From the NCBI RefSeq assembly GCF_947494755.1, contig NZ_CANLVZ010000007.1, forward strand, positions 124,001 through 188,000: a stretch of 64,000 nt of DNA, written 5' to 3'. The notes under the pieces were generated by a model. It saw only the letters and a list, made by a program, of their open reading frames with translations, was not told the origin of the DNA and did not search any database. This stretch comes from an uncultured Tateyamaria sp. GTDB taxonomy: Bacteria > Pseudomonadota > Alphaproteobacteria > Rhodobacterales > Rhodobacteraceae. Both the position numbers and the translations under genes were made by a program. Every line of letters begins with the position of its first letter. The stretch's first letter is position 1. Of this stretch, positions 1 through 64,000 are shown piece after piece.

Positions 1-68
1 AAAATGCGGAGTTGGTGGTGCAACATATGCTGCCCGCCGATCTGACCTTAAGTGAGACACCACCATGA
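1..68 (+). CDS. C-terminal end of an unidentified protein (5' end outside window)
   Basis: One forward frame is open from the window edge and stops with TGA at 66-68. That TGA forms an ATGA overlap with the start of the downstream kinase gene. The visible residues are about NAELVVQHMLPADLTL followed by SETPP. The ELVV segment recalls the C-terminus of LacI-family regulators, but this is weak. The tight overlap suggests an operon with the PfkB kinase and the isomerase. Only about 21 residues are visible, so no function is assigned. Confidence 0.45.
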   Translation, partial: NAELVVQHMLPADLTLSETPP

Positions 69-979
69 TCCTGTGCGCGGGCGAGGCCCTGATTGATATG
101 ATCCCCAATGCTGACGGGGCCTATGTGCCCCATGTGGGCGGGGCGGTCTTGAACACCGCCGTGGCGCTTGGGCGCTTGGGCGAACCGGTGGGGCTGGTGA
201 CCGGGCTGTCCTCCGATCCGTTCGGGGCGCAGATCGAACAGCACATGATTGACAGCCACGTCAGTACGGACCACGCCGCACGCAGCGACCGCAATACGAC
301 GCTCGCCATGGTGCATCTGGATCAGGGCCAGGCGACCTATTCATTCTACGATATCGGGACCGCCACCCGCGACATTGAGGCGGCAGACATTCCCGCAATC
401 CCCGATACGGTCGAGGCGATGTTCTTTGGCGGCATATCGTTGTGCAATCCGCCCGTGGCCGACACGTTGCTGGACCTCGCGCTCGCGCAACCAAGCGATC
501 GGCTGATCATGGCAGACCCGAATATCCGCCCTGGCTTTGTGTCCGATCACGCAGGCTATCGCACGCGGCTGACCAGGCTGATCGGGCGCGCAGACATCGT
601 GAAGCTGTCGGATGATGATATCGGCTGGCTTGTGCCGGAGGGCGACTTGGCTGCCAAGGCGCAGGTGGTGCTGCGCATGGGCCCCCGCATGTTGCTGCTG
701 ACCGAGGGCAGCAAGGGCGCGACCGCGCACCTCAATAACGGCACGCAGGCCCGAGCCGAGGCGGTGAAGGCACAGGTCGTCGACACGGTCGGAGCCGGAG
801 ATACCTTCAACGCCGGATGCCTTGCCGCACTGCGCCGGGCAGGCGCGCTGACGCCGGATGCGGTGGACACACTCGACGTGCCCGCCCTGACCGATATGCT
901 GACCCTCGCAACCCACGCCGCCGCCGTGACAGTATCGCGCGCAGGCGCAAACCCGCCCTGGGCCAAGGAGCTGGACTAA
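65..979 (+). CDS. PfkB-family carbohydrate kinase (fructokinase-like)
   Basis: This is a 304-residue cytoplasmic ribokinase-fold sugar kinase that transfers phosphate from ATP to a sugar hydroxyl. The N-terminal substrate segment has GGAVLNTAVALGRLG at residues 25-39. DPNIRP is at 151-156, and the PfkB signature DTVGAGDTFNAG is at 240-251 with D246 as the expected catalytic base. Length is normal for fructokinases. The start overlaps the previous stop by ATGA, and its own stop overlaps the next start (TAATG). The neighbouring D-lyxose isomerase-like gene suggests the pair isomerises a pentose or hexose to a ketose and phosphorylates it. The substrate is not readable from sequence; D-fructose or another ketose is likeliest. 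Confidence 0.85.
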   Translation: MILCAGEALIDMIPNADGAYVPHVGGAVLNTAVALGRLGEPVGLVTGLSSDPFGAQIEQHMIDSHVSTDHAARSDRNTTLAMVHLDQGQATYSFYDIGTATRDIEAADIPAIPDTVEAMFFGGISLCNPPVADTLLDLALAQPSDRLIMADPNIRPGFVSDHAGYRTRLTRLIGRADIVKLSDDDIGWLVPEGDLAAKAQVVLRMGPRMLLLTEGSKGATAHLNNGTQARAEAVKAQVVDTVGAGDTFNAGCLAALRRAGALTPDAVDTLDVPALTDMLTLATHAAAVTVSRAGANPPWAKELD

Positions 980-1644
980 TGGATCGATCCCGCGTCAACG
1001 ACATCCTCGCCAACGGGGCAGACTTCTTTGCCCGCCACGGCTGGACCCCACCGCCATTTGCAAGCTGGACCCCGGACGAGATGCGCAGCGAAAAGGCCGC
1101 CATGATCCGCGACCGACGCCTTGGCTGGGACATCACCGATTACGGGCAGGGCAGGTTCGACGAAATGGGCCTGTTCCTGTTCACCCTGCGCAATGGCGAT
1201 CTGTCCGAGATGGGGCAACAGGGCGCGATGCTTTATGCGGAAAAGCTGATGATCTCGCGGCGCGATCAACTCTCGCCCATGCACCGGCATGTGCTCAAGA
1301 CCGAGGATATCATCAATCGCGGGGGGGCGACGCTGGTGCTGGAACTGTTCACCTGCAACACCGAGGGGCAGATCGATCGCAAAGCGGACGTGCACGTGAT
1401 CAGCGACGGGGTGGCCACGACCCTGCCTGCGGGTGGGCATCTGAAACTGCCTGTTGGCGCCTCCGTCACCCTGACCCCGACCACGTGGCACGCATTCTGG
1501 GGCGAAGGGGGCGATTGCCTGATCCACGAGGTCTCGACCGTGAACGACGACCTGACCGACAACATCTTTGAAATGCCCATCGGGCGCTTTTCCGACATCA
1601 CCGAGGATGTCGCGCCAACGCATCTGCTGGTCAGCGACTACTGA
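979..1644 (+). CDS. D-lyxose ketol-isomerase-like cupin protein
   Basis: This 221-residue protein matches the D-lyxose/D-mannose ketol-isomerase (DUF1498) family, which interconverts aldoses and ketoses using a divalent metal in a cupin barrel. Probable metal ligands are H102 and H104 (MHRH), E109 (KTED), and H171 in the segment TTWHAFWGEGG. The start ATG overlaps the kinase stop by one base, so the two are translationally coupled. The 3' end overlaps the stop of the convergent LysR gene by 14 bases. Together with the kinase, the product would be a phosphorylated ketose (lyxose to xylulose, or mannose to fructose). Family assignment is good; the real sugar is inferred. Confidence 0.8.
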   Translation: MDRSRVNDILANGADFFARHGWTPPPFASWTPDEMRSEKAAMIRDRRLGWDITDYGQGRFDEMGLFLFTLRNGDLSEMGQQGAMLYAEKLMISRRDQLSPMHRHVLKTEDIINRGGATLVLELFTCNTEGQIDRKADVHVISDGVATTLPAGGHLKLPVGASVTLTPTTWHAFWGEGGDCLIHEVSTVNDDLTDNIFEMPIGRFSDITEDVAPTHLLVSDY

Positions 1645-2527
1645 TCCGACCCCGCAGAAAGTCGATCACCGCCCGCACCTTGGTCGGCAGATAGGCCCGG
1701 CTCGGATAAAGCAGCCAAGCCCCCGTGTCATAGGTCGTCGCGGTCACGTCGTGATCCGGGAACAGATCGATCAACCGCCGTGCGTCGATATCGCGGTCGA
1801 CCATCCAATCGGCCAGCAGCGCCGGGCCCAGCCCCGCCCGCGCCGCAGCACGCAAGGCGAGCGCGTTCGAAATCAGCAACGGCCCCGTCACACCCACAAC
1901 CCGCTCGTCTCCGCCTTTGCGAAACCGCCATTCGGTCCGGTAATCGGGCAGTGTCATGCGCAGGCAGTCTCGCTGCGCAAGCGCATCGGGGGTATCAATC
2001 AATCCAAGCGCTTGCGTATAGTCAGGGGATGCGACAACGCGGTACCGGGTGCGCATCAGGCGCGCGCTGATCAGGTCGCCCTTGGGCGCGGGGGCCAGCC
2101 GCACAGCTATATCGACTTGGGCGGCGACCAGATCGACGGTCTGATCGCTCAGCACCAGTTCCAGCTCTATCTCGGGTAATTCAGCGCGCAAGTCGGCCAG
2201 ATGCGGCACGATCACCTCGTGCCCGAACGCGACCGAGGCCGTCAGGCGCACCCGGCCAGATGGTTTGGTGCCAACCTGCGCGGCTGCATCTCGCGCCTGA
2301 TCAAGCTCGTCCAGCAGCGGCGCGATGCGCGCCAGATAAAGCGCCCCGGCCTCGGTCGGCGACAGTTGCCGGGTGGAGCGTTGAAACAGGCGCAGGCCCA
2401 ACTGTGCCTCGATCCCCGCGACGACCCGGCTGACCGACGACGGATCGACATCCAGCACACGGGCGGCCCCGGCAAAGCTGCCGTGATGCGCGACAAGTTG
2501 CAGGGTGCGGAGGGCTTGCGTGTCCAT
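1631..2527 (-). CDS. LysR-family transcriptional regulator
   Basis: This 298-residue protein has an N-terminal winged HTH at about residues 1-60 (LVAHHGSFAGAARVL, then SSVSRVVAGIEAQLG). A substrate-binding-like effector domain follows from about residue 90. The start at 2527 (MDTQALRTLQLV) fits the family better than an upstream in-frame codon that would add 23 non-conserved residues. It diverges from the YceI gene across about 100 bases, a typical arrangement in which the regulator controls its neighbour and itself. It resembles the common LysR group related to CrgA/AaeR-type regulators. The effector is unknown. Confidence 0.85.
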   Translation of the reverse strand: MDTQALRTLQLVAHHGSFAGAARVLDVDPSSVSRVVAGIEAQLGLRLFQRSTRQLSPTEAGALYLARIAPLLDELDQARDAAAQVGTKPSGRVRLTASVAFGHEVIVPHLADLRAELPEIELELVLSDQTVDLVAAQVDIAVRLAPAPKGDLISARLMRTRYRVVASPDYTQALGLIDTPDALAQRDCLRMTLPDYRTEWRFRKGGDERVVGVTGPLLISNALALRAAARAGLGPALLADWMVDRDIDARRLIDLFPDHDVTATTYDTGAWLLYPSRAYLPTKVRAVIDFLRGRISSR

Positions 2528-2627
2528 TCGTGTATTCTTGGCATGAGTTAGATGTGATGCAAGCCGTTTTTTGCGCTTATTGCACGGATTAGACAACCGG
2601 CATCACCAACCCCAACAGGAGATCACC

Positions 2628-3263
2628 ATGATCCGCACGCTTCCCCTCGCCGCACTGCTTATGGCCGCGACGACCGCACAGGCCGCACCCACCGAATGGA
2701 CTCTCGATCTGGGCCACGCCCATATCGGGTGGGAAATCAACCACATGGGCCTCAGCCGCACCGTGGGCCGCTTCAACAGCTTTGACGGCACCTTTCTGAT
2801 CGACGAAGAGGCGCCCGAGAACTCGCAAATCACCTTCACCATCGATGCGGCCAGCATCGACAGCAACCACGAGGCGCGCGACACCCACTTGCGCCACAGC
2901 GACTATCTGGATGTCGAGGCCGCCCCGCAGATCACGTTTACCTCGACCGATATTCTGATGCTGACCCCCACCTCGGGCAAACTCACGGGCGATCTGAGCC
3001 TGCGGGGACAAACCGCGCCCGTGACGCTCGATTTCAAGATGATCCGCGACCGGACCTATCCCGATTTCATCCCCGATTATGACGAAGTGCGGGTGGTAGG
3101 CTTTGAGGCGACAGGCGAGATCCTGCGGCTGGATCACGGCATGGACTTCATCGCCTTTCTCGACAGCCCCACAGGACTGAGCGTCGATGTCGATCTGCAT
3201 TTCGACCTCGTCCAATGCGCAGGCGTGCCCGACAGCAACATCCCCTGCACGTGGGGGCGTTGA
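2628..3263 (+). CDS. YceI-family periplasmic protein
   Basis: This 211-residue protein carries a clear Sec signal peptide (MIRTLPLAALLMAATTAQA, about residues 1-19). A YceI lipocalin-like beta-barrel follows: TEWTLDLGHAHIGWEINHMG, then FNSFDGTF, SNHEARDTHLR and YLDVEAAPQITF. Family members bind long polyisoprenoid or amphiphilic ligands in the periplasm. The start at 2628 is chosen for the signal peptide and the AGGAG-like site at about 2617-2622. The C-terminus ends with two cysteines close together (QCAGVPDSNIPCTWG), which could form a disulfide. It diverges from the LysR gene and is followed 3 bases later by the SDR gene, probably co-transcribed. Confidence 0.87.
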   Translation: MIRTLPLAALLMAATTAQAAPTEWTLDLGHAHIGWEINHMGLSRTVGRFNSFDGTFLIDEEAPENSQITFTIDAASIDSNHEARDTHLRHSDYLDVEAAPQITFTSTDILMLTPTSGKLTGDLSLRGQTAPVTLDFKMIRDRTYPDFIPDYDEVRVVGFEATGEILRLDHGMDFIAFLDSPTGLSVDVDLHFDLVQCAGVPDSNIPCTWGR

Positions 3264-3266
3264 GCC

Positions 3267-4007
3267 ATGAAGCATGTCGCCGGAAAGACAGTCGTGATCA
3301 CCGGGGCCAGCAAAGGCATCGGCGCGGCAACGGCCCGCGTGCTGGCCAAACAGGGCGCGCAGGTGGTGCTTGCCGCCCGGTCGGTCGATGCGCTGAACGC
3401 GCTGGCGGACGAAACCAATGGGCGCGCCTTCTCCTGTGATGTCAGCGACTTTGAACAGGTCCGGGCACTAATCGACTTTGCAGGACCCGTCGATGCGCTG
3501 ATCAACAATGCCGGGCTGATCGACCCCATTGCACGGATCGCCGACAGTAGTCCCGCCGCATGGGGGCGCGTGATGGATGTGAACATAAAGGGCGTCTATC
3601 ATGGTCTGCGCGCGGCCTTGCCCGACATGATCGCGCAAGGGCACGGCACGATCATCAACATCTCGTCCGGGGCCGCGACCTCGGCGCTTGAGGGGTGGAG
3701 CCACTATTGCGCGAGCAAGGCGGCCGTCTTGTCGCTGACCCGTGTGGCCGACAAGGAGGCGCGCGAGCATGGCGTTCGGGTCATGGGCCTGTCGCCCGGC
3801 ACCGTGGCGACCGACATGCAGCGCGACATCAAGGCCAGTGGGATTAACCCGGTGAGCCAGTTGGACTGGTCCGCGCATATTCCACCAGAATGGGTCGGGC
3901 AGGCGATTGGCGTATTGATGGGCCCCACGGGGGATGCCTATCGCGGCACCGACTTTTCTCTCAAGACCGACGAGGGGCGACAGGTTGCAGGCCTGCCGCC
4001 TCTGTGA
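3267..4007 (+). CDS. SDR-family NAD(P)-dependent oxidoreductase
   Basis: This 246-residue classical short-chain dehydrogenase has the Rossmann nucleotide motif TGASKGIG at residues 12-19 and NNAG at 80-83. The catalytic residues are serine at 133-134 (NISS), Y147 and K151 (YCASK). Family members oxidise or reduce alcohols, ketones or sugars with NAD(P). It lies 3 bases after the YceI gene. Its 3' end faces the aminotransferase gene across a palindromic element at 4013-4036. The segment SQLDWSAHIPPEWVGQA near the C-terminus replaces the usual substrate loop, so no specific substrate is claimed. Confidence 0.87.
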   Translation: MKHVAGKTVVITGASKGIGAATARVLAKQGAQVVLAARSVDALNALADETNGRAFSCDVSDFEQVRALIDFAGPVDALINNAGLIDPIARIADSSPAAWGRVMDVNIKGVYHGLRAALPDMIAQGHGTIINISSGAATSALEGWSHYCASKAAVLSLTRVADKEAREHGVRVMGLSPGTVATDMQRDIKASGINPVSQLDWSAHIPPEWVGQAIGVLMGPTGDAYRGTDFSLKTDEGRQVAGLPPL

Positions 4008-4012
4008 AGCGG

Positions 4013-4036
4013 GGCGGACGACACGTCCGCCTTACG
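4013..4036 (-). repeat. Palindromic GTAA-stem element, copy 1 (bidirectional terminator candidate)
   Basis: Read on the minus strand this is CGTAA followed by an 8-bp perfect stem GGCGGACG / CGTCCGCC with loop TGT. The TAA at 4034-4032 is the stop codon of the aminotransferase. The hairpin fills the gap between two convergent genes, which suggests a terminator acting in both directions. Four related copies lie at 6419, 9494, 34436 and 58508. Confidence 0.7.
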
Positions 4037-5390
4037 CGGCCATCATCGCTTGCAACCCGGCTTCGGTCGCGCTCAGGATTTTTTGCACATGCGTCGCCTT
4101 GATCACCAGAGGCGGCGAGAAGATGGCGTTGTTGCCTGACACCCGGATCATCACGCCATCTTCATAGGCCGCCTTTTGGAAGGCCAACGGCATCGCCTTA
4201 CCGACGGGGGTCTTGGCCACGCGGTCGCTGACAAGTTCGATGGCGCACATCAGCCCTTCACCGCGCACATCGCCGATCACGTCATAGCGGCGCGCCAGCT
4301 GCTGCAAACCCGCCTTGAGCTCGGGCCCGCGCAGGGCTGCATTCTCCCACGGGCGCAGGCGCATGGTTTCCTCGACCGCAGCCACAGCCGCCGCCGCGCC
4401 GACCGGATGGCCAGAATAGGTATACCCGCTGTCGACCGATCCAAGCCCGCTTTCGTCCTCCTCAAACACCGAGGCAACCCGATCTGCGATCATCACGGCC
4501 CCAAACGGAAAATACCCGTTGGTGATCGCCTTGGCCGTACACATCAGATCAGGCTGCACCCCCCAGTGGCGCGCGCCCGTGGGCGCGCCTGTGCGGCCAA
4601 AAGCGGTGATCACTTCATCCGCAATCAGCAACACCCCATGTCTGTGGCAAATATCGCGCACCATCGGCATGAAGCTGGGATGTGGCACGATCACACCTCC
4701 CGCCCCCTGCACCGGCTCCATCACGAAGGCGGCGACCGTGTTGGCCCCCTGAAAGGCAATCTCGCGCTCGAGCATACCCCCGCTCAGGCGGGCGAGTTCG
4801 GCGGGGTCATCCGTGCGGAAGGGACTGCGATAGAGATAAGGCCCCGGAATATGGAAACATCCCGCCATCAGCGGCTCATAGGCGTTGTGAAACTTGGCAT
4901 TACCGTTCACTGACGCGCCCCCGAAATGGGTGCCATGATAGCCCCTGTCGAGGCTGATGAACTTGGTCCGCACCCCCTCGCCCCGGATCCGGTGGTACTG
5001 GCGGGCGAGCTTGAGCGCGATCTCGATACTGTCCGACCCGCCCGAGGTGAAAAAGCTGCGGGTCATGCCATCCGGGCCGAAGAAGTCGGCCAGCAGATAG
5101 GCGAGCTCGATCGCCTTGTCATTCGACGTGCCCCGGAAGGTCGAATAGTAGGGCAGCGCCGCAAGCTGCGCGGCAATCGCGTCTTTGACGGGCTGACAGG
5201 AATAGCCGAGGTTCACGTTCCACAAGCCACCGACCGCATCAATACTGCGATGCCCGTCCACATCCGTGATATAGACCCCCTCGCCCCCGGTCAGGATCGT
5301 GGGCGGGTTCGCCATACTGTCGGCAGGGTGCGCCATCGGATGCCAGAACTGGCGCGCGTTGTTCTCCTTAAGGAAGTTGCTGTCTTTCAC
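4032..5390 (-). CDS. Class III (omega) PLP-dependent aminotransferase
   Basis: This 452-residue fold-type I aminotransferase of the omega-amine/beta-alanine:pyruvate group moves an amino group from an amine or omega-amino acid to a keto acid. Visible features are the phosphate-binding SGGSDS at about 116-121, ADEVITAFGRTG with the pyridine-binding D258, and the Schiff-base lysine K287 in CTAKAITNGYFP. The start is GTG at 5390, with AAGGA 7-8 bases upstream and family-like sequence from there; upstream in-frame sequence is not family-like. It overlaps the IclR gene by 23 bases and is probably co-transcribed with it. Facing genes for an aromatic amino acid decarboxylase suggest it deaminates the resulting amine to an aldehyde (inference). 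Confidence 0.88.
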   Translation of the reverse strand: MKDSNFLKENNARQFWHPMAHPADSMANPPTILTGGEGVYITDVDGHRSIDAVGGLWNVNLGYSCQPVKDAIAAQLAALPYYSTFRGTSNDKAIELAYLLADFFGPDGMTRSFFTSGGSDSIEIALKLARQYHRIRGEGVRTKFISLDRGYHGTHFGGASVNGNAKFHNAYEPLMAGCFHIPGPYLYRSPFRTDDPAELARLSGGMLEREIAFQGANTVAAFVMEPVQGAGGVIVPHPSFMPMVRDICHRHGVLLIADEVITAFGRTGAPTGARHWGVQPDLMCTAKAITNGYFPFGAVMIADRVASVFEEDESGLGSVDSGYTYSGHPVGAAAAVAAVEETMRLRPWENAALRGPELKAGLQQLARRYDVIGDVRGEGLMCAIELVSDRVAKTPVGKAMPLAFQKAAYEDGVMIRVSGNNAIFSPPLVIKATHVQKILSATEAGLQAMMAA

Positions 5391-6186
5391 GATGCCGTCC
5401 TTTCGTGAGCCTGCGTCCAGATCGCTTGAACCGAAGACGGCACATGGCCCCCATCGCCTGGGTGATGTCGGCACCGTGGTGCACCAGAAAACCCGCCAGG
5501 CGGGCCTCGACCTCTGCCCCGCCACGGCTTGTGGGATATGCGATGGAACAGGCGGCGACTGCCGCCCCCTGCGCGTCAAAAACCGGGATCGCGACCGACG
5601 AGACACCAAGGCGCAACAGGTCGCGGTTATAGGCATAGCCCCGGGCCGCAATGTCATCCAGCTCTGCGGCCAGCACGTCCGCATCCGGCACAGGGGCCGA
5701 CGCAAGGCGGGTGCGCGGATCAGCCAGCGCGCGCGCCCTCACATCCGCGCCTGAGAATGCAAGGTAGGCTTTGCCTGATGACGTGGCCAATAGCGGCGGC
5801 AACCCATAGGCATCAAAGCTGACGCGCACGGGATGGCCGTGATGTTCGGCATGATAGATATCGACCAGATCGACCCCTCGCAAACAGCTCAGGTGCACCA
5901 ACTCCCCCGCCACATGCCTGAGGGCATCGACAACGGCGCGCACCATCTCGACTTCGGGCACGGTGCGCGCCCGCATTGCGGCCAACCGGGTCACGGCGGG
6001 TCCAAGACGATAGGCGCGACTGATCGGGTCCTGTTCGAGAAACCCGACCTGCTCCAGCGCACTAGGATGGCGATGCACGGTCGCCTTGTCGCGCCCCGTC
6101 AGACGGCGGACATCCGACAGCCCCAGACGACGGCGCGTGTCCGAGAACAGGTCCAACAGACCCAAGGCCTTGGCAACGGTCGACAT
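5368..6186 (-). CDS. IclR-family transcriptional regulator
   Basis: This 272-residue regulator has an N-terminal winged HTH at about residues 1-60 (TVAKALGLLDLFSD, LSDVRRLTGRDKATVHRH). A C-terminal IclR effector-binding domain follows, including ATSSGKAYLAF and DNRDLL-like AYNRDLLRLGVSSVAIPVFD. The start ATG at 6186 begins with the typical MSTVAKAL. The recognition helix carries HRHPSALEQVGF where relatives usually have HRLL, a mild oddity. It is upstream of and overlaps the aminotransferase, and diverges from the decarboxylase/hpa genes across 281 bases. An inverted repeat at 6239-6255 lies 53 bases upstream of its start and is a plausible operator. Confidence 0.87.
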   Translation of the reverse strand: MSTVAKALGLLDLFSDTRRRLGLSDVRRLTGRDKATVHRHPSALEQVGFLEQDPISRAYRLGPAVTRLAAMRARTVPEVEMVRAVVDALRHVAGELVHLSCLRGVDLVDIYHAEHHGHPVRVSFDAYGLPPLLATSSGKAYLAFSGADVRARALADPRTRLASAPVPDADVLAAELDDIAARGYAYNRDLLRLGVSSVAIPVFDAQGAAVAACSIAYPTSRGGAEVEARLAGFLVHHGADITQAMGAMCRLRFKRSGRRLTKGRHRERQQLP

Positions 6187-6238
6187 GCAAATCAACTTGA
6201 CGCACCTGCCATCCGCAGACAATATATTTGCGCCCATA

Positions 6239-6255
6239 GGTTCATTATTTGAACC
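6239..6255. promoter_or_regulatory. Inverted repeat, candidate IclR operator
   Basis: A perfect inverted repeat GGTTCA-TTATT-TGAACC lies in the divergent region between the IclR gene (start 6186) and the decarboxylase (start 6468). IclR-type regulators bind short palindromes near divergent promoters, so autoregulation and control of both directions is plausible. The assignment rests on position and symmetry only. Confidence 0.45.
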
Positions 6256-6418
6256 AATCCCTAGGGCTCCCATGACCGGTCTCGCCACCCAAGACACATA
6301 TATCCCACGACCCGGGCTCTGATGCTTCCTTTCGCAGAAAATACCTTCGGGGAGTGTAAGGGGCAGACAGCCCCTCATTCCAACATCGCCATTCTGCGGT
6401 TATCGTCCGACCAGCCGC

Positions 6419-6441
6419 GTAAGGCGCACGTGTCGTGCGCC
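6419..6441 (+). repeat. Palindromic GTAA-stem element, copy 2 (5' leader of decarboxylase)
   Basis: GTAA is followed by an 8-bp perfect stem GGCGCACG / CGTGCGCC with loop TGT. Unlike the other copies it lies in an untranslated leader, ending 26 bases before the decarboxylase ATG and about 15 before its GGAAGGA ribosome site. No coding frame on either strand uses its TAA as a recognisable gene stop. It could be a remnant, or it could influence expression of the downstream genes. Confidence 0.65.
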
Positions 6442-6467
6442 ATGACACACCACCCGGAAGGATCAAA

Positions 6468-7865
6468 ATGAGCTGGGATGACTTTGCCGAACACGCGTCG
6501 GAGGCGGCCAAATGGGGCGCGCGCTATCACAAAAGCCTGCGCCACAGACCGGTGCGCGCACAAACCGCGCCCGGTGATATCGCCGCACGATTGGACACAC
6601 GCGCCCCCGAGACCGGCACTGATCTGGGCACCATCATGGCGGATTTCGACACGGTCGTGATGCCGGGGATCACCCATTGGCAGCATCCCCGCTTCTTCGC
6701 CTATTTCAACTCCAACGCCGCGCCCGCCTCGGTGCTGGCCGACTTTCTGGCCGCGATCATCGCGCCGCAATGCATGCTCTGGCAGACCTCTCCGGCAGCG
6801 ACCGAGATGGAAACCCGGATGATGGAATGGCTGTGCCAGGGCCTTGGCCTGCCAGACAGCTATCAGGGCGTCATTCAGGACAGTGCAAGCTCGGCAACTC
6901 TTGCCGCTGTGCTGACCATGCGCGAACGCGCGCTGAACTGGGCGGGCAACGAACAGGGGCTGTCCGGTCAGCCGACCTTGCGCATCTACTGTTCGGATCA
7001 GGTGCACAGCTCGATCGATCGCGCCATCTGGGTCGCGGGGATCGGGCAGGACAATCTGGTCAAGATCCGCTCGATCGGCGCGTTGCGCGGCATGGACCCC
7101 ATCGGCCTTCAGGACGCGATCACAAAGGACCGCGCCGCCGGGTTCGTGCCCGCCGGCATCATCGCAGCAACTGGGGCCACGGGCATGGGCGCATGCGATG
7201 ATCTGGAGACGGTGGCAGCTGTGGCGAGGGGCGAAAACCTCTACACGCATCTGGACGCCGCATGGGCGGGCACGGCCATGATCTGTCCTGAGTTTCGCGC
7301 GCTTTGGGCCGGGGCCGATCAATTCGACAGCATTGTCTTCAACCCACACAAGTGGCTCGGCGCGCAGTTCGATTGCGCCGCCCACTTCCTGCGCGACCCC
7401 AACCTGCTGCGCCAAACCCTCGCTATCCGACCCGAATACCTCAAGACCCATGCCCAGGGTGACATCACCGATTATTCCGAATGGTCCATCCCGCTCGGGC
7501 GCCGCTTTCGCGCGCTCAAGCTGTGGTTCCTGATGCGCCATTACGGGATGGAGGGTTTGCGCACCCGCATTCGCAATCACGTGAGGTGGAGCGATGCGCT
7601 CTGCGCCCGCCTCGCCGCCGAACCCGATTTCGAGATCGTGACCCAGCCGATCCTGTCGCTCTGGACCTTCAAGGTGACCGGGGCCAGCGACGACGACACC
7701 CAACGTCTTGTGGATGCGATCAACGATGATGGGCGCATTTACCTCACCCAGACACTGGTGGACGGGCAAAAGGTCATCCGCTTCACTGCCGGTCAGTTTG
7801 ACTGCGAAGAACGCGATTTCAACACGGCCTTCGACACCATCACCGAGATCGCGAGAGCGTTATGA
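6468..7865 (+). CDS. Group II PLP-dependent decarboxylase (aromatic-L-amino-acid decarboxylase-like)
   Basis: This 465-residue enzyme of the DDC/tyrosine decarboxylase family removes the carboxyl group of an aromatic amino acid such as DOPA, tyrosine, tryptophan or phenylalanine. Key features are the N-terminal PGITHWQHPRFFAYF, the ring-stacking histidine H180 (DQVHSS), D263 in HLDAAWAG, and the Schiff-base lysine K295 in FNPHKW. The start ATG at 6468 has a strong GGAAGGA site 5 bases upstream. It leads a three-gene operon with hpaG-like and hpaH-like genes through ATGA overlap. This context suggests the amine is routed to an aromatic ring-cleavage pathway. Substrate is inferred from context. 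Confidence 0.87.
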   Translation: MSWDDFAEHASEAAKWGARYHKSLRHRPVRAQTAPGDIAARLDTRAPETGTDLGTIMADFDTVVMPGITHWQHPRFFAYFNSNAAPASVLADFLAAIIAPQCMLWQTSPAATEMETRMMEWLCQGLGLPDSYQGVIQDSASSATLAAVLTMRERALNWAGNEQGLSGQPTLRIYCSDQVHSSIDRAIWVAGIGQDNLVKIRSIGALRGMDPIGLQDAITKDRAAGFVPAGIIAATGATGMGACDDLETVAAVARGENLYTHLDAAWAGTAMICPEFRALWAGADQFDSIVFNPHKWLGAQFDCAAHFLRDPNLLRQTLAIRPEYLKTHAQGDITDYSEWSIPLGRRFRALKLWFLMRHYGMEGLRTRIRNHVRWSDALCARLAAEPDFEIVTQPILSLWTFKVTGASDDDTQRLVDAINDDGRIYLTQTLVDGQKVIRFTAGQFDCEERDFNTAFDTITEIARAL

Positions 7866-8713
7866 AGTTCACCACCTACACCACCGATGGGGCGACCTAT
7901 TACGGGGCGGTCAGCGATGACGGGATGATCCCCCTCTCGCCCAACTTTCCCCAATGGCCAAGCCTGCGCGACGTGATCGCCGCCGATGGCCTGCACGATC
8001 TGGCCCGCGCCGCCGAGGGGCGCAACGCGACGCATAGCAACGTCACCTACCAGATCCCCGTCCCCGACCCGGAAAAGATCATCTGCGTCGGCGTGAACTT
8101 TCCCGATCGCAATGCCGAATACAAAGACGGGCAGGACGCCCCGCCCAACATGTCGCTGTTCCCCCGTTTCGCGCGCAGCTTTACCGGGCACAATCAGCCC
8201 ATCCTGCGCCCCGCCGAAAGCCACAAGCTCGATTATGAGGGTGAGATCGCCATCGTGATCGGCAAGGGCGGGCGGCGTATTTCCGAAGAAGCGGCCTACG
8301 ACCATATCGCGGCCCTGACCCTGTGCAACGAAGGCACGATCCGCGACTGGGTGCGCCATGCCAAATTCAACGTCACCCAGGGCAAGAACTGGGAGGCTTC
8401 CGGCGCGATAGGGCCTTGGCTTGTTCCCTTCACCCATGCCGCCCAGCTCGATGACATCCGGCTCACCACCCATGTGAACGGCGAATTGCGTCAGGATGAT
8501 CGCACGGCCCGCATGCTGTTCCCGATCCGCCGCCAGATCGCCTATATCTCGACCTTCACGACGCTTGTGCCCGGCGACATCATCGTCACGGGAACGCCCA
8601 CGGGGGCGGGCGCGCGCTTTGATCCCCCGAAGTTCCTCGTGCCCGGCGACGTGGTCGAGGTCAGCGCCGAGGGCATCGGCACGCTGCGCAGCGAGGTCGC
8701 GGATGAAACCTGA
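7862..8713 (+). CDS. Fumarylacetoacetate hydrolase-family protein (HpaG-like isomerase/decarboxylase)
   Basis: This 283-residue protein has the FAH C-terminal catalytic fold. The core is EKIICVGVNFPDRNAEY, then LDYEGEIAIVIGK, whose acidic residues bind Mg2+, and LVPGDIIVTGTPTGAGA. Relatives include 5-carboxymethyl-2-oxo-hex-3-ene-1,6-dioate decarboxylase / 2-hydroxyhepta-2,4-diene-1,7-dioate isomerase (HpaG) and other beta-diketone hydrolases. ATGA overlap couples it to the decarboxylase, and its 3' end overlaps the hydratase gene by 11 bases. The adjacent HpaH-like hydratase, which uses the product of HpaG, favours the homoprotocatechuate lower pathway over a generic FAH role. Confidence 0.78.
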   Translation: MKFTTYTTDGATYYGAVSDDGMIPLSPNFPQWPSLRDVIAADGLHDLARAAEGRNATHSNVTYQIPVPDPEKIICVGVNFPDRNAEYKDGQDAPPNMSLFPRFARSFTGHNQPILRPAESHKLDYEGEIAIVIGKGGRRISEEAAYDHIAALTLCNEGTIRDWVRHAKFNVTQGKNWEASGAIGPWLVPFTHAAQLDDIRLTTHVNGELRQDDRTARMLFPIRRQIAYISTFTTLVPGDIIVTGTPTGAGARFDPPKFLVPGDVVEVSAEGIGTLRSEVADET

Positions 8714-9497
8714 GGACCACGCAAGCGCCGCACGCGCCCTGATCGACGCCGAACGGACGCACACGCAGACGGGCCTGCTCTCCGTCGCCTATCCCGACAT
8801 CACCATGGACGATGCCTACGCAATCCAGGCGCAGGTCGTGGCGGCCAAGGTCGCAAGCGGTGATCCGGTCATAGGATGGAAAATCGGGCTGACCAGCCGC
8901 GCTATGCAGCAAGCGCTGAACATCGACATTCCCGACAGCGGGGTACTGACCCGCTCAATGCACTTTGACAGCGGTGCCACCATTCCGGCAGGCCGTTTCA
9001 TTCAGCCGCGTGTGGAGGCCGAGATCGCCTTTGTCATGGGCGCGGACCTTGGTGGTGAAGATGTGACGCGCGACAATGTTCTGGCGGCCACGGATCATGT
9101 GGCCCCTGCGCTCGAAATCCTAGACACGCGGATTTTGCGCGCCGACCCTGAAACCGGCCAGCCCCGCAAGGTCTTCGACACGATCGCGGACAATGCCGCC
9201 AATGCGGGGATCGTGCTAGGTACGGCACGCCACCAGCCCAACGACCTGCGATGGGTCGGAACGATTGCGAAAGCGGGCGATACGGTCGAGGAAACCGGCC
9301 TTGGCGCGGGCGTCCTGAACGATCCGGTGGAAAGTGTTGTCTGGCTTGCGCGGCGCATGGCGACTTACGGCGCCACGATCAAGGCGGGGCAGGTCATCCT
9401 ATCCGGCAGCTTTATCCGGCCCATCGAATGCCCATCCGGGACGCACATCCATGCGGACTTCGGCAGTTTCGGAGAGGTGGCTTTGACCTTCGCGTAA
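8703..9497 (+). CDS. hpaH: 2-oxo-hept-4-ene-1,7-dioate hydratase (HpaH-like)
   Basis: This 264-residue hydratase/decarboxylase-superfamily protein adds water to 2-oxo-hept-4-ene-1,7-dioate in homoprotocatechuate degradation. Features include DPVIGWKIGLTSRAMQ, then RVEAEIAFVMGADL carrying the metal-binding acidic residues, and HVAPALEILDTRI. Length matches HpaH (about 265). The start ATG at 8703 lies within the end of the upstream gene; a longer in-frame extension would overlap it by over 200 bases and is rejected. The stop codon TAA at 9495-9497 is the first part of a palindromic repeat. MhpD/XylJ-type hydratases are related, but the size and neighbours fit HpaH best. Confidence 0.82.
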   Translation: MKPEDHASAARALIDAERTHTQTGLLSVAYPDITMDDAYAIQAQVVAAKVASGDPVIGWKIGLTSRAMQQALNIDIPDSGVLTRSMHFDSGATIPAGRFIQPRVEAEIAFVMGADLGGEDVTRDNVLAATDHVAPALEILDTRILRADPETGQPRKVFDTIADNAANAGIVLGTARHQPNDLRWVGTIAKAGDTVEETGLGAGVLNDPVESVVWLARRMATYGATIKAGQVILSGSFIRPIECPSGTHIHADFGSFGEVALTFA

Positions 9498-9516
9498 GGC
9501 GCATGCGTCATGCGCC
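9494..9516 (+). repeat. Palindromic GTAA-stem element, copy 3 (bidirectional terminator candidate)
   Basis: GTAA is followed by an 8-bp perfect stem GGCGCATG / CATGCGCC with loop CGT. The TAA is the stop codon of the hpaH-like gene, and the hairpin lies between it and the convergent glucokinase stop at 9526. The stem differs from copies 1 and 2, yet all pairs are kept. Confidence 0.7.
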
Positions 9517-9525
9517 CAAGGGTCG

Positions 9526-10422
9526 CTACACGGCAACCGCCAGATAGCGCGCGCAACCGTGCAAGGCCGAAGCATCGTCGGTCAGCAGATAGGTCGGAAT
9601 GCGCGCCATGCGTCCGTCAAACAGGGTATCGGAGGTCAACGGCGCAAGGGCAGCCGCGCGGTTTGGCCCGGTCAGCAAGGTGCGGGCCAGACTGCCGTTG
9701 AAATAAATCCCACCCTCGGGCAGATACAGATACGCAACCTCACGGGTAAGCGCCCCAAGTGCGCGCGCCATGATCGCCAGCGTTTCAGGCCCCCCCGGTG
9801 CGGTGCCCAACTCTTCGGGGGCACATGTGAGCCCCGTGCGGGCGGTGTGAAACTTGGCCAGACCTTTGCCCGACAACAAATGCTCGACCGTGTCAAAGGC
9901 GCGGGAATCCTCAACCTCGGCTTCGATGATCGAGGCCACAGGATGGGGAAGCCGCGCATGGCCCATCTCGGCGGCATAAACGACGCCGGACGGGCGGTGC
10001 GTTACACTAACGTTGAAACCGGTGCCGAGGCCCACGACCATGGCCTGAGGTTCTTCATCAATGGGCGTCCCGCTCAGGTGTTCGAACGAGCTGTCAGGCA
10101 AGATGCTGATCGCGTGGCCAAGCGCCTCAAGATCATTGAGCAGATGGACAGCCGACAGCGACAGATCGCGGGCCAGACCGACAGCATCAAAGTGCCAGTC
10201 CCGATTGGTCAACCGCCCCTCGCCCTTGCCCACTGGCCCCGCGATGGCAATGGCCGCCGCACTCAGCGAAGGCTGCTCGTCGATATAACCACGCGCCAGA
10301 TCGGCGAAACAGGAATAATTGTCATTGCGAAAACGGCGCACGGTCTCTGCGCGCACACCGGTTTCGTCTGCCAAAGCCAGACGGCAATTCGTACCACCTA
10401 CATCTGCTACTAGATACAGCAT
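9526..10422 (-). CDS. glk: Glucokinase (Glk family)
   Basis: This protein of about 298 residues phosphorylates glucose with ATP. It carries the ATP/phosphate-binding LVADVGGTNCRLAL near the N-terminus, IAIAGPVGKGEGRLTNRDW, LLNDLEALGHAI (catalytic Asp) and VGLGTGFNVS. It is the E. coli-type Glk rather than a ROK kinase. The start at 10422 (MLYLVADVGG) is preferred because homologues begin a few residues before this motif; an ATG at 10440 would add six residues and follow the upstream stop by 2 bases. It is the last gene of the xylF-type sugar importer operon, so the importer may also carry glucose (inference). Confidence 0.85.
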   Translation of the reverse strand: MLYLVADVGGTNCRLALADETGVRAETVRRFRNDNYSCFADLARGYIDEQPSLSAAAIAIAGPVGKGEGRLTNRDWHFDAVGLARDLSLSAVHLLNDLEALGHAISILPDSSFEHLSGTPIDEEPQAMVVGLGTGFNVSVTHRPSGVVYAAEMGHARLPHPVASIIEAEVEDSRAFDTVEHLLSGKGLAKFHTARTGLTCAPEELGTAPGGPETLAIMARALGALTREVAYLYLPEGGIYFNGSLARTLLTGPNRAAALAPLTSDTLFDGRMARIPTYLLTDDASALHGCARYLAVAV

Positions 10423-10442
10423 CGCCGCCTGGTCCCGCATGT

Positions 10443-11219
10443 TTAGGATTCGCCCGGTTTCTTACCCAGGATGATCATTCCAAGCAGGTCATCGTCGGTT
10501 ACGTCATCGACGTCAACCGTGCCCACCAATTGTCCGTTTTTCATCACCGAAGCCCGGTCGCACAATTCCATCACATCATGGATGTCATGGCTGATCAGGA
10601 AAATACCGATCCCGTCCGCCTTGAGCTGCTGGATCAACTCGGACACCATCTGTGTCTCGTGCGGACCAAGGGCGGCGGTCGGTTCGTCCATGATCAGGAT
10701 GCGCGCGTTGAAATAGACGGCGCGCGCGATCGCGACCGACTGGCGCTGACCGCCAGACAGGGCCGACACCGGGTCCTTGAACTTTTTGAAGTTCGGGTTG
10801 AGGCGCGCCATGATCTTGCGCGTCTCCGCCTCCATCGCGTCATCGTCCACGAACCCGACAGCCGAGGTCAACTCGCGCCCCAGAAACAGGTTGGACGCCG
10901 CATCGAGGTTATCTGCCAGCGCAAGCGTCTGGTAGATCGTCTCGATATTATACGACCGTGCATCGCGCGGATTGGTGATCGTCGCTTTTTCGCCGTTCAC
11001 ATAGATCTCGCCCGAGTCCATCCCGTAGGCACCCGACAGGATCTTGATTAGCGTCGATTTGCCCGCCCCGTTGTGGCCCAGAAGGCCCACGACTTCGCCA
11101 GGGTAAAGGTCAACTGACACATGATCGACCGCGTGGACCCCGCCAAACGAGATGCAGATGTCGCGCATATCGACCAGTGGTGTGCCACTGCGGTCAATGG
11201 GTTTCTTTTCAACGCTCAT
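10443..11219 (-). CDS. Sugar ABC transporter ATP-binding protein (XylG/FrcA-like, single domain)
   Basis: This 258-residue ATPase powers the adjacent sugar importer from the cytoplasmic face. It has Walker [10 protein letters not shown] at residues 48-56, the signature [14 protein letters not shown], Walker [12 protein letters not shown] and the switch HDIHD. E. coli XylG has two fused nucleotide-binding domains (about 510 residues). Here only one is present, as in alphaproteobacterial FrcA-type transporters, so it should work as a homodimer. It overlaps the permease gene by ATGA and is followed by glucokinase. Substrate is inferred from the operon, most likely D-xylose and possibly glucose. 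Confidence 0.88.
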
Positions 11220-12541
11220 TTCGAAGACCTCCGATACAGGTTGTCCAGATAGACGGCCAGCACGAGGACGGAGCCCACGACGACCTGTTGAATGGCCGCG
11301 TCAAATCCGATCAGGACCATGCCGGTTTGCAGGGATTGCATGACAAAGGCTCCAAGGACCGCGCCATAGATCGTGCCCACCCCACCGGCAAGCGAGGTGC
11401 CCCCGATGACGGCTGCGGCGATCACGTACAACTCATCCAGCGTGCCAAGTGCGTTGGTGGCCGACCCAAGCCGCGCCGAGGCGACCGAGGCCGACAGCCC
11501 CGTCAGGAACCCCATGAGCGCGAAGATCTTGACCGTCATCCACTTGGTGTTGATGCCTGCCAGCGCTGCAGCCTCGGGGTTGCCCCCGATCGCATAGACG
11601 TAGCGACCGAACCGGGTGCGGCTCATCACCAAGGTCATGATGATCGCAACGGCCAGCAGGATCAGAACCGGGATGGCAAAGCCGTGGCTGATGAACAGCC
11701 CACCTTCGGGAATTTCGATCCCTTCCGCAGCAGCATAGCGGCGCACAACCCCGCGCGGCCATGGATAGGCGTTGACCAGCAGGACAGCCCCGATCACGGC
11801 ACCCGCACCGATGGCGGCAATAAACGTGTCGGCCCACATGGGACGCTGTGCGAACCCGTGCTTCTTACGCTGCGAGCGCCCGGCAAAGACCAGACCGACC
11901 ACGACCACGGCAGCGATCAAACCGATGACCCAAGACCCGGTTGAGCCGACGGCGCCTTCGGGCGTGCCCCCAAGCAGGCGGAACGTGCTGTCCACAGGCG
12001 AGATCGTCTCGCCCCGGGCCACGAGAAAAGCCGCGCCGCGCCAGACGAGCAAGCCGCCGAGGGTCACGATGAAGGCCGGGATTTGCATATAGGCGATCAT
12101 GTAGCCATGAAATGCGCCTACGAGCGTGCCGCAGATCAGCCCCACAATGACGGCGATGATCCAGATCGACCAATGCTCAAGCCCGACGATGGAGGGCAGG
12201 AACCAGACTTGGGTCACGCCCATGATGATCGCGCAGAACCCAAGGACAGAGCCGACGGACAGGTCGATATGGCGGGTCACGATGACCAGAACCATGCCGC
12301 AGGCCATGATCCCGATGGAGGAGGTCTGAACGCTCAGGTTCCAAAGGTTGCGGGGCGTCAGGAAGGCACCAAAGCCATTGACCAGCGCGCCGTAGAGGTG
12401 AAAGCCAACCCAGATCAACGCCAATGCGCCAATCATGCCAAGCAGGCGGGTGTCTAATTCGGTGGCCTGGATAAAGCGCGCAACCGGCCCTTTGGGCGCA
12501 GGCGGTGTCGGCTGTCCGGCGGAAGTGCTTGTATCTGTCAT
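11216..12541 (-). CDS. Sugar ABC transporter permease (XylH-like)
   Basis: This 441-residue inner-membrane permease belongs to the BPD_transp_2 family of monosaccharide importers. About ten hydrophobic segments are visible, with the family motif [23 protein letters not shown] and [16 protein letters not shown] near the C-terminus. The start ATG at 12541 (MTDTSTSAG) gives the usual short cytoplasmic N-terminus; an upstream alternative would add 33 unrelated residues. It overlaps the ATPase gene by ATGA and follows the binding-protein gene after a 130-base gap containing a hairpin. Length fits XylH, which is longer than RbsC-type permeases. Confidence 0.87.
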
Positions 12542-12628
12542 CACAGCGTCCCGGATAAAGGGCACCGTCACCACAAGAGAGATCTCGGGCGCGTGTGCAC
12601 GGGGAATTGTAAGGAAATTCGAGAATTT

Positions 12629-12658
12629 GCACCGGCACACCCAAAGGAGCGCCGGCGC
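12629..12658 (-). promoter_or_regulatory. Intercistronic stem-loop between xylF and xylH genes
   Basis: On the minus-strand transcript, GCGCCGGCGC pairs with GTGCCGGTGC over 10 bp (two G-U pairs) around a 10-base loop. No U-run follows, so it is not a standard terminator. In binding-protein operons such hairpins commonly protect the upstream mRNA and raise binding-protein over permease levels. A second small palindrome, AAATTC / GAATTT, lies just beyond it. Confidence 0.5.
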
Positions 12659-12671
12659 GGGGCATCAGCCC

Positions 12672-13706
12672 TTAGCTACAGCCATCAACACCGTCGAGGG
12701 CACCGGCACACACTTTGTCTTTCTCGATGTGGCCAGCGTCGATCACGGCGCTGATGTTGTCTTTGGTCACGGGTGTTGGCTCAAGGAAGATGGCGTTCAT
12801 TTCAACACCGTTCGCGCCACCGGACCACTGCTCGGCACCTTCGACATCAGCCAATGCTGTGCCACCGGCCAGAGCGACAGCGATCTCAGCGGCTTTGCCA
12901 CCCAGATCCAGCGCGTTTTTCCAGACCGACACGGTTTGCTCGCCGCGGGCGACACGGTTCAGCGCGGCGTGGTCGCCGTCCTGACCGCCAACGGGCACGG
13001 ACAGACCCTGCGCCTGAAGGGCGGCAATTGCGCCGCCGGCCATGCCGTCGTTCTGGGACAGAACCGCGTCAACGTCGTTGTTGGCCGCTGTCAGGATCTG
13101 CTCCATGTTCTTCTGGGCGTTGTCTGGCTTCCAGCCATCCGAGAACGCTTCACCGACGATGTTGATTGTGCCAGCTTCGACTTTGTCGCCGATGACTTCC
13201 ATCATGCCTTCCAGCAGGAAGCCCGCGTTTGGATCACCCTTGTCGCCTTTGATGATGGCATAGTTGCCTTCAGGCTGTGCGGCCATCACGGTTTCGGCGA
13301 TGATGCGGCCGACGCCTTTGTTGTCAAAGGTCAGATAGAACGTGCGGTCGTCTTCGATCAGACGGTCATAGCCCACGACCGGGATGCCTTCGTTGTCGGC
13401 TTGGTCGATAGCGGGGCCGATTGCGTCTTTGTCCATCGCAAGGATGATCAGCGCGTCCGCACCTTGGGCGATCAGCGCCTCAACGTCGGTCAGCTGCTTG
13501 GCAGCCGAAGCTTGTGCGTCTGCGGAAATATAGGTCGCGCCCAACTCTTCGAGCTTGGCTTTGATGGCCGCTTCGTCTGTTTTCCAGCGCTCTTCCTGGA
13601 AGTTCGACCAGCTCACACCCACGGTGACGCCATGGCCATCGGCCAAGACGGGGCTTGTGAACATCGTGGCAGCCGCAAGGGCGCCGAGTATCGTGCGTCG
13701 TTTCAT
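12672..13706 (-). CDS. xylF: D-xylose ABC transporter substrate-binding protein (XylF-like)
   Basis: This 344-residue periplasmic protein has a signal peptide (MKRRTILGALAAATMFTSPVLA) and a type I periplasmic-binding fold. It shows VGVSWSNFQEERWKTDE, characteristic of XylF, then LIILAMDKDAIGPA, NKGVGRI and LSQNDGMAGGAI. It captures xylose and delivers it to the permease. The start at 13706 has GGAGGAC 6-9 bases upstream and removes seven residues from the longest frame. It is the first gene of the leftward operon with permease, ATPase and glucokinase, and diverges from the ROK regulator. The shared region contains an AT-rich inverted repeat at 13768-13798. Confidence 0.9.
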   Translation of the reverse strand: MKRRTILGALAAATMFTSPVLADGHGVTVGVSWSNFQEERWKTDEAAIKAKLEELGATYISADAQASAAKQLTDVEALIAQGADALIILAMDKDAIGPAIDQADNEGIPVVGYDRLIEDDRTFYLTFDNKGVGRIIAETVMAAQPEGNYAIIKGDKGDPNAGFLLEGMMEVIGDKVEAGTINIVGEAFSDGWKPDNAQKNMEQILTAANNDVDAVLSQNDGMAGGAIAALQAQGLSVPVGGQDGDHAALNRVARGEQTVSVWKNALDLGGKAAEIAVALAGGTALADVEGAEQWSGGANGVEMNAIFLEPTPVTKDNISAVIDAGHIEKDKVCAGALDGVDGCS

Positions 13707-13767
13707 TAAGTGTCCTCCCAAAGACATGGCCCAGACATTCTTTTTCGACTGGGTTCCTCATTGTTAG

Positions 13768-13798
13768 CCAATTAAATTCGAAAAGCAAATTAAATTGG
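13768..13798. promoter_or_regulatory. AT-rich inverted repeat, candidate XylR (ROK) operator 1
   Basis: The arms CCAATTAAATT (13768-13778) and AATTAAATTGG (13788-13798) form an inverted repeat matching at 10 of 11 positions around a 9-base spacer. It lies between the divergent xylF-like and ROK regulator genes. The core AATTCGA-N4-CAAATT (13775-13791) recurs at 20651-20667 before xylB. Position, symmetry and recurrence suggest the ROK repressor binds here. Confidence 0.6.
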
Positions 13799-13881
13799 AC
13801 AGCTTTGCAAAAAAGGGCCAGTATCCGCAACAAGGGAGTCGGGCCCAACTTGGCCTGCGGAGAGAAAAAGAGAGATATATC

Positions 13882-15084
13882 ATGGCGTTCGGTCATCAAA
13901 AGGTCGAAAGCAGACGGCTGCTGCTGCGCGAAATCGCGCAACGTGGCCCCCTGCCCCGCATTGATCTGGCTGCCCGAACCGGCATCAGCAGGGCCACCGT
14001 GACGTCCGTTACGGGCGAGTTGCTGCGTGGCGGGCTGATCGAAGAGGTGCCGCGCGAATCACGCGCCGACGAGGCATCGCGGGGCCGGCCACGGGTCGAC
14101 CTCAAGGTGGCTGGCGCGGCGCATCTGATTGCGGGTCTCAAGGTGTCGACCGCCGCCATCTCGCTGGTGCTGATGGATTTCGAAGGGGCCCATGTCGCCG
14201 ATTTCGAACAACAGATCGCGCCCGGGCGTCATACGCCCGATGCCCTTGCCGAAGAAATCGCCACCGCACTGGAGGCTCTGACCGCTCAGGCCGGGTTGAG
14301 CCTTGGCGATGTCTCGGGTGTCGGCGTTGGCCTTGCGGGTGTGGTTGATGCCGATCACGGGCTGGTCTACTGGTCCCCCTCGCTGGATCAGCGCAATACG
14401 CCGTTCGGAACCGTATTGTCTGAACGGCTGGGGATCGATGTCTACCTCGACAACGACGCCAACCTGGTGGCGATGGCCGAACTGACCTTTGGTATCGGCA
14501 AGAACCATTCCGATTTCATCGTCATCACCATCGAAAGCGGCGTGGGGATGGGCATGGTCCTGGGCGGCCAGCTTTATCGTGGCACGCGCGGCTGCGGGGC
14601 CGAATTTGGCCACACCAAGGTGCATCTGGACGGCGCGTTGTGTCGCTGTGGGCAGCGCGGCTGCCTTGAGGCCTACGTGGCGGACTATGCCCTTGTGCGC
14701 GAGGCGGCCAGTGTGGGCGGTGTCAGCCTGACGATGCCGACCTCACAAGCGGTCAGCACAGTACTGCGCGCGGCCAAGGCGGGCGATCCGACCGCCCAGA
14801 CTGTCATCGAACGCGCAGGCAAGATGTTTGCGATGGGTCTGGCCAATCTGGTCAACATCTTTGACCCCGAATTGTTGATCCTCGCGGGGGAGCAGATGCA
14901 ATTTGACCACCTTTATGCGGACACGGTGATTGACGACATGCAAAAACTGATCGTCGAGATCGATAAACCCGCCCCTGCTGTTGTCGTCCACAAATGGGAC
15001 AACCTGATGTGGGCCAAGGGTGCTGCGGCCTATGCGCTGGAATATGTGCAAGACACCGCCGTCGAGGAGTTGGCGGATGTTTAA
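13882..15084 (+). CDS. ROK-family transcriptional regulator (XylR-like repressor)
   Basis: This 400-residue protein has an N-terminal HTH at about residues 8-60 (VESRRLLLREIAQRG, RIDLAARTGISRATVTSV). A ROK sugar-kinase-like effector domain follows, with LDNDANLVAMAE, ESGVGMGMVLGG and the zinc motif CRCGQRGCLEA. ROK repressors of this type sense a sugar and release xylose genes. The start at 13882 follows a purine-rich leader with weak ribosome-site similarity and gives the normal N-terminus. It diverges from xylF and overlaps the next gene by 8 bases. Function as the xylose regulator is inferred from location and from the matching operator-like motifs at 13775 and 20651. Confidence 0.85.
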   Translation: MAFGHQKVESRRLLLREIAQRGPLPRIDLAARTGISRATVTSVTGELLRGGLIEEVPRESRADEASRGRPRVDLKVAGAAHLIAGLKVSTAAISLVLMDFEGAHVADFEQQIAPGRHTPDALAEEIATALEALTAQAGLSLGDVSGVGVGLAGVVDADHGLVYWSPSLDQRNTPFGTVLSERLGIDVYLDNDANLVAMAELTFGIGKNHSDFIVITIESGVGMGMVLGGQLYRGTRGCGAEFGHTKVHLDGALCRCGQRGCLEAYVADYALVREAASVGGVSLTMPTSQAVSTVLRAAKAGDPTAQTVIERAGKMFAMGLANLVNIFDPELLILAGEQMQFDHLYADTVIDDMQKLIVEIDKPAPAVVVHKWDNLMWAKGAAAYALEYVQDTAVEELADV

Positions 15085-16570
15085 GCCCGTCGCGCTATGC
15101 GCCGTTCTCGCGGGCCCGGCAGTCGCAGACGGGACCCCGCGCTTTGAACCTGTGACCGTCCCCAACCACGTCTATGATGGCGGGTGGGAGCATTTTGTGG
15201 GCGGTGGCCTTGCGGTGCTGGACTGTGATGGCGACGACCGGTTGGATCTTGTGGCCGCGGGCGGGTCGAACCCGGCGATGCTGCTGCACAATACGTCAAA
15301 TGAAACCGTCGCATTCGAAGAGATGACCCCGGCTGCGCTGCGGATAACCGGGACCACCGGGGCCTATCCGCTGGATTTCGACGGTGATGGCACGCTTGAT
15401 CTGGTCGTCTTGCGAGTCGGGCCAGACGTCATGTTGCGGGGCCTTGGGGGATGCGATTTCGAACCCGTCCCTTGGGCCTTCGACGATCGCTGGAGCACCG
15501 CATTCTCGGCGACATGGGAGGCCGGGCAGAGCGCGCCAACGCTCGCCTTCGGCCACTACGTCGACCGCGCCGACCCGGAGGGACCGTTTGAGGCCTGCGA
15601 TATCAATACTCTGTGGCGACCCACTAAGAACGGATACGCTGCGACCCCGCTAGAGCCGGGTCATTGCGCGCTCTCGATGCTGTTCACCGACTGGGCCCGG
15701 ACGGGCCGCGCCGATCTGCGCGTGTCCAACGACCGCCACTACTATGTGCGCGAGGGGCAGGAACAGTTGTGGGCGATGGAGGGCACACCCCGCCTCTATG
15801 ACGAAACCGATGGCTGGGATCGCCACATGCTCTGGGGCATGGGCATTGCAACCCGTGATCTGGATCGGGACGGGCGTGACGAGGTGTTCTTGAGCTCGAT
15901 GGGCGATCAGCGCCTGATGCGGCAAACGGACGATAGGCCCACCTATGTCGATGTGCCCTTCGGCGTCGGCAGCACGGCGCAGCGCCCCTATATCGGCGAT
16001 GACGGGCGCCCCTCGACTGGCTGGCATATCGCGTTCGGCGACGTGAACATTGACGGGCGCGACGATGCGTTCATCGCCAAGGGCAACGTGCAGCAAATGC
16101 CCAGCAATGCGATGGAAGACCCCAACAACCTGTTGATCGCGCAAGAGAATGACAGCTTTGTCGAAGCCGGAGATACGGCAGGCGTCGCCTCCTTGCACCG
16201 TGGACGCGGCGCGGCGCTGGCGGATTTCAACGGCGATGGTCTGCTCGATCTTGCAGTCGTGAACCGGCGCGCGCCGCTTGAGGTCTGGCAGAACGTCACG
16301 CCGACCGAAGGCCACTGGCTAAGCGTGTCGCTGATCCAAAAGGGCGCCAATACGCAGGCCGTTGGGGCGTGGATCGAGGTGGATGACGGGACGTCCATTC
16401 AAGCGCGCGAGATCACGGTGGGTGGCGGCCATGCAGGCGGCATGTCAGGGCCGCAACATTTCGGGTTGGGCGACGTCGGGGCGGTGAAACTGCGGGTGCG
16501 CTGGCCGCATGACGGGTGGTCAGATTGGCAGGACGCAGATGCCGACCAGCACCTGCGTATCACCAGATAG
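15077..16570 (+). CDS. Secreted FG-GAP/VCBS repeat protein with C-terminal ASPIC/UnbV-type domain
   Basis: This 497-residue exported protein starts with a signal peptide (MFKPVALCAVLAGPAVADG). Repeated calcium-binding FG-GAP blades follow, visible as LDCDGDDRLDLV, LDFDGDGTLDLV, RDLDRDGRDEVFL, GDVNIDGRDDAFI and DFNGDGLLDLAV. The C-terminal part (WLSVSLIQKGANTQAVGAWIEV, then GDVGAVKLRVRWP) matches the ASPIC/UnbV module of CRTAC1-like proteins. The ATG at 15077 overlaps the regulator's end by 8 bases and is preceded by GAGGAG. It converges on the di-heme peroxidase 7 bases away. Substrate or partner is unknown; the calcium loops suggest a beta-propeller in the periplasm or outside the cell. Confidence 0.8.
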   Translation: MFKPVALCAVLAGPAVADGTPRFEPVTVPNHVYDGGWEHFVGGGLAVLDCDGDDRLDLVAAGGSNPAMLLHNTSNETVAFEEMTPAALRITGTTGAYPLDFDGDGTLDLVVLRVGPDVMLRGLGGCDFEPVPWAFDDRWSTAFSATWEAGQSAPTLAFGHYVDRADPEGPFEACDINTLWRPTKNGYAATPLEPGHCALSMLFTDWARTGRADLRVSNDRHYYVREGQEQLWAMEGTPRLYDETDGWDRHMLWGMGIATRDLDRDGRDEVFLSSMGDQRLMRQTDDRPTYVDVPFGVGSTAQRPYIGDDGRPSTGWHIAFGDVNIDGRDDAFIAKGNVQQMPSNAMEDPNNLLIAQENDSFVEAGDTAGVASLHRGRGAALADFNGDGLLDLAVVNRRAPLEVWQNVTPTEGHWLSVSLIQKGANTQAVGAWIEVDDGTSIQAREITVGGGHAGGMSGPQHFGLGDVGAVKLRVRWPHDGWSDWQDADADQHLRITR

Positions 16571-16577
16571 CGGGCGC

Positions 16578-17882
16578 TTAGCGATCTATAAGCAACCCAC
16601 TTGGCACACTGGCCGGAATGCCCAACGCCCCGCGCACGCTTTGCGGATCGGTCAGTGCGCCCATGAAAGCGATCAACTCCGCCACCTCCTCATCGCTCAA
16701 CGCCTGTGGCGAGAGGCCGTTGGCCGCAGCGATGGCATCGATTTCAGCCGGGTCGCTCATCACGCGCAAATCATCGGCGTCGAAACCCGGCATGACCGCC
16801 TGTGACGGATCATAGCTGCGCAAGCTGGCCACCGGATCAAGATGGTGGCGAATGACCCCTTCGAGGGTCGCGTAGGCTCCGCTATGTCCATACGGAGCTG
16901 TCTGCACAACATTGCGCAGAGGTGGGGTGCGGAACGCGTAGGCGTCATTTGGGTCGCCCGTCACCCGCATCCGGCCTGTGTCCCGCGCATGGCTCTCAAA
17001 CCGCGCCGCCTTGCCCGGCCCGATCTGGGGCATGGCGATGGCGTGAAAGTCGTGATCCGTCTGGAAGCGGCCTGAATGGCACGCAACGCAGTCCGCCTTG
17101 CCATAGAACAACTCCATTCCCCGCATTGCTGCGGGCTCCATTTCGGTGCCGTTGCGCAGGTAGAGGTCGAACGGACTTGCGACACCGCGCCATTCGAAAT
17201 CGAGGAAGGCGGCCAGCGCATCAGAGATGTCCGTGAACCCAATTTCCGTTTGCCCAATGACTGCATCAAATCGCTGCCGGTATTCCGGGATCGCCGCGAC
17301 CCGCTCGGACAGGATACTCCACGCCCCGCCTTGCCCCGTCAGCAGCCCTTGCCGGACGGCTTGAGCGACGTCGTTTTCAGCGTAATGCCCCGCCATCTCG
17401 TCCGGCGAAAGAACCGGGAACATGGATTGGGCGGAAAGGGCCGAAGCAAATCCCGTCTCCATCTCCGACCCCAATGGCGTGCGAATGCCCGAGGGTCGGT
17501 TCGCGTCCTCTTCCAATCGGCCATCGTGGAAAAAAACAGTGAATTCGCGCGCACCCAGATTGAACAAGGGCGGCGCATTGCGCGGGATGCGTTGTTCGGG
17601 GATGTTTTCGGTATCCGTGGCCCGGTCAGGCCCCAGACCGGTGCCACCATCCCCAAGCCCAAGCGACACACCATCCCCCGTTGCATGGTTGGGGTGGTGA
17701 CATGTCGCGCAGCTCACCGTCTTCGACCCCGACAGGATGGGGTCATAAAACAGCAACTGGCCCAGCTCGATCAGAGCAGGATCGTGCGTTGGAAATGCCG
17801 GCTCGTAACGGGGGAGATCGCCCGCCAAGACAGGCGCAGCAATCAGCCCGAAAATCGCCGTCTTACACGAAACGTGAAACAT
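16578..17882 (-). CDS. Di-heme cytochrome c peroxidase / MauG-family protein
   Basis: This 434-residue periplasmic c-type cytochrome has a signal peptide ([21 protein letters not shown]) and two CxxCH heme sites. These are CATCH (about residue 58) and CVACH (about residue 268), in the order typical of bacterial di-heme peroxidases. Other marks are [19 protein letters not shown] and [16 protein letters not shown]. Such proteins reduce hydrogen peroxide or oxidise a protein or small substrate. The start lies 20 bases inside the 3' end of xylA, so it is probably translationally coupled to xylBA. It is convergent with the FG-GAP gene. Whether it is a true peroxidase or a MauG-like oxidase cannot be told here. 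Confidence 0.85.
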
Positions 17883-19170
17883 AGTTTTCCAGGATTTCCT
17901 GACGCCCCGACTTGGGCTGTGGTTCGATTCCGTGGCCCAGCACACGTTCGGAAATGGTGCTCAGATCGCTCTTCAGCATCGCCTTGGCCTCTTTGCGGTC
18001 CCACCCGGCGTAGCGGGTGGCCAGCGCATCGCTCAGCCCCCCGTCCTCGATCATCGCCGCTGCCGCCTTGAGGCCCCGCGCACAGATGTCCATCGCACCG
18101 ACATGGGCCGCAATCAGATCCTCCGCATCGAGGCTTTGGCGGCGCAGCTTTGCATCAAAGTTGGTGCCCCCCTGCCCCAGACCACCGGCTTGCAGGATAT
18201 GGTAATAGCACAAGGCCACCTCGGGCACATTGTTGGGGAATTGGTCCGTGTCCCAGCCCGACTGATAGTCGTTGCGGTTCATGTCGATGGAGCCCAGCAT
18301 CCCCTCGCTTGCCGCCACCGCGATCTCGTGTTCAAAGCTGTGGCCTGCGAGGATCGCGTGGCCCTGTTCGAGGTTCAGCTTCACCTCGTCCTCAAGCCCG
18401 TATTTGCGCAGGAAGCCGATGCAGGTGGCCGCATCATAGTCATACTGATGCTTGGACGGTTCCTGCGGTTTCGGTTCCACCAGGATCTGCCCCTTGAACC
18501 CGATCTTGTGCTTGTATTCGACCACCATGTTCAGGAACGCACCCATATGGTCCAACTCACGGCCCATGTCGGTGTTGAGCAGGCTCTCATACCCCTCGCG
18601 CCCGCCCCAGAGGACATAATTTTCACCGCCCAGCTTGTGGGTCGCATCCATGCAGGATTTCACGGTGGCAGCAGCATAGGCGAACACATCCGGGTCCGGG
18701 TTGGTCGAGGCCCCCGACATCCAGCGGCGGTGGCTGAACATGTTGGCCGTGCCCCACAACAGGCGCACCTTGGCGCTGTCCATCTTTTCGCCGAAATAGT
18801 CGGTCATCTCGTTCAGCCGGTCGATGCTTTCGCCCAACGTATCGCCTTCGGGGCGCACATCCGCGTCGTGCCAGCAAAAGAACGGCACGCCGAGCCGCTC
18901 GAACATCTCGAACGCCACATCCGCCTTCATCTTGGCGCGGCCCATGTCGTCCTGAGGGTGCCAGGGCCGGATAAAGGTCTGCCCGCCGAACGGATCGCCC
19001 CCTTCCCATGCGAAGGAATGCCAATAGGCCACCGCAAAGCGCAACTGGTCCTCCATCCGCTTGCCCATCACCTTTTCATCGGGATTGTAATGGCGAAAGG
19101 CCATGGGGTTCGTGCTGTCGGGCCCTTCGAAGGCGGCGGGCGGAACGGCGTCAAAAAATCCGGAGGTCAT
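17863..19170 (-). CDS. xylA: Xylose isomerase
   Basis: This 435-residue class II xylose isomerase converts D-xylose to D-xylulose. Catalytic and metal sites are recognisable: [12 protein letters not shown] (active-site His and Asp), [11 protein letters not shown], and [16 protein letters not shown] containing the metal-binding glutamate and lysine. The N-terminal [21 protein letters not shown]-type region is typical of the long form, and length is normal. It overlaps xylB by ATGA upstream, and the peroxidase gene starts within its last 20 bases. A role in the xylose regulon is strongly supported by neighbours. Confidence 0.96.
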
Positions 19171-20615
19171 GGCATGGCTTTCAATTTTGGATAGGCAGTG
19201 GTGAACGCGTTGTAGGCGTCGTCATAGGCAGAGGTGAGGGTCGGGTCAGGCGCGATGATATCAGCAATCGGCGGTTTGGTCATGACGGTGGCCGGGTCAT
19301 CACCCGTCACGCCGCACATGGCGATCCGCGCGGCACCAAGGGCGGCACCAAAGGCCCCGTCTTCGGGACGCTCCAGCGGGATATTGAGAGTGGTTGCCAG
19401 CATCTTGGTCCACAGATCGGACTTGGTGCCGCCCCCGATCGCAAGAGCCGTCTCAAGCGTGGCCCCCGTGCCTTTGAGCGCCTCGAAACTGTCGCGCAGT
19501 GCGAAACTGACGCCGGTCATGACCGCATGGGTCAGCGCAGTTGGGCCAGCCCCGATATCGAGGCCGGTAAAGCCACCTCTGATATCGGCGTCATTGTGCG
19601 GTGTTCGCTCACCGGACAGGTAGGGATAGAACTTCGCACTGCCCGGCGCGGTCAGGGTCGGCCCAAGCGCTTCGGTCAACGCGCCTTGGGTCTGCCCCGT
19701 GATGCGCGACAGCCAATTGAGGCTGTCGGTCGCGGCCAAAACAACCCCCATCTGATACCACCGCTTGGGCACAGCGTGGCAAAAGGTGTGAACGGCTGTC
19801 CCGGCATCGGGCGCATACCTGTCGCGCCCCGCCAAAACGACGCCCGATGTGCCCAAGGACACGAAACCGTCCCCTTGCCCAAGCGCACCCACACCACAGG
19901 CGGCCACTGCATTGTCGGCCCCACCCGCAACCACCTGACAATTGGCAGGCAAGCCAAGGTCGGCGCGCGCGGATTGCACTGCCCCAACCACGTCTGTCCC
20001 TTCGACCAGGTCAGGCATCTGATCGCCCCGCATACCACCAAGGGCCAACAGATCGTCCGACCACTTGCGTCCCGCGACATCCAGCCAGCCACTGCCCGCT
20101 GCATCCGACATCTCGGTCACATAGCGACCTGTCAGCCACCAGACCACGTAGTCCTTGGGCAACATGACCTTGTCGACTTTGGCAAACACATCGGGTTCAT
20201 GGGTGGCCACCCACGCCAGTTTGGGGGCGGTGAAGCCGGGAAAGACGATATTGCCGCTGATCTTGCGGGCCAGCGGGTCCGCGTCCATCGCGGCAGCTTC
20301 GACGTGGCTGCGTGTATCATTCCACAGGATGCAGGGGCGCAAGACGGCCCCCGTCGCGTCAACCAGAACGGCGCCGTGCATGTGACCGGACAAGGCCACA
20401 CCCCGCACCGCCGCAATGGCCTCAGGATGCGCGGCGCGCAACGCGGCCATTGCGGCCGTCATCCCGCCAATCCAATCGGCCGGGTCCTGCTCGCTCCATC
20501 CCGGCGCGGCATTGGTCACATCATAATGCGCATCCGCGCTGCCGATGGCCCGACCTTCATCATCCACCAGCAAAGCCTTCGCACCGGATGTGCCCAGATC
20601 AAATCCCAGGTACAT
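19167..20615 (-). CDS. xylB: Xylulokinase
   Basis: This 482-residue FGGY-family kinase phosphorylates D-xylulose to xylulose 5-phosphate. The N-terminal ATPase-fold motif is [15 protein letters not shown], with [15 protein letters not shown] and WNDTRS following. The C-terminal domain has [16 protein letters not shown] and [12 protein letters not shown]. The start ATG at 20615 has a GGAGG site 6-7 bases upstream. It is first in the leftward xylB-xylA-peroxidase unit. The divergent promoter region toward rpe contains an operator-like AT-rich motif at 20648-20670 that matches the one before xylF. Confidence 0.95.
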
Positions 20616-20647
20616 GGCCGTCCTCCCTGATCCGCACAGTCGCGCGC

Positions 20648-20670
20648 TTTAATTCGATTGTCAAATTTAA
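20648..20670. promoter_or_regulatory. AT-rich motif, candidate XylR (ROK) operator 2
   Basis: AATTCGATTGTCAAATT (20651-20667) shares the pattern AATTCGA-N4-CAAATT with the site at 13775-13791, including spacing. It lies 33 bases upstream of xylB and about 135 upstream of the divergent rpe start. The arms are less symmetric than at site 1. The recurrence before both xylose transcription units is the main evidence. Confidence 0.55.
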
Positions 20671-20804
20671 TGACGCGCGGTCGACGGATTGCATCGCACA
20701 CGCGACACCTCTCTCCGCTTGACAGGCCCACCGCGACGGCCCCCTTTCAACATGGGCAACTCGGCGATATATCGCGGCTACGCACAAACAGGAGCAGACA
20801 GCCC

Positions 20805-21494
20805 GTGACCTTTGATCGTTCCATCAAAATTGCACCTTCCATTCTGGCGGCGGACTTTGCCAATTTCGGGGCTGAATGCGCCGCCGTCGAGGCGCAAGGT
20901 GCCGATTGGATCCACGTCGATGTGATGGACGGCCATTTCGTGCCCAACATCACCTTCGGGCCTGCGACCTGTGCCGCGATCCGCCCCCACATCAAGGGGG
21001 TGATGGATGTCCACCTGATGATTGCGCCCGTTGATCCCTATATCGAAGCCTTTGCGGACGCGGGTGCCGATGTCCTGACCGCCCATGTGGAGGCTGGCCC
21101 CCACATTCACCGCACGCTGCAAGCAATCAAGGGTGCAGGGATGAAGGCAGGTATTGCCTTGAACCCCGGCACGCCAGCAAACGCGGTGGCAGAGGTGATG
21201 GACATGGTCGATCTGATCTGCGTGATGACGGTAAACCCCGGCTTTGGTGGACAGAAATTCATCGACATGTCGGCCAAGATTGCCGAATTGCGCGCGATGA
21301 TCGGGGATCGCCCTGTGCATATCGAGATTGATGGCGGCGTGGACCCGACCACCGCGCCTCTGGTGGCCAAGGCAGGTGCGGATGTGCTGGTCGCAGGCTC
21401 GGCCGTCTTTCGCGGCGGGTCCGTCAGCGACCCTGCCCCCTACGGCGAGAACATCCGCGCCATTCGAGAGGCCGCAAACGGGGTCTGGACCTGA
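20805..21494 (+). CDS. rpe: Ribulose-phosphate 3-epimerase
   Basis: This 229-residue TIM-barrel enzyme interconverts ribulose 5-phosphate and xylulose 5-phosphate, linking XylB's product to the pentose phosphate pathway. Signatures are KIAPSILAADFANF, HVDVMDGHFVPNITFGP, VDVHLMI-like MDVHLMIAPVDPY, MTVNPGFGGQKFI and EIDGGVDPTTA. The start is GTG at 20805, with GGAG 10 bases upstream; the longer in-frame extension is not family-like. It diverges from xylB, so xylose induction may cover it too. It ends 5 bases before the convergent acyl-CoA ligase stop. Confidence 0.95.
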   Translation: MTFDRSIKIAPSILAADFANFGAECAAVEAQGADWIHVDVMDGHFVPNITFGPATCAAIRPHIKGVMDVHLMIAPVDPYIEAFADAGADVLTAHVEAGPHIHRTLQAIKGAGMKAGIALNPGTPANAVAEVMDMVDLICVMTVNPGFGGQKFIDMSAKIAELRAMIGDRPVHIEIDGGVDPTTAPLVAKAGADVLVAGSAVFRGGSVSDPAPYGENIRAIREAANGVWT

Positions 21495-21499
21495 GGCAA

Positions 21500-22990
21500 T
21501 CACGCCAACTCGGCGGCAAACGTTTCGATCAGCTTGTGTTTCAGGACTTTTCCCGTCGGGGCCGCTGGCAGGCTCTGGGCCAGAACATAGCGCGCGGGGC
21601 GTTTGTATCCTGCCAGCCGGTCACGCACGAAGGCGCGCAGAATATCCGCGCTCAACCCGCTGTCTTTGGCGACCTGAACGAAGGCAAGGACTTCTTCATC
21701 CCCTTCGAACTGCCGCCCGACCACGGCGGCCTGCACCACGTCAGGGTGATCGTTCAGCGCGGCCTCCACCTCGGGCGGGTAGACGTTAAAGCCACCATGA
21801 ATGATCAACTCCTTGGCGCGCCCCACGATGTGCAGATGCCCGCGCGCGTCAATCCGACCAAGATCGCCGGTGTGTAACCATCCTTGCGCATCGACGGTGC
21901 GGGCCGTTTCGGCCTCATTGCGGAAATATCCCAGCATCACATGCGGGCCACGGGTCAGAACCTCACCCACACCATCCGCCGCACTCGCCTGATCAATCGC
22001 GATCTCGATGTCTGGCAAGGCCGGGCCAACAGAGGTGTCAGGATCGCCGATCAGATTGCGCGTCGCAGCAGTGCCCGCGGTGCTTTCGGTCATCCCATAT
22101 CCGTTCTGGATCGCAACGCCGTAGAACGCCTCCGCCTCCCGCTTCCAAGTGGGATCCAGCGGTGCCGCACCGGACGAGACATAGCGCAATGTAGCTGACC
22201 CCAGTACATCCAGACCATTCGCACGCGCATGGGCCATCAGCAACGCATGCATCTGCGGCACAGCCGAGAACAGGGTGATCCCGTCGCGCAACCCGTCATA
22301 GACCGCCCGCACATCAAATCGCGGCACAAGGCGCACTGGCGCACCTGCATGAATCGCCGCAACCACCACCGAGCATAGGCCAAACACATGGGTCGTCGGC
22401 AAAACCCCATAGATCAGGTCGGCCGGCGTCATCGCGCGCAGATTGGCCGATGTCTGCCCGCCAAAGCGCACATTGGCGTGGGTCAGCATCACGCCTTTGG
22501 GATCGCCCGTGGTGCCAGTGGTGTAGAGGATCACAGCAACGTCGCGGTCGATATCTGCCGGAGATACAGGCAGGCACAGCAGGTCAAGCGTTCCCCATGC
22601 TCCCTCTATTTCGGACGCATTCAGGCGGGCACTGTGCGCGACCGCATCCGAGGACACGGCGCTGGTCAGCAGCACGGCGCGCGGCGCGGCATGCGCGATG
22701 ATCCGGTCCAGTTCATGTCCGGTCTGGCGGGCGTTCACCGGCACCGCCACCGCACCCATCAACCACGTTGCAAACAGGGCCGCCACTGCCGCCCCGCAGT
22801 TTTCCGAAACGATCAGCACGCGGTCGCCTGCCGTCACGCCCTTGTCGCTCAAGATGTCGGACAGGGCGTCAACGGCATGTTTCAGATCGGCGTAAGTCCA
22901 TTTGGTCCCAAGGGAATCTTCAAGCGCAGGTGCTTCCGGTCGCGCCTCCACTTGCCCAAGCAGCAGATCGACGACCAAAGGGGCGCTCAT
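21500..22990 (-). CDS. AMP-dependent acyl-CoA synthetase/ligase
   Basis: This 496-residue ANL-superfamily enzyme activates a carboxylic acid to its CoA thioester through an acyl-AMP. The core motifs are in order: A3 YTTGTTGDPKGVMLTH, A5 YGMTESTAGTA, A7 HTGDLGRIDARGHL, A8 GRAKELIIHGGFNVYP, and the catalytic lysine in PTGKVLKHKL near the C-terminus. It is last in a leftward operon with a thioesterase, two acyl-CoA dehydrogenases and a FadJ-like protein, and overlaps the thioesterase by ATGA. This suggests it starts the degradation of the same unknown acid. The chain length is not predictable here. Confidence 0.9.
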   Translation of the reverse strand: MSAPLVVDLLLGQVEARPEAPALEDSLGTKWTYADLKHAVDALSDILSDKGVTAGDRVLIVSENCGAAVAALFATWLMGAVAVPVNARQTGHELDRIIAHAAPRAVLLTSAVSSDAVAHSARLNASEIEGAWGTLDLLCLPVSPADIDRDVAVILYTTGTTGDPKGVMLTHANVRFGGQTSANLRAMTPADLIYGVLPTTHVFGLCSVVVAAIHAGAPVRLVPRFDVRAVYDGLRDGITLFSAVPQMHALLMAHARANGLDVLGSATLRYVSSGAAPLDPTWKREAEAFYGVAIQNGYGMTESTAGTAATRNLIGDPDTSVGPALPDIEIAIDQASAADGVGEVLTRGPHVMLGYFRNEAETARTVDAQGWLHTGDLGRIDARGHLHIVGRAKELIIHGGFNVYPPEVEAALNDHPDVVQAAVVGRQFEGDEEVLAFVQVAKDSGLSADILRAFVRDRLAGYKRPARYVLAQSLPAAPTGKVLKHKLIETFAAELA

Positions 22991-23406
22991 TGCCCCTTCA
23001 CCCGTTTGTAAACGCCCGTGGCTGTGGCCAGCACGCGACCTTCCTCATCCTGCAAATCCCCCTCGGCAAAGACGGTGGCCCGCCCACCGCCGGTAACAAC
23101 ACCCTTGGCCGTCACCCGACCTTGGGACGCGGGGGCGACAAAGTTCGTGGTCATCGACAGGGTGTGGACGCGGGTTTGCGTATCTCCCTCGAAACTCAAA
23201 GCGGCGGCATAGCCCATCGCGTTGTCGAGCATGCAGGCGATGATGCCGCCATGCAGACCACCGTGGCGATTGCCGTGTTGCGCCCCGATCTCAAGACGGC
23301 ACAGCGCAACCCCGTCCCCGGTCGTCAGATCGACGACATAGCCAAGCAGCGTCTGCGCGCCGGTTTCGTCGCGAATGATGCCAGGCTCAGGCGGCGGAGA
23401 GGGCAA
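22987..23406 (-). CDS. PaaI-family hotdog thioesterase
   Basis: This protein of about 139 residues has the hotdog thioesterase core: LEIGAQHGNRHGGLHGGIIACMLD, with HGG-IIA around the active site, and LSMTTNFVAPASQGRV. It would hydrolyse an acyl-CoA, often as a salvage step in ring or fatty acid pathways. The start is probably TTG at 23406, with GGAG 7 bases upstream and 20 bases of overlap with the acyl-CoA dehydrogenase. A longer frame from TTG 23439 adds eleven residues of dehydrogenase shadow. It overlaps the ligase gene by ATGA. Family is confident; substrate unknown. Confidence 0.83.
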   Translation of the reverse strand: MPSPPPEPGIIRDETGAQTLLGYVVDLTTGDGVALCRLEIGAQHGNRHGGLHGGIIACMLDNAMGYAAALSFEGDTQTRVHTLSMTTNFVAPASQGRVTAKGVVTGGGRATVFAEGDLQDEEGRVLATATGVYKRVKGQ

Positions 23407-24457
23407 TGAACCGCTCCAGATGGTAGTCCGTATCGCCAAAGCGGTGATCAGCCATGACGATCCGCTTGGCGATATGGGCCAGCTCGTATTCCTGGGTCAT
23501 GGCGATGCCACCGTGCATCTGGATCGACTCCTCGGCCACCAGCCGTCCGATCCTTCCGATCAGGTTCTTGGTGGCGGACAGGTGCAGGTCCGCATCTGAT
23601 GCCTCAAGATAGCCAGCCGCGTTGATCACCGCGCTGCGGGCTTGTTCCAATTCAATCAACAGGTCAGCCATCCGGTGAGCAAGCGTCTGAAACGTGCCGA
23701 TGGGCCGCCCAAATTGGGTCCGCGTCATCAGGTAGTCCTTGGTCAGATGGGTCGCGGATTCCATCGCCCCAAGCGCCTCGGCACTGATCGCAACGAGCGC
23801 CAGACTGGTCGCGGCTTGCAGGTCGGTTAGCGACAGGTTCAACGGCTCGCAAGGGGTTTTGTCGAGCGTCACCTCACCTGCACGCCCACCGGCCAGCAAG
23901 GGGTAGCCTTGGATATCAAGGCCCTTGGCATCCTTCGCGACAAGGTAAAGCGCAATTGCATCGCCATCCCGCGCTGAGACGATCAGGTGATCCGCCGCTT
24001 CGGCGTTCATCACCACCGCTTTGCGCCCGATCAATACGCCACCATCCGCTTTCGTATGCACATGATCCATATCGTAACGTCCGCCGGGTTCACCGTGCGC
24101 GACAGCGAGATGCAGCGACCCCGCGATAACCTCTTCCACCATGTCGGACTTGCCCGCCGACGCCAGCAATCGCCCGCCCATCAGCGCGCTATCGAGCACG
24201 GGTTCCACGACGCCCGCACGCCCCAGTTCTTCGAACACCACGGCAAGATCAAAACCCGCACCGCCAAAGCCGCCCATCTCTTCGGTAAAGAGCGCGCCAA
24301 GAACGCCAAGTTCCGCCAATTCGGACCAAATGTCAGCGGACAGCCCAGCATCCGATGTCAGTATGTCGTTGCGCACCGCGGTTGTGTATTTCTCACGCAG
24401 ATAGCGGCGCAAAGTGTCCTGCAACATCTGCCGCTCTTCGGTCAGTTCAAAGTTCAT
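23387..24457 (-). CDS. Acyl-CoA dehydrogenase (shorter subunit of a pair)
   Basis: This 356-residue FAD-dependent dehydrogenase has the ACAD three-domain layout. It shows an N-terminal helical part (MNFELTEERQMLQDTLRRYL), a middle beta domain shorter than usual, and a C-terminal helical domain with RTQFGRPIGTFQTLAHRMADL and MHGGIAMTQEYELAHIAKR. It introduces a double bond into an acyl-CoA. It is about 30-40 residues shorter than the neighbouring dehydrogenase and overlaps it by ATGA. Adjacent unequal ACAD genes often form a mixed tetramer, as in actinobacterial sterol degradation. That this pair does so is inference. Confidence 0.88.
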   Translation of the reverse strand: MNFELTEERQMLQDTLRRYLREKYTTAVRNDILTSDAGLSADIWSELAELGVLGALFTEEMGGFGGAGFDLAVVFEELGRAGVVEPVLDSALMGGRLLASAGKSDMVEEVIAGSLHLAVAHGEPGGRYDMDHVHTKADGGVLIGRKAVVMNAEAADHLIVSARDGDAIALYLVAKDAKGLDIQGYPLLAGGRAGEVTLDKTPCEPLNLSLTDLQAATSLALVAISAEALGAMESATHLTKDYLMTRTQFGRPIGTFQTLAHRMADLLIELEQARSAVINAAGYLEASDADLHLSATKNLIGRIGRLVAEESIQMHGGIAMTQEYELAHIAKRIVMADHRFGDTDYHLERFIALSAA

Positions 24458-25656
24458 GCCCGGCCTCCGCTCATGGTGACCTTGGCGATGATGCCCCGCT
24501 GAATTTCGTTGGAACCGCCAAAGATCGAGAGTTTGCGGTTGTTGAAATACTGCGCCGCAACAGGCCCCGCGCCAAGCGGGTCGGGGATTGTGTCATTGGC
24601 GCCCTCCAGCGCTTCGGAAGCGAAGGGCATCGCATAAGGGCCCGCCACACGACGCGCCAAGTCATTGATCTCCTGACGGATAATCGACCCCTTCACCTTG
24701 AGCATGGACGCCTCAAGCCCAGGCGCACCACCCGCAGCCGCCTTTGAAATGATCCGCAGGTTCGAAGTCGCCATTGCGCGAAGATCAATATCCACCTGCG
24801 CCACACGGGCCGCAAAATGCGGGTTTTCGATCAGCGGCCTGCCGTTGTGATTCTCAGCGCGCGCCATCCGTTTGACAGCTGCCAAGCCAGCCTGCGAAAA
24901 GCCGACGCCCGCGATATTCGCACGCTCATGGGTCAGCAGGTACTTGGCATAGGTCCAGCCTTCATTCTCATCACCCACGAGATTTTCAACCGGCACCCGG
25001 ACGTCCGTGAACCAGACCTCGTTCACCTCGTCACTGCCATCGAGCAAGATGATCGGCCGCACCTCGACGCCCGGCGTGTTCATGTCGATCAACAGAAAGG
25101 AAATACCTTCCTGTTGCTTTGCATCCGGGTCCGTACGGACAAGGCAGAAAATCATGTTTGCGTGCTGGCCAAGGGTCGTCCACGTCTTTTGCCCATTGAC
25201 CACATAGTGATCGCCATCACGCACCGCGCGGGTCTTGAGCGAGGCGAGATCAGACCCGGCACCCGGCTCGGAATAGCCCTGGCACCACCAGTCCGACCCA
25301 TCCAGAATGCGGGGCAACCAATGGTCCTGCTGCTCTTTCGATCCAAATTTCTGCAACACAGGCCCAAGCATTGACAGCCCGAAAGGCACGATCCGCGGGG
25401 CATTTGCGGCAGCTGCTTCGGTGTCAAAGATGTGACGCTGCACCGCGTTCCACTCCGCACCGCCAAAGGATTTGGGCCAGTTCGGGGCCAGCCATCCGCG
25501 CGCATTGAGGATGGCATGCCAGCGTTCCATGTCGTCCTTGCCCAACTCGATGCCCTTGGCCACCTTGTCCGCCATCTCCGAGGGCAGCTCATCACGCAGG
25601 AACTCCCGCACCTCGTTTTGGAAGGCCAGTTCGTCGTCGGTAAAGCTCATATCCAT
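24454..25656 (-). CDS. Acyl-CoA dehydrogenase (longer subunit of a pair)
   Basis: This is a 400-residue acyl-CoA dehydrogenase with the full FAD-binding core. It has RGWLAPNWPKSFGGAEW, QGYSEPGAGSDLASLKTRA (typical ACAD signature 1), VNGQKTWTTLGQHANMIF and C-terminal GGSNEIQRGIIAK. It follows the FadJ-like gene by 4 bases and overlaps the shorter dehydrogenase by ATGA. The neighbours suggest beta-oxidation of a substrate other than ordinary straight-chain fatty acids. Start at 25656 or two codons downstream cannot be separated. Confidence 0.92.
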   Translation of the reverse strand: MDMSFTDDELAFQNEVREFLRDELPSEMADKVAKGIELGKDDMERWHAILNARGWLAPNWPKSFGGAEWNAVQRHIFDTEAAAANAPRIVPFGLSMLGPVLQKFGSKEQQDHWLPRILDGSDWWCQGYSEPGAGSDLASLKTRAVRDGDHYVVNGQKTWTTLGQHANMIFCLVRTDPDAKQQEGISFLLIDMNTPGVEVRPIILLDGSDEVNEVWFTDVRVPVENLVGDENEGWTYAKYLLTHERANIAGVGFSQAGLAAVKRMARAENHNGRPLIENPHFAARVAQVDIDLRAMATSNLRIISKAAAGGAPGLEASMLKVKGSIIRQEINDLARRVAGPYAMPFASEALEGANDTIPDPLGAGPVAAQYFNNRKLSIFGGSNEIQRGIIAKVTMSGGRA

Positions 25657-25660
25657 CGTG

Positions 25661-27754
25661 TCAGCCCTTTTTGTTCAGGTCATCAAAGGTGCGGTTTTCG
25701 GCCACCAATTGTTCAAGCAGGGGGGCCGCGGTCCAAAAATACGGGTCCGTTTGGGCATAGGATTTTATGTCATCGAGCAAACCGGCCAGCCCCTGCATAT
25801 CCGCCCATTTCAACGGTCCGCCGCGATAGCGCGGAAAGCCATAACCAAAGATCAGCGTCATATCGACGTCAAGCGGTCGGCGCGCGATGCCTTCGCCCAC
25901 GACCTTGGCCGCTTCGTTCACCATTGCCGCCATGTAGCGACGCACGATTTCGTCCTCGGTAAACGTGCGCGGGGTGATCCCTTGGGCCTTCCGCTCGGCC
26001 TCGATCAGCAGCACCACATCCGGGTTCGGCACGCGCGCCTTAGCCCCCGCCGCGTAGTCATAGTAGCCTTTGCCGGTCTTTTGGCCAAAATGGCCCGCCT
26101 CGCACAGCTTGTCCGCGTAAGCCGCATCTCGGGCGCGCGGATCAAGCCCCTCGGCCCGTTTGCGCTTACGCACGGCCCAACCGATATCGAGCCCGGCAAG
26201 ATCCGCTACCGCGAAAGGGCCCATCGCAAACCCAAACTTTTCTAACGCCGCATCGATGTCGTAAGGGGATGCGCCATCAAGGATCATGTGATCGGCAGCC
26301 GTGCGGTAGGTCGACAAGATGCGGTTGCCAATAAATCCATCACAGACCCCGGCGCGCACAGACGTCTTGCCCAGCATCTTGCCAAGAGCAAAGCCTGTCG
26401 CGGCCACGGCGGGGGCGGTTTTGTCCGACACAACAACCTCAAGCAGCTTCATCACATGCGCGGGGGAGAAGAAGTGCAGCCCCAGAACATCGGCAGGACG
26501 CGACGTCGTTGCTGCGATCTCGTCAATGTCCAGATACGACGTGTTGGACGACAAAATAGCGCCCGGTTTGCAGACCCGGTCGAGTTCGCCAAAGACCTGC
26601 TTTTTGACACCCATATCCTCAAAAACGGCCTCGATCACCAGATCTGCGTCTTTGAGTGCCTCGTAGTTTGTGACGACATTCAGCGTCTGGGTGAGTATTG
26701 CCTCATGCTGCGCGGCACTGATCTTGCCCCGCTTCAACGCACCCGAAAGGTTGCGTTCGATCCGCTCGCGCGCGGCTTGCCCGGCCTCGGCGCTCATCTC
26801 GAGCAATGTCACCGACAGACCCGCAAGCAAAGCCGCCGTCGCGATGCCTGCGCCCATCGTGCCACCGCCGATCACACCGATCTGCTGCAAGGCGCGTGGC
26901 GCGACCCCTTTCAACTCAGGCAGGTTCGCCACAGCGCGTTCCGAGAAAAACGCGTGGATCATCCCCTCGCGCTGATCGGTCTGCATCAGGTCGTAAAATA
27001 TCTGACGCTCGGCCTTGAGGCCCTCGGCAAAGGGTTTCTCGACCGACGCCTGAACCGCGCGCACGCACCATGCGGGTGAAATCTGGCCCTTGCTGCGGGC
27101 CAAGGTAGCCTCAAAGGCTGCATCCCAGTCAATCGGCGCAGGGGCGGGCATCCCGCTCACCGGGCGGCGGGGCGCGTCCTTGGCCAGCAATTTCTGCGCA
27201 TACGCCAAACCGTTCTCAGCCGGATCGCCTTCTTGCAGCACGTCGATGATGCCCAACTTATGCGCCTCTTTCGCGCCCACGTGACGGCCCGTCGTCATCA
27301 CCTCTAGCGCGGGTTCCACACCGCTCACACGGGGCAAACGCTGCGTTCCCCCGGCACCGGGCAACAGCCCCAGATGCACTTCGGGCAAGCCGACGCGGGC
27401 GGAGGGCACAGCGATGCGGTAGTGACAGCCCAAGGCAACCTCCAGCCCACCGCCCAGGGACACGCCGTGCATGGAGGCCACGACCAAGAGCGGCGACGCC
27501 TCAATCCGGTTGATCAGGTCAGGCAGATGCGGCTGCAACGGTGGCTTGCCGAATTCGGTGATGTCGGCACCCGCGAAAAACGCGCGGCCCTCTCCGACAA
27601 TCAGCACTGCGCGCACGCCGGTATCAGCCTCGGCGCGGTCCATCATATCCCATAACCCTTGGCGCACCGCTTGACTCAGCGCGTTCACGGGCGGGTTCTG
27701 AACGGTTAAAACGGCGACGTCATCGTGACGGGCATAGGCAATCTTGTCGCTCAT
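25661..27754 (-). CDS. 3-hydroxyacyl-CoA dehydrogenase / enoyl-CoA hydratase fusion (FadJ/FadB-like)
   Basis: This 697-residue bifunctional enzyme performs the hydration and second oxidation of beta-oxidation. The N-terminal crotonase half has [34 protein letters not shown] and [19 protein letters not shown]. The C-terminal half has the NAD-binding [18 protein letters not shown] at about residue 293, [12 protein letters not shown], and [17 protein letters not shown] with the active histidine. The start ATG at 27754 has GGAGG 6 bases upstream. It heads the leftward fatty-acid-type operon. No thiolase is in the window, so the cycle must be finished by a gene elsewhere. Confidence 0.94.
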
Positions 27755-27833
27755 CGAAAACCTCCACTGATGCTGGCCACCGGGCAGGACAAATCCCGCA
27801 CGCGGCCGGAACCTTCAGCGTAAGGGGCGCATC

Positions 27834-27850
27834 AAAAAGGGCAAGCCCTT
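27834..27850 (-). terminator. Candidate Rho-independent terminator
   Basis: On the minus strand AAGGGC-TT-GCCCTT is followed by further T residues (TTTTT overlapping the stem end). It lies after the leftward methyltransferase-like gene and before fadJ. The stem is short and the loop minimal, so it is a moderate candidate. Confidence 0.4.
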
Positions 27851-27908
27851 CCCCGAAAGGACGCGACGTCCCGCTTCTTCCGTCCATCGATGTGCGCGCT
27901 TCAGTCCG

Positions 27909-28406
27909 TCATGCATCGCGACGGTAGATAAAGCATCGCCCTTCGACCGCGGCTGCGGGCAAGGGTTGCTCGACAAGCCTATCGAAATACATCCGGTCCG
28001 AGGACACCATCAGGCCGCCAACGGCCAGCAACGGCTCGACCAACGGCGAGATATTGCGCGCAAAGATGTCGTTTTTAGCCCGGTTGTGACCGCCAAGGTC
28101 CGCGTGGATCAACACAGCCGTCGCGCCGAAACGTGTCAACGCGGCGGGCAGCGTGTCATAGACATCGCCCAGCAACACCATATCATCGGGCGGAGTGCTG
28201 TCGGGATGGGACGCCACCGCGCGCTCAAAAACGAACACGTCGCGGTCGGGCAGAATATGGCGGATGTGGTGATAGGTGCGCCCGTTGCCCAACCCCAACT
28301 CAAAGACGGGGCCGGGCAGGGCTGCAATCGCATCGGCCGCATGATCAAGACAGGCGCGCTGAGACACCATACGGTCCACAAACAGATCAAGGCGGCTTTG
28401 GGGCAT
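27909..28406 (-). CDS. Class I SAM-dependent methyltransferase-like protein
   Basis: This protein of about 165 residues has the glycine-rich SAM motif FELGLGNGRTYHHIR near residues 34-48. An acidic strand end follows (VLIHADLGGHN at about residue 100), consistent with a small Rossmann methyltransferase. Target unknown. It is clearly related to the protein at 45211-45690, which has EMGLGNGRSYDHLR in the same place, equal length and a similar end (CFIYRR / YLFYRA). Start ATG 28406 or GTG 28409 both follow AAGGA. It stands alone between the fadJ operon and the divergent peptide transporter. Confidence 0.75.
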   Translation of the reverse strand: MPQSRLDLFVDRMVSQRACLDHAADAIAALPGPVFELGLGNGRTYHHIRHILPDRDVFVFERAVASHPDSTPPDDMVLLGDVYDTLPAALTRFGATAVLIHADLGGHNRAKNDIFARNISPLVEPLLAVGGLMVSSDRMYFDRLVEQPLPAAAVEGRCFIYRRDA

Positions 28407-28567
28407 CACGGTATTCCTTTGTGTTTCCCATTAGATGGGTCAGAATTTCGCAAATGCCCAGCACGAATCCGCGAGCAGCGCGTGTATGGACCTATGCGCG
28501 GAAATCGGGTTCACTGAAATCCGGCATGCCACGGTGAAACGAAGGCTGAAACAACTAAGGACGGCAC

Positions 28568-30337
28568 ATGGCCCCCCTTCTTGACGTCAGAGACCTCTCT
28601 ATCGGCTTTGGATCGGCACCGCCGGTCGTGGCTGGCGTCAATTTTTCCGTCAATGCGGGCGAAACACTGGCCATCGTGGGCGAAAGCGGATCGGGCAAGA
28701 CGCTGTCGTGCCGTGCGGTGCTGCGTATTCTGCCCGGTGCCGCCCAATTGCGTCGCGGTGCCATCGAGTTCGGGACCGGGTCGGCGCGTACCGATCTGCT
28801 CAAACTGCCCTCGCGCGAGATCCGCGACATTCGCGGCGACCGCATTTCGATGATCTTTCAGGAACCTATGCGCTCCCTCTCGCCCTTGCACCGCATCGGC
28901 AATCAGGTGGCCGAGGTGTTGACCCTGCACCGCGACATGACGTCCGCCGAGGCCAAGAAAGACGTACTGGCCACCTTCGAACGCGTGGGATTTGCCGATC
29001 CCGAGCGCGCCTTTCGCGCCTATCCGTTCGAGATGTCCGGGGGTATGCGCCAGCGCGCGATGATCGCCATGGCGATGGTCGCCAAACCCGACCTGCTGAT
29101 CGCGGACGAACCCACGACCGCGCTGGATGTCACGACCCAAGCCCAGGTGTTGGGTCTGATGAAGGATTTGCAACGCGACACCGGCATGGCGATGATCCTT
29201 GTGACCCACGACCTTGGCGTCGTCGCCAACATGGCCGACAGCGTTGTAGTAATGAGCAAGGGGCACGTCATGGAAAGCGGCCCGGCCCCTGCGGTGCTGG
29301 GTAATCCGGGTCATGGCTATACAAAAAAGCTGTTCGCCGCCGCGCCCATGATCCCCAAGGATGCAACCCCCGTCCCGCCGGTGGAAAAAGACGACCTTAT
29401 TCTCGAGCTTGAGAACGTGTCGAAAACCTACACGGTTCGCGCCGGAGGCTGGCGGGCCAAGAAACAGGTCTTTGCCTGCCGCGACGTGTCCCTGAAATTG
29501 CCACGCGGCAAAACGCTGGCCGTGGTCGGCGAAAGCGGGTCGGGCAAGACGACATGCGCGCGCATCGCCTTGGGTGCCGAAATCCCGGACGAAGGGTCGC
29601 GCGTGCTGTTCCGCGCCAAGACGAACTCCGAAACGGTCTGCATCAACGATCTCAGCCGATCCGAAAAGATCGCCTTTCAGCGCCAGGCGCAGATGGTGTT
29701 TCAGGACCCTTATTCGTCCCTGTCGCCGCGCATGCGGGTGCAGGAGGCGCTGACCGAGCCGATGGAAATTCACCGCATCGGTGACAAGACGGCCCGCCGT
29801 GACAAGGCGGCGGAGATGCTCCGGTGGGTCGGGCTAAACCCCGATATGCTCAAACGCTACCCGCATGCCTTTTCCGGTGGGCAACGCCAGCGCCTGTCCA
29901 TTGCACGCGCGCTGACCCTTGATCCGGTGCTGCTGGTCTGTGACGAGCCGACCTCGGCGCTGGATGTGTCGGTGCAGGAACAGATCCTGAGCCTGCTGGA
30001 ACGCATCCGCGATGGCATGGGTCTGAGTTACCTGTTCATCAGCCATGATCTGGCCGTCGTGGCCCGCATTGCGGATGAGGTAGCAGTGATGCGACAGGGG
30101 GTCGTGGTCGAACAGGCCCCGCCCTCGACCCTATTCTACAATCCGCGCCACCCATATACCAAAGCCCTGATCGCGGCCCAACCCGAACCGGATGTGAGCC
30201 GCCCGATTGATTTGGCCCAGGTGGCACATGGGGCGGGATCCTCTGCATCCTGGCCCGAGCAATTTCGCTTTGAAGGGCGCGATGCCCCCGACCTCATCCA
30301 AGTTGAACCCGGACACAAGGTGCGTTGCCATGCTTGA
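28568..30337 (+). CDS. Peptide/dipeptide ABC transporter ATP-binding protein, two fused domains
   Basis: This 589-residue protein joins two OppD/OppF-type nucleotide-binding domains. The first has Walker A GESGSGKT at about residues 38-45, signature [16 protein letters not shown] and Walker [13 protein letters not shown]. The second has Walker [10 protein letters not shown] at about 320, [14 protein letters not shown] and [14 protein letters not shown]. Such fusions (YejF type) energise import of peptides or related compounds. AAGGA precedes the ATG at 28568. It is the first gene of a four-gene rightward operon, and its stop overlaps the binding-protein start by 8 bases. Confidence 0.92.
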
Positions 30338-32252
30338 CCGACTGACACCCCTGTTGATCGCGGGGCTGATGGCTCTGCCCGCCTTTGCCCAGCCTGTCGT
30401 GCAGGAAAGCGATTTCTGGGCTGCCGAAGTCTCGAAAGGTCAGATGGATCCCGCCCCCGACCGTATCCCCGACACCCCGCTGGTCGTCGATCTTGAGGCC
30501 AAGGGGCGCGAATTCGGCAAGCAGGGCGGCACGCTGCGCACCATGGTCACCCGCTCCAAGGACGTTCGCCAAATGGTCGTTTACGGCTATGCGCGGTTGG
30601 TGGGCTATAACGAAAAGTACGAGCTGCGCGCTGACATCCTGCGCGACTATGACGAGGTGGACGGGCGCATCTTTACCCTGCACCTGCGTCCCGGTCATCG
30701 CTGGTCGGACGGCGCGCCCTTCACCTCGGAAGACTTTCGCTACTGGTGGGAAAACGTCGCCCTCAACGAAGAGTTAAGCCCCAATGGCGCACCCGATGTG
30801 ATGCGCGTGGGGAACGACGTGGGCACCATGACCTTCCCTGATGAGCACACCGTTGTGGTCGAGTTCCCCCGCGCCAATCCGATGTTCCTGCAATCGCTGG
30901 CCCAAGCCAGCCCGCCCTTCATCTATCGCCCCTCGCACTACCTCAAACAGTTCCACGTCGACTACAACACAATGGAACAGATGGAGGAGATGATCGACGC
31001 CAAGCGGGTGCGCAGCTGGGCCCCGCTGCACAACAAACTCGACAACATGTACAAGTTCGACAATCACGAATTGCCCACCTTGCAGCCGTGGATGCCGGCC
31101 AGCACCGGTGGGAATTCGCGTCAGTTGTTCGTGCGTAATCCCTATTTCCACCGGATCGACGCGCAAGGCGTGCATCTGCCCTATATCGATGTGGTCGAGA
31201 TGGGGATTGTCGGCTCGGGCCTTGTCGCGGCCAAATCGAACGCGGGCGAAAGCGACCTGCAGGCCCGTGGCCTCGATTTCCGTGACGTGTCGATCCTGAA
31301 AAAGGGCGAGACGGATGGCGCGCCCTACCGCACCTATCTGTGGGCCAACAGTGCTGCGAGCCAGATCGCGATCTATCCCAACCTCAACTTTGCCGATCCG
31401 GTCTGGCGGCAGGTCATCCGCGATGCCCGCTTCCGGCGCGCCCTGTCCATGGGCATTGACCGGCGCATGATCAACCGCGCGCTTTATTTTGGTCTTGGCA
31501 AGGAAGGGAATATGACCGCCCTTGCCGCAAGCCCGTTCTTTGAATCCGAGAACCTGACCAAATGGGCGCTGTATGATCCCGACACGGCCAACCTGATGTT
31601 GGACGAGATGGGGCTTGCCGAACGTGACGCCGCTGGCATCCGCAAGCTGCCCGACGGGCGCCCCATGGAGTTCGTCATCGAAACCGCCGGGGAACGGCAG
31701 GAGGTCGAGAACGCGCTTGCCATCATCACCGACACATGGCGCGATCTGGGCATCAAGCTCATCATGCGCCCACTTGATCGCGACATCCTGCGCAACAGGG
31801 TCTTTTCCGGCGTGACCATGGCCGCCGTCTGGTACGGCTGGGACAATGGCATCCCGCAGCCCTACACGCCGCCCACATATCTTGCGCCCACCGATCAGGT
31901 GTTCTTTGCCTGGCCGAAATGGGGGCAATATTACCAGACCCATGGCGCTGCGGGCGAACCGGTGGACATGCCCGAGGCCGAGCGGCTGATGGAACTTGCC
32001 GCCCTGTGGGAGCGGCAGCCCGATCCCTACGACCGCACGCGCATATGGCGCGAAATGCTCGCCATCCATGCCGATCAGCAATACGGCATCGGCATCCTGT
32101 CCGAAGCCCCTCAGCCCGTTGTCGTGTCTGACCGGCTGCGCAATGTGCCCGAGTTCGGCAAATGGGCATGGGATCCCGGCGCACATTTCGGCATCCACCG
32201 CGTTGACGAGTTTTTCTTTGCCGACGAAGAGTTGGCGCAGGTGTCCAAATGA
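30330..32252 (+). CDS. Peptide-type ABC transporter substrate-binding protein (YejA/OppA-like)
   Basis: This 640-residue periplasmic protein belongs to solute-binding family 5. It has a signal peptide ([20 protein letters not shown]) followed by a type II binding fold. Recognisable parts are VYGYARLVGYNEKYELRADI, FTLHLRPGHRWSDGAPFTSEDF, and FRRALSMGIDRRMINRALY. Its length is larger than DppA (about 535), closer to YejA-like proteins. The start ATG at 30330 sits inside the ATPase end (8-base overlap), and the gene overlaps the first permease by ATGA. The ligand (oligopeptide, microcin-like, opine or other) is not resolvable from sequence. Confidence 0.9.
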   Translation: MLDRLTPLLIAGLMALPAFAQPVVQESDFWAAEVSKGQMDPAPDRIPDTPLVVDLEAKGREFGKQGGTLRTMVTRSKDVRQMVVYGYARLVGYNEKYELRADILRDYDEVDGRIFTLHLRPGHRWSDGAPFTSEDFRYWWENVALNEELSPNGAPDVMRVGNDVGTMTFPDEHTVVVEFPRANPMFLQSLAQASPPFIYRPSHYLKQFHVDYNTMEQMEEMIDAKRVRSWAPLHNKLDNMYKFDNHELPTLQPWMPASTGGNSRQLFVRNPYFHRIDAQGVHLPYIDVVEMGIVGSGLVAAKSNAGESDLQARGLDFRDVSILKKGETDGAPYRTYLWANSAASQIAIYPNLNFADPVWRQVIRDARFRRALSMGIDRRMINRALYFGLGKEGNMTALAASPFFESENLTKWALYDPDTANLMLDEMGLAERDAAGIRKLPDGRPMEFVIETAGERQEVENALAIITDTWRDLGIKLIMRPLDRDILRNRVFSGVTMAAVWYGWDNGIPQPYTPPTYLAPTDQVFFAWPKWGQYYQTHGAAGEPVDMPEAERLMELAALWERQPDPYDRTRIWREMLAIHADQQYGIGILSEAPQPVVVSDRLRNVPEFGKWAWDPGAHFGIHRVDEFFFADEELAQVSK

Positions 32253-33277
32253 TGTTCATCCGCTATGCGGTGTGGCGGCTGCTGACGATGCTGCTGACGC
32301 TGGCAGTGGTGTCGGTGCTGGTCTTTGTGATCATCAACCTGCCCCCGGGTGACTATCTGTCCAACCAGATTGCCGAGCTGCGCGCCACCGGGCAGGCAGA
32401 AGGCGTCGCCAAGGCGGAATTCCTGCGCAAGGAATACGCGCTCGACCGGCCGCTCTGGCAGCAATACCTGATCTGGGTGGGTGCCATTCCCGGCCCGCAG
32501 GGCTTTTCCGGACTGATCCAGGGCGATTTCGGCTGGTCTTTTGAGTTTGACGCGCCGGTTGCGGACATTGTAGGCGACGCACTTTGGCTCACCGTTCTGG
32601 TGAACCTCGCTGCGGTCCTGTTCGTTTACCTCGTGGCCTTGCCCCTGGGCGTGCTGGCCGCTTGGAAATCGGCCACGTGGGTCGATTACACCACAGCTTT
32701 CGTGGGCTATCTGGGGCTCGCGACACCGAACTTTCTGCTCGCGCTGATCCTGTTCTATTACGGGCACAAATATCTCGGCCTGCCCATCGGGGGCCTGATG
32801 GCACCTGAATTCGAGGGCGAGCCGATGTCGCTGGCCAAGGTCCAATCCATCCTGATCCACCTGATCGTGCCGACCTTCGTGATCGGCACCTCGGGGGCGG
32901 CGGGGATGATGCAGCGGCTGCGAGCCAACATGCTCGACGAACTCAGTAAACCGTATGTCGAAACCGGCAAGGCCAAGGGGCTGTCGTCGACCCGGTTGCT
33001 GACGAAATATCCGCTGCGCATGGCCTTCAACCCCTTCGTGGCTGATATCGGCAACCTGCTGCCTGCGATGGTGTCGGGGTCGGTTCTGGTGTCGGTCGTG
33101 CTGGGCCTTCAAACAATCGGGCCAGCGCTGTTGACGGCGCTCAAGTCGCAGGATCAGTTTCTGGCGGGCTTCGTGCTGATGTTCGTCGCCCTGCTGACCC
33201 TGATCGGCACAATGATTTCAGATTTGCTGCTGGTGCTGCTTGATCCGCGCATCCGCTACGGCGCGCGGGAAGGATAG
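32249..33277 (+). CDS. ABC transporter permease (DppB/YejB-like)
   Basis: This 342-residue inner-membrane permease begins with the family start MFIRYAVWRLLTMLLTL and has about six transmembrane segments. Other family marks are LRKEYALDRPLWQQYLIW, FGWSFEFDAPV, and the ATPase-contact EAA-like loop around KPYVETGKAKGLSSTRLL. It forms the translocation pore with the next gene product. It overlaps the binding-protein gene by ATGA and is separated from the next permease by 3 bases. Confidence 0.92.
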   Translation: MMFIRYAVWRLLTMLLTLAVVSVLVFVIINLPPGDYLSNQIAELRATGQAEGVAKAEFLRKEYALDRPLWQQYLIWVGAIPGPQGFSGLIQGDFGWSFEFDAPVADIVGDALWLTVLVNLAAVLFVYLVALPLGVLAAWKSATWVDYTTAFVGYLGLATPNFLLALILFYYGHKYLGLPIGGLMAPEFEGEPMSLAKVQSILIHLIVPTFVIGTSGAAGMMQRLRANMLDELSKPYVETGKAKGLSSTRLLTKYPLRMAFNPFVADIGNLLPAMVSGSVLVSVVLGLQTIGPALLTALKSQDQFLAGFVLMFVALLTLIGTMISDLLLVLLDPRIRYGAREG

Positions 33278-33280
33278 CAG

Positions 33281-34435
33281 ATGAGCACATTGCCCGACGG
33301 CCGGTTTATCGATGACGCCCCTTATGATCCCAATGTGGATCTATCGGCCATTGATCGCACGGACATGGACGCACCCAACTGGCTGCTGGTCTGGCGCAAG
33401 TTCCGCCGCCATCGGCTTGGGCTGATCTCGGGGCTGTTTTTGTTGCTGGCCTATATGGCGATCCCCTTTGCGGGCTTCTTTTCGCCCTACACCCCGAACG
33501 AGCGCAGCGCCGATTACCTCTATCACCCGCCCCAAGCCATCAAGTTCTGGCACGAGGGCGACTATATCGGCCCCTTTGTCTATCCGACTGAAGCGGTGGC
33601 CGACCTCGAAAACTACCGCTGGACCTATATCACCGACGAAACCCGGCCCATGCCGTTGCAATTCTTTTGCAAACGCACCGAGTACAACCTGTTCGGCGTC
33701 ATCCCGACAGAGCGGCATCTGTTCTGCGCGCCCGAAGGGGCGACGGTGTTCATCTTCGGCTCGGACCGCCTGGGGCGGGACGTGTTCTCGCGCATTTCCT
33801 ACGGCGCGCAACTGTCGCTGACCGTGGGCCTGATCGGCATCACTGTCTCCTTCATCCTTGGCATCGGGTTCGGGGCCATCGCGGGCTACTTCGGGGGCTG
33901 GGTCGACTGGGTGGTGAACCGCGCAATCGAAATCCTGCGCTCTCTGCCAGAGTTGCCGCTGTGGCTCGCCCTGTCGGCGGCGGTGCCTTCGAATTGGGGG
34001 CCCGTTTCGGTGTTCTTCATCATCTCGATCATATTGGGTCTGCTCGACTGGCCGGGGCTGGCCCGGGCGGTGCGAAGCAAATTCCTGTCGCTGCGAGAGG
34101 AAGAATACGTGCGCGCGGCTGAGATGATGGGGGCCAAGCCGGGCCGGGTCATCCGCCGCCATCTGTTGCCCAACTTTATGTCCCATCTGATCGCCTCGGC
34201 CACCTTGTCGATCCCGGCGATGATCCTGGGGGAAACGGCGCTGAGCTTTCTCGGCCTTGGCCTGCGCGCCCCTGCGGTGTCATGGGGCGTGATGCTGAAC
34301 GATGCGCAAAACCTCGCGAGTATCGAGATTTATCCGTGGACTGCGATCCCGATGCTGCCGATCATCATCGTGGTGCTGGCGTTCAACTTCCTCGGCGACG
34401 GTCTGCGCGACAGTCTGGACCCATACTCAAGCTGA
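33281..34435 (+). CDS. ABC transporter permease (DppC/YejE-like) with large periplasmic insertion
   Basis: This 384-residue second permease has one N-terminal transmembrane helix (GLISGLFLLLAYMAIPFAGF). A long periplasmic segment of roughly 110 residues follows, containing YHPPQAIKFW and two cysteines (FFCKR, LFCAPEGA). The usual five-helix core then begins at SDRLGRDVFSRISYGAQLSL. The EAA loop is around EEEYVRAAEMMGAKPGRVI, and the C-terminus ends GDGLRDSLDPYSS. The insertion is longer than in DppC (about 300 residues total) and resembles the YejE-type subfamily. It is the last gene of the operon and converges on the helicase gene over a palindromic element. Confidence 0.9.
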   Translation: MSTLPDGRFIDDAPYDPNVDLSAIDRTDMDAPNWLLVWRKFRRHRLGLISGLFLLLAYMAIPFAGFFSPYTPNERSADYLYHPPQAIKFWHEGDYIGPFVYPTEAVADLENYRWTYITDETRPMPLQFFCKRTEYNLFGVIPTERHLFCAPEGATVFIFGSDRLGRDVFSRISYGAQLSLTVGLIGITVSFILGIGFGAIAGYFGGWVDWVVNRAIEILRSLPELPLWLALSAAVPSNWGPVSVFFIISIILGLLDWPGLARAVRSKFLSLREEEYVRAAEMMGAKPGRVIRRHLLPNFMSHLIASATLSIPAMILGETALSFLGLGLRAPAVSWGVMLNDAQNLASIEIYPWTAIPMLPIIIVVLAFNFLGDGLRDSLDPYSS

Positions 34436-34457
34436 GGCGGGCCAGGGACCGCCTTAC
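34436..34457 (-). repeat. Palindromic GTAA-stem element, copy 5 (degenerate)
   Basis: On the minus strand GTAA is followed by GGCGGTCC, a two-base loop and GGCCCGCC, an 8-bp stem with one mismatch. The TAA (34456-34454) is the stop codon of the helicase. The element fills the gap between convergent permease and helicase genes, as copies 1 and 3 do in other convergent gaps. Confidence 0.5.
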
Positions 34458-36523
34458 GACTTGCGCCGAGGCGGTTGGCCGCCTCCGGTTGCGCCTACCG
34501 CGCGGCGGGCCTTGTTCTTTTTGCTGTTGTATTTGGCTGTCTTGGGCGCGGCCCCTGAGGCGTTGGCGCTTGGCTTGCCTTTGTGCGCGGATTTGTGGCG
34601 CGGCTTCTTTGGGGTGCTGACCGCCCCGTCCTGTATCGCCTTATCCATGGTGCTGGGTGCCTTGGCAAAGCGCGACTTGCCACTGGTCGGTTTCGCGCCC
34701 GGTTTGGGTTTGCGCGGTTTGGGGGTCGAGGTGTCATTCCAGTCAATCGGCGCGCCGTCGTTGTGCGCCTTGGGGGGATCGCCCCAGACCCGTTTGGCGG
34801 AGGGTTTGGGGGCGTCGGCGCGCGGCGGCTTGTCTTTGAACGCCCGTTTGGGCTTGTCGTCAAAGGCGCGTTTGGGCTTGTCGCCGAAGTCGCGTTTGGG
34901 TTTGCCATCGGGTTTGCTCTCGAACCGGGACTTGGGCTGGCTGGCCGCATCCGGCACGCCGTCAAGCTTCGTGACTTTCGCCCCGCCCTCGACTGTCATG
35001 TCCGCGCCAAGCGCCTTGAGAAAGCCGTCCACTGCTTCCGTTTTCAACTCGACATATGAGGTGTCGTTCTGAATGCGGATCGCGCCGATATCGTCCTTGG
35101 TGATATCGCCCGCATTGCACACGATGGGCAAAAGGCGGCGCACTTCGACACCCTGATCGCGCCCACCGGAGACGGAGAACCATGTGCTTGGGCCAAAGGG
35201 CGCGCGCTCTTTCGGGGCCTTGCCTTCGGCCACGGCAGAGAGATGTTCGGGTGCGGAATGGCGCAGCCCATGGATGCGCAACAGCGCGGCGGCGAGTTGT
35301 TCGGCGCTGAACCGATCCACCAGCTTGGCGACCATCCCGGCCTCGCCCTCAGCAATCGGGTCAGTCCACATCGGATCGTCCATCAGACGCACTTCGTCCT
35401 GCGCGCGCACATCCTCGGCAGAAGGTGCCGCGATCCAATCTGCATCCAGCTTGGCGCTGCGCAGAATACGGGTCGCTTTGGCGCGGACCTTGGCCGTCAC
35501 GATCAACGCGCTTGTGCCCTTGCGGCCCGCGCGGCCCGTCCGCCCAGAGCGGTGCAGCAGCGTTTCGTGGTTCGAGGGCAGTTCGGCATGCACCACCAGA
35601 TCGAGGTTGGGCAGGTCGATACCGCGCGCGGCCACATCAGTCGCCACACAGACCCGTGCGCGCCCGTCACGCATGGCTTGCAGCGCGTTGGTGCGCTCGC
35701 TTTGCGTCAACTCGCCCGACAGCGCGACCACCGGAAAGCCGCGATTGGACAGTCGCGTCGTGACCCGGTTCACCATGGCACGTGTGTTGCAGAACACGAT
35801 GGCATTGGGGGCCTCGTGAAAGCGCAGGATATTGATGATTGCGTTTTCGGCGTCGTGATTGGCGACCGTCATGGCCTGGTAGGTGATGTCGGCGTGTTGC
35901 TTTTCGCCCGTAGTGGTTGCGACACGCACAGCGTCCTTCTGATAGGTCTTCGCCAGCCGCGCGATCTGGGCGGGCACAGTGGCCGAGAACATGAGCGTCC
36001 GGCGGCTCCCGGGGCACTCGCCAAGAATAAACTCAAGATCCTCGCGAAAGCCCAGATCAAGCATCTCGTCCGCCTCGTCCAGCACCACGCCGCGAATGGC
36101 CGTCAGATCAATCGAGCCGCGCATGATGTGGTCACGCAAGCGCCCCGGCGTGGCGACAACGATGTGGGCACCGCGACCAAGCGCGCGGCGTTCGTCGCGC
36201 ATGTCCATGCCACCCACGCAGGAGGCCATGACCACACCCGTCTCACCATAAAGCCAGCCCAGCTCGCGTTTGACCTGCATCGCGAGCTCGCGCGTGGGCG
36301 CTATCACCAGCGCCAGCGGGGCGTCGGCGATCTGAAACAACTCTTCGTCGCCCAACAAGGTCGGCCCAAGCGCCAGCCCGAACCCAACGGTCTTGCCCGA
36401 CCCGGTCTGCGCCGAAACCAGCAGGTCCGCGCCCACGAGATCGGGGTCGGTCACAGCCTCCTGCACGGGGGTGAGGTCGATATAACCACGGGCGGTCAGG
36501 GCGGATTGAAGTGGTGCGATCAC
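34454..36523 (-). CDS. DEAD-box ATP-dependent RNA helicase (DeaD/CsdA-like)
   Basis: This protein of about 689 residues unwinds RNA, typically in ribosome assembly and cold response. The helicase core is in order: LTPVQEAV (Q motif), SAQTGSGKT (Walker A), VLDEADEMLDLGF (DEAD), MFSATVPAQ, and HRSGRTGRAGRKG. A DbpA-type RNA-binding domain follows (GPSTWFSVSGGRDQGVEVR, then IGAIRIQNDTSYVEL). A long basic tail includes three 8-residue repeats of the form KRxFxDKP. The start is GTG at 36523 with AGGAC 7 bases upstream; the 16-residue longer frame lacks a site. Its TAA stop is part of a palindromic element. Confidence 0.92.
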   Translation of the reverse strand: MIAPLQSALTARGYIDLTPVQEAVTDPDLVGADLLVSAQTGSGKTVGFGLALGPTLLGDEELFQIADAPLALVIAPTRELAMQVKRELGWLYGETGVVMASCVGGMDMRDERRALGRGAHIVVATPGRLRDHIMRGSIDLTAIRGVVLDEADEMLDLGFREDLEFILGECPGSRRTLMFSATVPAQIARLAKTYQKDAVRVATTTGEKQHADITYQAMTVANHDAENAIINILRFHEAPNAIVFCNTRAMVNRVTTRLSNRGFPVVALSGELTQSERTNALQAMRDGRARVCVATDVAARGIDLPNLDLVVHAELPSNHETLLHRSGRTGRAGRKGTSALIVTAKVRAKATRILRSAKLDADWIAAPSAEDVRAQDEVRLMDDPMWTDPIAEGEAGMVAKLVDRFSAEQLAAALLRIHGLRHSAPEHLSAVAEGKAPKERAPFGPSTWFSVSGGRDQGVEVRRLLPIVCNAGDITKDDIGAIRIQNDTSYVELKTEAVDGFLKALGADMTVEGGAKVTKLDGVPDAASQPKSRFESKPDGKPKRDFGDKPKRAFDDKPKRAFKDKPPRADAPKPSAKRVWGDPPKAHNDGAPIDWNDTSTPKPRKPKPGAKPTSGKSRFAKAPSTMDKAIQDGAVSTPKKPRHKSAHKGKPSANASGAAPKTAKYNSKKNKARRAVGATGGGQPPRRKS
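34827..34898 (-). repeat. 24-bp tandem repeat inside helicase tail (three units)
   Basis: Units at 34827-34850, 34851-34874 and 34875-34898 encode the octapeptide pattern KP-KR(A/D)F-x-D in the helicase C-terminus. A weaker fourth copy lies at 34899-34922. Imperfect copies suggest slipped-strand expansion in a disordered RNA-binding tail. Confidence 0.7.
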
Positions 36524-36613
36524 GGGAACGGTCCTAGCAAAACGAGGGCGCAAGACGGGACGCTGCGCCAAGCCTGCGCGCCTATGCCCTTTACCGGGGC
36601 TTGTCTAGGTAGT

Positions 36614-38968
36614 TTATCGGTCGTCGCCCCCGTCCGTGGCGTCCTCAAGCAGATCCTCTTCGATGGAGGCCTGCGCCGCGGCGGTGATCGCCTTGCGGTC
36701 GTCTTCAGTCAATTCTTCGGCCTTACCATCGGCCAGCCGTACGGTCACCTCGCGATGGGCGAACTTAATGCCTTCGCGTTCGAACAGGGCGCGGATTTCC
36801 TCATAGACCTTCTTGCGCACCAGCCACTGATCGCCGGGCTTGGTCATGAACTTCACGCGAATAATCATCGCGCTGTCCTGCATTTCAATCACGCCCTGGG
36901 ATTTCAGCGGCTGGATGAAATTATCACCGATCACCGGATCGTCTAGCAGTTCGACCCCCAGATTCTTGATCATCTTGCGCACCTTTTCGACGTCCGTGTC
37001 ATAGGTGACGCGCAGCGGCAGCTTCATAATCACCCAGTCGCGCGAGTAGTTGGTCAGCACCTGAATTTCACCAAAGGGCATGGTGTGCAGCGCGCCAAGG
37101 TGGTGGCGCAACTGGAACGAACGCACGCTGATCTTTTCGACCGTGCCCTTGACCCCGCCCACGTCGATATACTCGCCCTTGCGGAAGGCATCATCGAACA
37201 GAAAGAACGCACCCGAAAAGATATCGCGCACAAGGCTCTGGCTGCCAAAGCCGACCGCGACGCCGATGATCCCCGCACCTGCAAACAGCGGGCCGACATT
37301 GATCCCCATCTCCATGAGAACGATCAGCGCGATGGTGAGGACGATGAGCAGAAGCACGAAGTTGCGAAACAGCGGCAGAAGGGTCGCCAGACGCGATGCA
37401 GACGAACCGCCGCCTTCGTCACCCAGCTCGGCCTCGACCAGATCGCCCTGTTCCTCGATGATCTTGTTGTCGATCCAGATGCGGAACACGTTGTAGATGA
37501 TGTAGCCGATGAACACGATCACGATGATGTCGAGCAGGCGGTCCGTCCAGCTTTCGCCCATCATGTTCGTCTCGGGCGACCAGATCGCAACGAAAGCATA
37601 GGTGCCCGCCACGAAGGCGAGGATACCGGCGATGCGCCGCGCCAGTCCTTCGAACGAGGTGATGCGCGGGCCGTGAATCATATCGCTGCGGGTTTGCATC
37701 ACCTCGGCCGTTTCCCCGGTTACCGCGTTGCGTTCCCGCACGGCACGCGCGCGCTCAAAACTGCGTTCGATGAAAAAGTTGATGACGCCGTAAACCACGA
37801 TAATGGTGGTCAGGATTGCCCAACCAGCGGCCAGCAACGGCACGCCAAGCGGCTCGCCCAGCACCAGATGATAGGTCTGATCGCCCCATGCAAACAGGAA
37901 GTAGAGAACCGCCAAAGGCGCCCATGTCCGCGCCAGCGTGCGCACCACCCACGAGGCCTGCACCGTCGTCTTGCCATTCAGGATGGCGGTCGTGATCGTG
38001 CGCCCGTTGACGATGACCATCGCGATATTCAGCAGCATGACCCCGAAACTCATCAGCGAGAACAGGAACACGTAGACTTCGTAATTCAGCCCCAGTTCCT
38101 CGATCCATTCGCCGAACAGGATGGTGAAAAAGCCCAAGGCCGCCCCAACCGACAGCCACAGATGCAGCACACGCGCGGGGCGGTCCTCCATCAACGGAAT
38201 GCGGTACTGGGCGAGGTAGGGCGACAGGATCATGCGCCATATCCCGGCGGCGATCCGGGCCAGAAAGTACCCGACATTGATCAGCGACACAGTGAACTGC
38301 ATCGCCGAATCCTCGAGCGGGCCGAAGATAATCACGCCCAGCAGATAGGCCACCGCCATTGAAACGAGGATGCCCACCACCCCAAAGACGAAGCGGAACA
38401 TCAGGAACGGCATCTTGCCGGAATAGCCCACCGGGTTTTCAAGGATGCGGGCGACGACAAACCGCTTGGCGATGCGTTTGCCGAAAATCTGGCTTTCGAA
38501 CACCATGCCGGCGGCAAACAGCGCCAGACTGATGATCAGAGCCTCGACATAGGCGAATATCGTACCGTCCGGACTGGCCGCACGCAGGATGAACACCACC
38601 TCGTTGAATGCATCCGGCAAGTTGAGCAGCCGGTCAAACAGGGCTGAGCGGAAGGCCACCGCATCATCCTGTATCCCCATCAGGGTCGAGCCTGACGCGG
38701 GGGCCGCGCTGTGCGGCGCAGGTTCGCTCACCTGGGTCAGCACCTGACCGTCACTGTCGATGACAACCACGCTGACCCCGTTTTCGGCAGCCGTGCGCAT
38801 GATTTCGGAGATGTCATTTTCCGCCGCTGGCGGAGAGGACGGCAGCAGACTGTTGAGCCCTTGCGCCTGAAGGGGCATCGGCAGCGCACAAATCATCCAC
38901 AAAAAAGCACCTGAAATCAGCGCGATGAATGTTCGATATGTCACAATACGGGTGCCCCGGAAATCCAT
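36614..38968 (-). CDS. MscS-family mechanosensitive ion channel, large form
   Basis: This protein of about 784 residues would open under membrane tension to release solutes. It has a signal-like first segment (TFIALISGAFLWMICALPMPL), a periplasmic part, and about ten further hydrophobic helices. The MscS core shows LFAGAGIIGVAVGFGSQSLVRD (pore helix TM3) and FDDAFRKGEYIDVGGVKGTVEKI (beta domain). The C-terminal alpha/beta domain ends in an acidic tail with EEDLLEDATDGGDD. It is far longer than E. coli MscS (286) and resembles the MscK/YbdG-like extended class. The start is uncertain; ATG 38968 is chosen, and GTG 38944 would leave a cleaner signal peptide. Confidence 0.85.
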   Translation of the reverse strand: MDFRGTRIVTYRTFIALISGAFLWMICALPMPLQAQGLNSLLPSSPPAAENDISEIMRTAAENGVSVVVIDSDGQVLTQVSEPAPHSAAPASGSTLMGIQDDAVAFRSALFDRLLNLPDAFNEVVFILRAASPDGTIFAYVEALIISLALFAAGMVFESQIFGKRIAKRFVVARILENPVGYSGKMPFLMFRFVFGVVGILVSMAVAYLLGVIIFGPLEDSAMQFTVSLINVGYFLARIAAGIWRMILSPYLAQYRIPLMEDRPARVLHLWLSVGAALGFFTILFGEWIEELGLNYEVYVFLFSLMSFGVMLLNIAMVIVNGRTITTAILNGKTTVQASWVVRTLARTWAPLAVLYFLFAWGDQTYHLVLGEPLGVPLLAAGWAILTTIIVVYGVINFFIERSFERARAVRERNAVTGETAEVMQTRSDMIHGPRITSFEGLARRIAGILAFVAGTYAFVAIWSPETNMMGESWTDRLLDIIVIVFIGYIIYNVFRIWIDNKIIEEQGDLVEAELGDEGGGSSASRLATLLPLFRNFVLLLIVLTIALIVLMEMGINVGPLFAGAGIIGVAVGFGSQSLVRDIFSGAFFLFDDAFRKGEYIDVGGVKGTVEKISVRSFQLRHHLGALHTMPFGEIQVLTNYSRDWVIMKLPLRVTYDTDVEKVRKMIKNLGVELLDDPVIGDNFIQPLKSQGVIEMQDSAMIIRVKFMTKPGDQWLVRKKVYEEIRALFEREGIKFAHREVTVRLADGKAEELTEDDRKAITAAAQASIEEDLLEDATDGGDDR

Positions 38969-39225
38969 GCGGCAAACGCTACGCCAACCGCTGCCTCTTT
39001 GACAATCGGTGCGCTTTCCTTTTTGGCACACATCAGATCACATCTGACGCTGGCATTTTGCAAATGCGCGGCAATAGTGTCATAGCGGAGTGCAGCGGCG
39101 TGGACATCAACACATCACACGCGCCAGGATTGGGAAACCGTGGGCCACGGCCTTCGAATATGGGTGAGACTTTGGGCGCGGTGTGTCATGCGGCCAGGGG
39201 CGATACAGGAAACAAGACGACAACT

Positions 39226-40449
39226 ATGGTCCATTCCACCTCTGCGACACCGGATCGATCCGGCATGCGCCGTCGGCGCGTCGTTCTCTACAGCCATGAT
39301 ACCTTCGGTCTGGGCCATTTGCGCCGCTCGCGGGCGCTGGCCTCGGCGTTGACGCAATCGGGTGTGGCCGAATCCGCGATCATCCTGACAGGCAGCCCCG
39401 TTGCCGGCCGCTTTACCTTTCCCGAAGCCGTCGATCACGTGCGCCTGCCCGGCGTCAAAAAGCTCGAAGACGGCTCCTATGCCAGCCAAAGCGCGGGCAT
39501 GGACATCGATCAGACCACGGCCCTGCGCTCCGGTCTGATTGAATCGACTATTGCGCAGTACGAACCCGATCTGCTGATCGTCGACAAGGAACCGACCGGG
39601 TTCCGCGGCGAGTTGCTGCCTGTTCTCAACACGCTGGCCCGCGAGGGGCGCACCCGCATCGTGCTCGGCCTGCGCGATGTGCTGGATGAACCGGATGTGC
39701 TGGCCAGCGAATGGGCGCGCAAAGGGGCGGTTGAGGCCACAGAGTCCTTTTATGACGAGTTGTGGGTTTACGGTGTCAAGTCCGTTTATGACCCGACGCA
39801 GGGCCTGCCCCTCTCGGATGCGGTGCGCGCGCGCACCTTCTGGACGGGCTATCTGCGCCGCAGCATCGTGGATCCCGCCGAGACGCCTGACACCCCCTAC
39901 ATCCTGATCACCCCTGGTGGCGGTGGGGACGGTGCCGCCATGGTCGATCTGCTTCTCAAGGCTTACGAGCAGGACCCGACCCTCGCCCCCCATGCGGTAC
40001 TGGTCTATGGGCCGTTCCTTTCGGGCGACACCCGCGATGGGTTCGAGGCGCGCGTGGCCGCCCTTGGGGGCCGTGTCACCGCCACCGGCTTTGACAGCCG
40101 CATCGAATCGCTCTTTGCCAGCGCCGAAGGGGTGATCTGCATGGGCGGGTACAATACCTTCTGCGAGCTGCTGTCCTTTGATCAGCGCGCCGTGATCGTG
40201 CCACGCACCAAGCCGCGCCTCGAACAATGGATCCGCGCCAATCGCGCCGAAGAGCTGGGGCTGGTGCGCAATCTCGACCAGTTCCGAGACGAGTTGAACG
40301 TCGAGGGCATGATCGCCGCCATCCGCGCCCTGCCCCGCCAACAGCGCCCGTCTGAAGCCGGTGCCGATGGTCTGCTCGACGGGCTCGAGGTCGTGAACCA
40401 GCGCGCCCGCAACCTGATGAACCAGACCCTGAGCAACGCGGCTGAATGA
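39226..40449 (+). CDS. GT-B glycosyltransferase (COG4671/GT28-like), first gene of glycan operon
   Basis: This protein of about 407 residues has an N-terminal VLYSHDTFGLGHLRRSRALA motif, as in MurG-like GT-B enzymes. A linker follows with ILITPGGGGDGAAMVDLL, then the C-terminal nucleotide-sugar site CMGGYNTFCELLSFDQ and IVPRTKPRLEQWIRA. It probably transfers a sugar from a nucleotide donor in the cytoplasm or at the membrane face. The start ATG 39226 follows AGGAAA at some distance; ATG 39265 directly before the conserved region is an alternative. It is the first of seven genes joined by ATGA overlaps. It is paralogous to the protein at 43329-44456. Confidence 0.8.
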   Translation: MVHSTSATPDRSGMRRRRVVLYSHDTFGLGHLRRSRALASALTQSGVAESAIILTGSPVAGRFTFPEAVDHVRLPGVKKLEDGSYASQSAGMDIDQTTALRSGLIESTIAQYEPDLLIVDKEPTGFRGELLPVLNTLAREGRTRIVLGLRDVLDEPDVLASEWARKGAVEATESFYDELWVYGVKSVYDPTQGLPLSDAVRARTFWTGYLRRSIVDPAETPDTPYILITPGGGGDGAAMVDLLLKAYEQDPTLAPHAVLVYGPFLSGDTRDGFEARVAALGGRVTATGFDSRIESLFASAEGVICMGGYNTFCELLSFDQRAVIVPRTKPRLEQWIRANRAEELGLVRNLDQFRDELNVEGMIAAIRALPRQQRPSEAGADGLLDGLEVVNQRARNLMNQTLSNAAE

Positions 40450-41684
40450 GCAGCGCCGCCCCTCGCCTTGCCATTGTGGTCAAGGGTTGGCCGCGCCTGT
40501 CCGAGACCTTCATCGCACAAGAGCTTGTGGCCCTTGAACGTGCGGGTATCGACTTTGCGATCTGGTCGCTACGCCATCCCACGGACAAGAAAACGCACCC
40601 GCTGCACGATCAGTTGAGCGCGGATGTGTTCTACTTGCCCGAATATCTGCATGACGCGCCGGGCCGGGTGCTGCGTGGGGTTCTGTCTGCCATGGCGCGG
40701 CCCGGGTTTTGGGGCGCAGCCTGGCAATTCGCCCGCGACCTCGCGCGTGATTTCAACCGCAACCGGGTGCGCCGGTTCGGACAGGCCTGCGTGCTGGCGC
40801 GCGAACTGCCCACAGGGACCGAGGCGCTATATGCCCATTTCCTGCACACCCCGTCCTCCGTCGCACGCTACTGTGCGATGATCCGCGGCCTGCCGTGGTC
40901 GTTCTCCGCCCATGCCAAGGATATCTGGACCTCACCCGACTGGGAGCTGCGCGAAAAGCTGAGCACGCAAAGCGTGGGCGCCGCCTTTGGCGCGACTTGC
41001 ACGGCGTTCGGGGCTGAGCACTTGAACGGACTGGCCGCTGGCACGCCAGTTGATCTGGTCTATCACGGCCTCGACCTTGCGCGCTTTCCACCGCCCCCCG
41101 ATCGGCGCGCGCGAGCACCCGGCGATCCGTTCGCGATGCTGTCCGTAGGGCGGCTGGTCGAGAAAAAGGGGTTTGACAACCTGATCGACGCGTTGGCCCT
41201 ACTGCCCCCGGAAATCGAGTGGCACTGGACCCATATTGGCGGCGGGGAACTGGCGGACCAGATGCGCGCCCGCGCCCACGGCGCAGGTGTCAGCGACCGC
41301 ATCACATGGCGCGGGGCCTGTGATCAGCCCGAAGTGATCGCGGCAATGCGCGCGGCAGACCTGTTCGTTCTGCCCTCTCGCGTGGCGGCAAATGGGGACC
41401 GCGACGGACTGCCCAACGTCTTGATGGAGGCCGCGAGCCAAAAGCTCGCCATTCTGTCCACGCCCGTCTCGGCCATCCCGGAATTCATTGACGATGGAGT
41501 TCATGGGCTCCTCAGCGAAGATGCCCCCGAGGCATTGGCCGCCCATATGGTCCGCGTCGCCGCGGACCCGACACTTGGCCCGGCCTTGGCCGAGGCCGCC
41601 CATGCGCGCCTGCACGCTGAATTCACCATGCAGCCCGGCATTGACCACCTTGCTGACCGTCTGCGCTGGATCATGCGCTCATGA
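40446..41684 (+). CDS. Glycosyltransferase family 4-type protein
   Basis: This is a 412-residue GT-B retaining glycosyltransferase. The N-terminal half has LAIVVKGWPRLSETFIAQEL, typical of GT4 enzymes, and SAHAKDIWTSPDWEL. The C-terminal half has LSVGRLVEKKGFDNLIDALALL and the donor-site EX7E-like segment DGLPNVLMEAASQ, followed by STPVSAIPEFIDDGVHGLL. It uses a nucleotide-activated sugar donor. ATGA overlaps join it to both neighbours. Acceptor and product are unknown, but its place among three other glycosyltransferases points to assembly of one oligosaccharide or glycolipid. Confidence 0.86.
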   Translation: MSSAAPRLAIVVKGWPRLSETFIAQELVALERAGIDFAIWSLRHPTDKKTHPLHDQLSADVFYLPEYLHDAPGRVLRGVLSAMARPGFWGAAWQFARDLARDFNRNRVRRFGQACVLARELPTGTEALYAHFLHTPSSVARYCAMIRGLPWSFSAHAKDIWTSPDWELREKLSTQSVGAAFGATCTAFGAEHLNGLAAGTPVDLVYHGLDLARFPPPPDRRARAPGDPFAMLSVGRLVEKKGFDNLIDALALLPPEIEWHWTHIGGGELADQMRARAHGAGVSDRITWRGACDQPEVIAAMRAADLFVLPSRVAANGDRDGLPNVLMEAASQKLAILSTPVSAIPEFIDDGVHGLLSEDAPEALAAHMVRVAADPTLGPALAEAAHARLHAEFTMQPGIDHLADRLRWIMRS

Positions 41685-42751
41685 AGGTTGCGTTCTATGC
41701 CCCGCTCAAGGCCCCCGATCATCCGGTGCCCTCAGGTGATCGCACGATGGCGCGGGCGTTGATTGCGGCTCTTGGTCATGGCGGGCACGAGGTCGATATT
41801 GCGTCCGGTCTGCGCATTTACGAAGGGACAGGCGATGCGGCCCGGCAATCGGTCCTGATGGCCAAGGCCGAACAAGAGATCGCCCGGCTGCGCATCAGTC
41901 CCGACGCAGCATCGTGGCGGGCATGGATCACCTATCACAACTACTACAAAGCACCGGACCTGATTGGGCCTGCGGTCGCCGATGCGCTTGGCATTCCCTA
42001 TATCCAGATCGAAAGTTCGCGGGCGCGCAAGCGGCTGGACGGCCCGTGGGCCCCATTCGCAGCCGCCGCCGAAGCGGCCAGTGATGTGGCCCACACGATC
42101 CTTTATGTCACACAGCACGACGCTCAAACGCTGCGGCGGGATGCGCCACAAGGGCAGCGCTTGCGCCATCTGCCGCCCTTTTTGGCGCATGCTGAGTTGC
42201 CGCCAGCCAGCGATTTGACCGGCCCCATGATCAGTGTCGGCATGATGCGGCCCGGGGACAAGCTGGCCTCTTACGCGTTGATCGCCCAAACGCTGGCCAT
42301 CTTGCCAGACGGGCTGAATTGGCACCTGACTATTGCCGGGGACGGAGAGGCGCGGGCCGAGGTTGCAACCCTGATGGCACCTTTTGGCGACCGGGTGCAG
42401 ATGGCTGGCACCCTCGACGCGGATGCCCTTGGTGCGCGGTTGCGCACCGCCAGCCTGCTGCTGTGGCCCGGCGTGAATGAAGCCTTCGGGCTCGCCTATC
42501 TTGAAGCGCAGGCGGCAGGTATTCCCGTCGTGGCGCAGGACCGCACTGGCGTGCGCGAAGTGGTGACCGGCCCCCTGTCGGATATGGATGCCGGCCCCGC
42601 CGCGATGGCAGATTACATCATGGCCCTTTTGACCAACCAACAGATGCGCGCGCGGGCCGGAGCAGCAGCGCGCGCAATGATCCAAGCCCGCCACCTTTTG
42701 AGCTCGGCCGCGACAACCCTGACGGCCGTTCTGGATGAGGTCGCGCAATGA
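41681..42751 (+). CDS. Glycosyltransferase (GT4-like)
   Basis: This 356-residue protein has a GT-B C-terminal domain with NEAFGLAYLEAQAAGIPVVAQ (the EX7E donor motif) and GVREVVTGPLSDMD. Its N-terminal half is less typical: MKVAFYAPLKAPDHPVPSGDR, with the conserved SGDR-like loop, and HNYYKAPDLIGPAVADALG. It likely adds a further sugar in the same pathway as its neighbours. It is joined by ATGA to the upstream glycosyltransferase and the downstream phosphatase. Donor and acceptor are unknown. Confidence 0.82.
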   Translation: MKVAFYAPLKAPDHPVPSGDRTMARALIAALGHGGHEVDIASGLRIYEGTGDAARQSVLMAKAEQEIARLRISPDAASWRAWITYHNYYKAPDLIGPAVADALGIPYIQIESSRARKRLDGPWAPFAAAAEAASDVAHTILYVTQHDAQTLRRDAPQGQRLRHLPPFLAHAELPPASDLTGPMISVGMMRPGDKLASYALIAQTLAILPDGLNWHLTIAGDGEARAEVATLMAPFGDRVQMAGTLDADALGARLRTASLLLWPGVNEAFGLAYLEAQAAGIPVVAQDRTGVREVVTGPLSDMDAGPAAMADYIMALLTNQQMRARAGAAARAMIQARHLLSSAATTLTAVLDEVAQ

Positions 42752-43332
42752 TCCGCCTTGCCCTCTTGCGTCACGGCCATACTCATTGGAACCGCGCAGG
42801 GCGCATTCAGGGGCGCACCGACATCCCGCTTGACGACGCCGCAAGGGCGCAGCTTGGTGAGATGCGCTTGCCTGACGACTGGGCGCGCGCTGATCTGGTG
42901 GCAAGCCCCCTGTCGCGCGCGATGGAGACGGGAACGCTGCTCACCGGTCGCACGCCGCTGGCCGAACCCGCCTTGATCGAGATGGATTGGGGCACTTGGG
43001 AAGGACACCAAGGCGCTGACCTGCACCGCGATCCCGCCTCGGGCTTTCGCGATATCGAAGCGTGGGGCTGGGACTATTGCCCGCCGGGTGGGGAAAGCCC
43101 GCAGACTGTGCGGGATCGGGTCCTGCCCTGGGCGCAAACTCTGCGCCGCGACACGGTCGCGATCTGCCACATCGGGGTGATGCGGGTCTTGATGGCCGTC
43201 GCCACGGGCTGGGATTTCACAGGCCCCGCCCCGTTTCAGATCAAGCGAAACCGTCTGTTTTGCATCACGATTGACCGCACCGATTGGCGCGCGGACCCCA
43301 ATGCCACACGGCTGATTGGGCGGTCGTCATGA
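42748..43332 (+). CDS. Histidine phosphatase-family protein
   Basis: This 194-residue phosphoglycerate-mutase-like phosphatase has the phosphohistidine motif LLRHGHTHWN at residues 6-15. It also has the acid segment EMDWGTWEGH and the second histidine in AICHIGVMRVLMA. The usual RHGET has become RHGHT, a small change next to the active histidine. In a glycosyltransferase operon it may remove phosphate from a sugar phosphate or from a nucleotide-sugar intermediate (inference). It is joined to both neighbours by ATGA overlaps. Confidence 0.85.
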   Translation: MIRLALLRHGHTHWNRAGRIQGRTDIPLDDAARAQLGEMRLPDDWARADLVASPLSRAMETGTLLTGRTPLAEPALIEMDWGTWEGHQGADLHRDPASGFRDIEAWGWDYCPPGGESPQTVRDRVLPWAQTLRRDTVAICHIGVMRVLMAVATGWDFTGPAPFQIKRNRLFCITIDRTDWRADPNATRLIGRSS

Positions 43333-44456
43333 AGGTGATGATCGTGGTCACTCACCTGCTTGGCACCGGACATCTTGCGCGGGCGCTGACCTTGGCCCGC
43401 GCCTTTGATGCCGCGGACGATGAGGCGACGGTTGTCAGTGGAGGACTGCCCGTCAGCCACTTTGACAGCGATGGGGTGACGCTGATCCAACTGCCTGCCA
43501 TACGCTCGGACGGCGTGGAGTTTACAACACTGCTGGACCCTCACGGCGAGGTTGCGGACGCGCCCTATATGGCCGCGCGGTGCCGCGCACTTGTGGCCGC
43601 TCTGACCCGGATCCGCCCCGATGTGCTGATCACCGAGTTGTTCCCCTTTGGCCGACGCATCCTGCGCGATGAATTTCGCGCTCTGCTGGAAGCGGCGCTT
43701 GCAATGACCGCCCCTCCAGTGATCCTGTCGTCCATCCGCGATATCCTCGCGCCGCCCAGCAAACCGGCCAAAGCCCAGTTTGCCGACGACATGATCACAC
43801 GGTTCTACGACGGGGCATTGGTGCATTCCGATCCGGCACTGATCCCTCTGGATCGGAGCTGGCCTGTGTCTGAGATGCTGGAAAAACGGCTGCATTATAC
43901 CGGCTTCGTGGCCCCTGTCCCCCCTGCGCCAAGCACGCCAAACAACCAGATATTGGTGAGTGCAGGCGGTGGTGGCGTGGGTGATCGGATATTTGAGGCC
44001 GCCCGCGACGCCGCCCACCAGACACCTGATCTGCAATGGCGGTGCCTGATCGGTGGATCACCTGATCGCATCCCACCCCTTGCCGAGCGCGCACCTGCCA
44101 ACATGATCTGCGAGGCCACGCGCGCCGACTTCCGCACGCTTCTGAGTGGGGCGGCCGCGTCGGTGTCGATGTGCGGCTACAACACGGCGATGGATGTCTT
44201 GCAGACCGGCGTTCCGGCGGTCTTTGTGCCGTTCGATGATGGGGGCGAAGTGGAACAAGGATTGCGCGCAGAGGCGCTGTCCACCCTACCCGGTGTGGGT
44301 GTGGTCACTCAGGATGCGCTGGACGGTGCGGCCCTGCTGCACGGGCTGGATCAGGTCCGCTCCGCCCCGCGCCGTGCAGCACGGAGTGACCACATGGACG
44401 GTGCCGCACACAGCGTGCGGATCGTGCGTGAGATATGCCACAAGAGGGCACGATGA
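43329..44456 (+). CDS. GT-B glycosyltransferase (COG4671/GT28-like), second copy
   Basis: This protein of 375 residues starts VMIVVTHLLGTGHLARALTLA and continues with LVSAGGGGVGDRIFEAA-type glycine loop and SMCGYNTAMDVLQTGVPAVFV. These match the N-terminal, linker and nucleotide-sugar motifs of the protein at 39226-40449 (FGLGHLRRSRALA, PGGGGDG, CMGGYNTFCELL). Two divergent paralogues in one operon suggest two separate transfer steps with related donors. The start ATG 43329 forms an ATGA overlap with the phosphatase stop; an upstream in-frame codon at 43284 lies inside the phosphatase and is rejected. Confidence 0.82.
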   Translation: MKVMIVVTHLLGTGHLARALTLARAFDAADDEATVVSGGLPVSHFDSDGVTLIQLPAIRSDGVEFTTLLDPHGEVADAPYMAARCRALVAALTRIRPDVLITELFPFGRRILRDEFRALLEAALAMTAPPVILSSIRDILAPPSKPAKAQFADDMITRFYDGALVHSDPALIPLDRSWPVSEMLEKRLHYTGFVAPVPPAPSTPNNQILVSAGGGGVGDRIFEAARDAAHQTPDLQWRCLIGGSPDRIPPLAERAPANMICEATRADFRTLLSGAAASVSMCGYNTAMDVLQTGVPAVFVPFDDGGEVEQGLRAEALSTLPGVGVVTQDALDGAALLHGLDQVRSAPRRAARSDHMDGAAHSVRIVREICHKRAR

Positions 44457-45214
44457 AATGTGATTGGTCCCCTTTGCGCAACGCCCTCGCAGCCTGCCGT
44501 CGCGACGCGCTGAGCGTCCCGCTCTGGTGGCGCGACGACGATGCGGTTGCGCGCACGGCGGCGCTGGATCAGCTTGGCGCGTTGTCAATGCAATTGGAGA
44601 TACCGGTGCACCTTGCGGTAATCCCTGCGCACGCGACCCCTTCGGTCGTCGGGGCGGTAGCAGATTTCGGCATGGTGCCGGTCGTGCATGGATGGGCGCA
44701 TGTCGATCACAGCACGCCGGGTGAGAAAAAGAACGAGTTCATGACCCTCCGCGCCAGCGCCAGCGAGGACACCGCTACGGCGCTGAAGGTGATGACCCAA
44801 CTGTTTGGGAACCGGCTGCGCCCCATGTTTGTCCCGCCGTGGAACCGGATCAATGATCAGGTCAGCGCGGGGCTCGCGCCCCAAGGCTACAGCACGGTGT
44901 CGACGTTCGGGCCGCGGGGCGACGACCACGACGCATCGGGCCTTGCGCATATCAACACCCATATCGACCCGATCTGGTGGAAGGGCGCGCGCGATCTGAT
45001 CGACCCGGACAAGTTGATCGCGCAAACCGTGGCGCATCTGGAGTCACGCCGGACGGGGGCCGAGGATGGGAACGAGCCCTTGGGCCTGTTGACCCATCAC
45101 CTCGTTCAAACCCCCGCGATCTGGTCTTTTGCCGAACAATTTTTGCACGAAATGAGGACAGGTGGGGCGACCCCTTGGGTCATGGCCGCACCTCGAACGG
45201 AGACTGAAACATGA
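44453..45214 (+). CDS. Polysaccharide deacetylase-like protein (divergent NodB fold)
   Basis: This 253-residue protein shows degenerate but ordered NodB motifs. These are an acidic triad WWRDDDAV in place of TFDDG at about residues 24-31, HGWAHVDHS in place of HSxxH at about 81-89, and FVPPWNRI in place of RxPYG at about 124-131. The metal-binding Asp-His-His set appears to be kept. The likely reaction is removal of an acetyl group from an N-acetylated sugar made by the operon's glycosyltransferases (inference). No signal peptide is visible, so it should act in the cytoplasm, unlike many chitin or peptidoglycan deacetylases. ATGA overlaps join both neighbours. Confidence 0.72.
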   Translation: MKCDWSPLRNALAACRRDALSVPLWWRDDDAVARTAALDQLGALSMQLEIPVHLAVIPAHATPSVVGAVADFGMVPVVHGWAHVDHSTPGEKKNEFMTLRASASEDTATALKVMTQLFGNRLRPMFVPPWNRINDQVSAGLAPQGYSTVSTFGPRGDDHDASGLAHINTHIDPIWWKGARDLIDPDKLIAQTVAHLESRRTGAEDGNEPLGLLTHHLVQTPAIWSFAEQFLHEMRTGGATPWVMAAPRTETET

Positions 45215-45690
45215 GCAGACTTGAATCCATGCGCCGCCGTCTGACGGCCCAGATCGACGGGATCAACTGGGCCGCCGCCAAGATCACCGACATCCCGGGC
45301 GATGTGCTGGAAATGGGGCTGGGCAACGGGCGCAGCTATGACCATTTGCGCCAGGAAGTGACGGACAGACGGATCTGGGTCATCGACCGGATCCTGAAAT
45401 GCCATCCCAGTTGTGTCCCGCCCGAACCCGATTTTCTTGAGGGCGAGGCCGAACCAATGATGCAACGGCTGATCGATGACGGGCACAAGATGGCACTCGC
45501 GCACTATGATTTCGGCTATGGGATCAAGGAAAGGGATGTAGAGGAAGGGGCGCGGCTCAGCCCCCTGATCGTGCAACTGATGAGCTCCGGCGGCCTTGTG
45601 CTGTCACAACAACCGCTTGTGGGGCTGACCCAAATCGTAGGGCCCGACACGATCGATCCTGAACGCTATCTCTTCTACCGGGCCGCGTGA
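45211..45690 (+). CDS. Class I SAM-dependent methyltransferase-like protein, last gene of glycan operon
   Basis: This 159-residue protein has the SAM-binding-like motif EMGLGNGRSYDHLR near residues 33-46 and an otherwise small Rossmann architecture. It is the paralogue of the product of 27909-28406. At the end of the first strand after motif I it has WVIDRILKCHPS, and the second acidic position is AHYDFGYG. In this operon it could methylate a sugar or carboxyl group of the product. The ATGA overlap with the deacetylase gene supports co-translation. The operon seems to end here; the next gene starts 115 bases later with its own ribosome site. Confidence 0.72.
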   Translation: MSRLESMRRRLTAQIDGINWAAAKITDIPGDVLEMGLGNGRSYDHLRQEVTDRRIWVIDRILKCHPSCVPPEPDFLEGEAEPMMQRLIDDGHKMALAHYDFGYGIKERDVEEGARLSPLIVQLMSSGGLVLSQQPLVGLTQIVGPDTIDPERYLFYRAA

Positions 45691-45805
45691 CCCCGCTCCG
45701 CCTTGATCACATTTTAGGAACATCTGTTGTCACCGCGCGTTGGGCGCACATAGATTGCTGACGATAAAAGGGCCGCTCGCTTGGCCGATCCAAAGGAGTA
45801 AACGA

Positions 45806-46372
45806 ATGACTGTTTTCAAGACCGCTGCCACAGCCGCACTGGTGACCTTTGTCGCCACGGCCAGTTTTGCCGCACCTCTGAAGCTGACACCCGCCAATCC
45901 GCAACCCACAGGGCTGAAGCCGGGACTGGCCGTGAAATACGTCTACCCATTGGATGTCAAAAGCCTGAACCAGGCCAACCGCTATCTCAAAGAAGCAACC
46001 CCCGGCACCCCGCTGAGCGGCCTTGATTACCGCGACACGGCTGAGGGCGACAAAACGCTGACGTCCAAGCAGGCCGAGCAGGTGGTCGCGGGGATTTCGG
46101 GCTATGTCCGGTTTGACAGCCCCGGCACGTATACAATCGATTTCCTGACCAATGATGGGCTCGACGCCAAGATCAGCGGCCAGACGGTCGGCTATTTTGA
46201 TGGGCGTCAGACGTGCCAGGAAACACCTGCCGTGCAGGTCGAGGTGCCATCAGCTGGCTGGTACGAGCTTGAAGCCACGTATTTCCAGCGGGTCGGGACA
46301 TCGTGCCTGCACATGCGGGCAGGAAAAGGTGCGCCAGACTGGATGGCTGACGCGGCGTTTGGGCACAAGTAA
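45806..46372 (+). CDS. Exported PA14-like domain protein
   Basis: This 188-residue protein has a signal peptide (MTVFKTAATAALVTFVATASFA) and a PA14-like beta-sandwich. The visible segment runs YVRFDSPGTYTIDFLTNDGLDAK, then VEVPSAGWYELEATYFQR and TSCLHMRAG. PA14 modules bind carbohydrates in many toxins and hydrolases. The start ATG 45806 has AAAGGAG 7-8 bases upstream. It lies directly after the glycan operon and before a strong terminator, so a link to surface carbohydrate is possible but not shown. There are two cysteines (QTCQE, TSCLH) that could form a disulfide. Confidence 0.75.
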   Translation: MTVFKTAATAALVTFVATASFAAPLKLTPANPQPTGLKPGLAVKYVYPLDVKSLNQANRYLKEATPGTPLSGLDYRDTAEGDKTLTSKQAEQVVAGISGYVRFDSPGTYTIDFLTNDGLDAKISGQTVGYFDGRQTCQETPAVQVEVPSAGWYELEATYFQRVGTSCLHMRAGKGAPDWMADAAFGHK

Positions 46373-46396
46373 GGGGTTCAGGTTTTGAGAGATTGG

Positions 46397-46429
46397 GCGC
46401 GTCGGCTGTTTGGGTCGGCGCGTTTTTTT
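46397..46429 (+). terminator. Rho-independent terminator
   Basis: GCGCGTCG pairs with CGGCGCG (7 bp with one G-T wobble) around an 11-base loop, followed by seven T residues. It lies 25 bases after the PA14-like gene. It marks the boundary between the GC-rich chromosome and the AT-rich segment that follows. Confidence 0.75.
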
Positions 46430-46661
46430 GTTGTCGATACCGTTCGGCGATCGATGTGTCTTAAGCAAGACTTAAGCTGACGATCGGTCTCAGCTGATCA
46501 AAAAATGGCCCTGTACATAACGAAAACGCTCGGATTTTAGGTAGTTGAGGATTGCCATATTTGGGCATTTGTCGGAGTAGACACACAAGCCAACTTGATC
46601 TAATGTCAACTTATTGAGGTAGATGTTCTGCAAATAGGTCGCTCGAGCAAGGAAAGCGAAA

Positions 46662-46958
46662 ATGGCACGTGAAAACTACAAGGCGGAGCAACTGTGGCTG
46701 AACAGCTTCTTTCAAGAGATCAAAACCTTGGACTTGAGCCTTGAAGCTGAATTCGAAATGCGTCGAGCCGGCGTGTCGCTGGCAGAGCTTTTGGACGTTT
46801 TTGCCTCAGGAGAAGTTGAGTGGGCTGACCGAGACTATGACGGTTGCTCTTTCGTCATTTCAGGGAGGAACTGTGACGATGAGGAAATTAAGATCTATGG
46901 GGGGTTTTGTTCGGAGATTGAGATGGTCTCTGTGATGCAAATAGAGAGAGTAAGGTGA
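46662..46958 (+). CDS. Small protein resembling DUF4258-type toxin partner of MqsA
   Basis: This 98-residue protein has an AT-rich gene unlike the flanks. The N-terminus is helical and charged (KAEQLWLNSFFQEIKTL). The C-terminal half (EVEWADRDYDGCSFVISGRNC, then DEEIKIYGG and EIEMVSVMQIERV) has the strand pattern of DUF4258, a RelE/ParE-like fold. The next gene begins 3 bases later and encodes an MqsA-like zinc/HTH protein, a common arrangement in toxin-antitoxin pairs with the toxin first. The toxin role is inferred mainly from that pairing. The upstream 289 bases hold the terminator and AT-rich sequence with no other gene. Confidence 0.6.
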   Translation: MARENYKAEQLWLNSFFQEIKTLDLSLEAEFEMRRAGVSLAELLDVFASGEVEWADRDYDGCSFVISGRNCDDEEIKIYGGFCSEIEMVSVMQIERVR

Positions 46959-46961
46959 GAT

Positions 46962-47561
46962 ATGGCTGGGCTAGATAAACATATCTGTCGTAAAATCCAT
47001 GTTAGAGAATGTAAGGACTACGACGCTTCTCATTTGATCGGAGCGCCTTTTCCCGTAACCTTAACAGGCGGCGTTTTGGAGAAGCACTGTGAAGAATGTA
47101 ATGCCAAAGCTGGACATATACTCAAAAACCCGCGGCAGCTTACAAGAATGGTTGCAGTAGCACGAGCATGCGACGACATGAAGCTCAATGGATCAGAGGT
47201 TCGGTTTCTTAGGAAGTCTATAAATCTAAAGGCCAAAGAACTCGCGGAGAAACTCGATATCGATCCAGCGCACTTGTCGCGGATCGAAAACGGTCATCTT
47301 GCAATTTCGGTCGTATTAGAGAAACTAGTTAGGTCAGCGGTTTGTTTGTCCTTTCTTGATGAGGCGAGAATTGTAGGTATGGACGGAAGTTCAATTCTTT
47401 CTATGAACATTCCAAGCGTTGTATGCTCTTCTCGCATCTTTTCTTTAGACTTGCGCTTAGTTGAGCAAAACAATGTCCTGCACGTTGTTGGTGGGGAGAG
47501 ATCTGCAACAGTTTCCTCCAAGTCATGGAAAGACGATTGCGAACCAAAGATTGCAATTTAA
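46962..47561 (+). CDS. MqsA/YgiT-like zinc-HTH antitoxin-type regulator
   Basis: This 199-residue protein has an N-terminal cysteine-containing part (HICRKIHVREC, then KHCEECNAKAG) like the zinc domain of MqsA. An XRE-type HTH follows at about residues 76-110: LNGSEVRFLRKSINLKAKELAEKLDIDPAHLSRIENGHLAIS. The C-terminal third is unassigned. MqsA-type proteins bind the partner toxin with the zinc domain and the promoter with the HTH. Here the first cysteine pair is spaced C-x7-C rather than CxxC, so zinc binding may be altered. The gene is AT-rich like its partner. It ends just before a bidirectional hairpin. Confidence 0.68.
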   Translation: MAGLDKHICRKIHVRECKDYDASHLIGAPFPVTLTGGVLEKHCEECNAKAGHILKNPRQLTRMVAVARACDDMKLNGSEVRFLRKSINLKAKELAEKLDIDPAHLSRIENGHLAISVVLEKLVRSAVCLSFLDEARIVGMDGSSILSMNIPSVVCSSRIFSLDLRLVEQNNVLHVVGGERSATVSSKSWKDDCEPKIAI

Positions 47562-47565
47562 TTTG

Positions 47566-47591
47566 TTGGGCGGTGATTTTTCACCACCCAA
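47566..47591. terminator. Bidirectional terminator-like hairpin
   Basis: TTGGGCGGTGA and TCACCACCCAA form an 11-bp stem around a TTTT loop. Pairing is complete, with one wobble, on the minus-strand transcript, and there is one mismatch on the plus. It sits between the convergent MqsA-like gene and lepA and probably ends both transcripts. Confidence 0.6.
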
Positions 47592-47673
47592 TTTCTGACC
47601 AGTCCACATTTACGATCTGTCATGAAGCTGAAAGACAGCGGCGAAAAGGTAGGACCATCAGTTAGGTGGTCTC

Positions 47674-49470
47674 TCACCCATCCATCTTCAGCGCCGAAAT
47701 AAACGCTTCCTGCGGGATATCCACCTTCCCGAACTGGCGCATCTTCTTCTTACCCGCCTTCTGCTTGTCCAGCAGCTTGCGTTTGCGCGTCGCATCCCCG
47801 CCATAGCATTTCGCCGTCACGTCCTTGCGCATCGCCGATAGCGTTTCGCGCGCGATGACCTTGCCACCAATCGCCGCCTGGATCGGGATCTTGAACATGT
47901 GCCGCGGGATCAGGTCCTTGAGCTTTTCCACCATCGCGCGCCCCCGCATTTCAGCGCGGTCGCGGTGCACCATGATCGACAGGGCATCCACGGGTTCCTC
48001 GTTCACAAGGATCGACATCTTGACCAGATGATCCTCACGATAGCCCGTCAGTTGATAGTCAAAGGACGCATAGCCCTTCGTCACGGACTTCAGCCGGTCG
48101 TAGAAGTCGAACACCACCTCGTGGAGTGGCAGGTCATAGACGACCATCGCGCGCGAACCCGCGTAGGTCAGGTCCAACTGGATGCCGCGGCGGTCCTGAC
48201 ACAGTTTCAGCACGTCGCCCAGATAATCGTCGGGCACAAGGATGGTCGCCTTGATCCGCGGCTCTTCCAGATGGTCGACAATGGACAGGTCCGGCATGTC
48301 GGCGGGGTTGTGCAGCTCCATCATCGCGCCGTCACGCATGTAGACGTGATAGATCACCGACGGGGCTGTGGTGATCAGCTCGATATCGTATTCCCGCTCG
48401 ATCCGGTCGCGGATTACCTCAAGATGCAGCAATCCCAAGAACCCGCAGCGGAACCCAAACCCGAGCGCAGCGGACGTTTCCATCTCAAAACTGAAGGACG
48501 CGTCATTGAGCGCCAGCTTGTCTATGGCGTCGCGCATATCCTCGAACTGAGCCGAGTCCACCGGGAACAGCCCACAGAACACCACCGGCTGCGCTGGTTT
48601 GAAGCCAGGCAGCGGCATGACCTCTTTGCGCTCATGCGTGATCGTGTCGCCCACGCGCGTATCGCGCACCTGCTTGATCGAGGCCGTCAGAAACCCGATC
48701 TCGCCGGGCCCGAGGCTGTCCACCATCTCCATCTGCGGGCGGAACACGCCGATGCGATCCACGTGATGCACCGTCTTGTTCGACAGGAATTTGATCTTTT
48801 CGCCCTTTTTCAGGCGGCCATCAATCACGCGGATCAGGACGATAACGCCGAGATAGCTGTCATACCAACTGTCCACCAGCATCGCCTTGAGGTCCGCATC
48901 CGGGTCGCCCTTGGGCGCGGGCAGCAGTGTCACGATGGCCTCAAGCGTTTCGTGGATCCCCTGCCCTGTCTTGGCCGACACGGCGATGGCACCCGAGGCG
49001 TCGATCCCGATCACATCCTCGACCTGTTCGGCGACGCGGTCGATGTCAGAGGCGGGCAAGTCGATCTTGTTGAAGACCGGCACGATATCATGGTCCGCAT
49101 CAATGGCCTGGTAGACATTGGCGAGCGTCTGCGCCTCGACCCCTTGAGTGCTGTCCACAACCAGCAAGGAGCCTTCGACCGCACGCATAGAGCGGGACAC
49201 CTCATAGGCAAAGTCCACATGGCCGGGCGTATCGATCAGGTTCAGCACATAGGCCTCGCCATTGTCGGCGGTGTAGTCGATGCGCACCGTATTGGCCTTG
49301 ATCGTAATGCCACGCTCGCGCTCGATATCCATACTGTCGAGCAGCTGTTCCTTCATGTCCCGGGCGGCCACGGTGTTCGTGGACTGGATCAACCGGTCGG
49401 CAAGGGTCGATTTCCCGTGGTCGATATGGGCCACGATGGAGAAATTGCGGATATGTGAAAGCGGTGTCAT
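47674..49470 (-). CDS. lepA: Elongation factor 4 (back-translocating GTPase LepA)
   Basis: This 598-residue ribosomal GTPase has G1 [15 protein letters not shown]2 [14 protein letters not shown]3 IDTPGHVDF and G4 [11 protein letters not shown]-like domains II, III and V follow, then the LepA-specific C-terminal domain ([21 protein letters not shown]). It acts on stalled ribosomes. The start ATG 49470 gives the family N-terminus ([17 protein letters not shown]); no clear ribosome site is seen before it. It is flanked on both sides by genes of atypical composition, while lepA itself has normal GC-rich codon use. Confidence 0.97.
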
Positions 49471-49535
49471 GGTTGGGATATGTAGGGGTTTTGGAGGGTG
49501 GTCAATGGGTGTGTGGAGTCGCAGGTGGTGCGGGT

Positions 49536-50858
49536 GTGGCTGAGGTGGATTTTTCTGATACTGATAGCAGAAAAGCTTGGCTCTCAAGCCTGAGCAAAGA
49601 AGTTAGTTGCTTACTGGCAAGTCGGGCTGCTCTGAGGATTATCGTGCAGATTGACGGAGAAAGGGATCGTAGTTTCGAACTACTAGCACTGGCAAGCTTC
49701 AGATGTGCTATCACAGCGCTCTGTTGGGCACAGAGGCCAGAAGGATATACGGCGTGCTTAGAAAAGTCCGCCATGTCTGCTGGCCGGTCCGCAGACAAGG
49801 CTTGCATGACCGCTGACACAGCCGCCACACTTGCGCGGACTGCAACTCAAGCCGCCCGCCATGCAGCATTGGCAGCGAGCAATCGCCCCGATTCCCCATC
49901 AGAAGCAGAGCGAGCGATCAGCCGTTTTGTGCATGATATGTCAGGTCCTGACGGCCTTTCGACACAATCCGAAGCCAGTTCAGCGGTTACTTACGCTTTG
50001 TCCAAGGATTGCACCACCACTTCCAGCACCCAACTACTCACTACGCCCATCTGGCCAGACGGTGATATACCTTCTCCAATCATTGAAGCGCACAAATACT
50101 TTGTTCTTCGACTAGAGTATTTTCCAGATTGGGCGTTCTTTAAGAATTGGTATTTGGCCGTCTACGATGGCCGTTCAGTCGACTGGGCTTTGACGATTGA
50201 AGTGGCCAAGTTGCCAAATGAGGTGTGGAATGCCGGGTTGGCAGAAGTGGCTCAAGCAATCAGAGAGATCGAAGCGCGGCATTCTCAAGGAACCGGCAGT
50301 GTTGAATCGCAGGAAGTAACGTCGAGCAACGTCACGAATTTGCTCGCACGTGCCCCAATCGTTCAAGCCAGTATGGCGTCAATGTCAGAGGCGGTTTCAT
50401 TGCGCCTTGACTCGTTTTCATCCATGGGGCGACCAAACGAAGAAATACCGTTCGTGCGGACCCTGCGTAGCATGCCTGAAACAGCATTGCGCATTATCAA
50501 AATTCTCGAAAACAGCCCCTCATACGAAGGCTCTGACGCGGCACTCGCCTTGGAAGTGGGGAGCCTTCGTGCAGAAGTCGAGCAGTTGAAAGCCGACTTA
50601 AAGATGGCTCACGCTGAACTGACGGAGTTACGAAAGAAGCCTTGGTACAAAAGTACTTCAGTGCTGTTTGCAGGCAGCGTAACATCCGCAATTGCAGTTT
50701 CCCTGTGGACGATATCGGATGAGGACTTTAACGGGGAGAACCGTTGGAATAATTTGGCGCAGGAGCTCGATTTTCTAGCAGGCAAAGTGTGGCCCGATGC
50801 CAATGATCGAATCCCAGAGGGCTTGCGCTTTAAATTACCAGATATTGAAGAGACCTGA
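49536..50858 (+). CDS. Hypothetical protein with coiled coil and single membrane anchor
   Basis: This protein of about 440 residues has no confident family. Its base composition is clearly less GC-rich than the neighbours. Visible regions are an N-terminal Ala-rich helical part ([20 protein letters not shown]), a Trp/aromatic-rich segment ([19 protein letters not shown], then [11 protein letters not shown]), a coiled coil at about 335-370 ([19 protein letters not shown]), and one transmembrane helix at about 373-393 ([16 protein letters not shown]). The aromatic segment recalls a motif in uncharacterised alphaproteobacterial proteins (recollection only). The start is uncertain; GTG 49536 follows AGGTGG. 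It stands alone between lepA and small lipoprotein genes. Confidence 0.6.
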
Positions 50859-50933
50859 GCGTCAGCATATAAGAAATTAAGTCCGCCTTAGCAACGGCGA
50901 CCACGAAGACGGCACAACGCGCTCAACCTCCCC

Positions 50934-51059
50934 CTAAATCGCCCGATCCACCGCGTCCGCGGCGTTGGTGATGTCTCGACCAAAGCCCTTGGCGGTTTCG
51001 CAAGCGGCCAAGGTCGCGGTGACGACAAGGGCGATCAGGATCAGGCGGGTGCGGGCCAT
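50934..51059 (-). CDS. Entericidin A/B-like small lipoprotein
   Basis: This 41-residue lipoprotein reads MARTRLILIALVVTATLAAC followed by ETAKGFGRD, then ITNAADAVDRAI. The lipobox LAAC places the lipidated cysteine at residue 20. The mature part ETAKGFGRDI matches the entericidin pattern (C-x-T-x-G-x-G-x-D-I). GGAGG lies about 6 bases upstream of the ATG at 51059. Entericidins are small envelope lipoproteins linked to stress and bacteriolysis in E. coli. It is an isolated single gene, divergent from another small lipoprotein across 286 bases in which nothing else was recognised. Confidence 0.8.
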   Translation of the reverse strand: MARTRLILIALVVTATLAACETAKGFGRDITNAADAVDRAI

Positions 51060-51345
51060 TGGGACCTCCGTTTGGTGTTGACGTGGATATATCTTGGGTC
51101 ATGGGCCCGGTCAAACCCGGCTTGAGTGTCCGGAGCGGCATTTGGCCGGACCTGCGCCATTATGCGCCACCAGCGGCCTCGTCCGGTCGATCAGGGGTCA
51201 ATTCTCAGCCCCATCGTTGCGTTTTGGAGGTCAGACCATCGCCACCGGCCCACCCCTTCGTGAATTGCGTCCGGCCCCCAAATCCGGCATACTGTTGCGA
51301 TCAGAGCGGGCAAACCCGCCGACATCACAGGCCAAGGCATCCCGT

Positions 51346-51708
51346 ATGAACCGCACTGCACTCTTTTCCATTAGCGTGGCAGCCTTGTTGCTTGCAGCCT
51401 GCTCATCCAGCCCGGCGCGGTTCGACGACACGGGCAGATCATCGACACCGTCCAAACTATTTGCGACCGGCCCCATCTACTCGGCCTGCCAGCTTGCGGG
51501 ACGACGCGAGGCCAGCCGCGCGCGCTGTGGATGCGTGCAGGCGGTGGCGGATCAATCACTCAATGCCAATGATCAGCGCCGCGGATCGGTCTTTTTCGAC
51601 AACCCCGGACAGGCGCAAGAGGTCCGCACCTCGGACCGCGACATCGACGAACGCTTCTGGCTGCGCTGGAAAGCCTATAGCGAACGCGCCGCACGGCTCT
51701 GCACCTAA
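51346..51708 (+). CDS. Small conserved-type lipoprotein, unknown function
   Basis: This 120-residue protein has a lipoprotein signal (MNRTALFSISVAALLLAAC), with lipidation expected at C19. The mature domain contains ACQLAGRREASRARCGCVQ, DQSLNANDQRRGSVFFDNP and RFWLRWKAYSERAARLC, with four cysteines that could form disulfides. Similar short lipoproteins occur in Rhodobacterales, but no function is known to me. The ATG 51346 follows AAGG at 9 bases. Its last four bases overlap the end of the convergent acetyltransferase. Confidence 0.75.
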   Translation: MNRTALFSISVAALLLAACSSSPARFDDTGRSSTPSKLFATGPIYSACQLAGRREASRARCGCVQAVADQSLNANDQRRGSVFFDNPGQAQEVRTSDRDIDERFWLRWKAYSERAARLCT

Positions 51709-52286
51709 AGGTCGCGAAACCAGAATTGCATGGGTTTGTCCGTCTCGACAGCCTGATCCACGTCTTTCCAAGGAAAACGCGCCACAACACCGGGTAAGCG
51801 ACGATAGCCGCGCGCTTCCCAGAACGGATCAAGCGGCTTGTAGGCCGACGGGCGCAACGGGTGATCACTGGGCCGCATCACGGCGGCAAAACACATGTGC
51901 TCATACCCCATCCCCCGCGCGTAATCCTCGCGCAGATCAAAGAACTGACGCCCGATCCCACGCCCCCGATACCGGGGCAACAAAACGCTTTCCCCGCAAT
52001 AAAACGTCTTGTCGATGTTGATGGTCGTGCCTGCAAAAGCCTCGAAAAAGTCATCCGCATGTTCAGCCAGCGGCGCCGCAGTGGCCGCGCCCACCAGCCA
52101 ATCCCCGTCAAAGACCGCGATGACGATAGCCCGGTTGCTTTGCTCGTAAATCTGCAAATAGCGGCGCTCGTAATCATAGTCGCCATCATAAAGATAAGGC
52201 CAGTCGCGAAACACCGCGATGCGCAGACGGGCCACGTCATCAAGCGCCTCGGTCAAGGCAGCACCGGTCAGGGTTTCAATCCTCAT
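51705..52286 (-). CDS. GNAT-family N-acetyltransferase
   Basis: This 193-residue GNAT-fold protein has the acetyl-CoA-binding loop SVLLPRYRGRGIGRQFF at about residues 100-116 and VLVGAA-like DWLVGAATAAP before it. GNAT enzymes acetylate amines of small molecules or proteins; the substrate is not evident. The C-terminal segment (RPSAYKPLDPFWEARGYRRL, then KPMQFWFRDL) matches a group commonly annotated only as GNAT. It is the last gene of the leftward cluster UPF0262, phosphatase, SnoaL-like, GNAT, and overlaps the SnoaL-like gene by ATGA. Confidence 0.85.
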   Translation of the reverse strand: MRIETLTGAALTEALDDVARLRIAVFRDWPYLYDGDYDYERRYLQIYEQSNRAIVIAVFDGDWLVGAATAAPLAEHADDFFEAFAGTTINIDKTFYCGESVLLPRYRGRGIGRQFFDLREDYARGMGYEHMCFAAVMRPSDHPLRPSAYKPLDPFWEARGYRRLPGVVARFPWKDVDQAVETDKPMQFWFRDL

Positions 52287-52675
52287 GCGGACACCTGCGC
52301 CATCCAGTCAGCCAGATTGTAATAGGTCGTGACCCGGCAAATCCGCCCCTCCTGAATGTCAAAGAACGACCCCGCCGGCAGCACATATGTCTGGGCATGA
52401 GCAGCGGGCAGCCCGGCATCGGTGGCCAGATAGGTGCCATTCACCACATATTCCGCCGCCGCGCGAGTGCCGTCGGGTGTAGTCAGGATCACCATATCGC
52501 TCAGGTGTTCGCGATAGCAGCGGTTCATGTGGGTACAGAATTCGGCAAAGGCCGTTTTGCCCGTGCGGACCTGACCCTCGTTGACATGATGGGCGACATC
52601 ATCGCTCAGGCAGGCGACCATCCCCGGTACATCACCCGCATTGAACGCCTCAAAGTAACGCGCCACGATCTCCAT
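52283..52675 (-). CDS. SnoaL/NTF2-like protein (ketosteroid isomerase fold)
   Basis: This 130-residue protein has the alpha+beta cone fold: ARYFEAFNAGDVPGMVACL at the N-terminus, DDVAHHVNEGQVRTGKTAF, then FFDIQEGRICRVTTYYNLADW at the end. This matches the ketosteroid isomerase-related group often annotated as nuclear transport factor 2 family. Its activity is unknown. The ATG overlaps the stop of the phosphatase gene (TGATG), and its own end overlaps the GNAT gene by ATGA. Longer in-frame sequence upstream lies inside the phosphatase and is not used. Confidence 0.82.
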   Translation of the reverse strand: MEIVARYFEAFNAGDVPGMVACLSDDVAHHVNEGQVRTGKTAFAEFCTHMNRCYREHLSDMVILTTPDGTRAAAEYVVNGTYLATDAGLPAAHAQTYVLPAGSFFDIQEGRICRVTTYYNLADWMAQVSA

Positions 52676-53136
52676 CAGCTGTCCTTTTGTGCAGCGCCCC
52701 ACCGTTCGGTCAGGCGGGTGATAATCTGGTCGCGGGCCGCGCGATAACTGTCCAGCTTGGCGCTGCGCGTCTCGCCAAGGCCCGTGGGGTCGAGGATCGG
52801 CCAATACTCGACCTCAACATGGTAAAACCGGGTCAACTCAAGCGCACGGCGCTGGCTGGCAGGGCTCAGCGCGACGACCAGGTCGAACGAAGACAGATCA
52901 TCGCCCCACTGCTCCATCTCGTCAAAGCTGCGCGAGCGGTGGCGGCTCAACTCCACATCAAGCTCTTGGCAGACCGCAATGGAAAACCCGTCAATCTCCA
53001 TATCGTTCTTCACGCCGACGGATTGAACGTAGGTGCCAGTGCCATAGAACTTTTTCATGATCCCCTCGGCCATGGGGGAACGGACTGCGTTGTGATCGCA
53101 GCAAAACAGCACGGATTGCGGAAGCGGGCGCGTCAT
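52675..53136 (-). CDS. Low-molecular-weight protein tyrosine phosphatase / arsenate reductase-like
   Basis: This 153-residue protein has the catalytic P-loop FCCDHNAVRSPMAEG (CX5R) at residues 11-25. The acid-loop-like WPILDPTG is at about 115-122 and VVALSPASQRRAL lies between. It could dephosphorylate phosphotyrosine proteins or reduce arsenate; no ars genes are nearby, so a phosphatase role is favoured. Its start directly abuts the stop of the UPF0262 gene. In many Rhodobacterales this gene follows hisD and UPF0262, consistent with the arrangement here. Confidence 0.85.
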   Translation of the reverse strand: MTRPLPQSVLFCCDHNAVRSPMAEGIMKKFYGTGTYVQSVGVKNDMEIDGFSIAVCQELDVELSRHRSRSFDEMEQWGDDLSSFDLVVALSPASQRRALELTRFYHVEVEYWPILDPTGLGETRSAKLDSYRAARDQIITRLTERWGAAQKDS

Positions 53137-53616
53137 CTATCCGCCGAAATGCAGAACGCAGATCAGGGTGAACAAACGGCGGGCCGTGTCAGTGTCCACA
53201 TCTGCCTTGCCCTCCAGCCGTTCTTGCAGCACCCGACTGCCTTCGTTGTGAATGCCCCGCCGGGCCATATCGATGGTTTCGATCTGACTGGGGGGCAGCT
53301 TCTTGACCGCCTCGAAATAGCTTTCACAAATCTGGAAATAGTCTTTGACGACTTGGCGAAAGGGACCAAGCGAAAGATGAAATTCCGCTGCCTTTTCAGC
53401 CGCTTCGGTCGCCACATCAAATACCAGCCGCTTGTCGCGGATCGAAAGGCCCACATGATATGGCCCCGCCGGCACGTCCTGACCATTGCGGGCTGGCAGC
53501 ACGAAAGTGTTCTCTTCCAGCAAATCGAACACCGCCACCTTGCGCTCTTGCTCGATCTCGGGCGTCGGCGGGGGCAGGTTCGCGTCATCAAGCGTAATCT
53601 GGGTAATACGGGTCAT
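53137..53616 (-). CDS. UPF0262 family protein
   Basis: This 159-residue alphaproteobacterial protein of unknown function matches UPF0262. Features are RITQITLDDANLPPPTPEIEQER at the start, VLPARNGQDVPAGPYHVGLSIRD, FHLSLGPFRQVVKDYFQICE, and IETIDMARRGIHNEGSRVL. The start at 53616 is chosen by family alignment; 21 further upstream residues are not conserved. It lies downstream of hisD after a 157-base gap containing a GC-rich hairpin repeat, and abuts the phosphatase gene. Confidence 0.9.
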   Translation of the reverse strand: MTRITQITLDDANLPPPTPEIEQERKVAVFDLLEENTFVLPARNGQDVPAGPYHVGLSIRDKRLVFDVATEAAEKAAEFHLSLGPFRQVVKDYFQICESYFEAVKKLPPSQIETIDMARRGIHNEGSRVLQERLEGKADVDTDTARRLFTLICVLHFGG

Positions 53617-53742
53617 GGCATCGATCTTGGCAAAGGGGGCAACGACATGATGCTTACGCAACGCCTCGGCCCAACACAATGCCAGCGGGAAATTTGATAG
53701 CGGCCCACCCGTTTCTTTTGACCCAAAATACCGCAGGGGTGA

Positions 53743-53769
53743 GGCCGAAGGCCGAGGGGGCTGGCCCCC
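53743..53769 (-). repeat. GC-rich double hairpin downstream of hisD
   Basis: GGGGGC-TG-GCCCCC (53756-53769) and GGCC-GAA-GGCC (53743-53753) form two adjacent hairpins 4-30 bases after the hisD stop. A conserved-looking stretch CCGCAGGGGTGAGG and TTTTGACCCAAAATA lie beside them. I recall similar blocks at gene ends in Roseobacter-group genomes, so this may be a dispersed terminator-like repeat. Only one copy is seen in the window. Confidence 0.5.
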
Positions 53770-53773
53770 ATTC

Positions 53774-55081
53774 TCACTCGTTCAGCTTGCTGAGCCGCGC
53801 CGTGACAGACAGCCCGTGCGCCTCAAGGCTCTCAGAGGCAGCCAACCGCTCCGCGCTCGGACCAATTGCGCGCAAGGCTTCCGGTGTCATCTGCGCCAAT
53901 GTCGTGCGTTTCACAAAGTCCATGACCGACAGACCCGAGGAGAACCGGGCCGAGCGCGCAGTGGGCAACACGTGATTGGGCCCCCCGATATAGTCGCCGA
54001 TGGCTTCGGGCGTCCAATGGCCCAAGAAAATCGCGCCTGCATGGGTAATCTTTTCGGACAGTCCCAAAGGGTCGGCCACACACAGTTCCAGATGTTCAGG
54101 TGCAATCCGATCCGACAGGGCCGCAGCGACATCCAGATCCGGCACCGTGATCACCGCGCCAAAATCGCGCCAGCTTGCACCGGCGATCGCGCGCCGCTCC
54201 AGCGTTTCGAGCCGTGCGCTCACCGCATCGGCCACGGCGCGGCCAAAGCCTGCATCGGTCGTGATCAACAAGGATTGCGCGCTCTCGTCGTGCTCGGCCT
54301 GACTGAGGAGATCGAGCGCGATCCAGTCGGGGTCATTGTCCGCATCCGCGATAATCAGGATTTCCGATGGGCCCGCAATCATGTCGATACCAACCTTGCC
54401 GAACACGCGCCGTTTGGCGGCAGCCACAAACGCGTTTCCAGGGCCGGTGATTTTGTCCACCGGGGCGATTGTATCGGTCCCATAGGCCAGCGCGGCAATC
54501 GCCTGCGCGCCGCCGATGCGGTAAATCTCATCCACGCCCGACAGGTGCGCCGCCAGCAGGACAAGCGGGTTCAGCACCCCATCAGGCGTCGGCACTGTGA
54601 TTGCCAGACGGTCCACCCCGGCAACCTTGGCCGGGATCGCATTCATCAACACTGAAGACGGGTAACTCGCCAACCCGCCCGGGACATAAAGCCCCGCCGC
54701 AGAAACCGGCGTCCAACGCCAGCCGAGCGTTGCACCCGTCTCATCCGTCCAATGTGCATCTGCTGGCATTTGCCGCGCGTGATAGGCCTTAATCCGGGCC
54801 GCAGCCAGTTCCAGCGCCGCCCGATCTTCAGGCGATACGGTGGCAATCGCCGCAGAGACTTCGTCCGCACGGATCCGCAGTGTTTCGGGGGTCAACGCGA
54901 TGCGGTCAAACCGCTCGGTCAACGCAATCACTGCCGCATCGCCGCGGGCTCGCACATCCGCGATGATCTCAGCCACAGCCGCGTCCACATCCGGGTTATC
55001 TTCGCGCTTGGCGCTCAGCAGGGCGGCGAATTGCGCCTCGAAATCGGTATCGCTGTGGTCAAGAAACTGGGGCATCGACAT
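53774..55081 (-). CDS. hisD: Histidinol dehydrogenase
   Basis: This 435-residue zinc enzyme performs the last two oxidations of histidine biosynthesis, L-histidinol to L-histidine, with NAD. Signatures are [22 protein letters not shown], the family motif [36 protein letters not shown], and the metal/catalytic region [10 protein letters not shown]. The C-terminus [21 protein letters not shown] is typical. GGAG precedes the ATG at 55081; a second ATG two codons later is also possible. No other his gene is in the window. It sits between a GNAT gene and UPF0262. Confidence 0.96.
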
Positions 55082-55144
55082 TTCTCCGTTCCCGGCGGGA
55101 CATAGCGGGCCAGCGGGTCAGCCTCAAGGCCGGGCACACGCGGG

Positions 55145-55651
55145 TCAGGAATGCTCGGATATCCGGATCATCAGCAGATCGTCCTCAAACCCATCCGTAC
55201 CCGCAATGGCATTGGGGATTTTGCCCGTCACCGAAAAGCCGTGCCGCTCATAAAGCGCGATGGCGGGCGCGTTTTCCACGAAAACAGACAGTTCGATTTG
55301 CCAGATCCCCCGAGCCTCAGCCTCAGCCATTGCAGCCGTCAGCAGCCCATCAGCAACGCCTTGGCCCCGCGCGCTCGGAACGACGTAAAGCGGGCCGATC
55401 TCGCCGCGGTGGCGCTGCCGCGGCATCGTGTGGCCATTCAGCCCGATCAACCCCACCGCTACGTCGCCCAGGAAGGCCAGAAACCGATCACCCGTTTGAA
55501 GGCGCGCCTCGTCCTCTTCAAGCGGAACCTTCGCAGCCTCTTCTTCCGTCACGATGAACGCCTGCGGGTGGCGGCGGATGCCATCCAGCCGCAAGGCGCG
55601 CCAGGTGACCACATCGCGAGGGCCAGCGGCGCGGATGGTCAGGTCAGTCAT
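55145..55651 (-). CDS. GNAT-family N-acetyltransferase
   Basis: This 168-residue GNAT protein has the pattern LTIRAAGPRDVVTWRALRLDG, then IGPLYVVPSARGQGVADGLL, the acetyl-CoA-binding loop, and ENAPAIALYERHGFSVTGKIP. It resembles acetyltransferases acting on amino groups of small molecules or protein N-termini; no specific target is evident. The start ATG 55651 is 8 bases inside the DUF2948 gene end, so the two are coupled. It separates the murA-DUF2948 pair from hisD, which in relatives I recall as adjacent. Confidence 0.87.
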   Translation of the reverse strand: MTDLTIRAAGPRDVVTWRALRLDGIRRHPQAFIVTEEEAAKVPLEEDEARLQTGDRFLAFLGDVAVGLIGLNGHTMPRQRHRGEIGPLYVVPSARGQGVADGLLTAAMAEAEARGIWQIELSVFVENAPAIALYERHGFSVTGKIPNAIAGTDGFEDDLLMIRISEHS

Positions 55652-56126
55652 CGTGTTTGGGAACGGACTTCGACGGGGCCACATAAGGCCGTGTCACATC
55701 CTTGAGCGTGGCCTCGATTGCCTCGACCGACAAGCGGATCGCACCATCGCCCGCAAGGGTCAGGATGATATCCCCGGCCCCATCCTCGCCCGCCTCGAAC
55801 GCGACCGACAGCAGCGACAGAATCGTGTCGGTGTCACTGCGATCGATGCCATGGCTCGACACCCGCAGCACCGTATCAAAGGCAAGCACCGACTGGACCC
55901 GTTCGGGTTTGTGACGCGTGTTGGCCGCATCCTCCCACCGGAACCGGTTGATCAGCAGACCAAAGCGGCGCGCCTTTGCGTCCCACTTCATTTCGGTGAT
56001 CGGGAACACCGCGTCTTGCGCCAAAGACGACAGGACCTGCAAATCGTCCCCGTCCAACGCGCCCAAATTAAGCGGGGCCTCTCGCCCGTCCTCGAACCGT
56101 GCGTCATCCGTGTCTGTGTTGCTCAT
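55644..56126 (-). CDS. DUF2948 family protein
   Basis: This 160-residue alphaproteobacterial protein of unknown function matches DUF2948. It shows [66 protein letters not shown] and [23 protein letters not shown]. No catalytic motif is obvious and it has no signal peptide, so it is probably cytoplasmic. It overlaps murA by ATGA upstream and the GNAT gene downstream. Conserved linkage to murA is a recollection, not shown here. Confidence 0.87.
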
Positions 56127-57394
56127 TCGCCCTCAACCCGTTCAATCTGTGCGCCCACGCCCGACAGCTTGCGCACCACCTGCTCGTATCCGCGATCAAG
56201 GTGATAGACCCGCGCGACCCGTGTTTCGCCCTCGGCGGCCAGTCCGGCCAGGATCAGACTGACACTCGCCCGCAGGTCGGTCGCCATCACAGGCGCACCT
56301 TTCAGCTTGTCCACACCGCGCACCGTGGCCGTGCCACCGTGCACATCAATATCGGCACCCATACGCTCCAGTTCGGGGGCGTGCATGAACCGGTTTTCAA
56401 AGATTTTCTCTTCGAGCACCGATGTGCCCTCTGCCGTGCACAACAGCGCCATCATCTGCGCCTGAAGGTCGGTGGGAAAGCCGGGGAACGGTTCGGTCGT
56501 GACATCGACGGCAGAGATGCGGCCATTCTTGCGGGCCACCTTCAATCCCTTGTCGGTTTCCTCGACGCTGATGCCCGCCGCATCCAGCTTTTCACAGAAG
56601 GCTGCCAGCAGGTCGATCCGCCCGCCAAGGCATTCGACCTCACCGCCACACATCGCAGGGGCCAGCATATAGGTGCCCAACTCGATCCGGTCGGTCACGA
56701 CGCGGTGGGTGGCACCATGCAGACGCTCGACCCCTTGCACCTCGATGCGCGAGGTTCCATCGCCGTCGATCTGCGCCCCCATGGCCCGCAGGCACGTCGC
56801 GAGGTCCACGATCTCGGGCTCGCGCGCGGCGTTGTTGATGACCGTCGTGCCCTTGGCGAGCGTGGCCGCCATCAGGATATTTTCGGTCGCCCCGACACTG
56901 GCAAAGGGGAAGTCGATAACTGCGCCCTTGAGCGTGCCACCCGCCGCCCTGGCATGCAGATACCCGTCGCGCAACTCTATCTCGGCCCCCATCTGGGCCA
57001 GCCCGTCGGTGTGAATGTCCATTGGCCGCGCGCCGATGGCACAGCCCCCCGGCAGCGACACCTCCGCGTGCCCCTCGCGCGCCAGCAAGGGGCCAAGCAC
57101 GAGGTTCGAGGCCCGCATCTTGCGCACGATGTCGTATTCGGCGCGGGTGTTCACACCACCGTGGCACGACATCGCAATGACCTGTCCGTCCTGCATCGAC
57201 GTGACCTCGGCCCCTAGCGATTGCAGCAATTGGGTCATGGTGCGGATGTCCGACAGGCGCGGCGCGTTTGTCAGCGTCAGCGGCTCGTCACTCAACAACG
57301 TGGCAGGCATCAGAGTGAGACACGCGTTCTTGGCCCCCGCAATCGGGATCTGGCCGTTCAACGCGCTGCCACCGCGTACTACAATACTATCCAT
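56123..57394 (-). CDS. murA: UDP-N-acetylglucosamine 1-carboxyvinyltransferase
   Basis: This 423-residue enzyme performs the first committed step of peptidoglycan synthesis, adding enolpyruvate to UDP-GlcNAc. It has [21 protein letters not shown] (substrate Lys and Asn), the active-site cysteine in [11 protein letters not shown] at about residue 117, and [15 protein letters not shown]. The start ATG 57394 removes 36 non-conserved upstream residues. That ATG overlaps the stop of a 53-codon gene (GGATAG within ATGGATAG), indicating coupling. The active-site Cys is the usual target of fosfomycin; this copy has it. Confidence 0.96.
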
Positions 57395-57548
57395 CTTCCT
57401 GCTCCGTTGCCTCGGGGTCGGGTGTGCCCTTATTTTGCCGCGCCTTTGCCTGTGCCTTGCGCTTGGCCATGTTGGCCTTGAGCGCCGCCTTGAGCCGCGC
57501 ATCGCGCGCGTCCTTGGGCGTCGGCTGGGGTGCGGATTTATCTGCCAT
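57387..57548 (-). CDS. Small basic protein upstream of murA
   Basis: A 53-residue gene reads [20 protein letters not shown], then [20 protein letters not shown], then an acidic end [10 protein letters not shown]. The middle is Lys/Arg/Ala-rich and probably one helix; the end is acidic. AGAGG lies 6-10 bases upstream of the ATG at 57548. Its TAG stop lies within the murA start (ATGGATAG), an 8-base overlap. Similar tiny proteins before murA occur in Rhodobacterales (recollection). The function is unknown. Confidence 0.72.
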
Positions 57549-57631
57549 GACGCCTCTCTATCGCAGGGCTGTCAGGGCGTCCAGAATAGGGTTGCAGGAT
57601 GCACCAATTAGGTCTAATCACCCGCCACGAT

Positions 57632-57706
57632 GCTGTGGTAGCTCAGTGGTAGAGCACACCCTTGGTAAGGGTGAGGTCGAGAGTTCAATCCTCTCTCACA
57701 GCACCA
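57632..57706 (+). tRNA. tRNA-Thr (anticodon GGT)
   Basis: A complete 75-base cloverleaf. The acceptor stem GCTGTGG pairs with TCACAGC (one G-T pair), and the D arm is AGCTCAGTGGTAGAGC. The anticodon stem-loop CACCC-TTGGTAA-GGGTG gives anticodon GGT. The T arm is GAGAG-TTCAATC-CTCTC, with discriminator A and an encoded CCA end. It lies between the murA block and the DUF1045 gene. Confidence 0.95.
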
Positions 57707-57779
57707 TCCCTCACCGCCGCTACTTGCATTTGTCATATCGCGATCCCGATAGTCTCGACTGACGTGGACACCTTACTGG

Positions 57780-58463
57780 CTACGACCCGCCAAACCCATA
57801 TCGCTCAACCTGGTGAAAGCGACCCGCATCATCCTCACCCAGTAATGTGAGGCCCGTCATCACGTGCGGCGACAAGTCCAATGGGCGCAGTAGATCGCCG
57901 AGAGCCGCCTCAACCTTGCCCGTCTCCTCCTTGGCCAGCCGCCCGGTCAACGTCATGTGAAACCGAAAGTTCTCCAACACAAACGGATAACCCCACCGCA
58001 CCAGATTGGCTTCCTGCGCCGCATTCAGCCGGGATTGACGTCGCTTCGCCAACTCTGCGGCGGTCAAAGGGGCCCGGAACGGGTCGAAGATTTTCACCGC
58101 CTCGCCTGCCATCGCCGCCAACGCGGGCTGCGGACCGTCCGGCACCAGCGCGAGGAACCGCCCCAAGCGGGCAAGGGTCACCCCCGTGATCTCGACCTGC
58201 GCCCTCTGCGCACAGAACGCTCTCAGCGCGTCGCCAAGTGTGTGGGCACTGCACCCTTCAGCCAAGCGGAACGGTGCTTTGATGGTGCCGTGGAAGCCAT
58301 ACTTGCGGGGCGTTTCCGTGATCTGAGCGACATCCAAACCCGCCACGTCCGGGTGCGCGCAGGCCCGACCGGTCGCGCTGTCCCAGCCCAACCACTCGGC
58401 CCCGAAGCGGGCCAGCGGCGTGTTGGGCCCGGGCGTGTAAAAGATGGCATAACGGCGATACAT
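57780..58463 (-). CDS. DUF1045 family protein (2H phosphoesterase-like)
   Basis: This 227-residue protein has two histidine motifs of the 2H phosphoesterase fold: YGFHGTIKAPFRL at about residues 54-66 and FRFHMTLTGRLAKEE at about 175-189. It begins MYRRYAIFYTPGPNTPLARFG, the family start. Relatives are often annotated as phosphonate metabolism proteins because some occur in phn clusters, but no phn gene is present here. It would hydrolyse a cyclic nucleotide-like or sugar-phosphate ester (inference). It is transcribed leftward after the GGT-like gene, separated by palindromic copy 4. Confidence 0.82.
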   Translation of the reverse strand: MYRRYAIFYTPGPNTPLARFGAEWLGWDSATGRACAHPDVAGLDVAQITETPRKYGFHGTIKAPFRLAEGCSAHTLGDALRAFCAQRAQVEITGVTLARLGRFLALVPDGPQPALAAMAGEAVKIFDPFRAPLTAAELAKRRQSRLNAAQEANLVRWGYPFVLENFRFHMTLTGRLAKEETGKVEAALGDLLRPLDLSPHVMTGLTLLGEDDAGRFHQVERYGFGGS

Positions 58464-58507
58464 GGCAGTCCTGTCTGTAGAGGTTTGCGCCACCGCACGC
58501 AAAGTCC

Positions 58508-58530
58508 GTAAGGCGCAGGTGTCCTGCGCC
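58508..58530 (+). repeat. Palindromic GTAA-stem element, copy 4
   Basis: GTAA is followed by an 8-bp perfect stem GGCGCAGG / CCTGCGCC with loop TGT. It lies 5 bases beyond the stop of the leftward GGT-like gene and 45 bases upstream of the DUF1045 gene. Its TAA belongs to no recognised gene. The stem differs from the other copies at two paired positions, with pairing kept. Confidence 0.65.
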
Positions 58531-58535
58531 CCGAC

Positions 58536-60320
58536 CTAGCGCCCCATGGCATAGGCTTGCATAAGGCGCGGGGTTGCGGCTGCCTTTAATACGCCGTCTG
58601 GCATCCGCATCGCCGCCGTCAGACGGCCCACAGTCCATGGCGCGGCCTCTTCGATCTTGTGCCCCATCTGTGCAAGCGCCGTGAGTGTAGCAGACGGGAA
58701 CTGTGGCTCAATCATCAGGTGCCCCGGCCGGATATCGCGGGGGTAAAAGCTGGCCTGCAAATGCCCGGTGTGAAACAGCGGCGCATCGATCGCGGCCTGC
58801 AAATCCATGTCGTGATGGGCAAGCCTCAGAAAAAAGGCCAGTTGCCATTGGTCCTGCTGATCCCCGCCCGGAGTGCCAAAGGCGACCGCCCGCCCGTCTT
58901 CGTGCAACGTCATGGACGGTGACAGGGTTGTGCGCGGGCGACATCCGGGGGCAAGCGACGTGGGCAGATCCGGCTCCAGCCAGAACATCTGGGCGCGTGA
59001 ATTGAGCGGCACGCCAAGGCCCGGCACAACCGGGTTGGATTGCAACCACCCACCCGAGGGCGTCGCCGACACCATATTGCCCCACCGATCAATCACGTCG
59101 ATATGCACCGTGTCACCCTTGCGGTTGGCGAGATGGGCCATCGTCGGTTCTCCACCCCCGATGCCGGTCTGGGGCACCGCACGCGCGGTGCGGGCATGAA
59201 AGGCCTGCACCTGCGCTTCAAAGCCCGCGATGCCGCCGGGGCGGTGATCCTGACTGGCCGTGTCAGAGATATCAGCGCGGCGCAGATCGGCGTAGTCAGC
59301 ACTCAGCAGCGTATCCAAGGGGATATCAGCGTGATCCGGATCACCGTAATACGCCTCGCGATCCGCAAAGGCGCGTTTCAGCGCTTCGGTCGTCAGATGT
59401 ACAAACTCCGGCCCCTGCGGATCAAGATCGCCAACGGGATCGCCTCGCAGCATTTGCAGGGATTGCAGCAGAACGGGGCCTTGGCTCCACGGTCCGCATT
59501 TGAACACCTCCCACCCGTGATGGGTCACACTGATGGCGGGTTCGTATGTGGCGGACCAACCGGCCATGTCATCGCCGCTCAGGACACCTTTGCGCCGCAC
59601 GCCGGTGCCGTCCATGGGCGCGGTCTCTGCCACAAAGCGATCAATGGTTTCGGCCACGAACCCCGACGAAAAAGCCCGCCGTGCGGCGTCAATCTGCGCC
59701 ACGCGGGACGTCTCGCATTCGGCCTCGGCCAAGAGTTGCTCCCAAAAATCGGCCAGGTCCGGGTTCTTGAACAGCGTACCCGGTGCGGGGGCCGCGCCAC
59801 CCGGTGTCCACACAGCGGCTGAGGTGGGCCATTCAGCTGCAAAGAACGCCGCTTGCCCGGTAATTGTCGCACTGACGCGGGCGAGGACGGGATGACCATA
59901 ACGGGCGTAGTAGATGGCAGGTTCCAGAACGGTGCGCAAATCCAGACGCCCATGATCGCGCAGCATCAGCATCCACGCATCAAAGGCACCAGGCACCACT
60001 GTGGCCAGGTGCCCTGCGCCGGGGATCATCTTCAGCCCCTCATTGCGGTAATGGGCGATTGTGGCGCTCTGCGGCGCGACGCCCTGACCGCAGACAACCG
60101 CAGGGACCTCGCCTACAACCCGGATCAGTGCAGGCATGTCACCCAAGGGCCCGTTCAGATGCGGTTCCACGACGTTCAGGACAAACCCCATGCCGGCCGC
60201 CGCATCAAAGGCAGTGCCACCCGCCTCGAGCAGCTTCAACCCCACTGCGGACGCAATCCAGTGCGTGCATGTGGCCATACCAAAGGTGCCGGTGAGTTCG
60301 GGACGGGTGGTAAAGGTCAT
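58536..60320 (-). CDS. Gamma-glutamyltransferase family protein
   Basis: This 594-residue N-terminal nucleophile hydrolase resembles gamma-glutamyltranspeptidase. The region ANRKGDTVHIDVIDRWGNMVS carries the expected self-cleavage threonine of GDTVHID at about residue 397, and SGGWLQSNPVVPGLGVPLNSRAQMF follows. FDAAAGMGFVLNVVEPHLNG is at the start. No signal peptide is visible, unlike secreted Ggt, so it may be one of the cytoplasmic Ggt-like hydrolases that act on other amides. It is followed by palindromic copy 4. Upstream is a double hairpin and the fasciclin gene. Confidence 0.82.
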   Translation of the reverse strand: MTFTTRPELTGTFGMATCTHWIASAVGLKLLEAGGTAFDAAAGMGFVLNVVEPHLNGPLGDMPALIRVVGEVPAVVCGQGVAPQSATIAHYRNEGLKMIPGAGHLATVVPGAFDAWMLMLRDHGRLDLRTVLEPAIYYARYGHPVLARVSATITGQAAFFAAEWPTSAAVWTPGGAAPAPGTLFKNPDLADFWEQLLAEAECETSRVAQIDAARRAFSSGFVAETIDRFVAETAPMDGTGVRRKGVLSGDDMAGWSATYEPAISVTHHGWEVFKCGPWSQGPVLLQSLQMLRGDPVGDLDPQGPEFVHLTTEALKRAFADREAYYGDPDHADIPLDTLLSADYADLRRADISDTASQDHRPGGIAGFEAQVQAFHARTARAVPQTGIGGGEPTMAHLANRKGDTVHIDVIDRWGNMVSATPSGGWLQSNPVVPGLGVPLNSRAQMFWLEPDLPTSLAPGCRPRTTLSPSMTLHEDGRAVAFGTPGGDQQDQWQLAFFLRLAHHDMDLQAAIDAPLFHTGHLQASFYPRDIRPGHLMIEPQFPSATLTALAQMGHKIEEAAPWTVGRLTAAMRMPDGVLKAAATPRLMQAYAMGR

Positions 60321-60373
60321 GGACGGGCTCGGGCGTTACCTGGGGTTTGGTGCAACTGTTGCCCGGCCCGTCC

Positions 60374-60416
60374 GGATTTGCAAAAGCAAATCCTACGCTC
60401 CGTTTGCGGGACGGAG
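60374..60416. repeat. Two adjacent hairpins upstream of GGT-like gene
   Basis: A perfect 8-bp inverted repeat GGATTTGC-AAAA-GCAAATCC (60374-60393) is followed by CTCCGT-N7-ACGGAG (60398-60416). They lie between the fasciclin stop and the GGT-like start on the leftward transcript. No T-run follows either, so they may be a dispersed repeat or a processing site, not a classic terminator. Confidence 0.5.
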
Positions 60417-60435
60417 ACGCGCGTGAGGTGCCGGC

Positions 60436-60924
60436 TTAGGGCAGCAACACCTTGTCGATCACGTGGATCACACCGTTCGAGGCGAGAACGTCGGCCTGAA
60501 TGACGTTGGCCTTTTCAACCTTGACGCCATTGCGGCCATCGATGTGCAGGTTCGCGCCGTTCACCGTCGCAACGCTCAGGCGTTGACCCGCCAGATCAGC
60601 GGCCAGCGTCTGGCCGGGGACGACGTGATAGGTCAGGATCGCGGTCAGCTGGTCCTTGTTCTCAGGCTTGAGCAGATTTTCAACCGTGCCAGCGGGCAGC
60701 GCGGCAAAGGCCTCGTCCGTGGGTGCGAACACCGTGAAGGGGCCGGGGGATTTCAGCGTGTCCACAAGACCGGCGGCCTGCACGGCAGCGACGAGGGTGG
60801 TAAAGGAGCCGGCGGCGACAGCAGTGTCGACGATATCTGGCGTGGTGTTCATGTCTGCGCAGGCCCCGAGGGCGGCGAACGTTGCACCGACTGCGGTCAT
60901 TTTGAGGAAGGAACGGCGTTTCAT
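60436..60924 (-). CDS. Fasciclin (FAS1)-domain lipoprotein
   Basis: This 162-residue exported protein has a lipoprotein-type signal with twin arginines ([22 protein letters not shown]), lipidation expected at the cysteine of LGAC. A single FAS1 domain follows: [48 protein letters not shown] and [16 protein letters not shown]1 domains mediate adhesion or protein contacts at the cell surface. The start ATG 60924 is chosen for the signal peptide. It diverges from the DUF6502 gene across 142 bases containing two matched inverted repeats. Confidence 0.9.
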
Positions 60925-60971
60925 TGGTGGTCTCCTGTTAGGTGTCGGCTCGGGTGGCCTGATTTTCTTTC

Positions 60972-60988
60972 GTGGGAATATTTCCCAC
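60972..60988. promoter_or_regulatory. Inverted repeat 1 in fasciclin/DUF6502 promoter region
   Basis: A perfect inverted repeat GTGGGAA-TAT-TTCCCAC lies 48 bases upstream of the fasciclin ATG. Together with repeat 2 it forms a pair of related operator-like sites, centres 60 bases apart. Confidence 0.55.
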
Positions 60989-61031
60989 ACGAGGCGAAAT
61001 GACGCAGTCGGGACGCATTTCAAGGATTGGC

Positions 61032-61048
61032 GTGGAAAAAAATTCCAC
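61032..61048. promoter_or_regulatory. Inverted repeat 2 in fasciclin/DUF6502 promoter region
   Basis: An inverted repeat GTGGAA-AAAAA-TTCCAC lies 19 bases upstream of the DUF6502 ATG. It shares the GTGG(G)AA half-site with repeat 1. Its closeness to the start suggests repression of the rightward genes when bound. Confidence 0.55.
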
Positions 61049-61066
61049 AAACTGTAATCTCGACCC

Positions 61067-61924
61067 ATGACGCAACAGGATCATACCAACTCTTCCGACG
61101 CTTTCCTGCGTGTTCTCAGGGGCTTACTGCGCCCTTTGGTGCGTGCGATGATTGCGCGCGGTTTGACGGCCCCTGTGATATACAGCCTGTTGAAACGCGT
61201 CTTTGTGGAAGTGGCCGAGGAATCTTTCCGCCTTGATGACAAGCCTTTGACCGACAGTCGGGTCGCGATGCTGACCGGTGTGCACCGCAAGGACATCCGG
61301 ACAATCCGCGCCCAGGAAGACGGCGCACCCGCCGAGGCGCGGCGCAAAAGCGCGCTGTTGGCCACGGTCATCGGGCAATGGATGTCGCACCCGGACTACC
61401 TGGACAATGGCGGTGCCCCCATCGCGCTGTCCCGCACTGCCGACAATGACGTCAGTTTCGACACGCTCGTGCGCAGCCTCAGCAAAGACGTGCGCCCGCG
61501 CACCGTGCTTGACGAGTTGATGAATGCCGGGCTGATCGAAGCCCGCGCAGACATGCTGCATCTGCGCGCCGAGGCTGTGGTTGGCACCGCGACCGCCTCC
61601 GACAAAGAGGTGTTCTTTGGCGCGAATGTGGGCGATCACTTGGCCGCCGCCACCGAAAACCTGCTGGCCGACACCCCCCCCTTCTTTGAACGCAGCGTAT
61701 TCTACAACCAGATGACGCCCGACGCGGTGGACCAGATCGAAGCGGCCGCACGCGCCCAGTCTCAGACCCTGCTCGAGGCGCTGAACCGGCAAAGCAGCGC
61801 CCTACACCGCGAGGGCACGGACGAAGACGGCCCCCGCGAGCGCTACCGCCTTGGCATCTATTTCTACCGCGCGACGACGAAAGAGGCCGACACGCCCGAT
61901 CCCAAAGAATCTGACGAGACGTGA
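61067..61924 (+). CDS. DUF6502 family protein, possible DNA-binding regulator
   Basis: This 285-residue protein has an N-terminal region [22 protein letters not shown] and then [22 protein letters not shown] at about residues 65-86. This looks like a helix-turn-helix as found in DUF6502 proteins. The rest is mainly helical with no known motif ([20 protein letters not shown]). The start ATG 61067 lies 19 bases after an inverted repeat, and the stop overlaps the DUF5666 gene (GTGA). A role as regulator of the divergent fasciclin and its own operon is inferred from position and the HTH-like segment. Family known but not characterised to my knowledge. Confidence 0.75.
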
Positions 61925-62892
61925 CAATGATCAACCGCCGCCACATGATTGGCTTGATGGGTGCCACTGCCATAAGCGGATGCGCCCCTGCGATTTCCAC
62001 GGCGCAACTGGGCGACGACCCATTCGAGGGCGGCATCGGCGGTACAGGCATCGTGGGGCTGATGACCGGAACGGGCAGCGTTCTCGTCAACGGGCTTCGG
62101 GTCGAAGTGCCAAGTGACGCCAGCCTGTTCATGGCCGGTCAGCCTACCACGTCTGACGCGTTGGTGCCGGGGGTCGCGCTCAGTATCGTGGCCGCCATGC
62201 GATCTGGGCGTTTTGAGGCGCGGCGCGTGGATGTGGACATCCCCCTCATCGGGGTTCTGCAACGGCAGGCCACGGGTTTTGCTGTGAACGGCACCCCTCT
62301 GAAGATCGAAGCGGGCGTGACAGCCGCGAACCGCACAGGTCAGCGCGTGGCTGCTCATGGGGTGTGGCAGGCGGACGGCACAGTGCGCACCAGCCTGATC
62401 ACCCCGGCCAGTGGCGCGGATGTGGTCTCTGGCGTGTTGGCATTGGGATCGGATGTGGGCTGGCAAATCGGTCAGACACCGGTGATCCAACCCGCCGGTT
62501 TGCGCCTGACCGCCGGTCAGTTCGTGGTCGCACGCGGTGCCTTTATGGATGGTGTTCTGACGGCTTCGTCCGTGCAGGTGGGTCGCTTCCGTCAAGGGGC
62601 CGAGACGATCCGTCAACTGTCCGTCGAGGGCTATCTTGAACCTGTCGCCACCGCCCCCGGCTTTGCGGTGTCAGGGCTGGGCCACAGCTTTGATCAACGC
62701 CTCGCGCTGAGCCCCTTTGCCCCGCATCGCGCCGTGTATTTTGGCCCCTATAATGGTCGGTTCAGGGCGCGACGCGCTGTGGTTCTGCCCGATAACGCGC
62801 GCCTGCGCTCTGCTTTGCTGCGCCCCGAGGAGGATGCCACCTTTGCCACAGGTCTCGTGGGGCATGCAGCACGGCCGGTGTCGACGCGCTAG
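61921..62892 (+). CDS. DUF5666 domain lipoprotein
   Basis: This 323-residue exported protein has a lipoprotein signal (MINRRHMIGLMGATAISGC) and repeated small beta domains of the DUF5666 type. Examples are GTGSVLVNGLRVEVPSDASLF, TGFAVNGTPLKIEAGV and VEGYLEPVATAPGFAVSG, suggesting OB-like barrels in series. Function is unknown; DUF5666 proteins are envelope-associated. The start is GTG 61921 (overlap GTGA) or ATG 61927. It is coupled to the DUF6502 gene, and the fasciclin gene on the other side is also an envelope lipoprotein. It converges on urtE with 4 bases overlapping. Confidence 0.78.
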   Translation: MTMINRRHMIGLMGATAISGCAPAISTAQLGDDPFEGGIGGTGIVGLMTGTGSVLVNGLRVEVPSDASLFMAGQPTTSDALVPGVALSIVAAMRSGRFEARRVDVDIPLIGVLQRQATGFAVNGTPLKIEAGVTAANRTGQRVAAHGVWQADGTVRTSLITPASGADVVSGVLALGSDVGWQIGQTPVIQPAGLRLTAGQFVVARGAFMDGVLTASSVQVGRFRQGAETIRQLSVEGYLEPVATAPGFAVSGLGHSFDQRLALSPFAPHRAVYFGPYNGRFRARRAVVLPDNARLRSALLRPEEDATFATGLVGHAARPVSTR

Positions 62893-63596
62893 ACTGATAC
62901 TGCAGCCAGAAGGGTGTCGCGGGGGATGTCAGCGGCCCGGCCGCGCAGCTTTTCAGCGCCCCGCTCAAGCACCAGAAACTGGTCACCAAGATCGCGGGCA
63001 AAGTCGAAATACTGCTCGACCAGCACGATTGCCATGTCGCCGCGCGCACGCAGTTGCGCGATGACCTCGCCGATTTGTTTGATGATGTTGGGTTGAATGC
63101 CCTCGGTTGGTTCATCCAGCAGCAACAGTTTGGGGCGGGTCACAAGCGCACGCGCGATGGCAAGCTGTTGTTGCTGTCCGCCGGACAGGTCCCCGCCCCG
63201 CCGATGCAGAAAATTGCGCAGGATCGGGAACAGATCGAATATTTCCGCCGGCACGTGGCGCTTAGCCCGGGGCAGACAGGCAAATCCGGTCTCGAGGTTC
63301 TCGCGCACGCTCAGAAACGGAAAAATCTCGCGCCCCTGCGGGACGTAAGCCACACCCTGCTGCGCGAGCCCATGCGCGGTGACCTTGCCCACATCGCGTC
63401 CCTCGAGATGATAGCTGCCACCCGAAAGCGGATGCGTGCCCGAAATCGCCTTGAGCAAGCTCGTCTTGCCCACACCATTGGTGCCCATCACGCAGGTGAC
63501 CTCACCGCGCGCCGCCGTGACATTGACGCCATGCAGGATCTGGCTGCTGCCGTAGTGCAGCGTCAAGTCACGCAATTCGAGGACATTATCGGCCAA
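62889..63596 (-). CDS. urtE: Urea ABC transporter ATP-binding subunit UrtE
   Basis: This 235-residue ATPase of the branched-chain/urea importer class has LTLHYGSSQILHGV, Walker A GTNGVGKTSL, GVAYVPQGREIFPFLSVRENLE, signature DLSGGQQQQLAIARAL and Walker B LLLLDEPTEGIQPNIIKQIG. The EGIQPNII segment is characteristic of UrtE rather than LivF. It is the last gene of a leftward urt operon that extends beyond the right window edge. The start overlaps the urtD end by 11 bases. It would drive urea uptake under nitrogen limitation. Confidence 0.9.
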   Translation of the reverse strand: MADNVLELRDLTLHYGSSQILHGVNVTAARGEVTCVMGTNGVGKTSLLKAISGTHPLSGGSYHLEGRDVGKVTAHGLAQQGVAYVPQGREIFPFLSVRENLETGFACLPRAKRHVPAEIFDLFPILRNFLHRRGGDLSGGQQQQLAIARALVTRPKLLLLDEPTEGIQPNIIKQIGEVIAQLRARGDMAIVLVEQYFDFARDLGDQFLVLERGAEKLRGRAADIPRDTLLAAVSV

Positions 63597-64000
63597 GATA
63601 CACCTCGATCACCTTTTCGTCCGCCGTTACATGGTCCAGCGATCCTTCGGCGAGCACCGAACCCTCATGCAGCACCGTGACCTTGCAATCGAGGCGACGC
63701 ACAAACTCCATGTCATGTTCGACCACGACCACCGCGCGGGTCTTGGCTGCCTGCACCAGAATGTCGGTGGTGTGCTCACGCTCTGCCGGGGTCATACCGG
63801 CGGCAGGTTCATCCACCAGCAACAGACGCGGGTCCTGCGCCAACAGCATGCCGATCTCGAGCCATTGTTTCTGCCCGTGGCTGAGGTCGCCCGCACGGCG
63901 GGTCAGGTGATCGACCAGCCCTATCTCGTCCGCGAGTTGGGCCACCGCGCCGTGATCTCGCTGGCGCGGGCGAAACCGCAACACGGCCCATGGGCTGCGA
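63586..64000 (-). CDS. urtD: Urea ABC transporter ATP-binding subunit UrtD (N-terminal part outside window)
   Basis: This is the C-terminal 138 codons of a UrtD-type ATPase, open to the window edge. Visible are DLSHGQKQWLEIGMLLAQDP (signature LSHGQ in place of LSGGQ, typical of UrtD), Walker B LLLVDEPAAGMTPAEREHT, VVVVEHDMEFVR and C-terminal VIEVYLGR. It partners UrtE in importing urea. The remaining genes (urtA-C) should lie to the right. The truncation is due to the window end, not a mutation. Confidence 0.88.
   Translation of the reverse strand, partial: RSPWAVLRFRPRQRDHGAVAQLADEIGLVDHLTRRAGDLSHGQKQWLEIGMLLAQDPRLLLVDEPAAGMTPAEREHTTDILVQAAKTRAVVVVEHDMEFVRRLDCKVTVLHEGSVLAEGSLDHVTADEKVIEVYLGR

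Follow-up and report, generated by a model that had tools for sequence, protein, structure and literature searches.

The phazolicin-protecting polysaccharide (PPP) cluster of S. meliloti comprises smb21252-smb21271. Insertions in PPP genes make S. meliloti sensitive to phazolicin, an antimicrobial peptide, and the authors of that study regard the product as an envelope polysaccharide (PMC10128002). Orthologues of PPP genes also came up in a pyocyanin screen in Agrobacterium (PMC10128002). The A. tumefaciens Atu2577-Atu2592 cluster was described as an "uncharacterised glycan" cluster (PMC9790009). In these accounts, sensitivity to phazolicin or pyocyanin is reported for Rhizobiaceae only (PMC10128002, PMC9790009). 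No chemical structure of the product of this locus was found in the literature searched.

We analyzed an operon of seven genes within a stretch of 64,000 nucleotides (the window) from an uncultured Tateyamaria sp. It looks like the Rhodobacteraceae form of an old and widespread alphaproteobacterial locus making a surface polysaccharide. We propose, with a probability of about 0.78, that it serves as the module for cytoplasmic assembly within an envelope-polysaccharide locus, and that this locus is a homologue of the PPP cluster of S. meliloti. Direct support comes from the protein families, the modelled folds of g5 and g6, the gene order, the co-occurrence with an exporter, the linkage to an importer and the homology to the PPP genes. 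The genes of the operon are:

39226..40449, + strand: g1, GT-B glycosyltransferase, MurG/MJ1255-like (PF04101); Pfam, homology to S. meliloti and Azospirillum
40446..41684, + strand: g2, GT4 glycosyltransferase, EpsE-like; Pfam and NCBIfam, homology to S. meliloti and Azospirillum
41681..42751, + strand: g3, GT4 glycosyltransferase; Pfam, homology to S. meliloti and Azospirillum
42748..43332, + strand: g4, histidine phosphatase, branch 1; Pfam, solved-chain matches, homology to Azospirillum
43329..44456, + strand: g5, GT-B glycosyltransferase, second GT28-like; Pfam, structure model, homology
44453..45214, + strand: g6, cytoplasmic N-deacetylase of the CE4/NodB fold; fold matches, invariant residues, homology
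45211..45690, + strand: g7, Methyltransf_17 SAM methyltransferase; Pfam, 3iht as the only solved match

The sequence check of the window reproduced exactly the coordinates of a first-pass annotation. Seven genes on the + strand fill positions 39226-45690, and all six junctions (40446, 41681, 42748, 43329, 44453 and 45211) are four-base ATGA overlaps. Such overlaps are more frequent in the operon than expected by chance. Outside the operon, a rough gene caller scored 25 pairs of same-strand neighbours in the window, of which 4 have a four-base stop/start overlap; it missed g3, so that four of the six operon junctions were scored, all four of them overlapping. Because of these overlaps g1-g7 very likely form one transcription unit, as far as sequence can tell. 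A production of the seven products in fixed ratio, which had been proposed on the same grounds, does not follow from them. The reading frame of g1 is already open at 38929; the start at 39226 agrees with many relatives over the whole length.

Pfam agrees with the domain identities of the first-pass annotation for g1-g5 and g7, and the assignment of g6 as a deacetylase is upheld by its fold. Glyco_tran_28_C matches g1 with 25.2 bits and g5 with 25.9 bits (Pfam cut-off 22), and the model of g5 (pLDDT 93.4) matches GT1/GT28 folds. The solved chains nearest to g4 are alpha-ribazole phosphatases. For g6, the top Pfam match is DUF2334 (E 0.022, below the cut-off) and NCBIfam gave no match; since no family model reaches its cut-off, g6 was classed by fold. 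Its model (pLDDT 93.9) matches deacetylases of the CE4/NodB fold. The residues D28-D30, H79 and H83 are invariant in an alignment of 41 rows, and we take them to be the CE4 metal site (Asp and two His). The products had been described as lacking signal peptides, in agreement with their hydropathy: the Kyte-Doolittle mean over 19 residues does not exceed 1.26 within the first 40 residues of any of g1-g7. The highest mean anywhere in the seven proteins is 1.65, located within g4 and close to the usual membrane threshold of 1.6.

On pSymB of S. meliloti, homologues of g1, g2, g3, g5, g6, the importer, the exporter and the cNMP-binding protein are located within 25 kb. The proteins g1 (44% over 336 aa, to the GTc protein), g2 (51%, to GT4b), g3 (41%, to the gene placed at smb21252) and g5 (38%, to GTa) each best match a different S. 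meliloti protein, and g6 is 34% identical to the S. meliloti deacetylase. Identities of the importer proteins are 48% for the ATPase, 43% for the binding protein and 49% and 52% for the permeases. For g4 and g7 no match was seen in the S. meliloti stretch. The SMb gene numbers follow from the order of the genes, anchored on seven tags that two papers print, and the four glycosyltransferases are counted among the nine PPP genes by position only. The S. meliloti homologue coincides with the PPP cluster (PMC10128002), in contrast to the earlier statement that no described pathway with this gene order was known. The locus can be called characterised with regard to its genetic phenotype, though not with regard to the chemistry of its product.

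Among the matches listed, the closest named relatives of the operon belong to Tateyamaria. All seven genes are present in 70 of 80 named loci (L056-L135, the best 80 of 502 matches), which bears out the seven-gene order in relatives. One of the loci with the complete set is that of Ruegeria pomeroyi SZCCDBG043 (L110). With ATG, GTG or TTG accepted as start codon, six four-base overlaps were counted in 9 of these 70 loci, five in 33, four in 21 and three in 7. Tight packing is therefore conserved, but six overlaps out of six are not.

Elsewhere in the class the same transferases and deacetylase are accompanied by genes for a large ABC exporter, for a protein that binds cyclic nucleotides, for a Methyltransf_17 protein and for an Opp-type importer. 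In a sample of 40 stretches chosen to span alphaproteobacterial families, g1, g2, g3, g5 and g6 occur together in 33, a PH-domain protein in 27 and a full-length or near full-length exporter in 24. The script had counted 26 exporters, of which L207 and L210 were dropped as short ATPase-like matches; L203, in which the exporter match is a short piece, was left out as well. In Azospirillum oryzae the methyltransferase, exporter, importer and g1-g6 stand in one row. Identities to Azospirillum are 54% (g1), 62% (g2), 49% (g3), 57% (g4), 49% (g5) and 45% over 208 aa (g6). The g6 gene was found in 131 of 387 alphaproteobacterial genomes sampled, about a third, from 47 families. In Rhizobium beringeri (L222) it is missing from the PLSDB gene table, yet present in two pieces.

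Co-occurrence of the deacetylase with exporters was also found. Among 199 Rhodobacteraceae, 39 genomes hold both g6 and the exporter probe, 2 only g6, 3 only the probe and 155 neither (Fisher 2e-35, uncorrected for relatedness). For 387 Alphaproteobacteria the numbers are 128, 3, 20 and 236 (Fisher 4e-76, likewise uncorrected for relatedness). Of the 148 genomes in which the exporter probe occurs, 20 lack g6, as do 6 of 116 with Methyltransf_17; both counts speak against our main reading. In one genome (G022) g6 contains a stop, a stretch of 19.5 kb shows no match to g1-g3 and the exporter is absent.

The first-pass annotation had reported no exporter. This holds for the interval 39226-45690 but not for the genome, as an importer lies in the window and exporter relatives on other contigs, and it is corrected as a property of the pathway, since an ABC exporter and an importer adjoin the same genes elsewhere in Alphaproteobacteria. 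The genome contains two exporter relatives (copies C10 and C2). Pfam finds a fused cNMP_binding domain in the C10 copy, and in the C2 copy a cNMP domain is seen by similarity. In Rhizobium and Mesorhizobium this domain is encoded by a separate gene adjoining the exporter. The ATPase of the exporter family has an insertion of about 290 residues. Both copies contain the inserted region, but their identity to the exporter linked to the operon in G037 is no more than 33%; within the inserted region the C10 copy shows 25%. That the genome's own exporters are distant, present in two copies and off the operon's contig speaks against our main reading, as does the lack of S. meliloti matches to g4 and g7. 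The window gene at 25661, considered as an exporter, was rejected, as Pfam shows an enoyl-CoA hydratase/3-hydroxyacyl-CoA dehydrogenase.

The exporter also bears on the nature of the product. A lipid-anchored oligosaccharide (a glycolipid or similar to an LPS core), flipped by an MsbA-like exporter, would suit four GT-B enzymes in an operon without polymerase, and LPS cores are known to be deacetylated in the cytoplasm. Among the NCBIfam models MsbA indeed fits the G037 exporter best, but with 213.6 bits it stays far under the cut-off of 602. A PF14099 polysaccharide lyase gene lies within the S. meliloti cluster, and for the S. meliloti authors the product is a polysaccharide of the envelope (PMC10128002). 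We consider a lipid-anchored product unlikely. A small soluble glycan kept in the cytoplasm, e.g., an osmolyte or storage saccharide, appears highly improbable. The absence of signal peptides, the adjoining MscS gene and the role of histidine phosphatases in glucosylglycerate synthesis (6s2q and 4pz9 are weak matches of g4, 34 bits) would fit it; export is favoured because the exporter co-occurs tightly with the locus and adjoins it in 24 of 40 class loci. Of the product predicted by the first-pass annotation, the cytoplasmic assembly by four glycosyltransferases and a deacetylase is retained, whereas an exported envelope polysaccharide is more likely than a soluble oligosaccharide or glycolipid.

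Around the operon, the window contains the following genes:

27909..28409, - strand: second Methyltransf_17 gene; no third was found in the genome
28568..30337, + strand: importer double ATPase (Opp/Dpp family); profile searches, linkage in class loci
30207..32252, + strand: importer solute-binding protein (SBP_bac_5); start uncertain, 30321 taken for most searches
32249..33277, + strand: importer permease 1; profile searches
33281..34435, + strand: importer permease 2; profile searches
36614..39031, - strand: large MscS-type mechanosensitive channel, divergent from the operon; Pfam, association uncertain
45806..46372, + strand: small PA14-domain protein after the operon; Pfam PA14 24.3 bits (cut-off 24), association uncertain

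Counted by eye, 73 of the 80 named loci contain a match to the MscS channel. The N-terminus of the PA14-domain protein resembles a signal peptide.

The importer genes are ordered ATPase, binding protein, permease, permease, and of the 33 class loci that hold g1, g2, g3, g5 and g6, 31 have at least three of them. This linkage argues against an independent peptide or muropeptide transporter kept beside the operon by descent only, a possibility that we consider doubtful. The importer could be such a neighbour: peptides and muropeptides are substrates of related importers of the SBP_bac_5 type (for muropeptides, PMC9790009), the solved chain nearest to the binding protein, 5ipw, is annotated as oligopeptide-binding, and in Tateyamaria a helicase gene and the MscS gene separate importer and operon. 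However, next after 5ipw among the solved relatives comes the pectin-binding SPH1118, and the Yej models all score below their cut-offs (YejF 522 against 834 bits, YejB 103.7 against 445, YejE 108.8 against 439). An identity with canonical YejABEF was rejected for the latter reason.

For the envelope polysaccharide that we favour, g1, g2, g3 and g5 would use nucleotide sugars to build a repeat or a chain in the cytoplasm. One of these sugars may be a UDP-hexosaminuronate, because a nucleotide sugar dehydrogenase is linked to the locus in four relatives. Beside the Tateyamaria operon none was seen; another contig encodes a protein with 53% identity to the one upstream of g1 in a relative (G036). 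The deacetylase g6 would remove N-acetyl groups ahead of export, g4 may take phosphate off a precursor or intermediate, and g7 may methylate an acceptor. The exporter, with its fused or adjoining cyclic-nucleotide-binding domain, would carry the product over the inner membrane under control of the cAMP type, the importer would bring fragments back in, and the polymer would act as a barrier at the envelope. A class-wide cycle, in which a partly de-N-acetylated envelope polymer containing hexosaminuronate is exported by a cyclic-nucleotide-gated ABC exporter and its fragments are re-imported by a dedicated Opp-type importer, is a tentative and rather unlikely extension. If true, it would be the counterpart of peptidoglycan recycling for a polymer not yet isolated.

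While the deacetylase of the locus is present in roughly one in three of the alphaproteobacterial genomes sampled, the accounts cited above report phenotypes for two Rhizobiaceae only. Operon and exporter in the Roseobacter group form a compact gene set in culturable marine bacteria, from which the polymer might be isolated, and cyclic-nucleotide gating of the exporter and re-import of fragments become testable ideas.

Several known systems resemble the locus in part. In Nod factor synthesis, a deacetylase, a methyltransferase and an ABC exporter are grouped around sugar transfer (NodB/NodC/NodS/NodIJ), and the locus shares these three functions. However, NodC is a GT2 chitin synthase, whereas the transferases of the operon are GT4 and GT28-like (g5 with a GT-B fold), and the operon contains no acyltransferase. 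Nod-factor-like synthesis was set aside, as no GT2 NodC is among its glycosyltransferases. The Atu2577-Atu2592 cluster, compared by its published description only, is similar in its ABC exporter, several glycosyltransferases and UDP-GlcNAc dehydrogenase (PMC9790009). The muropeptide importer YejBEF-YepA belongs to the same superfamily as the linked importer (PMC9790009), but the Tateyamaria importer differs in its gene order and scores far below the cut-offs of the Yej models. The PPP cluster shares homologues of five operon proteins (g1, g2, g3, g5 and g6), of the four importer proteins, of the ABC exporter and of the cNMP-binding protein. An MscS gene lies inside the S. meliloti cluster and another adjoins the Tateyamaria operon. 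The two differ in layout. The PPP genes are split and interleaved with cyclase, DUF3095, lyase and dehydrogenase genes, and the deacetylase gene directly follows the g3-like gene, while in Tateyamaria g4 and g5 stand in between. The Tateyamaria assembly genes are packed tightly into a single operon, the exporters are encoded elsewhere and the cNMP domain of the C10 copy is fused. The locus itself is homologous to a genetically known one; the Roseobacter layout and the class-wide association with exporter and importer are the new part.

The seven-gene operon (g1 to g7) is located on the plus strand at positions 39226-45690 of the window (C7:124001-188000), in a genome of 4.1 Mb. An ATGA overlap is present at all six of its junctions, as the first-pass annotation had claimed. 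Pfam assigned six of the genes to the following families:

g1 and g5, plus strand: PF04101
g2 and g3, plus strand: GT4
g4, plus strand: PF00300
g7, plus strand: PF12692 (Methyltransf_17)

For g6, no Pfam match was found above the cut-off. Its AlphaFold model (pLDDT 93.9) matches CE4 deacetylases, and the model of g5 (pLDDT 93.4) matches GT-B transferases. Residues D28-D30, H79 and H83 of g6 are invariant in an alignment of 41 g6 sequences, a pattern expected for an active CE4 site. A signal peptide is not evident in any of the seven products.

For the analysis of conservation, one genome per species (84,980 species) was scanned for g6. This revealed 502 relatives, of which the best 80 were used. 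The genera named in the titles of these 80 are mostly Rhodobacteraceae, and the best named matches among them belong to Tateyamaria. The seven-gene order, whose conservation had been proposed as a check, is retained, with all seven genes in 70 of the 80 loci. Among the ten incomplete loci, g7 is not visible in L085, L086, L088, L091, L107, L116 and L134 (in L107, close to a contig end, g1 was also not seen), the fetched stretch starts within the operon in L090 and L097, and L094 contains g6 and no other operon gene. Six four-base overlaps occur in 9 of the 70 complete loci, five in 33, four in 21 and three in 7; tight packing is therefore conserved. Elsewhere in the window, 4 of 25 same-strand neighbour pairs overlap by four bases according to a crude gene caller. 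Conserved tight packing by itself does not show a fixed product ratio. A large MscS channel gene (36614-39031) is divergent from the operon and has matches in 73 of the 80 named loci, counted by eye, and 3' of the operon (45806-46372) lies a gene for a small protein that has a PA14 domain and begins like a signal peptide.

In the sample of relatives, g6 was found in 27 of 61 genomes, own genome counted, and in all 20 genomes of the window's genus. It is present in 131 of 387 alphaproteobacterial genomes, spanning 47 families. From 39 of these 131, picked across families, 40 stretches were analyzed, each 14-20 kb long. Genes g1, g2, g3, g5 and g6 occur together in 33 of the 40 stretches; 31 of these 33 also contain g4, and 31 contain at least three of the four genes of an Opp-type importer. 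Further members are a small PH-domain protein (at least 27 of 40), an ABC exporter with a median of about 900 residues (at least 24), a Methyltransf_17 gene (at least 16), a cNMP-binding protein (at least 10) and a metallo-beta-lactamase-fold protein (at least 8), all counts in these stretches being lower bounds because the stretch ends hide some genes. Frequently, the methyltransferase, cNMP protein and exporter genes point in one direction and g1-g6, the PH protein and the importer in the opposite one; in Azospirillum oryzae, methyltransferase, exporter, importer and g1-g6 form a single row. Two further features of the window belong here:

28568-34435: importer of the class-locus type
27909-28409: second Methyltransf_17 gene, the sole other copy found in the own genome besides g7

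The gene set is variable, since of the loci L201 (5.5-9.7 kb) and L184 (6.9-9.6 kb) one has an additional g5-like transferase between g3 and g4 and the other a gap of about 1.7 kb from g5 to g6. A minus-strand run adjoining the importer (17866-27754) encodes a TIM-barrel protein, a sugar kinase, an AMP-binding enzyme, two acyl-CoA dehydrogenases and a fused enoyl-CoA hydratase/3-hydroxyacyl-CoA dehydrogenase. In several named loci, e.g., L082, L097, L098, L120 and L122, genes related to part of this run are located 3' of the operon on the opposite strand.

The exporter ATPase contains an insertion of about 290 residues, from which probes of 295 residues (from G037, another genome compared) and 280 residues (from the own protein on contig C10) were cut. 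The own genome has two copies:

C10:59290-61842: exporter copy 1, with a C-terminal cNMP_binding domain by Pfam
C2:52278-54848: exporter copy 2

Each is 33% identical to the operon-linked exporter of G037. In Sulfitobacter maritimus, an exporter directly follows g6 and is 57% identical to the own C10 protein. The suggested search for co-occurring exporters gave the following counts: with the G037 probe, 128 of 387 genomes have both probe match and g6, 3 have g6 alone, 20 the probe match alone and 236 neither, and with the C10 probe the numbers in 199 Rhodobacteraceae are 39, 2, 3 and 155 (kinship uncorrected in both). Among 37 family members in the sample of relatives, g6 occurs in 24 and the exporter in 23 of these, and in none of the 13 without g6 (kinship uncorrected). 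Coordinates were compared in 38 genomes of the set of 199 Rhodobacteraceae, and in 15 of them g6 has an exporter copy no more than 50 kb away. The sole g6-positive family member without exporter is G022, whose g6 has a stop. Its locus (L050) is a decayed operon, in which g1-g3 are unmatched within the fetched stretch and both methyltransferases and the importer are retained.

Homologues of g1 (44% identity), g2 (51%), g3 (41%), g5 (38%) and g6 (34%) were identified on pSymB of S. meliloti (CP140934), together with importer homologues (43-52% to the window importer) and an exporter that shares 40% identity with the G037 exporter and 28% with the own C10 protein. Among or beside them are a cNMP protein, an MscS gene, a cyclase, DUF3095, a polysaccharide lyase and a nucleotide sugar dehydrogenase. 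Gene numbers were assigned by order against the printed tags SMb21240, 21242, 21243, 21247, 21248 and 21249 (PMC5498481) and exoF3 and SMb21245 (PMC12542648). By this order the g3-like gene is smb21252, with the deacetylase adjoining. Nine genes within smb21252-smb21271 are described as required for an uncharacterised surface polysaccharide, the phazolicin-protecting polysaccharide (PPP); insertions in them lower fitness with phazolicin, mutants of smb21252 and smb21265 are more phazolicin-sensitive, and A. tumefaciens orthologues were recovered in a pyocyanin screen (PMC10128002). Mutations in Atu2577, Atu2582, Atu2583, Atu2590 and Atu2592 were reported to raise the fitness of a yejABEF mutant (PMC9790009), and 7 of the 9 PPP genes to be up-regulated during Myxococcus attack (PMC10315480). 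Judged by sequence homology and gene position, the window operon is probably a PPP system whose genes are arranged differently. The top own-genome match of the S. meliloti MscS gene (L221, the pSymB stretch, 26910-29030) is the window MscS gene (223.7 vs. 189.9 bits for the next). The S. meliloti ml28 exporter match (L221 4981-7688) is split over two reading frames and has no gene entry in the PLSDB gene table.

A description of the locus by gene content outside Rhizobiaceae was not found in the literature searched, which had most subscription journals outside its scope and weakly supports the absence of such a description from print. New, as far as the same literature goes, is the class-wide association with exporter and importer.

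The linked dehydrogenases indicate that the donor sugar may be a hexosaminuronate. The dehydrogenase 5' of g1 in G036, another genome compared, has TviB as its best model (455 bits, below the cut-off of 592), and those of Mesorhizobium and S. meliloti fit best a general nucleotide sugar dehydrogenase, then UDP-ManNAc-type models. The annotation of the Rhizobium beringeri cluster likewise includes a nucleotide sugar dehydrogenase, and a protein matching the G036 enzyme at 53% is encoded in the own genome, on a contig other than that of the operon. The linkage of the importer and the nearest solved relatives of its binding protein suggest that fragments of the product may be taken back into the cell. 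These relatives are 5ipw, annotated as oligopeptide-binding, which points to peptides by name, and SPH1118, described as a pectin-binding protein (PMC9314435), which points to acidic sugars. The cNMP domain and the cyclase genes in rhizobial clusters suggest that a cyclic nucleotide would control the system.

Similar transferases were found on the E. coli plasmid pCFSAN004180G (L224 11998-22176), which also carries F4 fimbria genes. The plasmid cluster encodes transferases resembling g1 (34%) and g2 (33%), along with an MsbA-like ABC protein, two phosphotransferases and an alginate-export family protein. Its dehydrogenase is a UDP-glucose dehydrogenase, in contrast to the dehydrogenases described above.
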